Assembly (NCBI RefSeq): GCF_964355755.1
Contig: NC_092673.1
Coordinates: forward strand, 25,115,001 to 25,179,000
Length of the DNA stretch: 64,000 bases
Direction of reading: 5' to 3'
Source: Antedon mediterranea
Lineage: Eukaryota > Echinodermata > Crinoidea > Comatulida > Antedonidae
A model generated the notes under the pieces. That model was not told where the DNA came from and did not search any database. It worked only from the letters and a program-made list of their open reading frames with translations. The first letter of the stretch is position 1. Each line of letters begins with the position of its first letter. Below, in pieces: positions 1 to 64,000 of the stretch. The position numbers and the translations under genes were made by a program.

Positions 1-521
1 GATTTAGATTTATGGGCCCCCTTGGAGAATAAACATAAATAGTATTGCAATGCTGTACCAGGGAGTTCCCTGGCTGTACAATACTGTTAAGGTATTTTAA
101 TGGTTAAAACCACTTTTGATCGCAATTTGAATCGCAAATTTCTTACTGTGAGTGTTGGTACTGTTAGATGTAATATAAAAATATATACAAATAAACTTTA
201 TTACTGTGAGTGTGGGTAGGCCCTACTGTTAGATTATAAACATATAATATACAAATAAACATTCCAAATTATTTGGTTTAACCATAAAGGTATAGATTTA
301 GATTTATGGGCCCCCTTGGAGAATAAACATAAATAGTATTGCAATGCTGTACAATACTGTTAAGGTATTAACCACTTTTGATCGCAATTTGAATCGCAAA
401 TTTCTTACTGTGAGTGTTGGTACTGTTAGATGTAATATAAAAATATATACAAATAAACTTTATTACTGTGAGTGTGGGTAGGCCCTACTGTTAGATTATA
501 AACATATAATATACAAATAAA
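1..521. repeat. Two tandem copies of a ~295 bp AT-rich repeat
   Basis: A block beginning GATTTAGATTTATGGG occurs at 1 and again at 295. The second copy lacks about 30 bp around the CAGGGAGTTCCCTGG palindrome of the first. Both carry the same TACTGTTAGATG and TAGGCCCTACTG stretches. The first copy may continue left of the window. No coding potential is seen. Confidence 0.8.
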
Positions 522-1139
522 TAAACGTTATTACTGACAGTTGCTTCTCAACGTTTGTATTAATTAATAATTTAAAAATATATAAACGTCGTAGTGGTGT
601 ATCGTTACATGTACTTTACTATTTCAATCGACTATGACAGTGAGAGTTTTAACAAAGTACCGTATTAAATCGTAAATGTTTTACTGTATTTAGTGGTATA
701 TTATTTATAGGCCTATAAAACATTAAAAACAATATTTCGTTACTGAGTGGATAAGAATATATTTTAAAATGTTTCCTCTTTGTACCTATCTTCTTCCCCC
801 ATCCCTCAACCCTTAATGTTACATACAAAACACAAATTGGGTTTGTTTAAATGAGTCCAAATAAAAAAATTTGACTCATTTTGTTTCTCTCTCGGAAGTA
901 ATTCCCAGGGTGCTAATTTTGGTTGACTACATAAATCATTGTGTATATTTATTCGTTTCTGTAAACGACAATGTATTATAGTCCTGCGGTACGTACATTT
1001 GAAATCTCCATTTTTTTCTCGCTGGAAATACTGTGTATTCGAGAACCATCTGTGGGCACGACCTAGATGGTACGCGAGCGAAGCGAGCGTGCCATCTAGT
1101 GTACATAATTATGATCATTATTATTACGAACGAAAAAAT
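522..1139. other. AT-rich spacer with one hairpin, no gene seen
   Basis: Low-complexity AT-rich DNA without a convincing reading frame. Around 1063-1098 an imperfect inverted repeat (CTAGATGG...CCATCTAG) encloses ACGC/GCGT arms. It may be the edge of a small foldback element, but no target duplication was found. Confidence 0.5.
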
Positions 1140-1339
1140 TGACCAAAGAGTCTAAGAAGTACATTAAAGTCACAGTCCGAAAAAGAGACTAACAATACTA
1201 CTGAATGTTCCCAGGCCATAGATGATGTATTAATTAATGATAACCACTCATATGTAATAAATGATAGGAATAATACAATAACAGATATAAACCAAATAGT
1301 AAAAAAAGATACTCATATATTTGAGGAACTAAATCAAAG

Positions 1340-2096
1340 GGTTTTATATTTGCACATTTAAATATACGTAGCCTAGACTTACATTTTGATGAATTGCAAC
1401 GTATTCTAAAATAACAACAATTTCAATGTTTTTGGCTTAAGAGAAACATTTCTAGATAATACATTTATTGATGAAGATTTTCATGTTGACAATTATATAT
1501 TACACAGACTAGATAGACGTAAAACTAAAAAAGGTGGTGGTGTAGCACTCTATATAAACCTAAAAACCAACCACAAAATTAGGAATGATCTAATGTGTAA
1601 TGAACTCGAACTCCTATCTATTGAAATAGTACGTGATAAATGTAAAAATCTAATTGTTCTATTGTGGTATAGACCTCCAAATACTACAGCAGTTCTTTTT
1701 GAATATTTACAAAATATATTTCAAAAGATTGAACTGGAACACAAAGATATTATGATGATGGGAGATTTAAACTGTGACGTTATGTCTGACAATCCACATT
1801 GCTACACAAAGAAACTAATTGAATTAAGTGAAAATTTTAATCTAAAACAGATCATTGAAGAACCAACACGTATAGAAAAACATTCCTCAACATTAATAGA
1901 TGTTATGTATTTCTCAAATGTTTCTAAAATATTAAAGTCTGGAGTTATCCACGTCGGCTTAAGTGACCACTCAATGCCAATAGGGAAAGGGGCGAAAAAT
2001 AATAAAGATTCCAATAAAACAAATAAAATTATTAAACAGGATCATAATTATAAAATGACACGAAACTTTAAAAATTTAATGAAGACAGTTTTTTAA
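1340..2096 (+). pseudogene. LINE endonuclease fragment
   Basis: The longest open part is 1593-2096 (167 codons). It contains GDLN, the APE/exonuclease-phosphatase metal-site motif, followed by a SDH motif near its end; both are diagnostic of LINE endonucleases. The preceding residues (HLNIRSL at about 1350) are in other frames, so the N-terminal half is frameshifted. This is a decayed copy with no independent function. Confidence 0.85.
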
Positions 2097-2201
2097 ACGA
2101 TTTATTAATGGTAAATTGGAATGGTATTACCGCCAGTGGCGACGTAAGTCAGAGTGCCAACAAACTTCTCGAAACTACACTAACCAACATCTTAGATAAA
2201 C

Positions 2202-3317
2202 ATGCTCCTTGGAAGAAACACAGGGTACGTAAAAAAAACAGCTCCTTGGCTCTCTGATGATGTAATTGAAAATATGAGAGAAAGAGATAAACTCAAAAGA
2301 GAATGTAAACATTCTAAAAATGAATCACTCTGGAAAAGGTACAGAAAGTATAGAAATATGTGCAATAAATTAATACGTAAAAGTAAAGCTAATTTTATTC
2401 AAGAAAGTATAAAAGAAAATAAAAACGATGTAAAAAAAACATGGGATACCATAAGATATATTATATCGTCAAAAAAGAAAACTAAAACTATTCAAACAAT
2501 TTGCAATGATAATGGCGATGTCCTCTATAAAGCCAAGGACATCGCAAATGAAATTAATACATTTTTCTCAAATATAGGTTCAAATCTTGCATCACAAATA
2601 CATGAGCCGATAAATGATATAAATTATGATGAAATCGATGCTTTCACCGAAAATAATTTTGAATTCGAACACATCACATGTGAATTTGTATATAAATACT
2701 TAAGTAATCTTTCAAAAAACAAAGCCACTGGTCATGATAACTTACCACCGAGCATTCTAAAACTGTCTGCCCCGATTATATCCCCAACAATTACAAGAAT
2801 CATAAATCATTCCTTCACAACATGTAAATTCCCAAATACGTGGAAAATAGCAAAGGTCACGCCAATTTTTAAGAATGGTGAAAAAACTAACCCTAATAAT
2901 TATCGTCCCATTTCCGTCCTACCTATACTTTCAAAAATAATTGAACGAGTCGTTTTTAATAATAATAATCTGTTATGTATAAATCAATCAGGTTTTCAAC
3001 CATCATACTCAACATCTACTGCACTTACAAAAGTGACGGAAGACTGGTATAGTGCAATAGACGAGGGTAAGCTGGTCGGAATCTGTTTACTAGATTTTAA
3101 AAAGGCCTTTGATACGGTAAACCATAACATACTATTAAGCAAATTGAGACTTTATGGTTTAAGTAAATATGTTTTAAAATGGTTCGAGAGCTATCTGTCT
3201 GAGCAAAAGCAATTCACAAATGTAAATAATACATTGTCTGACTATACACACATCCAATGTGGAGTGCCTCAGGGGTCAATCGTGGGCCCACTAAATTTAT
3301 TGTTCTTCAAAAAATGA
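2202..3317 (+). pseudogene. LINE reverse transcriptase fragment, catalytic block missing
   Basis: A 371-codon open stretch matches LINE reverse transcriptase: NYRPISVLP and the finger region, then LLDFKKAFDTVNH with the first catalytic Asp, then GVPQGSIVGP. Immediately after this the frame ends and the next recognisable piece (DDWLKNNKLSLNVSKSE, about 3360-3412) lies downstream of where the YADD motif should be. About 40 residues including both catalytic aspartates are therefore deleted. The N-terminal part is Lys-rich and resembles the linker between endonuclease and polymerase. Confidence 0.9.
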
Positions 3318-3473
3318 AAATGAAATATACCAAAGTATAAATGAAGAACTTATACAAATCGACGATTGGCTAAAAAATAATAAATTGAGTCTAAATGTCT
3401 CTAAATCAGAGTTCATGTTGATCGGATCGACAAACCGATTGGCAACCACCAAAGAAAACAAGGCCAACAGCCA

Positions 3474-4230
3474 TTAAGTCGCGTGCTACAATGCATAGTG
3501 ATACCGGACCGACAGACAGACAGACAGAGAGACCGACTGACCGACATAGTGAACTATACTGACCGAAATTACTGAACATGTTTAAAAATGTTGAAATGTT
3601 TAAAAACATTTATTTTTTTTTAATTTACACGTGCGTAGCCTGTCACTTTCGACGTGCTCGTATAACGTAATTTCGAGTTGAAAAGTAAGTCAAGAAAACA
3701 GAAATCGGGCAAAAAGAGTGCGCAATAACATTTAACGCGCAGTGCGCGCGCAAAATATGCGCACTCATGGCAATTTTGTAAACGCTTAAAATTGCCTGAA
3801 ATGTACTCTTATTTCATCGAAAATAAATTTTAAAAATGTTAAGCGCGCGTACGCATGCGTTACATGCGCTACGCACGTAATTGTATTGCCATATGATGAT
3901 TTATGCCCTGAATTATGAGTACCAAATTTTATTTAATTGTGATTCATGGTTGTGAAGATATGATTACAAACGTGATTTCGTTAAATCGTGCGTAGACCGC
4001 GTAATTTTGTATTGCGCACCGTGAAAACGTAACCACATTGATTCCTGGCCATAAGGAATATACTGTGAAAAATTGACCTAGCTAGATTAAACTGATATCA
4101 AGATAAGGTCAGAAAGCGATAAAACGCATAGTGATACCGGACCGACAGACAGACAGACAGACCGACAGACAGACAGACAGACCGACCGACCGACATAGTG
4201 AACTATAGAGTCGCTTCCACGCGACTAAAA
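3474..4230. repeat. Composite repeat inserted in the LINE, flanked by (GACA/GACC)n blocks
   Basis: Two near-identical blocks, ATAGTGATACCGGACCGACAG followed by GACA/GACC runs and GACATAGTGAACTATA, lie at about 3498-3555 and 4130-4206. Between them 3625-4110 is homologous to part of the 1.4 kb units at 13.3-13.8 kb. The right edge carries a short hairpin (AGTCGC...GCGACT). A similar GACC block without the middle is at 21.27-21.40 kb, so this looks like a SINE-like family that carries or captured a second repeat. Confidence 0.65.
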
Positions 4231-4857
4231 ATAGATCAGTTAATATAGATAACGATGTTGTACCACGCGTTCGATATTGCAAACATCTCGGTATCATAAT
4301 AGACGAACATTTATCATGGAAAAATCAGATTGAATACATTTGAGGTAAAGCTCTAAATGGATTGGGTATGCTCAGACGATGTAGCTATTATTTTCCACAA
4401 AACATATTGCAAACTCTATTGTAATACCTTACTTGACCTATTGTGACATAATTTGGGGAAATAGTAGTCAAACTCTAATGAAAAGAGTTCAAACTATCCA
4501 AAACAGAACAGCTCAAATCGTGTGTGGTCTAACATGGGACACACCTAGTAGTGAGGCACTAAGACAAATTAATTGGTCACCTTTATTTTATCAAGATAGA
4601 TATGAATGTTGTATGGTTATATATTAGGTTTTGACAGATAATGCCCCACCTTACCTAAATAATGTATTTACATACAATGATATAAATTATAATCTAAGGC
4701 ACAGTGATACACAGCTATTCATCCCGAAGCCAAAAACCGATTTTAAAAAACGAAGTCTGTCTTATCGTGGAGCAATTATATGGAATAGTCTCAATGTTGA
4801 TACCCTTCCAAATTCAGTTAAGTTGTTTAAAACGTATCTGAAAAATGCATTGTAAAA
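4202..4857 (+). pseudogene. LINE C-terminal segment
   Basis: Translated pieces after the insertion read CKHLGIIIDEHLSW, then PSSEALRQINWSPL, then WNSLNVDTLPNSVKLFKTYL before a stop at about 4855. This order (thumb, then the WNSLP-like C-terminal motif) is typical of CR1/L2-like LINEs. Internal stops at about 4340, 4420 and 4625 show decay. Confidence 0.85.
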
Positions 4858-4983
4858 CATAATGGTATGGTAATCTACGATGGTGTACATCCAACTTTTA
4901 AAATGGCTAAATACTATGTAAAATGTGTGTTTTATCACTATTATTTTAAGGTAAATGAAATCAAAAAGATTTATTATGTATTA

Positions 4984-5091
4984 CAGTAGAATCCCCATAA
5001 ATTATACACTTCGATAAGGGTTTCCGTTTACACGGGAAGTACCGGTATGGTGTACCCAAAATAGAGGTGTCAGATGAAGGGGATTCTGCTG
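4984..5091. mobile_element. 108 bp pogo/Tc1-like MITE
   Basis: Ends are CAGTAGAATCCCC and GGGGATTCTGCTG, a near-perfect terminal inverted repeat. The element is flanked on both sides by TA (4982-4983 and 5092-5093), the target duplication of Tc1/mariner/pogo transposases. It has no coding capacity and would depend on a transposase elsewhere. Confidence 0.75.
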
Positions 5092-5368
5092 TAATTTTGT
5101 TTCTTTTCAATTTCAATTTTTTTCGTTTCTGTCGTATTTAGCCTATATGGTGTTGATTTTTTTTTTTAATACAGTATCACGAACTTGTGTAAAAACAATC
5201 AATATTGATTGAACGAGTTGTACTGCACATCAGTCTCGTGTCTAAATAAAGTTTATATATATACCTAAACAATAAACAGCCCAGGCCGTTTTTTCAATAA
5301 GTACGGTACTTTAAATCTAGCACATCTAGGGTCTAGCGTGCTGTTAAACAGAATAATCGGTTAAAAAC
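5092..5368. other. AT-rich spacer, no gene seen
   Basis: Poly-T runs and a stretch resembling an old LINE 3' tail. No reading frame or repeat family was recognised, apart from the 9 bp target copy at its right edge (5360-5368). Confidence 0.5.
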
Positions 5369-5803
5369 GGGTGTTTCGAAACTAGAGACCCGAGACCAGA
5401 GACCCAATACGAAAAGGGAGACCTAAATATACGAAAAGGGAGACCCACGTACGAAAAGGGAGACCCCAATATACGAAAAGAGATTCCCCACTATACGAAA
5501 AGGGAGACCCTAATATACGAAAAGGGAGACCTAAATATACGAAAAGGGAGACCCAAATATACGAAAAGGAAGACCCAAATATACGAAAAGGGAGACCCAA
5601 ATATACAAAATGGGAGACCCAAATATACGAAAAGGGAGATCCACTATAAGAAAAGGGAAACCCCACTATACGAAAAGAGAGACCACACTATACGAAAAGG
5701 GAGACCCTAATATACGAAAAGGGAGACCCAAATATAGGTCTCCCTTTTCGTATTGGGTCTCGTGTCAGGTCTCTGGTCTCGGGTCTCTAGTTTCGAAACA
5801 CCC
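5369..5803. mobile_element. Foldback element with minisatellite core and 9 bp target duplication
   Basis: Terminal inverted repeats start GGGTGTTTCGAAACTAGAG and end with the complement at 5803. The arms extend about 50 bp, including ACGAAAAGGGAGACC in both orientations. The core is a tandem array of a roughly 22-26 bp unit (ATACGAAAAGGGAGACCC). The identical 9-mer GTTAAAAAC sits at 5360-5368 and 5804-5812, which supports transposition rather than local rearrangement. A 9 bp duplication suits Mutator-like elements. The open frames here are products of the short tandem period. Confidence 0.85.
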
Positions 5804-5867
5804 GTTAAAAACAGGTGATTTCATTTTTACAGAAACCGGTCCTATATATTTGTCTACTTTTAGATTG

Positions 5868-6064
5868 TGGGGGGGGGGGGGTAGTTGTCCTAAGGGGGTG
5901 GTTGTCCGGGGGTTGTTATCCTAAGGGGGTAGTTGTCCTAAGGGGGTAGTTGTCCTAAGTTGGTAGTTGTCCTAAGGGGGTAGTTGTCCTAAGGGGGTAG
6001 TTGTCCGGGGGGTAGTTGTCCGGGTGGTAAACATCTGGGGTAACTGTCTAGGGGGTAGGTGTCC
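5868..6064. repeat. G-rich minisatellite, about 18 bp unit
   Basis: An imperfect array of TAAGGGGGTAGTTGTCC, opening with a 12-13 base G run. Many G-runs of four or more on one strand suggest G-quadruplex potential. No coding function. Confidence 0.85.
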
Positions 6065-6830
6065 TAGAACCATATTAAATGTTATATTTATATGGAAACA
6101 CACCTACTTTTGTGTTAGTTGTGTCAACAAACGACCAAATAAAACAATCCTAGGCCTAGTAAGGCTAAAACGCCTAGCCTAATAAATAGTAATTAGCATG
6201 GCCTAGCTTGGCTGAAAGGCAAAACTTCGACAGACAATTGGAACTTATCTAGGCTAATTATGGTTTTTCCAACAATTGTAGGTAATGTCCTCATTAATTA
6301 ATCAAAATCCTAAAAACGATCTAAAGCTAATTTAAATGCCTTTTTGAATGAAATTAGTACATATATATGTCCAAATCGTACACAAAAATCTGCTGCCCGC
6401 GGTGGTGTTTACAAACGAAACTCAGACCATGGCGCTGTTGTATTTCACAGTACAGAGAGCCATATTACAGATGCAGTATATATCTAACAATTAAAATTTG
6501 TTTACAGTACTAGATTTTTTTTCATCCGCGAAACTTTTTTTTTCCTACACAAAATAAAAATGTTTAAAAGAGAAACAAAACTGAGGCCAGACGACAGGTG
6601 GCGCTGTTGTATTTCACAGTACAGAGCCATATTACAGTATATCTACAATTTAGGGTAATTTGTATACTAGATTTTTTTTCATCCGCGAAACGTTTTTTTT
6701 TTCGTACACAAAAATTTTTCAAAAAGTACTATTTAACGATCGTTGAATAGTGCGAACTATTGCACGCCATGTTACCCACATTTGTCCAATCAAATGACAG
6801 GAATTTATATAGGTGTTATATAATACAAAA
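6065..6830. repeat. Copy of the TIR element found at 49453-50202
   Basis: Shares long blocks with 49.58-50.20 kb: the AATCCTAGGCCTAG stretch, the GGAACTTATCT block, TTTTTCATCCGCGA, and the end GGAATTTATATAGGTGTTATA. The left terminus is missing or diverged here and the 6480-6660 part is locally duplicated. No gene. Confidence 0.7.
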
Positions 6831-7678
6831 TATTACACCGAATTATCAAAACAAATTAATTTCTGAAGCTAACTGCTAAAGGGAAAACTGAACTTCTACC
6901 GTGTCAACATTGTGGTTAGAATGAAAAAATTATAATTATTAACAAGTGTGGCTAATTCCAGAGAAAATATTTTCTTTGGTTTTGATTATCCGTTTTATAG
7001 TGCGTTAAATCATATTTTACCCAAAGTTTAGTTATTAGTAAGCAATACATTTATATACAACGTAAAGGTTAACCTATGCTGAAAGACAGGACCTATTAAT
7101 TTTACTAATTCGAAATAATAATATAGAAAAATGTATTCATAAAAAAAAATGCTACTCTGAAAACATTTGAAACAAATGGAACAATTTAAATTGTTTTTTT
7201 TCTTGACAGTTACTGCAATGTGAACATTTATTTATAAAATATTAATGTTTTTTTTTATTCAATGTTAGAAAGTTTTTTTTAAAGTGACGGAATTTTTTTC
7301 TTTGATGATTTATGTCTGTTGTTGCCATTTTTGTTCATGTACTGTATTATGAAAGTTATATCATCGGCTAATTGGCTAATTCTACCTTCTATGTTATTGT
7401 CATTATTCGGAAGTTTAATGCCCTTATAATCGTCTTTGTTTCCCTAGATGCCATTACATTGACCACTAAGAAGGAGAGAGAAAAAAGAAAAATACCGTAC
7501 ATTTCGACATGCGGATTGCATTTCAAGAAAAATGAACAATGTTACAGAAGAAAAATGTTTTATCCAACACGATGCCCATAAGTTCATGATAATAATTTTT
7601 CCAGACGATCATTATCATATTGTGAACTAATGTGGCAATGTAAATAAACATAACTTTGTGAATTATGCTATTTTAATC
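6831..7678. other. AT-rich spacer, no gene seen
   Basis: The longest frame (7372-7581, 69 codons) has no recognisable features and no splice or promoter context. Nothing else was recognised. Confidence 0.5.
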
Positions 7679-8130
7679 AAAGATTATATAGCGCCGCTAC
7701 GCGGCGCAAGATAGGTAACTGTTGCCAAGCTCCTATCTTATAACACTACGCGCCCAGTAAATCCATGGACGCCATTCGGGCGGACAGGTTATTATTGTGA
7801 TTTAAATGTAAATGGTTTAAATGTTGCGGTCCGCCTCGAAGTATCTGTGGTTAACCATCCTTATGATTGATTCATGGAAAAGGGAAGAAATTATGTAAAC
7901 AAAGTAAAATAAAAGTTTCTTTGGGATCTGGACACTTTCCGATTAATTCTGTGTGTTTACATTTATATGTTTGGTTAGACAACTTCATTCTTTAACCGAA
8001 ACATTGTGGATATTGCCTTGACAACGACTTTATTCCGGTTCAAACTTGTCCGCCGGAATGGCGTCCATGGATTACAAATGTCTCACCCAGTTACCTATCT
8101 TGCGCCGCGTAGCGGCGCTATACAATCTTT
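7679..8130. mobile_element. ~450 bp MITE with GC-rich palindromic termini
   Basis: Terminal inverted repeats of about 40 bp run AAAGATT(A/G)TATAGCGCC, then a palindrome GCTACGCGGC, then AAGATAGGTAACTG. A second inverted pair lies inside (ATCCATGGACGCCATTC at about 7760 and its complement near 8055). No coding region; target duplication not resolved. Confidence 0.8.
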
Positions 8131-9537
8131 GTTTTAATTGCACTGTCCATGAAGTTTTTGCTTAAACTACTGTATAATTGCGAATTATAAATACAAAGAT
8201 TAATATAATCTAAGGGTATGTTCACGGAGTTACGGTGGAGTTAGCTACGCAAGGGGTACGGTAATCCGTGGCGTTAAAAGCCAAGGTGTTCAGACACAAC
8301 GACCAACATTCCAATCCCTTGCGTTTAAAACACTCTGATCAGGTCAAAGCAGATAGAATTATATGTATACATTCATGACAATTACATTGTTTTTTGTTTT
8401 TTTTTATTTATATAATGTTTACCTTCAAATATACTGATTTGCTCTTACTACTTGTAGAATTGCATTTTAATTCAAAATAATTTAAAACGTAATTGTTACA
8501 CGGACAATTATCTGATTAATTGATTTAATTTATGAACATATCATCACTGACGCCAACTTTACTGTTCTTTAAAATCTGAACCTGAAAATACATTTTACAT
8601 AGCTATTTCGCTGTCGTATCATAGGGTACGGGTATGTAGTTGCTGTCTGCTAATCGTGGTCGTGTATTTTCATTGGTTAAGGTTAAAATCACTGATGCAT
8701 CACTGGATTAGCGTTATGAAATCTACCCTCTCCCGCCCGCAATTTTTTTTTCGTACATAAGTTGGGGACCCCCTCATGAAACTTCACAAAATAAACATGA
8801 ATAATTCATCAGTTAAATTTTCTTGTTCCGTGTGCACCCAAGCGTATAGCAACAAGAAGCGATTACACAAGTGCGGTACGATTCTAGGCCTATCTCCGCT
8901 GTTGCGGCGTGCGATTTCATAGAAGAATAGCGGCGTTTTGTGTGGATTGTCGAAATAATCAGCCTTTAGTTTATGGTGTTTTTAATATAATTTATTACTA
9001 AAGAATTACGTGTTAAAATTATAGTTTCTATTAATACTATTAGGCCTAATTATTAGTCTCTAAGAGTCTAAACCCATGTCTATTCTAGTAGTAGCTGTGG
9101 GTGTGTGTGACGTGTGTGTGTTAGGTATGACCAAAGATAGTTATCTTTGGTATGACACAATCCGAGTAATAAGTCAGCAAAATTAAACAATAAATTACAC
9201 AAAAATACATTTTTTATTCTCGTGGGTCAAATCTTCCCATCTCATGTGTTCATATACGCGCATTTTTAAAGTTCCTTTGAGTACATCATGCATATTGTTT
9301 GATAATAAAATAGCAGAATTAAAAAAAATACAGTACACAAATTATACACATTCTTTATTCTTGTGGGTCTAAGCTTTCTTTGGGCTATGTCCAATGAATT
9401 ACTACTTAGTTTAATTTCTTGCCTAGCTGTCGATTAGCCTCGACTCGACACATTATGTGTGAAGAAGAGTGCGCGAAGGCAATCACGTGAATTGACTTAG
9501 AATCCTAGGCCTACGTAGAAAGTATCGTATCGCAGTT

Positions 9538-11294
9538 GGGTGTGTAGAAAGCGACGACCTCGAATTGGACGACCCCAACGACCCGGGCGACCTCGAATTG
9601 GACGACCTAGAATTGGACGACCCATAACACGAAACCGACGACCCCTATAATAGCCTAGCCTAGCCTAGGCCTAAGTATGGTATAACATCCCGAAGCCGAA
9701 CATAACCAAAGATCTTTAAACCATACCTTATATAATACTCGCAAGCAAGCAATTGATTGAAAAAATACAGAAATATCGCCATTTCATACTGAATGTGTCG
9801 ACACGAACAAACGAACAGATATGGAACGCCAAGAGTGCATCATTAAAACTGCATTCGACTCGATTAGCACACGAAATATCATAAACATGGCAAACCAGGC
9901 CCCTTTTTCAGCGGCAGGTAAGGTTTGTTTACCTCCATGGTTTGACCAGCTCCATGGTTTGACCATAGAGGTATAAAAATATTGTTATACCTCCATGGTT
10001 TGACCGTATAGGCCTACAATGCATGTGTGAAATGTAAAGCTTTCTTATGGCCCTCCCCATGCAGGATTAGGCCAAGTTGAGCCGCCGACAAGTTGAGGCG
10101 CCGCCAGAAAAACGTTATTTTCTATGAAACGCCAAATGCTTACTTTCGCCGGTGCTCGTTTCTATTTAATAGAAGTTCTATTTATATTAATTATTAGATA
10201 TAACGATGTATATTCCAAAGTTTATATATCACGGTTTTTAGTATATATTATTAAATATTATAATTAAAGAGAAATAATTATGAATATCTGACTTGTAGAT
10301 TCCAAAATATAAGGCTTAAAACATGACCGAAAATGATCGTTTTTAGCCAAAAATGACGTAAACATGTTTCCCCCTCAGGCGGCAGTTGAAGTAAAATAAT
10401 TGCATAAAATCACCGTTTTTTAGTAAAATATTTTGTGTATTAACATTGTAAAATTCAATAAAATATGATATTAAAAGATAGTAAATAAAAAATAATAATT
10501 ATTTAACCTCATTCGAAGAATATCAATACTCTATTAGTCCTGAGAGACAATGTGATTTTACGTGGTAGGCATACACACGCGAGAAAAATATTATGGAGTG
10601 CACTGCATTTTTACCTTGAAAGATTAAAAACAATTAAATTATTAAATATGACTACTTTCCTTTGCTGTTTCAAACCAACAAAATTGTAGTATGTAATTAT
10701 TATTTATTTTCATGACACAATAAACCTAAAGACCATGAACTTATGTAGGGCCTACTAGGACACCACTCTATTACTACGCGAAATGTCGTAAAAGACGCAC
10801 TGGCCGTTTCATAGAAATTACCGGCGGCTCAACTTGTCGGCGGCCCAACCGGTCATATCCCCCCATGCACATGCCTATAGTGTTCGTTATAAGAAGACGA
10901 GATGTAATTATACGTCCATGGTTTAACCATGTATTGTATAATATTTATTTCTTTTTAATTTATTTTTAATATGTCGAATGCAGTTTTAATGATGCACTCT
11001 TGGCGTTCCATATCTTTTCGTTTGTTCGTGTCGACACAATCAGTATCAAATGGCGATATTTCTGTATTTTTTCAATCAATTGCTTGCTTGCGAGTATTAT
11101 ATAATGAGGTATAGTTTAAAGATCTTTGGCTATGTTCGGCTTCGGGATGTTATACCACACTTAGGCCTAGGCTAGGCTAGGCTATAGGGGTCGTCGGTTT
11201 CGTGTTATGGGTCGTTCAATTCGAGGTCGTTCAATTCGAGGTCGCCCGGGTCGTTGGGGTCGTCCAATTCGAGGTCGTCGCTTTCTACACACCC
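9538..11294. mobile_element. Mutator-like foldback element, copy 1 (1757 bp)
   Basis: Ends GGGTGTGTAGAAAGCGACG with long inverted arms of roughly 450 bp. The arms contain several CGACCTCGAATTGGACGACC motifs, a GGCCTAG-rich run, and AAAGATCTTT. The perfect 10-mer TATCGCAGTT flanks both sides (9528-9537, 11295-11304). A second copy, flanked by its own different 10-mer, is at 54988-56739. Long arms and a 9-10 bp duplication suit non-autonomous Mutator-like elements. The small frames inside (9784-9966, 11182-11397) are arm sequence, not genes. Confidence 0.85.
10073..10860. mobile_element. Inner TIR element inside the Mutator-like copy
   Basis: GAGCCGCCGACAAGTTGAGG near 10080 is mirrored by CAACTTGTCGGCGGC near 10840, followed inwards on both sides by TTTCTATGAAAC. 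The interior (TATATATCACGGTTTTTAG and AT-rich DNA) is also present in the 55 kb copy, so this insertion predates dispersal of the host element. Confidence 0.7.
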
Positions 11295-11999
11295 TATCGC
11301 AGTTGTGTAAATCACTTCTTGTTGCTATACGCTTGGGTGCACACGGAACAACAAATTTAACTGATGAATTATTCATGTTTATTTTGTGACGTTTCATGAG
11401 GGGTCCCCAACTTATGTACGAAAAAAAAAAATCGCCTCCCGCCCGCGTAGAGTTAATAACGAGCTTTCGTTGTAGTACGGAAGTAGTTCAGTACGGTAAT
11501 TTGAACCGAAATGTGATCCACGCATGCGCAGAAATTTGAGACTCACCGTAGCGTTAAATTTGAGAACGGTAGTGAGAAGAAATAGCGTCCTGTCTGAAAC
11601 GTACGGTACATTCAGCTGTGTATTTTAATTATGGAGGACACGATGGAAGTAGTATCGTCAAGAGTAAAGCAGTTTAATCAGTCGTTATTTTAACTTATTG
11701 TAATCAAACATGGACTAGGCTATAGCATATTAAATGAATGTTCATTAATGTCAAGTTTCAAGTTTATTGTTTCACACAATACAATACAATATAATACAGA
11801 AACATAAATTAATAAATACAATTGTGTGAGCAGGACGCATTACTAAGCCAAGGCTTTAAGTTTGGTCCTCCAGAGAAGTAAAAATATATTTAATTATTTA
11901 ATTTAAGCATTACTTACTAACTAACAATGTAGTGCTCTAGATCAGTGATACAAAATATAAAATAAAAAAATTGGCTTAGAGATTCGGCCTAGGCCTAGC

Positions 12000-12165
12000 C
12001 TGAAATAGCCTGAAATAGCTTTTGCATTCATCATCGTTGAATTTATCTAAGTTGAATTGATATTCATCGCTTTTATACTGAAAACTTGGAGAATTCATAC
12101 TATACAACATAATGAATTCTTCCTCGTCTAGAACATCTGAAATATAGGCAGCAACAAGAGCGCTG
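12000..12165 (-). pseudogene. Harbinger-type transposase N-terminal exon fragment
   Basis: On the minus strand, 12165 down to about 12000 reads CSALVAAYISDVLDEEEF, then a Met/Ser stretch, then FNLDKFNDDECKSYFRLF, then a GGCCTAG-derived tail and a stop. The acidic DEEEF run followed by a DDEC..xFRF block is the usual N-terminal signature of PIF/Harbinger (HARBI1-like) transposases. The DDE nuclease core is absent. It is probably a remnant of the enzyme of the surrounding 7.3 kb element. Confidence 0.6.
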
Positions 12166-12812
12166 CATCTCGTAACCTATGTAGGTTCGCCATGTTGTGT
12201 GAGATGCTGAAAGCCGAGACAACTGATGATGATACCTGATCGCACTATGACGTCGCGCACATGTTCCCGTCGCGTGAACAAAACGAAACAAACAGACATG
12301 ACGGGAGCCTAGTAAATGAGTACGGTCACGGTTGGTTAAACCGGCCGTACTGCACGTTTACCGTCCCGTTAGCGCCCGTTACGAAAGCTCGCTAACGCCA
12401 CTGGCGCGGAGTAACAGCTCCCTAACGCTAATCCGCGGCATGGTTCAGACACAAAAATAATTAGATTTAATTCGTCACTATGACGAATTATAGGTTATAT
12501 GCATTGATTTAAATAAAGATAATTGATTTTTAAAAAATATATTGATTGATTGATTTTCTCAGAATCTTTAATTATTTATAATATATGATAGGACCTTGCT
12601 AACGCGAACACCATAGCCGGTATCACAATCCGATCAAAGATCCATATGCGTATAATGTCATTAACCACATTTGTTGTTACATAATAATAAAGACATAAGT
12701 TAATTTTTATCTAGATTTCATTATAAATCATGTGTATAATCTATACACTAAGAAATAAATTTGAACAAACAATACGGATAATAAAAAAAAACTTATTTTG
12801 TTTCGTTTCCCA

Positions 12813-12874
12813 AGGTGAGACTCGATCTCGGTACTTGAATGCTATAGACACGAGCAAAGACCACCGAGCCATAC
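12813..12874 (-). ncRNA. tRNA-derived SINE-like head, copy 1
   Basis: On the minus strand an A-box-like TGGCTCGGTGG is followed about 45 bp later by a B-box-like ATCGAGTCTC. The spacing and boxes suit a Pol III internal promoter of tRNA origin. The cloverleaf is incomplete, so it is not called as a functional tRNA. Confidence 0.45.
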
Positions 12875-14229
12875 ACAACTGACTAAAAGTTATGGAAAGA
12901 TTCCTCCGTGTATTTACTATGCAGTAACCACTTTGGTGCAGATAGATTATTACATACCGCAATGAATTATAATGTTTTACTATGATGACATCTTTAAAAA
13001 TTAAAAAAAATGATGCACTGTCAAACTATATACTTTTAACTTTAATATATGAACTTCTTAAGGAAGAAAGTTAACATTAAGTTTGTTATTTTGGCCTAAG
13101 AAAATGTTATAATTTGTTTGATTGTCGAAATTAATTTTGTTAAATTTAATATGCCATTAATGATGACTTAATCAACTTTTGTTCTTCTAATTTCATAATA
13201 AATCATACATATGATACATACACTTCAAGAAAATTAAATAAAAAATAGGTGTTCCCGAGCATTCTAACGATATATATTAATTTTAAAATTTAGCATATTT
13301 TCACCATTTTGTTAACTTACACGTGCGTAGCCCGTCACTTTTGACGTGCTCGTATAACGCTGTTTCGCGTTGAAAAGTGAATAAAATATGATGATATTAT
13401 TAAAGAAAGGTTATACAACAGTAATCGGACACAAACAGTGCGCATTAACGTTTGACGCGCAGTGCGCGTGCAAAAATCTGCGCACTCATGGCAATTTTTT
13501 AAACGCTTAAAATTGCCTGAAACGTACTCTAATTTCATCGAAAATAAATTCTGACAATTTTCAACATTTTAAGCGCGCGTACGCATGCGTTATATGAGCT
13601 ACGCACGGAATTGTATTGCCATATGATGAAATATGACCTGAAATTTATGAGTACCAAATTTTGTTTAAAAGTGATTCATGTTTGTGAAGATATGACTACA
13701 AACGTGATTTCGTTAAATCGCGCGTAGACCGCGTAATTTTTGATTGCGCATCGTGAAAACATAACCACATCGATTCCTGGCCATAAGGAATATACTCTGA
13801 AAAATTGACTTAGATAGATGAAACTGATGCCAAGATAATTCACGGACAAATAGTGCTAAGGAAAGAATAAATAAATAAACTAGATTTAATTCGTCACTAT
13901 GACGAATTATAGGTTATATGCATTGATTTAAATAAAGATAATTGATTTTTAAAAGATATATTGATTGATTGATTTTCTCAGAATCTTTAATTATTTATAA
14001 TAAATGATAGGACCTTGCTAACGCGAACACCATAGCCGGTATCACAATCCGATCAAAGATCCTCTGCGTATAATGTCATAAACCGCATTTGTTGTTACAT
14101 AATAATAAAGACATAAAGTAACTTTTTATCTAGATTTCATTATAAATCATGTGTATAATCTATACACTAAGAAATAAATTTGAACAAACAATACGGATAA
14201 TAAAAAAAAAAATCTTATTTCGTTTCCCA

Positions 14230-14290
14230 GGTGAGACTCGAACTCGGTACCTTGAATGGCATAGACACGAGCACAGCCCATCGAGCCATA
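14230..14290 (-). ncRNA. tRNA-derived SINE-like head, copy 2
   Basis: Same segment in the second tandem unit. Here the B-box reads GAGTTCGAGTCTC and fits the GWTCRANNC consensus. The A-box has TGGCTCGATGG. Not a canonical tRNA. Confidence 0.45.
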
Positions 14291-15714
14291 CACAACTGAC
14301 TAAAAGTTGGAGAAAAATTCCTTCGTGTATTTACTATGCAGTAACCACTTTGGTGCAGATAGATTATTACATACCGCAATGGATTATAATGTTTTACTAT
14401 GATGACATCTTTAAAAATTGAAAAAAATGATGCACTGTCAAACTATATACTTTTAACTTTAATATATGAACTTCTTAAGGAAGAAAGTTAATGTTAAGTT
14501 TGTTATTTTGGCCTAAGAAAATGTTATAATTTGTTTGATTGTCGAAATTAATTTTGTTAAATTTAATATGCCATTAATGATGGCTTAATCAACTTTTGTT
14601 CTTCTAATTTCATAATAAATCATACATATGATACATACACTTCAAGAAAATTAAATAAAAAATAGGTGTTCCCGAGCATTCTAACGATATATATTAATTT
14701 TAAAATTTAGCATATTTTCACCATTTTGTTAACTTACACGTGCGTAGCCTGTCACTTTTGACGTGCTTGTATAACGCTGTTTCGCATTGAAAAGTGAATA
14801 AAATATGATGATATTATTAAAGAAAGGTTATACAACAGTAATCGGACAAAAACAGTGCGCATTAACGTTTGACGCGCAGTGCACGTGCAAAAATCTGCGC
14901 ACTCATGGCAATTTTTTAAACGCTTAAAATTGCCTGAAACGTATTCTAATTTCATCGAAAATAAATTCTGACAATTGTCAACATTCTAAGCGCGCGTACG
15001 CATGCGTTATATGCGCTACGCACGTAATTGTATTGCCATATGATGAAATATGACCTGAAATTTATGAGTACCAAATTTTGTTTAAAAGTGATTCATGCTT
15101 GTGAAGATATGATTACAAACGTGATTTCGTTAAATCGCGCGTAGACCGCGTAATGTTTGATTGCGCACCCTGAAAACATAACCACATCGATTCCTGGCCA
15201 TAAGGAATATACTCTGAAAAATTGACTTAGATAGATGAAACTGATATCAAGATAATTCACGGACAAAATAGTGCTAAGGAAAGAATAAATAAAGAAATAA
15301 ATAAAGATTCTGACAGAATCAAGAGGTTATATGCATATCATGCATATAACCTAATAAATAAATAAATAAAGATTTTGACAGAATCAAGAGGTTATATGCA
15401 TATCATGCATATAACCTAATTATGTACGCCGCTTACATAACTCCACCGTAACTCCGTGAGTCTGAACATACCCTTAGTAAATCCTACCGACAGATGTCGA
15501 TGATGCAATTTTATATTATATTTAAACAAAAAATTATAAATAATCTATTATTTTATTATTTCTGTACGTATAATGTTATAACTATATACATTTATATTCT
15601 ACACCATATGGCTGTACTTTTTGCGAAAGTGAACCACCTTAGTTGATGATGCTTCAAATGGCAGGTTAAGTTACAATACCACCAGTATAAACAAAAATAA
15701 AGTTAATCAAAAGG

Positions 15715-15724
15715 CTATATAAAC
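15715..15724 (+). promoter_or_regulatory. TATA box of the repeat-protein gene
   Basis: CTATATAAAC lies about 70 bp upstream of a consensus splice donor (AAG|GTAAGA, exon end at 15794). A start near 15745 would give a short non-coding first exon of about 50 bp. The intron would run 15795-17195 to the acceptor TTTTCAG just before the ATG at 17200. Transcription start is inferred from spacing only. Confidence 0.6.
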
Positions 15725-16799
15725 GGCGAAAAATATTGATACTTCATTAGTTTTGGGTTGTCAATATCATTGAAGCAGAGAAACATAGATCAAGGTAAGA
15801 ATAACTCTTTTGATACTTCTAATAAAATATTCTAACTTTGTAAAAGTCGGCTAAACCTTTTGCCTTTCTGGCAGGAAAGGTGTACTTGACATCTTTCACT
15901 AGTGCTACTGGATAGTGGTCTGAATTGACTATTGTTGTATCAATAACACTCTTTGTATGTTGATAGCTTAATATAATACCACGACTGTTAGTTATACTAG
16001 GTACTATTCAATGGTTCTATTACATGGCAGCATTTTCTAACACTGTGTGTAACGCTAGGCCGTAGAGTACTGCGCGTTTCTAAACCCGTGGTGTGGGCCG
16101 TCAATTTACTGTTCTCCGTGGCAAAAAGCCGTAACTTTTAAAATAGCTCAGCCTTTGACATTGATCAATGATGGAACAGACGGTTTCACTTAATAAACAT
16201 TTATTTTCGACCAGTAGATGACGTGTTAAAAAACGAACAAAAAATGAATGTTTTATATTCGTTAAATAAAAGCCTAACTGAAAACAGTCTATCTTTCAAC
16301 TCACGAACATTTTCTTCTGATTCAACATTCATTATCTGTATAATATATACATATATATATATTAATAACACTACGTTTTTATAGTATAGGCAATCATTCT
16401 GTCACTTAATTATTAGTTTTGTTGAAAAGTATCTATATTGAAAATCGCCATACCCAAAATATACTGTTGATACTTGCGGTACCGTACTTGTCAGACGATA
16501 AATGCTATAATTTTCTCGATTTATGCTTGGTTTCCGCTTGGACCCAATGCAACGACGTAGGCACAACGAAACGTGCTTGCGTTGCGTCCAAGTGGGAACC
16601 AACTTTTTTGGACAAAACAGAAATGATGATTATAATATACTTTTAATACAATATTCAATTTTTTTTAATCGAACATTAGAGGATGTAGTAGTCAAACATA
16701 ATTATTGTTTATGAGTGCGATGGTACTAAAAGTATATTCTTGTCATTGTAATCAGATTAAAACGTATGCCTGCTATAATAGGCTAGGATACCTAATTTG

Positions 16800-17150
16800 T
16801 TTTTTATAACATCTAAAGAAGGTATTTATCTGCTTAGTAAATCGCGAAAGAGCAAAACCTGACAGATCAACCGCCTTCCTTCTTTGTTGTTGAGGTCGCG
16901 AGTAGTTTCCGGTCTTTAGCTGGTTGATAGTAATTCACCGTGCTCTCGCTGTAGCATGTTCAAAATCGTTGTATCATGAGGAACGTATTGTTGTTATGTT
17001 TTGTGCTGTCCGGGCTTTATACGGTAAAAATAAATTGGAATTTACCGCGCTATGTGGAGCGATTGATTGGACACTTACTTTTTATCATGTGACCCACAAT
17101 CTTCTAATCAAAAGACAGAAATATTCAGGAATATATTTAGGCGTTTCATA
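16800..17150. repeat. Diverged TIR element in intron 1 of the repeat-protein gene
   Basis: The left edge TTTTTATAACATCTAAA and the right edge GGAATATATTTAGGCG, with a nearby ATGTGACCCACAATC block, match the ends of the element at 49453-50202. The middle does not align well by eye. The rest of the intron (15795-16799) shows no gene. Confidence 0.4.
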
Positions 17151-17199
17151 ATAGTAAATACATTTTATTTAATGCATTTGTAAATTTATTTTCAGAACT

Positions 17200-20100
17200 A
17201 TGCCTTGGCTTCGGTTTGCCCTGTTAGCTATTTTAATTGTGTCAGCCGTAAGCGGCGAAACAGTGGAAAATGACGCAGAGAACATTAACTCGGTGTCCCG
17301 TCCTGACGCTAATTTGGAGAGTAAATCCGACAGTAGACCTGATATCAGCTTGAGTGAAAAAGAGCAACCATTGGTTGCTTCTCCTCCTCTGAATATAATT
17401 ACTTCTGAAGGAACTGACAAAGTAAGAGCTTGCTGTAGACGTCGCAGAGTACGTCGATGCAGACGATGCCGCCGCCGATGTCATCGGTGTAGAAGACGAC
17501 GTTGTCGATGTAGAAAACGAGTAGTACGCCGTCGATGTAGAAGACGAGTAGTACGCCGTCGATGTAGAAAACGAGTAGTACGCCGTCGATGTAGAAGACG
17601 AGTAGTACGTCGTCGTAGATGTGGTCGATGTAGAAGACGACGAGTATGCTGTCGTTATCGACTGTTCCGAAAACGAGGCGCCTATTATCTCCGTGTACAA
17701 TGCGGTAGGCGTGTCCGTGTAGTACGTGTAAAATGCCGAAGACGTGGTGGAAGGTTTTATTATTACTTTGGTGGAAGATGGAGGTTAGCTGGAAGATTTA
17801 GAGTACGCACTACGTACAGAGTGTGTTGGAGAAACAATCGTTTCTACCTTCGTATACAATGTGGTAGACGTGTCCGTTATGTCCGTGTAAACTACAGAAG
17901 ACGTGGTGGTAGATTGTTTTACTTTTACAGAGGAAGATGGATAAGATTCAATCGATTTAGACGAAACGGAAGATGGGTAAGCTATCGTCGTTTTAGAATA
18001 AGAGTACGTACCACATACAGAGTTTGTTGGAGACGCAACCGCTTTTACCTTCGTATACGATGTGGCAGACGTGTCCGTTATGTCCGTGTAAACTACAGAA
18101 GACGTGGTGGTAGATTGTTTTACCGTTACAGAGGAAGATGGATAAGATTTAATCGCTTTAGACGAAACGGAAGATGGGTGAGCTATCGTCGTTTCAGAAT
18201 AAGGGTACGTACCACATATAGAGTTTGCTGGAGACGCAACCGTTTCTACCTTCGCATACGCTGTGGTAGACGTGTCCGATACGTCCATGTAAACTACAGA
18301 AGACGTGGTGGTAGATTGTTTTACCGTTACAGAGGAAGATGGATAAGATTTAATCGCTTTAGACGAAACGGAAAATGGGTAAGCTATCGTCGTTTTAGAA
18401 TAAGAGTACGTACCACATACAGAGTTTGTTGGAGACGCAACCGTTTCTATCTTCGTATCCGCTGTGGTAGACGTGTTCGATATGTCCGTGTAAACTACAG
18501 AAGACGTGGTGGTAGGTTGTTTTACCGTTACAAAGGAAGATGGATAAGATTTAACCGCTTTAGACGAAATGGAAAATGGGTAAGCTATCGTCGTTTTAGA
18601 GTACGTACCACATACAGAGTGTGCTGGAGACGCAACCGTTTCTACCTTCGTATACGCTGTGGTAGACGTGTCCGTTATGTCCGTGTAAACTACAGAAGAC
18701 GTGGTGGTAGATTGTTTTACCGTTACAGAGGAAGATGGATAAGATTTAATCGCTTTAGACGAAACGGAAAATGGGTAAGCTATCGCCGTTTTAGAGTACG
18801 TACAACCTACAGAGTGTGCTGGAGACGCAACCGTTTTTACCTTCGTATACGCTGTGGTAGACGTGTCCGTTATGTCCGTGTAAACTACAGAAGACGTGGT
18901 GGTAGATTGTTTTACCGTTACAGAGGAAGATGGATAAGATTTAATCGCTTTAGACGAAACGGAAAATGGGTAAGCTATCGTCGTTTTAGAGTACGTACAA
19001 CCTACAGAGTGTGCTGGAGACGCAACCGTTTTTACCTTCGTATACGCTGTGGTAGACGTGTCCGTTATGTCCGTGTAAACTACAGAAGACGTGGTGGTAG
19101 ATTGTTTTACCGTTACAGAGGAAGATGGATAAGATTTAATCGCTTTAGACGAAACGGAAAATGGGTAAGCTATCGTCGTTTTAGAGTACGTACCACCTAC
19201 AGAGTGTGCTGGAGACGCAACCGTTTCTACCTTCGTATACGCTGTGGTAGACGTGTCCGTTATGTCCGTGTAAACTACAGAAGACGTGGTGGTAGATTGT
19301 TTTACCGTTACAGAGGAAGATGGATAAGATTTAATCGCTTTAGACGAAACGGAAAATGGGTAAGCTATCGCCGTTTTAGAGTACGTACCACCTACAGAGT
19401 GTGCTGGAGACGCAACCGTTTCTACCTTCGAATACGCTGTGGTAGACGTGTCCGTTATGTCCGTGTAAACTACAGAAGACGTGGTGGTAGATTGTTTTAC
19501 CGTTACAGAAGAAGATGGATAAGATTTAACCGCTTTAGACGAAACGGAAAATGGGTAAGCTATCGTCGTTTTAGAGTACGTACCACCCACAGAGTGTGCT
19601 GGAGACGCAACCGTTTCTACCTTCGTATACGCTGTGGTAGACGTGTCCGTTTTGTCCGTGTAAACTACAGAAGACGTGGTGGTAGATTGTTTTACCGTTA
19701 CAGAGGAAGATGGATAAGATTTAATCGCTTTAGACGAAACGGAAAATGGGTGAGCTATCGTCGTTTTAAAATAAGAGTACGTACCACATACAGAGTTTGC
19801 TGGAGACGCAACCGTTTCTACCTTCGTATACGCTGTGGTAGACGTGTCCGTTATGTCCGTGTAAACTACAGAAGACGTGGTGGTAGATTGTTTTACAGTT
19901 ACAGAGGAAGATGGATAAGATTTAATCGCTTTAGACGAAACGGAAAATGGGTGAGCTATCGTCGTTTTAAAATAAGAGTACGTACCACATACAGAGTTTG
20001 CTGGAGACGCAACCGTTTCTACCTTCGTATACGCTGTGGTAGACGTGTCCGTTATGTCCGTGTAAACTACAGAAGACGTGGTGGTAGATTGTTTTACCGT

Positions 20101-20973
20101 TACAGAGGAAGATGGATAAGATTTAATCGCTTTAGACGAAACGGAAAATGGGTAAGCTATCGTCGTTTTAGAATAAGAGTACGTACCACATACAGAGTTT
20201 GTTGGAGACGCAACCGTTTCTATCTTCGTATCCGCTGTGGTAGACGTGTTCGATATGTCCGTGTAAACTACAGAAGACGTGGTGGTAGATTGTTTTACTT
20301 TTACAGAGGGAGATGGATAAGATTCAATCGATTTAGACGAAACGGAAAATGGGTAAGCTATCGTCGTTTTAGAATAAGAGTACGCACCACATACAGAGTA
20401 TGTTGGAGACACAACCGTTTCTACCTTCGAGTACAATGTGGCAGACGTATCCGTTATGTCCGTATAAACTACAGAAGACGTGGAGGTAGATTGTATTACT
20501 ATTATGGTGGAAGATGGAGAATATTTTCCCGCTACAGAAGAAACGGAAGGTGGGTAAGCTGTCGGCATTTCAGAATAAGAGTTCGCACCACATATAGCGT
20601 ATGTAGGAGAAACAACCGTTTCTATCTCCGTGTATGCCGTGGTAAAAGTATTCGTTATGTCCGTGTAAACTATCGTAAACGTGGTGGTATATTGTATTAC
20701 TACTATGGTGGAAAATGGATAAGGTTTAACCGCTTCAGAAGAAACGGAGGATGGGTGAGCTGCTCGAGCTTCATTTCTAGTTCTTCAGGTGGTTCAAGTT
20801 CAAGCGGTGGTAGCTCTTCAGTATCAGGTGGTGGCTCAGTCTCCGGTGGTGGCTCAGTCTCAGGTGGTGGCTCAAGCTCAAGCCACTCTTCAACTTCAAC
20901 TCACACTGTTAAAACTGCTGGTGGGACGGTAACTACCTATACAAAAACATATTCCTCTGAATCATCTGCTTAA
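17200..20973 (+). CDS. Secreted Arg/aromatic-rich tandem-repeat protein (1257 aa)
   Basis: No known family was recognised. Seen: a signal peptide (residues 1-19, cleavage near VSG-E); an acidic Ser/Glu-rich segment (20-76); an Arg/Cys block with four RRRC(R/K)RRVV-type decamers (about 77-150); one diverged unit; fifteen tandem units of 65 or 67 residues starting RVRTTYRVCW; and a Ser/Gly/Thr tail with three VSGGG motifs. A typical unit has about 26 Arg, 1 Lys and 15 aromatics, no Asp or Glu, and two Cys (VCW and RCGRR). Turn-forming NG, GG and RG pairs between aromatic strands suggest beta-hairpins. The start has a 5' splice-acceptor context and a signal peptide behind it. One coding exon; AATAAA follows at 21038. 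Inferred role: extracellular polycation, perhaps a matrix, adhesive or polyanion-binding protein. A related smaller gene is at 37212. Confidence 0.9.
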   Translation: MPWLRFALLAILIVSAVSGETVENDAENINSVSRPDANLESKSDSRPDISLSEKEQPLVASPPLNIITSEGTDKVRACCRRRRVRRCRRCRRRCHRCRRRRCRCRKRVVRRRCRRRVVRRRCRKRVVRRRCRRRVVRRRRCGRCRRRRVCCRYRLFRKRGAYYLRVQCGRRVRVVRVKCRRRGGRFYYYFGGRWRLAGRFRVRTTYRVCWRNNRFYLRIQCGRRVRYVRVNYRRRGGRLFYFYRGRWIRFNRFRRNGRWVSYRRFRIRVRTTYRVCWRRNRFYLRIRCGRRVRYVRVNYRRRGGRLFYRYRGRWIRFNRFRRNGRWVSYRRFRIRVRTTYRVCWRRNRFYLRIRCGRRVRYVHVNYRRRGGRLFYRYRGRWIRFNRFRRNGKWVSYRRFRIRVRTTYRVCWRRNRFYLRIRCGRRVRYVRVNYRRRGGRLFYRYKGRWIRFNRFRRNGKWVSYRRFRVRTTYRVCWRRNRFYLRIRCGRRVRYVRVNYRRRGGRLFYRYRGRWIRFNRFRRNGKWVSYRRFRVRTTYRVCWRRNRFYLRIRCGRRVRYVRVNYRRRGGRLFYRYRGRWIRFNRFRRNGKWVSYRRFRVRTTYRVCWRRNRFYLRIRCGRRVRYVRVNYRRRGGRLFYRYRGRWIRFNRFRRNGKWVSYRRFRVRTTYRVCWRRNRFYLRIRCGRRVRYVRVNYRRRGGRLFYRYRGRWIRFNRFRRNGKWVSYRRFRVRTTYRVCWRRNRFYLRIRCGRRVRYVRVNYRRRGGRLFYRYRRRWIRFNRFRRNGKWVSYRRFRVRTTHRVCWRRNRFYLRIRCGRRVRFVRVNYRRRGGRLFYRYRGRWIRFNRFRRNGKWVSYRRFKIRVRTTYRVCWRRNRFYLRIRCGRRVRYVRVNYRRRGGRLFYSYRGRWIRFNRFRRNGKWVSYRRFKIRVRTTYRVCWRRNRFYLRIRCGRRVRYVRVNYRRRGGRLFYRYRGRWIRFNRFRRNGKWVSYRRFRIRVRTTYRVCWRRNRFYLRIRCGRRVRYVRVNYRRRGGRLFYFYRGRWIRFNRFRRNGKWVSYRRFRIRVRTTYRVCWRHNRFYLRVQCGRRIRYVRINYRRRGGRLYYYYGGRWRIFSRYRRNGRWVSCRHFRIRVRTTYSVCRRNNRFYLRVCRGKSIRYVRVNYRKRGGILYYYYGGKWIRFNRFRRNGGWVSCSSFISSSSGGSSSSGGSSSVSGGGSVSGGGSVSGGGSSSSHSSTSTHTVKTAGGTVTTYTKTYSSESSA

Positions 20974-21037
20974 GTGAGACTACCGATATAAATAATTATT
21001 AAAAGAAGTCTTTCTGTACATAATTATGTTATAAGCT

Positions 21038-21043
21038 AATAAA
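21038..21043 (+). terminator. Poly(A) signal of the repeat-protein gene
   Basis: AATAAA lies 65 bp after the stop codon, in an otherwise AT-rich 3' flank. Confidence 0.6.
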
Positions 21044-22499
21044 TTTCATTAAGAATACTATTAGCAGTAATTTTGTTTTCATTATTTTGACTCGTTTCTG
21101 GTTCAGCCCTACCTCCATCGCCTTTGTTAACATAAATGCAATTATTTGTCGTCCTCCTTCTATTACCTAAAAGGCTGGAATACCACGTCGTCTCTTGATA
21201 CATTGAAATCGTTTTTTTCTTATTCAAGCACCAACCTAACTTCGCTAAACAAATTGAAACAAGGCCATATACATGGCTGCAGTCGCGTGCTCAAGTTAGT
21301 GTTTACCAACCAACCGACCGACCGACGAACTGACCGACATAGTGAGCTGTAGAGCAAAACAACAGGCCTACACGCATAGAGGCAGTTTTCCATTAGCATT
21401 GTTAGCAAATATATTTTTGCGAATCAAATATTGTTTAGTTCTGATTTGTTGCGTTATTTTTTCACGTCACAAAAATAAGCATGCGCTTTAGTCAACGTTT
21501 TTGATTCACTTGAATAAATTCGCCTAATGGAATACAGTCTTTAGATGAGTTATATAAACTATCCTTCGGCAATAAGCCCTCATGATTGAAGTCTCGCTAC
21601 ACTTTATGAGACAGAATAGAAAATAAACTAAATAAAAGTAAAGTAAAACAAAACAAATCTAGACTGAAGTAAATCAAAATACAGATTTGCAAAGCAGTAA
21701 CGTACTAGGCCTATAAAAAGATCATGGCTGAAGGTGGCTTAAGAACAGAAAACAGAGTTGTGGAATTGTGGCAAACTAACAAATGTATCCATAATAAATC
21801 GAACAAGCAAAAGTTATAGAACTACAGCTGTGTAATACTATTTGGTCGATGCAGATAATGTGCTACGGTACTTGTTGTAATGACGGTGTTTCACTTATAT
21901 TACCTACTATAACGAAATTATAGACCTCAAAATACAAATTCCAATATAGGATATTAAACAAGGTGATAATACAATTAAATGATTACACTGTTGGCTATTC
22001 AAATCATATTCAAAATTAAAACACAATACAACAAACAATCACATCAATTAGGCCTAAACGACCAAGAAGCATTGGTCTGAAGTTCGTTCAGACTTAGTCA
22101 TTATGTTCCTCTGTGGTTACACGTGACACGCGACGGGTTGTGTCGGTGTGTGGTGGTGGTTTTGAAGCATATTGATATACCTATTAGGGTGATTATGCCA
22201 AGCCTCCTAGGCCTAGCCTAGCTACACTACTACTAGCTAGGTATCGAGCCGGTCTGATTATTTTGGCCGCTGTTTATGAACGCCTACATGATGAACTTTT
22301 ATAATTTACTCACCATCGGTTTTACGTACAAGGGTTATGCCGGTGGATTACTCTAAACATCATCGTCTTTATTCACCAAAAAATCACCGCGATCGTATGA
22401 AACAAGCACGAATGTGCAATACTCGGGGTACAGCGAAAGAAGCTGTAATGACGTAACTGTAACGTCACATACACATCAATAACCGCGCTACCAAATACG
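21044..22499. other. Intergenic DNA with a SINE-like block
   Basis: At about 21268-21400 there is a (GACC)n block with CAGTCGCGTGCTCAAG before it and GACATAGTGAGCTGTAGAG after it, related to the flanks of the insertion at 3.5-4.2 kb. A GGCCTAGCCTAG run lies near 22210. No gene was recognised. Confidence 0.5.
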
Positions 22500-22920
22500 G
22501 CTATACGGTACCATCATCTCAGTCTGGTGTTCCTCAGGGATCAGTTTTAGGTCCCATGTTATTTAATATCTTTGTTTTTGATATGCCAGCTGTTATCTCA
22601 TCTCATATATTGCAATATGCAGATGATACAGTTGTATATAGAGCTATTAGATCTCCTGAAAACCATCAGTCACTTCATAATGATTTAACCTGTATTCTTC
22701 AATGGAGCATAACCAATAAAATGCTTCTGAATTCAACAAAATGTAAATGTATGCGCATAACAAGGTCATCTAGGTTAAGTAAACTTGGTAATAATTATAA
22801 AATAGGGGTTGACACCTTCAGCCAGGTTACCTCATACAAGTACATTGGGGTAACTTTTACGTCAAAATTAGATTGGGGATTACATGTGTCTCAGACAAGA
22901 TCAAAAGCTTCGAAATTAAT

Positions 22921-23170
22921 TCAATTCAATTCAATTCACATTTATTTACTCATCGTTTATAAATACAGTTTCATAGCATAAATGATGGCAAGGATCCTGC
23001 ATAGAGAAGTTTACACTTCTGTTTTCGCAGGACCCTTTTACATAAAAAAACATAAAACAATAAACACAACATAATAGATACAAAATAAAAAAAAAACATT
23101 TCCTATATACATTTTAGAGTTGTTCATCATCAAAAAGCGATACTGTTTTTCTAACATGATTATTTATACA
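22921..23170. repeat. Short interspersed repeat inserted in the LINE
   Basis: The LINE frame stops at SKASKL and resumes at about 23190 (RIVRCSRDTIVIPK). The intervening DNA begins with a (TTCAA)n run, contains AGGATCCTGCATAG and its partial complement GCAGGACCC, and ends in A-rich DNA. This looks like a SINE or MITE. Confidence 0.55.
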
Positions 23171-23588
23171 TTTTGTCTTAAAAAAGAAGATATTTATTAA
23201 GCGCATTGTTCGTTGCAGCAGGGACACTATTGTAATTCCAAAATTATTCTGTGCTATTGTACGTCCGATTATTGAATATGGTATACCTGCTTGGTTACCT
23301 TACCAAAAAGGACATCTCTACTCATTGGAACAAGCCCAACGCCGAATGACTAAAATTTGTTTCTATGAGAACGATATTTCCTATGAACGACGTCTTAATG
23401 TTTTAGGATTAAGTTCACTTGAAAAACTTTCCAACTCTTATCCATGTCATTTATTGTCAAATGTCTTTATGGCATATATACTGTGGACATTTTAAACCAT
23501 ATTTCAATCAACCCTCGTCACGGTGATCATCTCATATTTGTACACCCTTTCGCCCGGACAAATTCTTTAAAATACTCAATTTTCCACA

Positions 23589-23803
23589 TTTTGCTACTCG
23601 GAGACAGCGACGATTAACAAACTCATAGAATACTAAATAAAGATGCATACAACATAAGTTCTGGCTTAAATAGTTTATTAGTAAATGAACATTCGCCCAT
23701 GTAAAACTGCACATAAAAGTCATAAGCAAATATAAGTTATATATAGCAATAATTTTCCAATTCTAAGTAAGCACAACAGGGATGCTCAGAGAAAAAATAG
23801 CCC
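23589..23803 (-). repeat. Ngaro split repeat B2
   Basis: 215 bp matching 23957-24171 base for base as far as checked, from TTTTGCTACTCGGAGACAG to AGAGAAAAAATAGCCC. It forms the 3' terminus of the element. Confidence 0.9.
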
Positions 23804-23842
23804 TTATTTAAGTGTCTAAATATTGGGCGGGAGGGAGGGAAA

Positions 23843-23957
23843 TTTGTCTTCAACTTAAAGTGATCGTGTTAACAGAGAGCGTGCTTGATCAAAGAGGTCG
23901 AAAACCCGCCCTCTCCGTTCTCAAAATAGAATTGTGTTCACAACCCAATTCTTGATT
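23843..23957 (-). repeat. Ngaro split repeat A2
   Basis: 115 bp matching 34266-34380, from TTTGTCTTCAACTTAAAG to CCCAATTCTTGATT. It abuts B1 directly. Confidence 0.9.
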
Positions 23958-24171
23958 TTTGCTACTCGGAGACAGCGACGATTAACAAACTCATAGAATA
24001 CTAAATAAAGATGCATACAACATAAGTTCTGGCTTAAATAGTTTATTAGTAAATGAACATTCGCCCATGTAAAACTGCACATAAAAGTCATAAGCAAATA
24101 TAAGTTATATATAGCAATAATTTTCCAATTCTAAGTAAGCACAACAGGGATGCTCAGAGAAAAAATAGCCC
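23957..24171 (-). repeat. Ngaro split repeat B1
   Basis: Internal partner of B2. It sits directly after A2 on the plus strand, which means just downstream of pol in element orientation. A GC-rich tract follows at 24171-24230. Confidence 0.9.
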
Positions 24172-24347
24172 GCGGCAGGTGCCAAGGCACCGCCAAGAGC
24201 AGCCCACCAAAGTGCAGGAAACAAGGAAGAATGTTCATTTACCCACTTGAAACTGAGATTTTAAAAAAAAAAAAAAAAAAATGGTTCAACCAGGACTCCC
24301 TGGGAAAGTCTCCAAAGAAAAAAAAAAGAAATCACCATTAATACAAC

Positions 24348-24400
24348 GATGCTCCCCATGAAAGTATACGCAGATACTTCATGGCAGTATGTTGAGCATC
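24348..24400. other. Stable nested hairpin 3' of Ngaro pol
   Basis: The outer stem GATGCTC/GAGCATC encloses CCATGAAAGTAT and its near-complement ATACTTCATGG around a short ACGCAG loop. It is about 170 bp beyond the pol stop codon. It may act in RNA processing or packaging of the element; this is inference. Confidence 0.6.
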
Positions 24401-24567
24401 AGCACCTTCCACCCAAGGCTAATCCGAGGGCTCCACTACCGTGCACTGCAATGGGAGCAAAGTTGTACTAACATATCGCCAATAAACAATACTGAAAGAG
24501 AGAAACAAAAAAAAACGTAAATAGTCGCGTGGATGTAAGTGAGTTATAATGTAAATTTACATTTTTA

Positions 24568-27264
24568 TTAGTCATTACTAAGGGTTATGCAGTGGGGTCG
24601 GATATACCGTTTATATGCGTCGCTTTTCCATCTTCCGGTAGCTTTAATTTCTTGTTCATCTGCGCCCAGGTCCCTAAGTTGCGTGGCCCTTCCGATTCTG
24701 AACGAGTGTGTGTTGTACCGGGTGTGGTCTAAGTTGGCGTGTAACGCGGCTTCTTTTAACGTATGACTTAAATGTTTCCTAAGTAGTGGAGCTCTAGTTT
24801 GAAATATGAAAAATTGCCCCCGAGTCGTAGGCCTGATCGAATTGTAATCCTGTAACGCTTTTACCGGGCATAATATGCTGTTTCCTTTTTTGTTAATGCT
24901 GAAATGTTGGGAATCGCCCTTGTGGTGTTTGAAGGAGTTAAATTGGAAGGTGACCTTGGTGTGTGAGATGGTAATGTCGCGAAGTTTTAGGACGTGTTCC
25001 GGATTATTGGTCCGTACCATTTCACTTGCCCTCGCACAAGCGTAGTAACAGGTGAGGAACAAAGCTTTATAAAGTTTCCTTTCGTATTCGTTGCTCTTAA
25101 TAAAATTGAGTTGAGAGAGAAGCTTCTCCATTATGGTAGTGGTAACCGGGTAAAGGCGTCGGCGGCGGCTGGCAACGTTGTATAGCTTCCCAGCACCTCT
25201 TGTGACAATAGTTAACAATGGTATGTTAGTAGGGTCTGGATTGTTGGTAATTTTGTGCATGAATGCAATGGCACTTAGATACGTTCTTATGGTATTTTGG
25301 TTGAGACCTGTCCGAAAGAGGTGGCAGACGAATAGTGAGATGTGGGGTGGTGAGATAGGCATTTGATGTGGTAGGTGGTGGCTTTGTAGGAACATAAGTA
25401 AGATTGACCACGCCCTGTTGTATGATTTTCTGGTTCCAGTCGTGACGGAAGCTCGTATCAGGTTTTCTTGAATGCAGCGAAGTTCTCTGGTAGCAGATGT
25501 GGTGGTATTGTTAATGGGTTTTGATGCATTCCGAATTGTTTGAGAAGTTTTTTTTGTTACCTGTGAACGGGAAATTGCATCACTTAGTACATTTTTAATA
25601 CCTGGTATATGCCTGGCGGTTAGATGTATATTATGTGTAAGTAGTACTAATACTAACGGCCTGATTATGCGCATTACATCAGAATTAGAACTAGTTTTGT
25701 TGTTAACATGATAGACATTGGGTAGGTTATCGGTGTGAAATACTACATGAGTGTTGGCCAGTTGGCTTGAGTACAGTGATATCATGAGATAAATAGGGTA
25801 CATTTCTAAGACCATTATATCTAACTTCTTCCAACGTTCTGGCCATATACCGTGTACCCACGTAGCCCCAAATGTAGCACCAAATTCCCTTTTGGAAGCA
25901 TCTGAAAAGAAGTGAAGGCATTCAGAGTCCTTTTTTGGTAGTACGTTGATGATAGTGGTTCCATTGTATTGGTCAAGAAATTGTATCCAAATTTTCAAGT
26001 CTTCACGTACTCCTTGGGTAATACGTATTTTTGAGTCGGGATTTGTCTGACCTTTTGTGAGTGTATATAGTCTTGTAAGGAAAGCCCTGCCGGTCTTAAT
26101 AACGCACGTGGCGAACTGAAGTTTTCCGGTAAGAGATTGAAGTTCTCGGAGTGTTATGTAATGTGAACTCGACCATTTTTTTACTTCGGACCTATACTTT
26201 TCTAGTTTGTCCTTGGGTAATCTGGCTACCATAGCTCGCGTATCCAGTTCGATCCCTAAAAAGGTTAATTTTGTAGTTGGCTCCACTGTTTTGTGAGGAG
26301 AGAGAGGAAGGCCAATGGCATCTGATAAGGCAATGAGATTGTTAAGGTACCTTTGGCACTCATGTTTTGTATCGCCTATAAGCAGGAAATCGTCTAATAC
26401 CTTGACTACGTTTTTTCATGCTAGTTTATTTGTCAGTATCCATTTTATTCCGTCTGAAAACGATTCAAAAATTCTACAAGAGGATCCACACCCTTGTGGG
26501 AGGACCTTATCGTAGTACAGTTTGTTTCTCCAAGAAAACCCGGTAAGGTGATACTGTGTTTTGTGCAGGGGAATGAGCCGGAAAGCATCTTGAATATCGC
26601 TTTTGGATAGGTAGGCTGGGTAGGTGGATTTTTGAATGATATTTACGGCTGTGGATATATTTTCGTAGTGGACTGTTTTGTAGTGTTGAGGAATATTATG
26701 ATTCACTGATCTTTCGTCGTGCGGATATGATAAGTTATGAATTAATCTGTATTTTCCTGCAACGGATTTCTCCCTCAAACTTAGTGGTGACGATTTGAAA
26801 TGTAGAAATGGGGGCGAATCGAATGGGCCAGCGATACGCCCTGTAGCAATCTCTTTAGCAATCATCGGTTGGATAATTTGAGGTTTCTGTAATGCCGATG
26901 CTGAATTTTTTGCAGTAAAACCGGCTTCAGGACCGTCGTAATTCAGGAAAAAACCATTTTTAAAGCCGGAAATGAGGTAATCTTTGTTGGAACATCCCGA
27001 GAGAAGGGTTTCGAGTTTATCTACCCTTAGGGGGGTTGGCAGTGGGGTTAGCAGGGGATGTTGTTGTTGTTGATGGGTGTCGTGATTGATTTGTATCTCG
27101 TTTGCACAGGAAATATGGGTGTGGCCTGTCTTCGGAGCATTTAAAGCATTTATGAGAGAACTTACAGCGGTATGGTTGTGAGCACTTTCGCGCTGGGGTG
27201 TGGTATGCTTGGCAGTATCCGAGTGGTATTTTAGACAAGTTCTATTTCCTCTGAAATATGATGT
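24568..27264 (-). pseudogene. Ngaro pol: reverse transcriptase, RNase H, tyrosine recombinase
   Basis: One frame of about 900 codons, interrupted only by a TGA at 26416-26418. The reverse transcriptase has YRLIHNLSYP, SKSDIQDAFRLIPL and LPQGCGSS, and just past the stop VLDDFLLIG with the catalytic Asp pair. RNase H shows FSDASKREFGA, then LEMYP, then HTDN, then RHIPGIKNVLSDAISR. The tyrosine recombinase follows with ARASEM (catalytic Arg I), THSFRIGRAT (His-x-x-Arg), GRWKS, and the nucleophile in YKRYIR near the C-terminus. The enzymes would copy element RNA and integrate a circular DNA by recombination. The nonsense codon lies in front of the catalytic Asp pair, so no active enzyme is expected. 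Confidence 0.9.
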
Positions 27265-28379
27265 AAGAAGCATTTTTGGGTAGAAGCTGGGATCCACTTG
27301 ATTTAGGATATTTCGACCTCGCTGATTACGAATATGGCGGATCCCAAGCGAAATTCGGCCATCTAAGCCCTTAATTTGCATAATTAAAAATGGCGGCCAT
27401 TTTTTATAATTACCCTATATCTCGAGAACCACTAGTCACAGATAATTAATTTTGGTGTCAAAATGTTTTAAATATATGTGTTTATATTCACTTTAATGAC
27501 ACATTTTCTCAAAAAATGGATGCAAGTCTTATTTCTGACATTTTGACCTTTGACCTTGATTTATCGTATCTCAGTAACCAATAACCGGAGAGACACGAAA
27601 TAGGGCTCAAATTGTTCAGAAACTATACATTCTTATTTATTATAATGAAATGTTTTTACAAAAAATGGCCGATTCTACAACTATTGACCTTTGAACTATT
27701 AGTCAAATATAATAATATAATAATAATATAACTTTGAAAATTGTGGTCTTATGAATTTTTTTTTCTTTTTAAATTGTTTAAAACATGTGTGTTTCTATAC
27801 AGTCTAATGGCACATTTTGTACAAGAATGGCCGATAGTATGGTTATTGACCTTTAAACTACAGCATAGGCCTACTGTATACTGAATATAATATAATTGCA
27901 TAACTATGAAATTATTTATACTCAATAATAATTAGTAAAATTATAAAATTCACTGCCATCAAATATGATGTGTTATGATTTATATAGATTAAAAAAAAAA
28001 TTGAACACGCAAGTTACATTTGTTGAAATTTGAAATTACCTGCCATCAATATGATGGAGTATGATTATAGATTTTTTTAAATGTGAACATGTCAGCTACA
28101 TTTGGAAATTACCTGCCATCAATATGATGGATTATGATTATAGATTTAAAAAAGAATTTGAACACATAAGCTACATTTGAAAATTACCTGCCATCAATAT
28201 GATGGATTATGATTATAGATTTAAAAAAGGATTTCAACACGTCAGCTACATTTGGAAATTACCTGCCATCAATATGATGGATTATGATTGTATAGTACCT
28301 GCCATCAATATGATGGATTATGATTGTATAGGTTTGAAAGAAAAGTGAACACGTAAGCTACATTTGGAATGGACATGTT

Positions 28380-28747
28380 AAGGGCATCAGTTTTGATCAT
28401 TCATGCAAAGGTTTCCGTCATCTTTAGCGTTGTTACAGTAGCATATTAAAGCTGTACATGGTAGTTTTGACTTTTTGCACCTACATCTATATGGTTATGC
28501 ATCGTGTCTTGCATCAACAATAAATCATCTCTAACGAAGCAGTAGGAATAGCTCCATTTTTCAGAAGCACTGGTTGAAGTTTACCATTAGATAGCTCCCA
28601 ACCAAAATATGTTGGTGATGGCAAATGCTGGATTGGCGATACAGCTTTTTTCAATACGAGTGCTTGGAAGTGTGCTCTTTTTATATGCTGGTGCACTGCA
28701 TCGCTTGTTGGAGATAATGCCTCTGGTTTTTTGGTTTTTTTTAACAT
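28380..28747 (-). pseudogene. Inverted copy of the transposase C-terminus (left arm)
   Basis: The minus strand encodes HQHIKRAHFQALVLKKAV, then PSPTYFGWELSNGKLQP, matching the plus-strand copy at 29559-29864. A frame break at 28514 cuts off the Cys cluster, although the DNA for it is present to about 28400. This is arm sequence, not a second gene. Confidence 0.8.
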
Positions 28748-28789
28748 GGCATGCCTAACTTAAAACTGTCGATAAAGGACACCACCAGA

Positions 28790-29305
28790 CAAAGATGAAC
28801 CAAAACACAGAGACCAATTCGTCGAATTATAGAAAGTGGTGAAATACCGCTGCCAAATTGCTGGTCAAACTTGTTGGCATTACAAGATAATAATGCAGAT
28901 CTGACACGATTTCTATCAGAGGAGTTGATTCGTCAAGCTCCTGTAGACAAAGAAATTGTCACAGCTGGTGGATTTATGAAAGAATCAGTTGTTAAATCAT
29001 CAAAATTGTACACGAATACGTTGTCTCTGGTCAGACCATGAAGAATGGGACACGAGACTTGTCATGCTGCCAATGTCCGATACGACACAGTTGTAGTTGC
29101 TTCTAGGGATACAGACGTACGTAATAGTGATTCTAGTGTCTCGCTACCAAAGCATGGTATCCAAATGGATGATGACAGGGACATCCAAAAAAAAGTATCT
29201 ATAAAAGACATTTTTCAAGCCTTGCCCGAGGGTTCTGCAATAGCACTGATTCCATTCCACACTATTAGTGGATGCGATACTACCTCATATCCAGGGAAGA
29301 GTTAA
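28790..29305 (+). pseudogene. XPG/FEN-like transposase fragment with frameshifts
   Basis: Plus-strand pieces read IRRIIESGEIPLPNCW, then DNNADLTRFLSEELIRQ, then DHEEWDTRL, then after a frameshift HAANVRYDTVVVASRDTDV, then a deletion, then ALPEGSAIALIPFHTISG followed by CDTTSY. The acidic residues in HEExDTR, DTDV and GCDTTS are the conserved positions of a nuclease-like family frequent in invertebrate genomes. A roughly 50 bp palindromic insertion (GAAGAGTTAAATTA and its complement, 29297-29342) breaks the frame right after GCDTTSY. Not functional. Confidence 0.65.
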
Positions 29306-29529
29306 ATTATATTAATACATACATACAGTAATTTAACTCTTCACTGCTCATATCTAAGTGATCACTCAAAGGCATCGGCATGGGAAGTATTAAAAAAAGG
29401 TATGAACTAATTAAAGACCTGGGAGAAAACCTATCAGTGACCAAGTTATTATGAAATCGGAAAGATTCATTTGCTACGTTTACGGTGTTGGTCAAGTTAA
29501 AAGTACCAATAAAGTTAGGCTTTAAAAAA

Positions 29530-29867
29530 AAAAGGCATTACCTCCAACAAGCGATGCAGTGCACCAACATATAAAAAGAGCACACTTCCAAGCACTCGTA
29601 TGGAAAAAAGCTGTATCGCCAATCCAGCATTTGCCATCACCAACATATTTTGGTTGGGAGCTATCTAATGGTAAACTTCAACCAGTGCTTCTGAAAAATG
29701 AAGCTATTCCTACTGCTTCGTTAGAGATGATTTATTGTGGATGCAAGACACGATACATAACCAATAAATGTAGGTGCAAGAAGTCAAAACTATCATGTAC
29801 AGCTTTATGCCGCTGTAACAACGCTAAAGATGACGGAAACCTTTGCATGAATGATCTTAACTGATGC
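29530..29867 (+). pseudogene. Transposase C-terminus with eight-Cys motif (right arm)
   Basis: The open frame 29559-29864 ends with CGCKTRYITNKCRCKK, SCTALCRC and a final Cys, eight cysteines in about 35 residues. This resembles a CXC/Cys8 zinc-binding module. It is intact here but separated from its nuclease part by frameshifts, so it is a relic. Confidence 0.7.
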
Positions 29868-29929
29868 CCTTAACATGTTCATTCCAAATGTAGCTTACGT
29901 GTTCACATTTTCTTTTAAATCTATACAAT

Positions 29930-30800
29930 CATAATCCATCATATTGATGGCAAGTAATTTTCAAATGTAGCTTACGTGTTCAAATTCTTTTTTAAATCTA
30001 TAATCATAATCCATCATATTGATGGCAGGTAGGCTACTATACAATCATAAGCCATCATATTGATGGCAGGTAATTTCCAAATTTCCAAATGTAGCTGACG
30101 CGTGTGTTCAAATTCTTTTTAAAATCTATAATCATAATCCATCATATTGATGGCAGGTAATTTTCAAATGTAGCTTACGTGTTCAAATTCTTTTTAAAAT
30201 CTATAATCATAATCCATCATATTGATGGCAGGTAATTTCCCAATTTCCAAATGTAGCTGACGTGTTCAAATTCTTTTTTAATTCTATAATCATAATCCAT
30301 CATATTGATGGCAGGTACTATACAATCATAATCCATCATATTGATGGCAGGTAATTTCCCAATTTCCAAATGTAGCGGACGTGTTCAAATTCTTTTTTAA
30401 TTCTATAATCATAATCCATCATATTGATGGCAGGTACTATACAATCATAATCCATCATATTGATGGCAGGTAATTTCCAAATTTCCAAATGTAGCTGACG
30501 TGTTCAAATTCTTTTTTAAATCTATAATCATAATCCATCATATTGATGGCAGGTAATTTTCTAATGTAGCTTACGTGTTCAAATTCTTATTTAAATCTAT
30601 AATCATAATCCATCATATTGATGGCAGGTAATTTCCAAATGTAGCTGACATGTTCACATTTTAGAAAATCTATAAGCACACTCCATCATATTGATGGCAG
30701 GTAATTTCAAATTTCAAATTTCAAAAAATGTAACTTTCGTATTCAAATTCCTTTTTAAATCTATATAAATCATAACACATCATATTTGATGGCAGTGAAT
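29930..30800. repeat. Array of ~75-80 bp repeats with CCATCA...TGATGG core (right arm)
   Basis: About twelve copies of CCATCATATTGATGG, each followed by CAGGTAATTT and a TGTAGCTTACGTGTTC block. The left arm (about 27950-28340) has five or six copies in inverse orientation. Regular subterminal palindromes of this kind often serve as transposase-binding sites; that role is inference. Confidence 0.8.
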
Positions 30801-31483
30801 TTTATAATTTTACTAATTATTATTGTGTATAAATAATTTCATAGTTATGCAATTATATTATATTTAGTATACAGTAGGCCTATGCTGTAGTTAAAAGGTC
30901 AATAACCATACTATCGGCCATTCTTGTACAAAATATGCCATTAGACTGGATAGAAACACACATGTTTTAAACAATTTAAAAAGAAAAAAAAATTCATAAG
31001 ACCACAATTTTCAAAGTTATATTATTATTATATTATTATATTTGACTAATAGTTCAAAGGTCAATAGTTGTAGAATCGGTCATTTTTTGTAAAAACATTT
31101 CATTATAATAAATATGAATGTATAGTTTCTGAACAATTTGAGCCCTATTTCGTGTCTCTCCGATTATTGGTTACTGAGATACGATAAATCAAGGTCAAAG
31201 GTCAAAATGTCAGAAATACGACTTGCATCAATTTTTTGAGAAAAAGTGTCATTAAAGTGAATATAAAAACATATATTTAAAACATTTTGACACCAAAATT
31301 AATTATCTGTGACTAGTGGTTCTCGAGATATAGGGTAATTATAAAAAATGGCCGCCATTTTTAATTATGCAAATTAAGGGCTTAGATGGCCGAATTTCGC
31401 TTGGGATCCGCCATATTCGTAATCAGCGAGGTCGAAATATCCTAAATCAAGTGGATCCCAGCTTCTACCCAAAAATGCTTCTT

Positions 31484-31990
31484 GATTCGTTTTCTAGGCC
31501 GTTTTTTTGAGAAATGGAACCTGTCTATTTGGGAATCGGTGGTCTTCCTGTTGAAAGGTGGGGTGTTAAAGCCCCGAAAATGACTTTGTGGGCGATAGCG
31601 TTGTAGCATTAAGTTGTGAATAAGGTCGCCCCGTACTGTGGCCCATGAGCATTTGGTATGTTCCCTAGCTCTCCGAAAAGCCTCATCGTATGACCGCCAA
31701 TTTTGTGCGTTGTTTCGCATCATGATTTGAATTTGCTTTGCGTAAGTGAAAATGTCTTGCATATCTGTAGGGTGATAGCTTAGGTGTATGGTGGCGAAGT
31801 CGTAAAATGCCATGGACCATTCATGTTCGGACAAGAATCGTTTTTTCTTTTTTGGCACCATTTCAAGGCCCCCGTTGAACTGTAACGCGAATGTCGCTAT
31901 CGTCTGGGTTAACGATATCTGAAAATTCAACATATTTTTGGTCTTTAATTTTTATTTTTAATTTGTCAGGGACCAAAGCTCCGGCCTTAA
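31484..31990 (-). pseudogene. Ngaro gag-like, C-terminal part
   Basis: On the minus strand one frame reads LVPDKLKIKIKDQKYVEF at about 31985-31920, then a second frame continues RFLSEHEWSMAFYDFATI, MRNNAQNWRSYDEAFRR and a basic RPRKRIKK end at the transposon border. The LS..EW..AF and W..YD..FR pattern is that of the gag-like protein of DIRS-superfamily elements. Two frameshifts separate it from the upstream frame. Across the 4.2 kb insertion, at about 27238-27120, a Cys/His cluster (YCQAYHTPARKCSQPYRC, then FKCS) probably belongs to the same protein. Confidence 0.7.
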
Positions 31991-32512
31991 TTCCCCCGGT
32001 ATACCGGAGAGGGGGTTTTGAGCTGCATCTCCTTCAACAATAGTATATGGAATAAATGTGTCTTTAGCTGGTGTGGCAATAGTGTCTGGTGCTTGAGTGA
32101 GTGGCATGGCAATATCTGATATATTAGGCCTACTTGGTGTTGTGTCGTCGAAGAACCGAGTGCTGTTTAGTTCTCCGTCGTTAGCTATTGTAGTAGTGGT
32201 ATCGGATATGCCTATATTAGACTCCCCACACTTACTCAAATTAGTAACTACCTCGGCCAATCCAGAAATCATGTGCTCCATTTTTTCCAGCCTTTCCGAG
32301 ACCTCGGCGGGAACCGCCGAAACGTTACTTGTGTCAGTATTAGCTGTAGGCCTACTGGTAGAAGCAGTGGTAGGGAGCTTTTTCTTCTTAGCTAGTTGTT
32401 TAGGTGTAGTTTGTGCTTTCCTTTTTGGTGCACCAGAAGCCCCAGAAGTGCTGTTGGATTGTTTGGGTGCTGTTTGTTGTTTCTGTGTCTTACGTGCTGT
32501 CCGTTTGGCCAT
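31958..32512 (-). pseudogene. Ngaro gag-like, N-terminal part (184 codons)
   Basis: Starts MAKRTARKTQKQQ and is Lys/Thr/Ser-rich to about residue 60, then has a possible coiled segment (SERLEKMEHMISGLAEVV) and an acidic/Thr-rich part, ending at GELRPELWSLTN. The composition suits the basic, low-complexity N-terminus of a retroelement structural protein. A frameshift near the end links it to the following part. Confidence 0.65.
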
Positions 32513-33055
32513 TATGAACCCCTAGCAGAAATCGATATAAGAAGACAATACAACAAAATGTTAATAATGTTTACCAAACGTAGTATGTATTGCCGTTCGA
32601 TATAATTTTTATAGGTATTATACATATGTATAATGGAGCTAGGCTGAATTCAAACTTCAGTTCGTAGACGTTAATATAGAAAGTTAGCTTATATTTTTTT
32701 TTACTAAGAAGTGGAAGTGTGTATATATTAATATATATATAAAATAACATATATTATTAAAACTAGAATTTAACTCGTCATTTTGACCTAATGTATATAA
32801 ATGAAATAAATAAGCAACAGTGTCCTTAGTAAATATATCACACAGTAGGGAAAACTGGATACTGGAAGTTTTAATATCTGATTACTAAGGCGAAAATGCT
32901 AGTCTGTTATCGCCCGACATACCATACCAATGTGTAATGTGGGTTGCGGTTACTATAGTGCCTGTCAGTTAAAGCACGCCTGATTTCAGTATAAATCGTA
33001 CTCTTTGGCCCGAACCTGATACAGTACTGTTAAAAGAGCTTTTATCACAAAAATG

Positions 33056-33860
33056 TTTGTGTCGTTAATCGCACGACATACAAGAGAATTTATGTATGTG
33101 CCTTGTCTTCGACTAAGGCGAAAGTAAATGTGCGAGTCTTTATCGCACGACATATAAAATTCATGTGCGAGTCGTTAATCGCACGACATACAAGAGAATT
33201 TATGTATGTACCTTGTCTTCGACTAAGGCGAAAGTGAATGTGCGAGTCATTATCGCACGACATATAAAATTCATGTGCGAGTCGTTAATCGCACGACATA
33301 TAAGAGGATTTACGTATGGGCCTTGTCTTCGACTAAGGCGAAAGTGAATGTGCGAGTCATTATCGCACGACATATAAAATTCATGTGCGAGTCGTTAATC
33401 GCACGACATACAAGAGAATTTATGTATGTACCTTGTCTTCGACTAAGGCAAAAGTAAATGTGCGAGTCATTATCGCACGACATATAAAATTCATGTGCGA
33501 GTCGTTAATCGCACGACATACAAGAGAATTTACGTATGGGCCTTGTCTTCGACTAAGGCGAAAGTAAATGTGCGAGTCATTATCGCACGACATATAAAAT
33601 TCATGTGCGAGTCGTTAATCGCACGACATATAAGAGGATTTACGTATGGGCCTTGTCTTCGACTAAGGCGAAAGTAAATGTGCGAGTCATTATCGCACGA
33701 CATATAAAATTCATGTGCGAGTCGTTAATCGCACGACATACAAGATGATTTATGTATGTACCTTGTCTTCGACTAAGGCGAAAGTGAATGTGCGAGTCAT
33801 TATCGTACGACATATACGATTCATGTGCGAGTCAATCATCGCACGACATATAAGAGAATA
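33056..33860. repeat. 110 bp satellite, about seven copies, in the Ngaro leader
   Basis: GTCGTTAATCGCACGACATA recurs at about 33062, 33172, 33282, 33392, 33502, 33612 and 33722, with a diverged last copy. Each unit also carries a second related block (GAGTCATTATCGCACGACAT) and CTTCGACTAAGGCGAAAG, so it has an internal half-repeat and short hairpins (GTGCGA...TCGCAC, CTTCG...CGAAAG). The four overlapping 60-codon frames are produced by the period. Confidence 0.9.
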
Positions 33861-33879
33861 ATTATGTGTATAAGTATAC

Positions 33880-33985
33880 AGAAATATATATATATATGTA
33901 TATATAATATATATAATGTTATATGTATAAAGTCAAAAAAAAAAAAAAAACAAAAAAAAACAAAAAACAAAAACAAAAAACAAAA
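33880..33985. repeat. (TA)n and A-rich simple repeat
   Basis: TATATATATATG, then a long A/C-only run of AAAAC units. Low complexity, between the satellite and A1. Confidence 0.85.
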
Positions 33986-34265
33986 AACGTGTGTTAAATC
34001 ACAATGGCGACCGAACATTAATACAGTTGGCCCTCGTGTAAACTGGAATCACACCAGTCCGGACACACCCTAAAATGCACTCACGTTACCACACATACAG
34101 TACATAGGTAGACTTTCCATAACGGAAAGGGCTGTATTTGTAGTCGTGGAAATTATGAGTAGGCTAACTGAGTTGTGTCGCATAAGGTGCCGGATTGTTA
34201 GAAAACTTACTTGTAAAAAAGTTGTCGTGTTAGGATGGAAATCGGTGATGGAAAAATAAGAAAAT

Positions 34266-34380
34266 TTTGTCTTCAACTTAAAGTGATCGTGTTAACAGAG
34301 AGCGTGCTTGATCAAAGAGGTCGAAAACCCGCCCTCTCCGTTCTCAAAATAGAATTGTGTTCACAACCCAATTCTTGATT
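34266..34380 (-). repeat. Ngaro split repeat A1
   Basis: 115 bp copy of 23843-23957 at the 5' end of the element. The LINE coding sequence resumes directly after it (ATTTCCTCGTGCATGGG). Confidence 0.9.
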
Positions 34381-34753
34381 ATTTCCTCGTGCATGGGAGG
34401 AACTACCGGTAGAAATAAGGGATTCATTAATTTTAAATACAGGTATTAAGACTTTTATAAATAAGCTTAAAATATATTTTAAGTAAGATTTTGGTATGTA
34501 TTGACGATTTTTAATGATACTGTAATATATTTTAATTTATTTTGATATAGTATTATATGCAATTTTAATGTTTAATTACAAATTTTATTCTAAATGTTTT
34601 TTTATACAATCAGTGCAATAGGAGACCTACTAGATAGTGATTAAGTTTGCTTTTTAGGAATCCTGTCTCTGCCTGGTTTTGTGTGATGTTTTCTTGTTCT
34701 TGTCCATGTTTTTTTTTATATTGTATTATGAGACAAAATAAATGAAATGAAAT

Positions 34754-36223
34754 CTTCGAGACGTCATATGGCTGCATCCGGTTTGAAATTTAAAAATCCG
34801 GCTGTATAGATTTGAGGACATGTCCCTGTAGTATATTCATGCCAAATCCCAGCTCAATACTACAAATAATAAGGGAGGAGCAGTACTTTAAAAATCGCAC
34901 TTTTTACTCAATAGTGTCCAGATGGAGGAGGAGAAAATGAGTAAGTCCTAGACTCGGGTACCCCGAGTAAAAAGTATTTAGTTTGATGTGGTTAAATGAT
35001 TCCAGAGCATCATACGTCATGTTTCTAGCTATTCTTTCAGGTCAATTGATAACTCTTGCAAAGCGCGAACATTTCTAGTAAACATACTTTTTAAATAATG
35101 AAATGAATTTTTTGTATTGTTTCTTTTGTCTATCTGGATATGAAGTGTTTTTTCAAAATACCAGACTAAACATTTTGGCAAATTTAAGCCTAATACAGGT
35201 CAAATTAGCAATTGAAGTGACGGTACCTGTTGTATGTTAACAAGAGTGAAAACTCTTGAGGTAGATTTTTCTATGCACTTGCGACGTCACAGCAATCTAC
35301 GGCGACGGCTGTACGGCGAGCGCGTGCGGCGATACCGTACGTCTCGCGATTGTTCGGAAATCATATATGTACATTCCTAATACGTTGTTAAAATATGGTT
35401 CTCGGTAAAGTTGTCCTTTAAGTGTAACAAAGATTTTAGTAACAGTAATTAAATTTTGTTATAGAAAGGCGTTTGGACTTTCAAATGCAATTAAGCCACA
35501 TTTGTATTTAATGTACTTGAGGTCTACCGACGTATTTATCATTTTAGGATTACGGTAACCCAAAGTGGACACAGCAAGTGGATAAGTGTAGGAAGAATTC
35601 CGGGCTCTTCTTTTTAAAGCAGACTACAATCATTTAGTATATGTTCTACAATAATGGTTCAGTTTTATAAATCAGTTGTTGAAAGTGTTATATTATACAG
35701 TTGTTCTTGGTTTGGTACGGCTGTGAAAATTATGACGATAAACACGCTATAAATAAAATTGTTAACAGTGCTTCTCCTAAGCAATGTTTATCATAAATGG
35801 CCCATTCATCTCGGTAATTCCCACAATGTGGAGTGGTTAAAAAGAAAACTCATCATAAAAAAATGGTTTTCTGGTGGGACTATCAATCTCCTCATACAAC
35901 CATCACCAGCTTTGAATCATACATTTCCAAACTTTCTTAGCTAGGGTCAATATTTAATTGTAGATAAACCTACGTTCACACTATGTACAGATTCCACCAT
36001 TTTTGTGTGTGGAAAAAAGGGGTGTAGTATTTCAGAATAGAACCGTTCACAGAATGGATTCCGTAACAAAAATCAAACAATTTGGTACCGTACATAAACA
36101 CGTACCGTATTTAATCGAATAAACGTCATGTGCTTTTTTTGTGCAGGAGTGTTTTTAGGGGAATTTATACGAGAGAGGCTGTAATATGGTAACATGTATA
36201 CTCAAATAAATAGCCCAAGATAT
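34754..36223. other. Intergenic DNA with a LINE relic
   Basis: At about 35640-35785 the plus strand encodes MVQFYKSVVESVILYSC, then SWFGTAV, then INKIVNSAS, the C-terminal signature of another LINE family, with a frame break near 35730. Otherwise there is AT-rich DNA and a GC-richer stretch at 35280-35340. No host gene was seen. Confidence 0.55.
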
Positions 36224-36443
36224 GAAAAAATACAACACAATTAATATCGAGAAGTGATAAAATACAGTAAAAATTGTATCAAAGTGCTTGATAAATTGTA
36301 GATTATGTCAATCAATGAATTCTAATACAAATAGAAAAAATACAACACAATTAATATCGAGAAGTGATAAAATACAGTAAAAATTGTATCAAAATGCTTG
36401 ATAAATTGTAGATTATGTCAATCAATGAATTCTAATACAAATA
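36224..36443. repeat. Two 110 bp direct repeats
   Basis: GAAAAAATACAACACAATTA to TCTAATACAAATA is present twice head to tail (36224-36333 and 36334-36443). The copies differ by one base (AAAGTGC versus AAAATGC) plus the copy ends. A recent tandem duplication. Confidence 0.9.
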
Positions 36444-37211
36444 GAAATGGGTTTTAATACAATGTACTGGGGCATTTATTCGAAAGGGGGATGCGTTTAT
36501 TCCAAATGATTTTATATGGGGTGGCGGGGGTTCGTGTAATAAAAGCGGGGCGTTTATTTTAATAAATACGTTATATAGGCCTAAACGTTTTTAATAGAAT
36601 TTATAAACTGATCTAACATGGATATTTATGTCTGTGACTTCAAGTGCTGACGTTGGACACTCAATTGTATTTTTTTTGTACCAGCATTTAAGGTCTATTA
36701 TCAATATTACCGTCTGTTACAACATTCTAAACTCATTGTAGCTTTGTGAGTTGGAGCGCGTAGTTCGTGGTTGCTGTAACCGGTAAGTAATTTTCAATGT
36801 ACTGTATATGCCTACCACACGTATAAAATAAAGTAGGTTTATTGTTTATGGGAATAATTTGCGCACGGGGTAACATTGTCAATATCAGGATTTTCAATAA
36901 CTAAATTTAAACTGTTGATTTGCGATATTGTTTGTTGTTTCTTTGGACATTGTCGACAAAGAGTAGATGTTTAATATTGATGATTAATGAATATTTATAA
37001 TAAGAACCTAATGGTGTTAAATACATTTTTGTGTTACTACACAAAGATCGGTGTATATAATTAAATGTTAACACTATTACTGCTAAAATAATTAATGGAA
37101 TCCAGAAAGGCTTAGTTATATTTTTAATAAGGCTTTTACTAATCTTCAGCAATGACAAATATTGCAATTTCAAACAAGTTATTATATTGTGTGTGTATTC
37201 ACTCAACAGCA

Positions 37212-38036
37212 ATGTTTCGACACACGGTTGTTTGTTTGTGGGTGTTAGCAGCTACAGCGTGCATCGTATGTGCTCTAAGTGAAGATGTCGCTTTGAAGAA
37301 TTTCGCCCAGACGTCTAAGCAATCAAAACTAGTTTCAACCAAACAAGAGTCGAACTTGAGGAAAAACAACAATGTTTTCAGTGATGAATCGAAATCAAAA
37401 GATATTAAAAAGGATATCAATCGGTACCATGTTTACAACTACCATCGATTCTTCTGGAATAAAGGTCATCTTTATTTGTACATTCGACAGACAATAAAAC
37501 GTATCCACCGGGGTAAAACAATGTCCTACGCAGATTTCAGACAACGATCTTTTCTCAGACTATTGCAATACCGATGGTACCATCACCGCCTGTATTTCAA
37601 AATTCACGACAGCCCATTTTCAAGATGGAGATTCATCAAATCGTATATTCTTAATCACAAGTTGTACACTTACCATAATGGCCGATACCGTCATAATTGG
37701 GGTATACACTCTTCAAAACCATTCTTTTTCTGGTTCCGACGTCGTCTTTACTACCGTATCAAACGAGGCCGATTTTTATTCTACGGACACGTTCGTTATA
37801 GATGGAAACACGGAAGTCTGTACTACCTTCATCGCAGAGGCATCCATAGTAAATGGGTTCTGGTTCGTACATATAAAAAACATGGCAGTACTTATCACTA
37901 TCGCAATGGTCGCTACGTACGTAGTCGTAGTCGGAATTATCGCAAGCATCATTATCGCCACAGATTAAATAATCGACGATGGAGCACAAGACGATATCGC
38001 ACGAATGTATACCAAGTGCATCGCAATGATAAATAA
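37212..38036 (+). CDS. Secreted His/Arg/Tyr-rich basic protein (274 aa)
   Basis: A smaller relative of the protein at 17200. Seen: a signal peptide (about 1-21), a hydrophilic Lys/Ser/Asn segment (22-72), then basic aromatic sequence to the end. The part RRRLYYRIKRGRF...RYRWKHGSLYYLHRRG...KWVLV...KKHGSTYHYRNGRYV aligns in order with the 65/67-residue unit of the larger gene; an earlier, weaker unit precedes it. It has about 21 His and no Cys after the signal peptide, unlike the larger protein. A probable non-coding exon ends at 36782 (CCG|GTAAGT) and the coding exon begins at an acceptor ending 37209; an in-frame ATG at 37152 would put extra residues before the signal. AATAAA overlaps the stop codon; another lies near 38268. 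Function unknown; probably extracellular. Confidence 0.85.
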   Translation: MFRHTVVCLWVLAATACIVCALSEDVALKNFAQTSKQSKLVSTKQESNLRKNNNVFSDESKSKDIKKDINRYHVYNYHRFFWNKGHLYLYIRQTIKRIHRGKTMSYADFRQRSFLRLLQYRWYHHRLYFKIHDSPFSRWRFIKSYILNHKLYTYHNGRYRHNWGIHSSKPFFFWFRRRLYYRIKRGRFLFYGHVRYRWKHGSLYYLHRRGIHSKWVLVRTYKKHGSTYHYRNGRYVRSRSRNYRKHHYRHRLNNRRWSTRRYRTNVYQVHRNDK

Positions 38037-38464
38037 AATTTCTAACAATGTTTCCATAAACCCACTGAAAATCCATTTAATATTCAAAAGTAAAACATCA
38101 ATACATTGAGCTTTTTTTCTCTGGTATATACGCAACAGGAAAAGTAATCAGGTTTTTTTTGTTATGCAATAGCTAGCCCTAGGCTCTATATGAATCTCAT
38201 ACAACATTTTTCTTTGATTTATTGTGTCAACCGTTTTCATAAAACTATTTCTTCCGTATAATAGAAAGCAAATAAATGTATTATTTTGAAATGGCGGACG
38301 AATAAAAAGCAACAAACAGATGTTATTTGTTCAAATATATTGTTTAAATTTCCATAAAGGAAATGTTGAAATTATGAAAAAAACCTTTCTCCGCACTTTT
38401 AATAAATAATGTTGACAGCAAACGCACTTTGTGTGTTAGGCCGAGCAAGCCAATGTCTGATTTC

Positions 38465-41332
38465 TTATTCATTCTTGTCATCGCCTGTTGACTGGATCTT
38501 CAAAAGCTGCACGGTTCCATAATCGTTAGTAGGCGGATCATCGTTCGAGGTATCACACAATGTTTCTTCTTCTTCTTCTAGGTCTACTGCAGCCTTACTA
38601 TGATGATAGCCATATTTTGCATATATAATCAACCCTTTAATATATGAAAAGTATATTATTACCCAAAATAGAAACATTAGGTACATCCATACATTTAGGA
38701 AGCATTCGATTTTCGACGACAAAGAACGCATAGGGGGTAGGGGGGGGGGGTTGTTTGGGGGGGGGGGGGGGAGGGGGTTGTTGCGGGGTTAGTGGGACGT
38801 TTTTCATCACTGTGTTCTTCGACACGAGTTTTTGTTGTTGTCTTCTACGTCCAGACGACGACCGACGACGCATGCGTATGTCATAGGTCATCCCAAATCT
38901 TAATTCAAATGCTGCGGATAGAGTAGCCAAACAAAATAGAGTTTGAAATACCTCACTTTTTGCTTTAGTTTTATTAGTTTTATCGTGATCTCAAATGGTT
39001 TTCGATGGCATCATTCATATTCTCGATTTATTGAATGGCAGTGCTGCAACCAAATGTTAAACGTTAAAAGGTACTAACTCTTACCTATTAATACCCATAT
39101 AGCAAAACGAATCCACGTAAATATCGACAAATTTACCAAAAGCACAATGTTGAAAAGCATGGAAAAAGCTGGAACAAATGGTACATACGGAGTCTGGGAA
39201 AAAATAACATTTAAAATAGATTTAGCTACACTTATAAATGCAACTTATGGACGATAACGAACGAAGATAAATAGGTCTATACAAATAGGCCCTATTTTTT
39301 CTAACAGAACAAAAAATGGATAAGTTATAATCCTAGATCTATACGATTAATACGGTCTTAGTAAAATCAAATGATGCAGTGATCAATAAGAACAATATGA
39401 ATTTAATTTTTTGGAATCAATATTTATCGGCGTATATTTGGAAACATATACAGTACAATTAGTCTTTAGACCATTACCAGATCACCAGAAATACTAAGTT
39501 TATGAAGTCACGGCGATCGGTCAGATCAGCATTATCATGCAACATTTTAAATTTAAAAATACATTCCTGTTAGGTTTAACCAGACCTTTTGGTAGCCTCA
39601 ACTATATTTGTGACTTAGGTTCAAATTGCGAACAATTTGGCATCTCTGTCACTATGGCAATGTCACTATGGCAAGACGTTTTAGTTTTTATATTATTGTT
39701 TTATGGAGTGCGTTTTCTAAAGAAATAATAGAGTGAAATTAACAAGTTGTATTAGCCTACATGTCTTACCCGAAAAGTCAACTCTTCGTTATTCTGGTAG
39801 TGCATCAATATAACAGCAAATGAAAATATGCATCCAAGTATAAATAGGAAAAACAGTATAATATAAATCCAAGACCCTTTCATGACGTCATTGTGGTTTA
39901 GCATAACAACTACACAGGCGCAACACAGTGCATACGCTATCGTTGCTATTGCAACAGTACGTCCGGGAACTTCACTCGCCAAGAAATTTAAACATTGAAA
40001 TTTCGGTTTTAATGTTCCACTTAATTCGCCAACACGGCTGCGACAAAGGTCCGTTGAAAGGCTACATTGCTTGTTAAACATTTTAACGTTTTCTTCTTCA
40101 GGTCTGTACCGAAGGTTTATAACAGACCCTGAAACAACTGTGTAACAGATTAAACTTCCAATATTAAGAGATTCAACCAAGGCGTAAAAGTCTACGAACA
40201 AAACCACAAGTATTGTAATTCCTCCGAATATTAGAGTTGCTGTAACCGGCACACGATTTCTTGATGAAACTTGTGATAACTGTGTAAACATGAGTCCATC
40301 TTTAGCCATTGAATAGACAAATCTTGGCAGCGCATGTAAGGTTACCAACGTGGATCCAGAAACAGAAAATGTCAACGCCACTACAATAACGTATGTTGGA
40401 ACGACTTCTCCAAGCTGTTGAAAAGCATCTGAAAGTGGCACGATCGGATTTATTTCACACCATGGTACAATCAGCGTTAACGTGCTCACTAATACTAAAT
40501 TAATACAGGTGTTAACTAAGACGGCAGATAGTAAAGCTTTTGGAACACTTTTTACGGGGTCTATACATTCCTCGCTAGATATACAAATAACTTCAAACCC
40601 AGCATAAAGGAAGAACAATTTGGCAGATCCCGACACAACACCACCGAAACCGTACGGAAAAAATCCACCGTAGTTTGACCAGTTAGAAAAGTTGATATGA
40701 GGAACCCCATAACCTTCAAGAATAGCTATAAACGTCATTACAAATATAACGACGATTGCATTTATACGCGATGATATTTTAACTCCAAATAGAAGAATTA
40801 TTGTAAAACATAATATCATAAATGCGGCAAGTAAATCTGGATAGTTGGCTAAAAATGGCGTATTCCATTCCTTTCCATTCAATATATAATTCACTGTTAA
40901 ATTGTGTAGGACATCGCCAAACATGTTATCGATAGTTGATGACAATGCACGAGATAAACTTCCAGCACAAGCTACATATTCTAATATCATATTCCATCCT
41001 ATTATAAACGCCCATATTTCACCAATTGTCAGATAAGTATATAGGTAGGCGCTACCAGCTTGCGGAATTCGACAGCAAAATTCTGCGTAGCATAAGGCTG
41101 AAAGCAAGGCCGAGGCAGCCGCGATGAGTATTGAGACATCTACAGCTGGACCTGCCAGTGTGGCAGCAACAGACCCACATAAAATAAACACACCAACACC
41201 AAGAACATAACTTAATGCAATAAATGTTAAATCAAATGTTGTTAAGCATCTGTTAAGCTTTGTCTTTAAAATATCTGAACGAATTATCTTTCGTCGAATT
41301 ATATTTGCGAATATATTTTTAAACTTTTCCAT
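38465..41332 (-). CDS. Cationic amino-acid transporter, SLC7A1-4 (CAT) type
   Basis: Three exons join in phase: 41332-39770, 39193-39085 and 38634-38465, giving 613 residues, near the usual size for CAT proteins. Such proteins carry arginine, lysine or ornithine across the plasma membrane. Seen: a basic N-terminus, then TM1 with LSYVLGVGVFILCGSVA (the conserved G-x-G-x-F type motif), AGPAVDVSILIAA, YAEFCCRIPQAGSAYLYTY, an ICISSEECIDPVKSVPKA loop motif, and a C-terminal half with TPYVPFVPAFSM, TWIRFAIWVLIG and YGYHHS, a CAT hallmark. About 14 membrane segments are expected. The C-tail is acidic (EEEEE). Introns have GT/AG ends; the second holds a poly-G tract. Whether it is CAT1-3-like or the SLC7A4/14 branch was not resolved. 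It converges with the basic repeat gene. Confidence 0.92.
38730..38775. repeat. Poly-G tract in a CAT intron
   Basis: Two long G runs (9 and about 15) within 45 bp, on the strand opposite to transcription. The 97-codon Pro-rich frame here is low complexity. Confidence 0.9.
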
Positions 41333-44144
41333 ATCAATTCAATTTCCGTATCGACCACTGATCACTTTCTAAGAATATAAAAGCATGTAACTGAATTATT
41401 ACTGGTTTTTGTCTTAATGTAACTTGTTTAATTCAACAGATATGACAATAGTACAATACAGTTTATTTCTTTTACATAGCATTATACGCCAGTTTAGCTG
41501 CCTCGGGGTTGAAAATCGGTTCCCTCGAATATAGGCCTATACTTTAGCATAATTGTGAGTAATAGACTTAACTAAAACAACTACAGTAGAGTAAAACAAC
41601 TACTGGACAGTATAAAACACTTCAGTACCTTATTATGACTGATATGCCTACCGGATATTCCAACAAACTTCTTGATTTGAATAACAATTTTAACCATTAA
41701 AGATATCCATTCCCGTCCACTAAAATGACTAAGACGTCATATTATATACAGTGGCTATAGCTCGAATCCATTTGTAAGCATGCATTGCTGGAGTTTTACA
41801 ATACCCTTTATACTTCTTTAGATTCTTTCAGTTGTTTAATTCAGTATAATACCTCAAATAGCACGTATTCAACGCACAATACAAAAGCACTCTTTTCACT
41901 AACAAAAGTATTTTAATATTAAATAAGCGTTGTGTGACGGTACATTTTATCAGGAAGAGTTAAATTAAACTCTTCCCTGATCTTATCAATATATTATGTG
42001 TTGTGACGCTTGTGCGACAGAGTTAAATTATAGGCCTACCTTAAACAATTTTGAATTCGACTGTATCATAGACATATGTATGTAGAAAAATAACCGTATA
42101 TACACCGACACTTCGTTTGTCTGTAGGCCTACTCGTTTTAATGCTTTTTATTTGAGATGCATGCGTTTACACGTGAACCATGGAGGTATAATTATACCTC
42201 CAGCGTGAACCATCTGTCATAATATTAGGCCTACGTGTATGAAATTAGTCATTAGTCATTAACTTGTTTAAAGGATAGTGGATATAATGGGTTTTCACAT
42301 GCGATGCAACAATACGAATTATGTTGGGAGTGGCAATACATATTTGATTTACGGTGGCCTGTAAGTGTCACACATGCAACGACAAGGATTCTGTAGGGAT
42401 TGGCAATGCATATTTGATTTACGGTGGGCCGTAAGTGTCACGCATGCAACGATACGGAATCTGTAGGGAGTGGCAATGTATATTTGATTAACGGTGGCCC
42501 GCAAGGGTCACGCAAACTTTTATAAACATGTCACGGCAATAGAAAAAAAAAACATCAGCGGCATCAATGCTACAGTGAACACTGTAATACTGTTTTTACT
42601 GTGGAAAACTTCAACACAAAGAAGAAAACAAAAAAATCCACAATCATCAGTATTTATTTATGAATTAAGATTGTTAATTCAGAATGGTTTTTTTTGCAGC
42701 CACCCACCCCAGTGTTAAAAGCAACCAATGGAAAACACCGGAACAATGCCGTGGGTATCGGAACGAAATTGTAACATTAATATAATAATACTGAGCATTT
42801 ATAAAGCGTTCTTGAACATTGCTGTAAGACCGAAAGTTGTTTTAATTAAAAGTTGTCATTAAGGACTTTGCCTCAACCCCCACTATTTAAATTCAAGCAT
42901 ACAAAACCTACCGAAACGTTATATATAATATAGCTCAAATGTATCTAGTCATTCTGCTCTTTTAAAAGTGTGCTTTTTGCGTAAAATATACATACCAGCA
43001 TACCATAAAAGAAGATCTACAAAGGCAGGAAGGTTTGTTGGAGAAACTAACCATGAGATGATAGTTTGAATCTCAATGAATAACTGCGTTAATTTTTTAT
43101 TTACAGTAATATATATAAATTATATAATATCCAATTTGCAGACAGTACTGTTTTGATCTTATCAGATCTCGTCAGTGCATAATATAATTATTTAATAAAA
43201 ATAATGTTATTTAATGTAATATTCTTAAAGATATGCAACATGAATGTGCTTCTCTTATTCCTTTTGATTTCATTTATTTAAAGGTAGGGCAATAAAGTCA
43301 AGCTTGTAAAACCAAAAAAAGTCTAAAAAATATGATTGGCATTTCTTTTTATCAGGGTACTGTATCTTTTCTCCATGCCGTCATAGTTATATCATGGTTA
43401 TATACAGTAGTTTCTTATCTTCAACACATCTAACATCAAGAAAATCGCCATCACATCATGGATAAACCATGAGGCATACAATAATGATATAACAACAACA
43501 AAATTAATAATAAAAACTATGTAATTCTTTTCCAGACTTTAAATTGTAAAATATTAGATCCAAGTATATATATTTATTATTTTTGCTTAATTTAACATAT
43601 CAGTTATTTACTATATTCCAAATTTTCTTATTCAGATTTTTAATTCTCATGTAACCAATATTTATTTATAGGCTTTTGTTTTTCTTTAACTTTACTGTTA
43701 TTGTTGTATGTGTATTTTATCCAAATGATCAGCAATTGTTGGATGGATTACCCTTATTTAATATGGTTTTAAAAAAACCAATAAAAAAAAACACGATGTT
43801 TATATAAAAAAAGTCTCATTTGAGGCTTAGAAAGTGGTAGAACCAGTTGTTAGTTACAACCATGGCACTAGTTCAGGATTAACCTTGGACTTTTTCATTG
43901 AAAGGCATGCATGTTAACCACCAAGCTGCAGCTCCACCAGAATACCAATATAAAGCATTTGGATTGTGCAAGAAAGGTTTTAAAATTCCACTTCATATTT
44001 TGTGTAAAAATAAATAGAAGAGATAGAAACAGATACAACAGTCTGTTCTGAAAGCTGTTTTGAGAAATTAAAGAAAAAATTCCTGACCATGCATTATCTA
44101 TTGATACTGAAACTAACATGCTGATTTACACCACTCCAGTACCT
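41333..44144. other. Intergenic DNA with a 69 bp tandem array
   Basis: 42296-42520 holds about 3.3 copies of a unit containing GGGAGTGGCAATACATATTT, then GATTTACGGTGGCC, then GTAAGTGTCAC. A 31 bp palindrome lies at about 41951-41981 (AGGAAGAGTT...AACTCTTCCCT), and GGAGGTATAATTATACCTCC at about 42183. The remainder is AT-rich DNA that includes the 3' UTR of the Deltex gene. No gene was recognised. Confidence 0.6.
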
Positions 44145-52018
<7,874 letters not shown>

Positions 52019-52099
52019 GATGACTAAAAGATACATAAATATTTATTAAACATTTAAGTTAACATAAAAACTTTAAAACAAAAACATAAGCAGGAATTG

Positions 52100-52310
52100 T
52101 GTGAAAACAAAGTTTAACACGATTCTATTTTGAGAACTGAGTGGGCGTGGTACAATCCTCTTGGACCACGCTGCTCTCACGTCTCCAACAATCATTCAGT
52201 AAGATATTTTTTATCTCCCCCCCCCCCTTTTCCCGCCCACCCACATGTAATATCACATGAACTACAAGACGGGCTTTTTCATGAGCATCCCTGTGATATT
52301 ACAAAAATAA
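52100..52310 (+). repeat. Diverged solo Ngaro terminal repeat
   Basis: In the order of the complement of A2-spacer-B2, it shows ACACGATTCTATTTTGAGAA, a GGGCG block, a CACG...CTCTC stretch, a C-rich tract followed by CCCGCCCA, and GAGCATCCCTGTG. Similarity to 23803-23957 is patchy; it may be a related family rather than the same one. Confidence 0.4.
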
Positions 52311-52764
52311 AATCTGCGTCTAACTTTAATTATACATCCACAATCACATGCAGGTTACACGTTTAGAATGTTCATTTTTCCAATAAAATTTTAATATGCC
52401 AGAAAATGATGATGTATGCTTATATTCTTTGTATATCAAAATAGTAATACACCTATACACAATGCCTCATTTGACTAGACAAACAAAATTGTAATTGATC
52501 ATTCAAATTAACAGAATTTAGCTAAAAAACATTGTCTCAATCATGTGATAAATTAATGAATTTAATTAAACACAATCTGCATAATCATTGGTCTTTTACA
52601 AAACACATACGGTGTATATAAAAAACATTAAAGTTTACTGAAAGGATCTGTATCTTAATAATATTAATAATATATAGAAAATAAATACAATATAACTTGA
52701 AAAATATGTGGCTAGGTAGAAATATTATTTTCTCCATGTTGCCAACTGGCTTAATCACCTCTAA

Positions 52765-53104
52765 TGCACTTGTCAATTGTATGACCCACTATACGACCCC
52801 CGGGAGAGGTGCATCATGGGTGCGTCATTTACAAATAATTACTGACGTAGGGGTACGTAAAAAAACCTAGAAGGTACGTCACATCAATGAACGATGGTGT
52901 GTCAATGTTCGTCACTTTACCATTCAAAATATCATAAACATGGTCACAGTGCGTCAAAATGGGTGCGTCATGGTCATCTAAAGGTAAGTCAAATTAGTGA
53001 CGCATGGGTGTGTCATGGTATTCATAATGTATGACACATATCGGACAAATGACGCACCTCTTCTGGGGGTTGTATAGTGGGTCGTCATACAATTGACAAG
53101 TGCA
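52765..53104. mobile_element. 340 bp MITE with 51 bp TIRs and TAA duplication
   Basis: TGCACTTGTCAATTGTATGA at the left is mirrored at the right end, and the inverted identity extends to GAGAGGTGC. TAA flanks both sides (52762-52764, 53105-53107), as for PIF/Harbinger-type insertions. The interior repeats TGCGTCA/TGACGCA many times. Confidence 0.85.
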
Positions 53105-53858
53105 TAATCATACTATCTAAACTAGGCCTAAGTTTTATTTACTGTCTTTACTCTTTAAAGATGTATAATTGTTGGCCAAAACATGATAAAAAAATAAGAT
53201 GAATAAAATCAAACTTTGAATAGGCCAATTTGCAGTTTTATTTTAATCAAGATGATTTCGCTATTTTTATAAGGGGAGAAAATTAACTGTTAGTGTTAGT
53301 GTTACATACTGTTTAAATAACCACACAACCCCGTTGTCAGGATCTAGGAATTTTCCAGGGCATAACAACGACATACAGTACTGTACTGAGTATTTCAGGC
53401 ACGGCCTCCACTCTAGAGGCATAGCCTATGCCATATAGGCCTACCTAGGCCCTATTTATACTAGCCCTGGCCCCTAGAGGCCTAGGCTTCTGCCTAGCTA
53501 CTAAGTACTATAGCTAGGCCTCTATCTAGATTCGTTAGCAGTGGCACCTTGACCAATTTTCAGGTAATAAAAACATAAATAGTTAAACAAAATAGAATTA
53601 TTAAAATAGAAAGTAAACACACTCTGAGCTGTCCTTAATTAACTATCAGCGGATCGCATACGCCATCTTTTTAAGAATAATACTCGGAAATTCCAACTTG
53701 AATTTGATTGGACAGTACACACAGCAGGCCTTATGAGTCATAGCGGGGAATTTCCAGAATTGCATTTTTTTTACCAGTGGATTTTTTAGAATCATCACAA
53801 TTTGGACACAATTTGATAACATTTCAAAAGCATCATTCATTATTAGCGCTAGCCAAAC

Positions 53859-56800
53859 ATGGCAGCTAAAGTACCTCCAGCCGTCTGTGTGAGATTTGAA
53901 GGTCTTTCACAACCATATCCAACGAATCTAAATGACAAGCTTCAGCTTTATTTTCAAAGTTACAAGAAATCTGGAGGAGGTGATATAGATTCTGTGAAGA
54001 TACACAGTAACACACAGGATGATGATCCATTTGCCATTATCATTTTTGATCAACTAGAAAGTGAGTACTGTAATTTTACATTTGGTTACTTTTCATAAAA
54101 TGGGAAAAAAAAGAATGGATTATTTGATTTGATGCCTAATTAGTGGTGGTGGGGCCTGTGGCGAAGGCGAAGCGAATTTTGTTAAATGACAGATGGCCGG
54201 AAATGGCACACTCCCGCTCGTAAAATTCACGATAAATGGCACCTAGGTCGTGTTCGTACGGTGGTTAAAATAAGCGCTTAATTTCACCCATGCCTCGGGT
54301 TATAAATTGAGCGTTGTTCGTACTTGAAATATTTAACCGCTTAAATGCTTAATCGACGAATCACAAACCGGAAATTACGTTTTAAGGTCAGTTGTCTTTA
54401 CAACCTACGACCCCATTTTCGCACGCTAGTTTCGTGTTGTATATTTTTTACTCGCGATCTTTCTTTACAATAACAATTACTTGCTACCTTTTACATTGCT
54501 TATCCTTGCGACAAACCTTATGCCTCTTAACGCCGATTAATCCTGCCGAAATATGCCTTCTCCTGACGACCATTATTTTACTTATTGACGAAGAATTTGA
54601 GCCCAATGTTACACGACGGAAACACCACCGACCAGCGGCTCCCCGACCAGCTAGGCCTACTAAGCGGTCTACACCAACAAGGACAGCACCAGCTGACGAT
54701 CGCCCTCGAAGCGTGTATGGAAGAGCTTCGTAGGAGAAATGACGGGCCTAGGCAGCGAACGTTTGTCAAAATTTGACACATTGCCTCTATCGGAGATTTA
54801 TTATCCTCGAAGGCCGAGTATAATTGGATTATCGCTGAAATAACCTGCAAATTTGGTGAAGATTTTACCTCGAATTTTTTGTAGCCTGAGGCAAAAGTTA
54901 ATTGGATCACGCGAACGGAAATCGGGAATAAGCTGGTATTTTCAACCCCTATGAACAGGCCCCTATACTAGTTCGCCGGAAATGACAGGGTGTGTAGAAA
55001 GCGACGACCTCGAATTGGACGACCCCAACGACCCGGGCGACCTCGAATTGGACGACCCATAACACGAAACCGACGACCCCTATAATAGCCTAGCCTAGCC
55101 TAGGCCTAAGTATGGTATAACATCCCGAAGCCGAACATAACCAAAGATCTTTAAACCATACCTTATATAATACTCGCAAGCAAGCAATTGATTGAAAAAA
55201 TACAGAAATATCGACATTTGATACTGAATGTGTCGACACGAACAAACGAACAGATATGGAACGCCAAGAGTGCATCATTAAAACTGCATTCGACTCGATT
55301 AGCACACGAAATATCATAAACATGGCAAACCAGGCCCCTTTTTCAGTGGCAGGTAAGGTTTGACCATGGAGGTATACCTCCATGGTTTGACCAGCTCCAT
55401 GGTTTGGTAAAAATATTTTTATACCTCCATGGTTTGACCGTATACAATGCATGTGTGAAATGTAAAGCTTTCTTATGGCCCTCCCCATGCAGGATTAGGC
55501 CAAGTTGAGCCGCCGACAAGTTGAGGCGCCGCCAGAAAAACGTTATTTTCTATGAAACGCCAAATGCTTACTTTCGCCGGTGCTCGTTTCTATTTAATAG
55601 AAATTCTATTTATATTAATTATTAGATATAACGATGTATATTCCAAAGTTTATATATCACGGTTTTTAGTATATATTATTAAATATTATAATTAAAGAGA
55701 AATAATTATGAATATCTGACTTGTAGATTCCAAAATATAAGGCCTAAAACATGACCGAAAATGATCGTTTTTAGCCAAAAATGACGTAAACATGTTGCCC
55801 CCTCAGGCGGCAGTTGAAGTAAAATAATTGCATAAAATCACCGTTTTTTAGTAAAATATTTTGTGTATTAACATTGTAAAATTCAATAAAATATGATATT
55901 AAAAGATAGTAAATAAAAAATAATAATTATTTAACCTCATTCGAAGAATATCAATACTCTATTAGTCCTGAGAGACAACGTGATTTTACGTGGTAGACAT
56001 ACACGCGAGAAAAATATTATGGAGTGCACTGCATTTTTACCTTGAAAGATTAAAAACAATTAAATTATTAAATATGACTACTTTCCTTTGCTGTTTCAAA
56101 CCAACAAAATTGTAGTATGTAATTATTATTTATTTTCATGACACAATAAACCTAAAGACCATATGAACTTATGTAGGGCCTACTAGGACACCACTCTATC
56201 ACTACGCGAAATGTCGTAAAAGACGCACTGGCCGTTTCATAGAAATTACCGGCGGCTCAACTTGTCGGCGGCCCAACCGGTCATATCCCCCCATGCACAT
56301 GTTACGCTGCTTGGTAGGCCTATAGTGTTCGTTATAAGAAGACGAGATGTAATTATACGTCCATGGTTTAACCATGTATTGTATAATATTTATTTCTTTT
56401 TAATTTATTTTTAATATGTCGAATGCAGTTTTAATGATGCACTTTTGGCGTTCCATATCTTTTCGTTTGTTCGTGTCGACACAATCAGTATCAAATGGCG
56501 ATATTTCTGTATTTTTTCAATCAATTGCTTGCTTGCGAGTATTATATAATAAGGTATAGTTTAAAGATCTTTGGCTATGTTCGGCTTCGGGATGTTATAC
56601 CACACTTAGGCCTAGGCTAGGCTAGGCTATAGGGGTCGTCGGTTTCGTGTTATGGGTCGTTCAATTCGAGGTCGTTCAATTCGAGGTCGCCCGGGTCGTT
56701 GGGGTCGTCCAATTCGAGGTCGTCGCTTTCTACACACCCGGAAATGACACTCTATATCGGGCTACCAATTACCACCAACCTATTTTTTCGGCCAAAACAC

Positions 56801-59800
56801 ACGCGACATTTTTAACGTCAGAAGTTTCCGACGAAGGTACTTCCGGTAAGTTAATACATTCTGGCATTTATAATAATATTTATTCGGCAAAAGTTCTTAA
56901 AAGTACGTTTTACATTCATCTTGCCAAGAGGAAGTAGGCCTAATAGTAATAGGCATGAGCCCAAACAGAAAACTGCTCTTATTACTCCATCATTATTATA
57001 CAATACAAAAAAAAAGGAGTACAAATTAATTTTAAAAAAAACAAAATTATAATGAAATAAACCAATTAAGAATAAGCTGCATTGAATAAACACTATAAAT
57101 AATTTAATATTTTGAGATCAAATGTTTGGTGAGTTGGGGTTAAAAGTCTGAAATTGTAGCATATTGGTTAATTAATTATTATTATCAATTAATAATTAAA
57201 AAAGTTAGACAACAAATATGAAGCTGCTGCTATAAATATATTGAGCAAAACGTTAAATTGTATTATTTTGATCAAGTCAGTAAAACCACAATTTCCAAAA
57301 TTCATTTTCATTTATTACAGTAGTTATAAGGGTCAGTCTAATTACCGAAAACAACCGAAAATAACCGAAAACAACCACAAACAACCGAAAACAACCGTAA
57401 ACAACCGAAAACAAACCGAAAAAAAAATGTAAAAAATCTAAATACCGAAAACAAATTTTTTTATAATATTTTTTTAAATGTCGCCCTCTATTAATGGGTG
57501 TTTCTAAAGCTAAGACCATACAGAGGCGCAAAAGTCATGGAAGACCCTAAGAAATGTGCACAAAATACAACTCAAAATCATACAATTCAATGAAATACAC
57601 CGTAGATTACATTTACTTACAAAATCTATAAACACATTTCGTTTTTAGTCTTTTAAAAAACAAAGCATGATTTTACCTTAACTTTGCGTTTTCGTCCCCG
57701 GTTTTCGTCACTTATTAAGTGAATACTGAAGCGATTAAGGATAAAAACGTTATTTACTCGACTACGGTAATTCTACTGAATAGATTTTATTGTGAATCCT
57801 TTATAGTGAGCTTGTTTTAAGTATACTTTATAGTCCCTAGTATCTTTGTATAATTATCTTTGAAAATCTATAATTAAATCGATCATGATTAACCATAGTC
57901 AATTTACTTTCTCTACTATGGATTAACATATCACAATTATTGTAAGGAGTAATGCGCTGGTTTCTGGATCAAAAATCGAAAGACTAAAATTAAAATATTT
58001 TTATAGATTCTGTAAGTAAATGCGATGTTATCATTGATTGATTGCACGATTTTTAGTTGTATTTTGTGCACACTACTACTACCATCGTAGGGTCTTCCTT
58101 GGCTTTTGCGCGCGCGGTTTTGTCTCTGTTATGGTCTTAGATTTAGAAACACCCATCAATAGAGGGCGACATTTAAAAATCATTATACAAATTTGTTTTC
58201 GGTATTTAGATTATTAGGTTATATGCATTATCATGCATATAACCTCTTGATTCTGTCAAAATCTTTATTAGGTTATATGCATTATCATGCATATAACCTC
58301 TTGATTCTGTCAAAATCTTTATTTATTTATTTATTTATTTATTCTTTCCTTAGCACTATTTTGTCCGTGCATTATCTTGATATCAGTTTCATCTATCTAA
58401 GTCAATTTTTCAGAGTATATTCCTTATGGCCAGGAATCGATGTGGTTATGTTTTCAGGTTGCGCAATCAAACATTACGCGGTCTACGCGCGATTTAACGA
58501 AATCACGTTTGTAATCATATCTTCACAAGAATGAATCACTTTTAAACAAAATTTGGTACTCATAAATTTCAGGTCATATTTCATCATATGGCAATACAAT
58601 TACGTGCGTAGCGCATATAACGCATGCGTACGTGCGCTTAAAATGTTAAAAATTGTCACAATTTATTTTCGATGAAATTAGAGTACGTTTCAGGCAATTT
58701 TAAACTTTTAAAAAATTGCCATGAGTGCGCAGATTTTTGCACGCGTACTGCGCGTCAAACGTTAATGGGCACTGTTTTTGTCCGATTACTGTTGTATAAC
58801 CTTTCTTTAATAATATCATCATATTTTATTCGCTTTTCAACGCGAAACAGCGTTATACTAGCACGTCAAATGTGACAGGCTACGCACGTGTAAGTTAACA
58901 AAATGGTTAAAATATGCTAAATTTTAAAATTAATATATATCGTTAGAATGCTCGGGAACACCTATTTTTTATTTAATTTTCTTGAAGTGTATGTATCATA
59001 TGTATGATTTATTATGAAATTAGAAGAACAAAAGTGGATTAAGTCATCATTAATGGCATATTAAATTTAACAAAATTAATTTCGACAATCAAACAAATTA
59101 TAACATTTTCTTAGGCCGAAATAACAAACTTAACATTAACTTTCTTCCTTAAGAAGTTCATATATTAAAGTTAAAAGTATATAGTTTGACAGTGCATCAT
59201 TTTTTTTAAATTTTTAAAGATGTCATCATAGTAAAACATTATAATTCATTGCGGTATGTAATAATCTATCTGCACCAAAGTGGTTACTGCATAGTAAATA
59301 CACGGAGGAATCTTTCCATAACTTTTAGTCAGTTGTGTATGGCTCGGTGGTCTTTGCTCGTGTCTATAGCATTGAAGTACCGAGTTCGAGTCTCACCTTT
59401 GGAAACCAAACGAAATAAGATTTTTTTTATTATCCGTATTGTTTGTTCTTAGTGTTAGATTATACACATGATTTATAATGAAATCTAAATAAAAACACAA
59501 ATGTGGTTTATGACATTATATACGCAGAAAGATCTTTGATCGGATTATGATACCGGCTATTGTATTTGCGTTAGCAAGATCCTATCATATATTATAAATA
59601 ACTAACGATTCTGAGAAAATCAATCAATCAATATACCTTAAATCAATCAATTATCTTTATTTAAATCAATGCATATAACCTATAATTCGTCATAGTGACG
59701 AATTAAATCTAGTTTATTTATTTATTTATTTATTCTTTCCTTAGCACTATTTTGTCCGTGAATTATCTTGATATCAGTTTCATCTATCTAAGTCAATTTT

Positions 59801-62800
59801 TCAGAGTATATTCCTTATGGCCAGGAATCGATGTGGTTATGTTTTCAGGGTGCGCAATCAAACATTACGCGGTCTACGCGCGATTTAACGAAATCACGTT
59901 TGTAATCATATCTTCACAAGCATGAATCACTTTTAAACAAAATTTGGTACTCATAAATTTCAGGTCATATTTCATCATATGGCAATACAATTACGTGCGT
60001 AGCGCATATAACGCATGCGTACGCGCGCTTAAAATGTTGAAAATTGTCAGAATTTATTTTCGATGAAATTAGAGTACGTTTCAGGCAATTTTAAGCGTTT
60101 AAAAAATTGCCATGAGTGCGCAGATTTTTGCATGCGCACTGCGCGTCAAACGTTAATGCGCACTATTTTTGTCCGATTACTGTTGTATAACCTTTCTTTA
60201 ATAATATCATCATATTTTATTCACTTTTCAACGCGAAACAGCATTATACGAGCACGTCAAAAGTGACAGGCTACGCACGTGTAAGTTAACAAAATCGTGA
60301 AAATATGCTAAATTTTTTAATTAATATATATATCGTTAGAATGCTCGGGAACAACTATTTTTTATTTAATTTTCTTGAAGTGTATGTATCATATGTATGA
60401 TTTATTATAAAATTAGAAGAACAAAAGTTGATTAAGTCATCATTAATGGCATATTAAATTTAACAAAATTAATTTCGACAATCAAACAAATTATAACATT
60501 TTCTTAGGCCAAAATAACAAACTTAACATTAAAGACCCCTTCCCTGCAATTTTGGACGTTTTTTGGAAAATAATACATATATATCACTTTAAAAACATTA
60601 AACCATGTCATTCCTTGTCTTAAATGTACGTTTTATGGTAAATTATGATAAAAAGTGAGAAACAATGCACTACCTAAGTAGCTCGCGGCAATCGACCTCT
60701 CGTGGACGGTCTTAGGCCTAGCCTAGCTAGGCTTAGTTTTGTAGGCCTAGCTTGTAAACATCGATAACGTACGAACATCGTACGCTAGCTATATACCTAG
60801 CCTGACGTTGTATAGTTGCTGCATTAATTGTCTTTTTATTTTTGCCAGAATCCGTTGATACAAATTGGGGAAAACCCGGTATTTTCGCTGAAAAGTTAGG
60901 AGTCTTCCATTTGTTTTGGCTTCACGATCGATCGAAAAGTGGGCGAATTACAGGTGAAAAACAAAAATATCAATCCGCGCGCAATGCATTTTGGGATTTA
61001 TAGCGGGCCGCTATAATTATTAGAATCGATTTATTTTTCACATTTTTAACCGTTTAAAGACGAAAAAAGTTATCGCAATAGGACCATATAGTATTATTTT
61101 TACATTAAATATAGTTTGTGATCTTAAATTAGATCTAAAAAACGTAGGGAATGGGGCTTTAACTTTCTTCCTTAAGAAGTTCATATATTAAAGTTAAAAG
61201 TATATAGTTTGACAGTGCATCATTTTTTTTAATTTTTAAAGATGTCATCATAGTAAAACATTATAATTCATTGCGGTATGTAATAATCTACCTCCACCAA
61301 AGTGGTTACTGCATAGTAAATACACGGAGGAATCTTTCCATAACTTTTAGTCAGTTGTGTATGGCTCGGTGGTCTCTGCTCGTGTCTATAGCATTCAAGT
61401 ACCAAGTTCGAGTCTCACCTTGGGAAACCAAACGAAATGAGATTTTTTTATTATCCGTATTGGTTGTTCAATTGTATTTCTTAGTGTTAGATTATACACA
61501 TGATTTATAATGAAATCTAAATAAAAACACAAATGTGGTTTATGACATTATTATACGCAGAAAGATCTTTGATCGGATTATGATACCGGCTATTGTATTT
61601 GCGTTAGCAAGATCCTATCATATATTATAAATAAACTAACGATTCTGAGAAAATCAATCAATCAATATATCTTAAATCAATCAATTATCTTTATTTAAAT
61701 CAATGCATATAACCTATAATTCGTCATAGTGACGAATTAGATCTAGTTTTATTTTGTTTTCGGTTGTTTATGGTTGTTTTCGGTTGTTTGTGGTTGTTTT
61801 TGGTTGTTTATGGTTGTTTTCGGTTATTTTCGGTTGTTTTCGGTAATTAGACTGACCGGTTATAAGAACAGACATATTGCCCACTGAGGTTGTGATTTGT
61901 TGGATTTAAACCTCTGTACATTTTCATAGTATACAAATCGTATATAATTCAAATTTTTAAATATAAAAAATATTTTCATGTCTCCACATGATCCCATGGA
62001 ATTCTGGAGCCACATGCCTTTCTTTAGTTTGAATGAATGTGTTGTTGTTGTGTTATGCCATGATAAAATTACCATTTTTGTTGATATTTCAGAAATTCCC
62101 ACCCCTGTCGAAATATTGATTTTGAAAACCATGGGCCTGTTGAAAAGTAAAAATAGTAAAATAGTCGCACTGATATAATATAATAGTGGAGGAACCACCA
62201 CTAGGGTTACAGAGAGCTGACTCATGATTTTTTAAATAAAATAAGAAATACATTTTTTTAGTATATTTTTTAACACATTTGTTACAAATTCTTTCTCTTT
62301 TATTGCTACTTTCCTTTTCTAAAATCATCGGTGTTAATTTTAATCTGAAGAGCTGATGCTATTAAATACTGAAACAATTCTTATTTGAAATTGCATTTAT
62401 TGTATTAAAAATAAGTCAAATTTATTTTGTAGGTGCAAAACGTGTTTTGGTAAAGAAAAATCATTCATTGCTCATTGGCAATATGGAAATTGGATTATTA
62501 GTAGAAGGAGCTGAAATGTCTGAGGTAGGTTGTCAAGGATACCAAGCTTCAACTTTACCAATAATTATTAGTTTGGCAATGTATTAAGGAGGATGTACAC
62601 ATGTTATCAAAACAATTTCCACTAACTTTCCCATGTGTTCATAACGCTGCAATTGCCTTTTTAACGGCAGACAATTCAAATTGGCTGTGACGTCGCTACT
62701 GCATAGGAAAATCTACTGATAGATTTTCACTGTTGTTGTTAACATACAAGTATAGCCATCACTTCAATTGCTAATTTTACCTGCATGTATGCTTAAATTA

Positions 62801-64000
62801 GCTGATGTTGAGTTTGTTATAATTTGAACATTTATTTTATAAAACAATCCATATAGACTGAAGAAAGAATTTAAAAAAAAAAAAATGTTAACGAGTTATT
62901 TATTAAAATGTGTTCGTAAATTAAGCAATTGTTCTACTGTATGGTTTTCATGAAATATATGTTTTCTTTGTTTATATATATTTTGATATTTTAGGATATA
63001 CCAGTGGACCATACTAGTCCACCTTCACCTCAGTTTCAGTCAACATCTTTTGGCAATAGCAGTTATGCTGAAGACATTTATGGCAATGACCAGCAAGGTG
63101 AAACTAGTTGTTCCAGAGAAATATCAATGACACAACAACATGTAGATAATTCTGAAGATTTATTGAACACTCCAAATGATGACCCACCAGGTGATGGTGG
63201 TGATAATGCACAGTTGTTTATAGAAGTATCTTTTGGTGGTCTCACCTTGGATACGGTATTGATGTACTTTGAAAGTAAGAGACACTCTGGAGGTGGATCT
63301 ATTGGAACTCATAAGCTGGTTAAACCAGGAGTGGTACACATTGCATTTGAGCAACAAAAAAGTAGGTCTTTTATTATTCATTCCCGAGTTGTAAATATTG
63401 AACAAAGTTATTTGAAAATACTGTAATAGAATAATAGTGTAATAGAATAATAGTGTAATAGAATAATCATTTCCTGTTAAATTTTCCCGTAGCAGTAATA
63501 GTTTAGGTGATCATTTCCTGGTTAATTATCCTGTAGCAGCAGTAGTTTAAATGGTAAATTTCTTGGTAGATTATCTTGTAGCAGCAATAGATTATGGTTG
63601 TTTCTTCATTCTTACTTAACCAGTAGTAGGGCCTAGTCTTCATGGTTTCCTGATAATTTATTGTGTGTCCTTTGCATGGTAGTTTCCTGGTAAATTATCC
63701 TAAAGCAGCAAGTTTTTGCAAAAGGACTATATTGCAATTTTTGCTCTAAAATACATATATTTATTTTGTATATAAGTTGCGGAATGTGTTTCTACAAGGC
63801 CCCATTTATTGGAGAAACAACCTTTAGTTGTTTCCTTAATGGAAGAAAGAGATCCAGAACCAGACACAATCGAAATAAGTGGTTTTACTTCTTCAATTTC
63901 TGAGTTGGAGCTGGAACTATACTTTGACAACCACAAGAAATCTGGTGGAGGTGACGTTATACATGTTACTATGAGTGAAGACAAAACTAAATGTACCATC
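53859..64000 (+). CDS. RRM-like repeat protein, PARP14/IFI35-type N-terminus (partial)
   Basis: Exons 53859-54060, 62433-62524, 62995-63361 and 63777-end join in phase; the gene continues beyond the window. The start has A at -3 and G at +4. Each RRM-like domain is built from two exons split after the IxF strand: domain 1 (about residues 8-92, YKKSGGGDIDSV), a Ser/Gln/Asp-rich linker, domain 2 (RHSGGGSIG, then AECVSTRPHLLEKQPLVV), and domain 3 (HKKSGGGDVIHV) cut by the window edge. The K-S-G-G-G-x-(V/I) motif is typical of the N-terminal repeats of PARP14/PARP10 and of NMI/IFI35 and DTX3L. A downstream macro or PARP domain cannot be seen here, so a mono-ADP-ribosyltransferase of PARP14 type is likely but unproven. 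Intron 1 (8.4 kb) is largely mobile DNA. Confidence 0.8.
54120..54987 (+). other. Intron DNA with a possible transposase relic
   Basis: Broken plus-strand frames read ILLIDEEFEPNVTRRKHH at about 54570-54630, then CMEELRRRNDGPRQRTFV at about 54714-54770. Basic and acidic runs like these occur in the N-terminal region of Harbinger transposases, but no diagnostic motif is present. TTAAGCGC-like inverted blocks lie at 54270 and 54330. Confidence 0.3.
54988..56739. mobile_element. Mutator-like foldback element, copy 2 (1752 bp)
   Basis: Same ends (GGGTGTGTAGAAAGCGACG) and interior as 9538-11294, with small indels. The flanking duplication is a different perfect 10-mer, GGAAATGACA (54978-54987, 56740-56749). 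It lies in intron 1 of the RRM-repeat gene. The frames at 55090-55488 and 56647-56937 are arm sequence. Confidence 0.9.
57434..58213. mobile_element. Nested ~780 bp TIR element
   Basis: AATCTAAATACCGAAAACAA at the left is mirrored at 58213. Inwards, ATGTCGCCCTCTATTAATGG and GTTTCTAAAGCTAAGACCAT have partners at 58130-58175, and TGTGCACAAAATACAACT pairs with 58050-58072. The middle is AT-rich without a gene. Confidence 0.75.
59338..59398 (+). ncRNA. tRNA-derived SINE-like head, copy 3
   Basis: A-box-like TGGCTCGGTGG and B-box GAGTTCGAGTCTC with about 32 bp between them, as in the other copies. It probably marks a tRNA-derived Pol III promoter in the repeat. Confidence 0.45.
60533..61158. mobile_element. 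626 bp MITE at TTAA
   Basis: Ends AGACCCCTTCCCTGC and, inverted, AGCCCCATTCCCTAC, with TTTTTTGG/TTTTTTAG following. TTAA is duplicated on both sides (60529-60532, 61159-61162). The tandem sister unit at 59136-59139 has the same site empty with a single TTAA. TTAA targets are used by piggyBac and Kolobok transposases. Confidence 0.9.
61370..61420 (+). ncRNA. tRNA-derived SINE-like head, copy 4
   Basis: Same boxes as copy 3, in the second tandem unit; B-box AAGTTCGAGTCTC. Not a canonical tRNA. Confidence 0.45.

Follow-up and report, generated by a model that had tools for sequence, protein, structure and literature searches.

A multigene family of secreted, nearly acid-free repeat proteins with a predicted beta-meander module in the feather star Antedon mediterranea

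Introduction

Among the His/Tyr-rich structural proteins of marine animals, the squid-beak His-rich proteins and Nvjp-1 of the Nereis jaw are thought to bind metal or to become cross-linked, and they are Gly-rich and of low complexity. Arenicin and tachyplesin are marine beta-hairpin antimicrobial peptides of about 17-21 residues with conserved disulfides. Basic, His-rich proteins are also found in the cement of sabellariid worms, where, in the parts of PMC12621633 that treat the cement, the granules are described as arising by complex coacervation with sulfated polysaccharide.

In this study, we analyzed a window of 64,000 nucleotides of the crinoid Antedon mediterranea (contig NC_092673.1, positions 25,115,001 to 25,179,000) and found that an Arg-rich open reading frame (ORF) in it belongs to a previously unrecognised multigene family of secreted, nearly acid-free proteins. 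What its members share is a module of ~65 residues, predicted to be a beta-meander, which is Arg/aromatic in the window and is joined to 36-residue His/Tyr repeats on chromosome C2. By description, the family is His/Tyr-rich like the squid-beak proteins and Nvjp-1, but those proteins are without an Arg/aromatic module. Its modules also resemble arenicin and tachyplesin in their predicted Arg- and aromatic-bearing beta-hairpins and in their Cys, but are ~65 residues long, stand in arrays and do not conserve their Cys. Likened by composition, the sabellariid (sandcastle and honeycomb worm) proteins Pc-4, Pc-5 and Sa-5 are basic and His-rich as here, and the family is likewise repetitive and secreted; however, the 8.6% His published for Sa-5 (partial account of PMC12621633) compares with 25-30% in whole C2 members and 41-48% in their repeat blocks, and the family differs further in its predicted folded module and high Arg content.

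Results

Layout and Composition of the Window ORF

The ORF lies at 17200-20973 of the window, on the forward strand like all features named below, and encodes 1257 residues. A 3' splice acceptor CAG (17193..17195) stands 4 nt 5' of the start codon, which would place the beginning of the coding exon at 17196. The putative signal peptide MPWLRFALLAILIVSAVSG (residues 1-19; 17200..17256), a hydrophobic N-terminus common to all 14 family ORFs, has a putative cleavage site assigned from the -3/-1 rule. It is followed by an acidic leader (residues 20-73; 17257..17418), whose motifs SRPD..L and SLSEKEQ are present in several paralogs too, and by an Arg/Cys segment CCRRRRVRRCRRCRRRCHRC... (residues 76-150; 17425..17649) with 14 Cys, or 17 when counted up to residue 200, and a 27-bp tandem repeat at 17504-17615; similar segments occur in L001, L002b and L005-L008. 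The array of 15 units of 65/67 residues occupies 17800..20778, and a Ser/Gly/Thr-rich tail (residues 1194-1257; 20779..20970) closes the protein, Ser-rich tails being found in L001, L006, L007, L008 and L023 as well. An AATAAA polyadenylation-like signal follows at 21038..21043. In addition, a weak upstream block at 16151..16241 is common to L002b, L003 and L004 (blastn, 69-75% over 71-91 bp, E 9e-7 to 5e-4) and is tentatively regarded as a candidate promoter or non-coding first exon.

Re-reading of the sequence bore out the position, length and anatomy given in an earlier sequence-only reading, which had described a secreted polycation of 15 Arg/aromatic repeats without acidic residues. Fifteen units were counted, none with a single Asp or Glu, and the 13 acidic residues of the whole protein all lie at positions 20-73 and 1254. 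The hydrophobic signal peptide, the 428 Arg (34%) and the net charge of about +440 are consistent with a secreted polycation. Start-to-start spacing (n = 14) is 67 residues in eight cases and 65 in six, the last unit merging into the tail, and units 1-14 contain 33-40% Arg and 21-24% FWY. The two Cys ascribed to every unit held for 13 of the 15, with three Cys in each of the last two. The Arg/Cys segment, a partial 16th unit, an open antisense frame of 999 codons and another member of the family within the window (winB) were absent from that reading.

Coding Status and Selection

At the DNA level, the array consists of a tandem repeat of 201 bp, and its antisense frame is fully open for 999 codons. 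Both features would be expected if there were no functional gene here and the repeat had simply thrown up an open frame, equally open in antisense, and the little constraint between L003 and L004 (30 differences at first, 23 at second and 26 at third codon positions; pN/pS 0.64) points the same way. In 300 first-order Markov sequences of equal length, no stop-to-stop ORF exceeded 210 aa, against 1257 aa observed, but these control sequences lack tandem repeats, which can hold frames open, so that selection is the stronger test. When 12 units of the array were compared with each other, pN/pS was 0.08 in the sense frame vs 3.65 in the open antisense frame, while the remaining four frames gave 0.26-3.69 and all contained stops. 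Between the array and that of paralog L001, the values were 0.40 in sense and 1.71 in antisense. Furthermore, signal peptide, leader motifs and splice acceptor, all outside the repeats, recur in paralogs, and the pattern is kept by diverged modules that are mostly 23-45% identical to the window unit. We therefore consider a chance open frame extremely improbable: the window ORF is a functional gene, and its repeats are coding and under purifying selection in the sense frame. Such selection is not seen in every family pair, as the L003/L004 counts and those between the window gene and the broken L002b (39, 38 and 46 differences at codon positions 1, 2 and 3) indicate.

A Module Family Across the Genome

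At least 14 related ORFs, one of them broken (L002b), are distributed over three chromosomes and share the ~65-residue module, mostly together with an acidic leader. A module HMM (domain E<1e-3, Z set to 100) gave 109 matches in the 14 ORFs, including 16 in the window ORF, 25 in L001, 20 in L045 and 2 in winB, although 13 of the ORFs had been used to build it and their counts are thus partly by construction. L045, found after the HMM was built and unused in it, holds its 20 matches independently of that step. The partial 16th module of the window ORF covers residues about 151-200 (17650..17799). The census is a lower bound: with L022 as query, 22 of the 57 candidates were scored and the L022 locus itself was missed, and with L045 nothing but its own gene was recovered. 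winB (37212-38036, stop included; 274 aa) has a signal peptide, a leader and two HMM modules, and its acceptor AG ends at 37209. A clear AG acceptor 1-4 nt 5' of the ATG was present in 13 of the 14 ORFs and was less clear in L023 (..GACAGTTAAGAACC). The first 70 residues contain 4-14 acidic residues per ORF, with 4 in L045 alone, and a leader of the window type recurs as a spacer inside two His-rich paralogs, L003 and L004; in both, acidic spacers alternate with cationic/His segments. Within each gene the units homogenise.

Three sisters carry 28-33 copies of the 36-residue His/Tyr repeat. Comparison of the L023 His blocks with those of L045 over 1060 codons gave 80% identity despite saturated synonymous sites; of the 856 differences, 548 fall on third positions, and pN/pS was 0.13. 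Internal units of L045 gave 0.17. Purifying selection acts on the C2 sisters too.

Matches on C3 (an 838-aa frame) were dropped as a simple RQGPYVQIQQL repeat, and a candidate match at C2:25194717 has 22 stops inside. A further short candidate is a 28-residue match at C4:25070233 (L043).

Predicted Fold and Searches for Known Relatives

AlphaFold2 predicted a single unit confidently as a seven-strand beta-meander (pLDDT 91, pTM 0.72), with strands at unit residues 4-11, 14-21, 24-35, 38-43, 46-50, 52-55 and 58-61 and turns at RN, GR, GG, RG and NG, a layout that agrees with the beta-hairpins and NG/GG/RG turns proposed from the letters. The proposed solenoid fared worse: a three-unit model reached pTM 0.41 vs 0.72 for one unit, so packing between neighbouring units is not confidently predicted, and the shallow alignment may be the cause. 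The predicted modules have ~37% Arg without salt bridges and would presumably fold stably only with counter-ions.

One disulfide per unit, also proposed earlier, finds no support in L001, in which 20 of 21 counted units have a single Cys, or in L023, which has one Cys outside the signal peptide; a conserved hairpin-closing disulfide was accordingly not found in these members. In the window unit, the two-residue turns assigned by DSSP would place residue 16 opposite Cys9 and residue 4 opposite Cys21, so that the two Cys are probably not neighbours and stand out of register for closing the predicted hairpin. The alternation of basic and aromatic residues proposed earlier was not supported either: it was significant in the whole window array (z 5.4) and the L001 array (z 4.9), values inflated because the units repeat, but not in one unit (z 1.1), and it was absent or reversed in L005, L007, L022, L023, L045 and winB (z -2.7 to 0.2).

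The earlier statement that no family is recognised stood up in the collections searched. Seven of 14 whole proteins (the window ORF, winB, L004, L005, L006, L007 and L022) had no Pfam-A match over the curated cut-off, and 41 single modules matched eight families weakly, in one or two members each; the best (E 0.0008) was DUF2145 in one member, and in whole L005 this family scored 12.3 bits vs a cut-off of 25. Against PDB sequences, the window ORF hit six entries at E 0.18-0.92, mostly antibody chains and taken as chance, and the module profile had no match up to E 10. Foldseek against the PDB returned no match at E<=0.001 for either model (best E 0.71 with the one-unit model and 0.011 with the three-unit model), and VIA-align gave no convincing match (best Z 3.2 and 3.1 for the two models); a weak or absent match in such structural libraries is compatible with a known fold. 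The nearest PDB folds, namely SH2 segments, fatty-acid-binding barrels and fibronectin type I in t-PA, are antiparallel beta-sheet segments like the module, but their scores were unconvincing. In bacterial and viral contigs, none of 33 genome and five viral pattern matches encodes a relative of P0001, a search that can detect close relatives only, and nothing recognisable as the module family stood among the titles and abstract openings listed by searches of the open-licence PMC literature.

Genomic Neighborhood

An SLC7-type gene at 39752-41338 was considered as an Arg transporter placed beside the Arg-rich gene, and a link was rejected. Its 24 other matches (E<=1e-5) are confined to C3, C4 and C5 and do not neighbor the family loci on C2 or C11, which makes the adjacency to the window ORF probably accidental. 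The Hox cluster of this genome comprises 12 genes, including Hox4, Hox6 and two face-to-face posterior genes (homeodomains grouped by eye), and 47 kb separate the posterior pair from Hox11/13a. In the parts of PMC7351957 that concern these genes, the pair is >360 kb from Hox11/13a in Anneissia, and other echinoderms have two more posterior genes, Hox11/13d and e, at other places in the genome; the 12-gene set matches the crinoid arrangement described there and, with the 11 large contigs, points to a crinoid source. A tunicate origin, considered because of the DOPA-rich blood-cell proteins of that group, was rejected on the Hox cluster, which is that of an ambulacrarian; a GH6 search gave no match, in the control genomes either, and mitochondrial COX1 had no match in the genome.

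Discussion

The window protein may well supply the positive charge of a secreted matrix or granule. For the family as a whole, we tentatively propose, at somewhat below an even chance, that it provides the polycationic/His-rich half of a secretion or matrix that is stored and coacervates. Synthesis would take place behind the short acidic leader, and secretory granules may store the protein in a form condensed together with a polyanion such as a sulfated glycan, a phosphoprotein or a sulfated polyketide pigment. After release, it would set into an insoluble matrix held together by Arg-anion and Arg/Tyr contacts, with possible inter-chain cross-links by exposed Cys and oxidised Tyr, while the His-rich sisters could contribute metal- or pH-dependent bonds. 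Cross-linking by Cys is a guess, since the number of Cys is not conserved in the family. We count a tyrosinase-type match in the genome in favor of a coacervating matrix and its position against it, as it is located on C2 rather than on the chromosome of the window, at a distance of megabases from the closest family locus. The basic, His-rich proteins of sabellariid cement, with its coacervating granules, also speak for such a matrix. Most coacervating cement proteins are disordered, whereas the module here is confidently predicted to be folded, which also counts against a matrix.

Regarding the organ, the saccules of feather stars would be our first guess and adhesive glands the second, an order that is favored but unproven. 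In the relevant parts of PMC9793003, the saccules of Antedon mediterranea are stained by sense riboprobes too and are autofluorescent, and it is for this that they are favored: a polycationic, aromatic content would predict both. Probe stickiness and autofluorescence can arise in many ways, and the intestine is autofluorescent as well in the same account, so the link is circumstantial. The saccules mentioned in the part of PMC9848802 consulted belong to urchin pedicellariae and are irrelevant to those of crinoids.

Several other functions could account for such a composition; these explanations overlap, and their probabilities are not meant to sum to one. The proteins might be antimicrobial or defensive polyproteins, whose cationic beta units are excised, or act on membranes as an array, upon release under attack. 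The cationic, aromatic, Cys-bearing predicted hairpins recall arenicin and tachyplesin, the alternating spacers of L003 and L004 have the layout of a multi-peptide precursor, and the within-gene homogenisation of units would fit as well. We nevertheless consider this unlikely, as no unit-specific cleavage site is present and basic pairs occur throughout the units, so that cleavage there would shred them; in addition, the predicted fold requires about 60 residues, 16 modules here and 25 in L001 with Ser-rich tails would be unusual for a peptide precursor, and 20 of 21 counted L001 units have one Cys.

Sulfated anthraquinones and naphthopyrones abound in crinoids, and a cationic aromatic scaffold could serve as carrier or counter-ion for such pigments, storing anionic planar polyketides. 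The composition would suit binding of anionic aromatic molecules; pigment terms were not found in the portion of the crinoid paper PMC10967334 consulted, and we rate this function as quite unlikely. A permanent or temporary underwater adhesive of the larval attachment pit or the tube-foot papillae, rather than a saccule product, seems about as improbable as a defensive polyprotein. It would agree with the likeness to basic His/Tyr-rich cement proteins (PMC12621633, in part), with the adhesive pit by which the crinoid doliolaria attaches, as a part of PMC11336682 relates, and with the tyrosinase-type match.

Returning to the coacervating secretion, its boldest form would combine a new domain with a new class of material, in which acid-free folded beta-meander polymers are the content of crinoid saccules, condensed on polyanions and set by metal-His bonds, Arg-anion contacts and Tyr/Cys cross-links; we regard this combination as doubtful. 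One branch of the family has about 37% Arg, and another carries the 36-residue repeat with up to 48% His. The module raises the question of how a fold can be stable at such an Arg content without salt bridges. If the proposal is true, the material design would be unusual, with predicted folded modules bringing together >400 positive charges and no acidic residue, and with metal-ready His repeats conserved beyond synonymous saturation. It would also provide concrete genes for the saccule organ or for a glue.

The window gene and its coding status

The reading frame at 17200-20973 (+) runs through 1257 codons without interruption and encodes a signal peptide (residues 1-19), an acidic leader (20-73), an Arg/Cys segment (76-150), a partial copy of the ~65-residue module common to the family (151-200), fifteen units each 65 or 67 residues long (201-1193) and a Ser/Gly/Thr tail (1194-1257), which bears out the layout of signal peptide, acidic leader, 15 units and tail proposed in the sequence-only reading. 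The acid-free Arg/aromatic character of the units held as well: none of the 15 contains Asp or Glu, and in units 1-14 Arg accounts for 33-40% and Phe/Trp/Tyr for 21-24% of residues. The protein has a computed pI of ~12 and net charge of ~+440. Exactly two Cys per unit, as had been claimed, were found in 13 of the 15 units and not in the remaining two.

The openness of this frame alone does not prove a gene, because the opposite strand of the repeat array is likewise open (999 codons). Judged by the substitution pattern, which decides the matter, the window ORF is a gene: among 12 window units pN/pS was 0.08 in sense, against 3.65 for the open frame of the opposite strand, and between window units and those of the paralog L001 the values were 0.40 and 1.71, respectively. 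Constraint was not evident between the paralogs L003 and L004 (pN/pS 0.64, few changes), and differences between the window gene and the broken copy L002b were nearly even by codon position (39, 38, 46). Units share 96-98% DNA identity inside one gene vs 83% between the window gene and L001, and so homogenise inside each gene. The window ATG follows a splice acceptor (CAG/AACT ATG), and in 13 of 14 family ORFs the ATG has a clear AG acceptor 1-4 nt to its 5' side, the site in L023 being less clear; a non-coding first exon and one coding exon are therefore the likely structure of the window gene. Further upstream, at 16151-16241, there is a weak block of shared sequence.

A modular family on three chromosomes

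Relatives were found in the window's own genome on chromosomes C4, C11 and C2, the census being a lower bound. C4 carries the window ORF, winB (window 37212-38036 (+)), L001 (1850 aa), L002a (490), L003 (1028), L004 (1259) and L002b, a 305-residue piece of a copy disrupted by stops and frame changes; C11 carries L005 (1004 aa), L006 (342), L007 (700), L008 (314, ~5 Mb off) and a 52-residue leader relic, L047; C2 carries L022 (2169 aa), L023 (2196) and L045 (2875). The strongly diverged winB, which the sequence-only reading did not bring up in this finding, has 274 residues, a signal peptide and two HMM-detected modules. A module HMM, built out from the window units with L045 left out, detected 109 modules in 14 ORFs, L045 accounting for 20. 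The consensus of 41 selected modules, xxxWRxxRLYxRxRxGRRxxxxxVRYRxRxGRLYYYxxxRWxxVxxYxxNGxxYxxxxGRYxxxx, contains one invariant Trp. Beyond residue 70, a single acidic residue was found in each of L001 (1780 positions), L022 (2099) and L023 (2126).

In L003 and L004 (C4:25.084-25.103 Mb), the acidic leader recurs as a spacer separating His/Tyr and Arg stretches; these genes share ~95% identity across 1.3 kb 5' of the ATG and are, judging from their sequences, a recent duplication. L045 residues ~697-1180 form six 81-residue repeats of exact period, each a module plus RLRRHITHHPRHKP linker (pN/pS 0.17).

The C2 members contain His/Tyr blocks that are 1060-1290 residues long, repeat every 36 residues and consist of His to 41-48%. 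The L045 consensus (28 copies stacked) is HHYHHYYHxHHRYHHRxIYHHIxIxHHRHxHHRHxI, to which L023 (33 copies) is close and of which L022 (31 copies) is a variant; the L023 (~residues 400-1690) and L045 (~1330-2390) repeats contain 45-48% His and a fainter 6-residue sub-period. These two genes lie ~30 Mb apart, and their His blocks are 80% identical in amino acids over 1060 codons at saturated synonymous sites (pS 0.96, pN 0.12; first, second and third codon positions differ 191, 117 and 548 times), which makes this an old repeat whose residues are preserved site by site. Their C-terminal modules are 46% identical (ratio 0.47). The 36-residue repeat is a striking candidate for metal binding.

Predicted fold and novelty

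With 14 window-only sequences as input, AlphaFold2 predicted seven strands for one unit (mean pLDDT 91.4, pTM 0.72), and three units gave pLDDT 82.8 and pTM 0.41. The module is thus a predicted beta-meander, and we read the units as beads on a string; of the proposed beta-hairpin solenoid, the hairpins are supported by the predicted strands, and a solenoid packing of neighbouring units is not predicted with confidence. One disulfide per unit had also been suggested. By predicted strand register Cys9 and Cys21 would not be neighbours, and L001 keeps a single one of the two in 20 of 21 counted units, so an intra-unit disulfide is no design feature of the family.

Pfam returned nothing over cut-off for the family proteins scanned (7 of 14) and weak scattered matches for single modules; PDB sequences and PDB folds yielded no convincing match, in agreement with the earlier failure to recognise a family, and no close relative was found among prokaryotic and viral sequences. 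Within Pfam, PDB, prokaryotic and viral sequences the module looks new as a domain, and uncharacterised orthologs are likely in other crinoids. Classed by type, as a basic, repetitive matrix protein that is secreted, it is a variation on a known theme.

Genomic setting

Eleven contigs of the assembly measure 22-41 Mb and seven <0.6 Mb; eleven chromosomes suit a crinoid. The C2 Hox cluster holds 12 homeodomains, assigned to groups by eye, in the order Hox1 to Hox8, 9/10, 11/13a and two further posterior genes face to face. Li et al. (PMC7351957) described the same set in the feather star Anneissia japonica, regarding Hox4 or Hox6 loss in other echinoderms as lineage-specific and noting that hemichordates differ in respect of the face-to-face pair; this pair lies 47 kb from the cluster here, whereas the distance in Anneissia exceeds 360 kb. 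Taken together, these features point to a crinoid source, probably a feather star.

Elsewhere in the window, an SLC7-type amino acid permease (39752-41338 (-), single ORF), of which C3 and C4 hold several other copies with long open frames, lies between winB and an ORF matching Macro domain, RING finger and Deltex C-terminal domain (45131-46891 (-)), which is reminiscent of PARP9/DTX3L. Mobile elements include a DIRS-like reverse transcriptase adjoining a tyrosine-recombinase (Phage_integrase) ORF (24568-27414 (-)) and LINE-type ORFs (1410-3317 and 22463-22981). Satellite-like tandem arrays occur at 33061-33859, 28028-28331 and 30080-30712 (110 bp x 7.3; 75 bp arrays oppositely oriented around 28-31 kb). 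Searching the genome with the Pfam tyrosinase model gave a single match (C2:32946449-32947108 (-)), which runs across stops, presumably introns.

Proposed function and site

The family is secreted in type, nearly acid-free, under selection, multigene and modular. A polycation of this kind would require polyanions, to which a condensed granule or matrix would be a usual biological answer. Sabellariid cement proteins, among them Pc-4/Pc-5, which are basic and His-rich, become packed through complex coacervation with a sulfated polysaccharide (PMC12621633). In a two-component system pairing an Arg-rich protein with an anionic Tyr-rich peptide, Coulombic forces and the Tyr hydroxyl were reported to be important and cation-pi contacts not essential (PMC13339138).

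The saccules of Antedon mediterranea are reported to stain with both sense and antisense riboprobes and to autofluoresce, and its intestine autofluoresces as well (PMC9793003). Sense-probe staining and autofluorescence are expected of a polycationic aromatic protein store, and other contents predict both too. An adhesive gland product is an unlikely identity for the family, an antimicrobial one equally so, and a pigment carrier is rather improbable; the weights of these readings overlap with one another and with that of a matrix or granule polycation. The latter is the reading we tentatively favour, with the saccules as first-choice site, and their staining and autofluorescence are the best clue to the organ in which the family may act.
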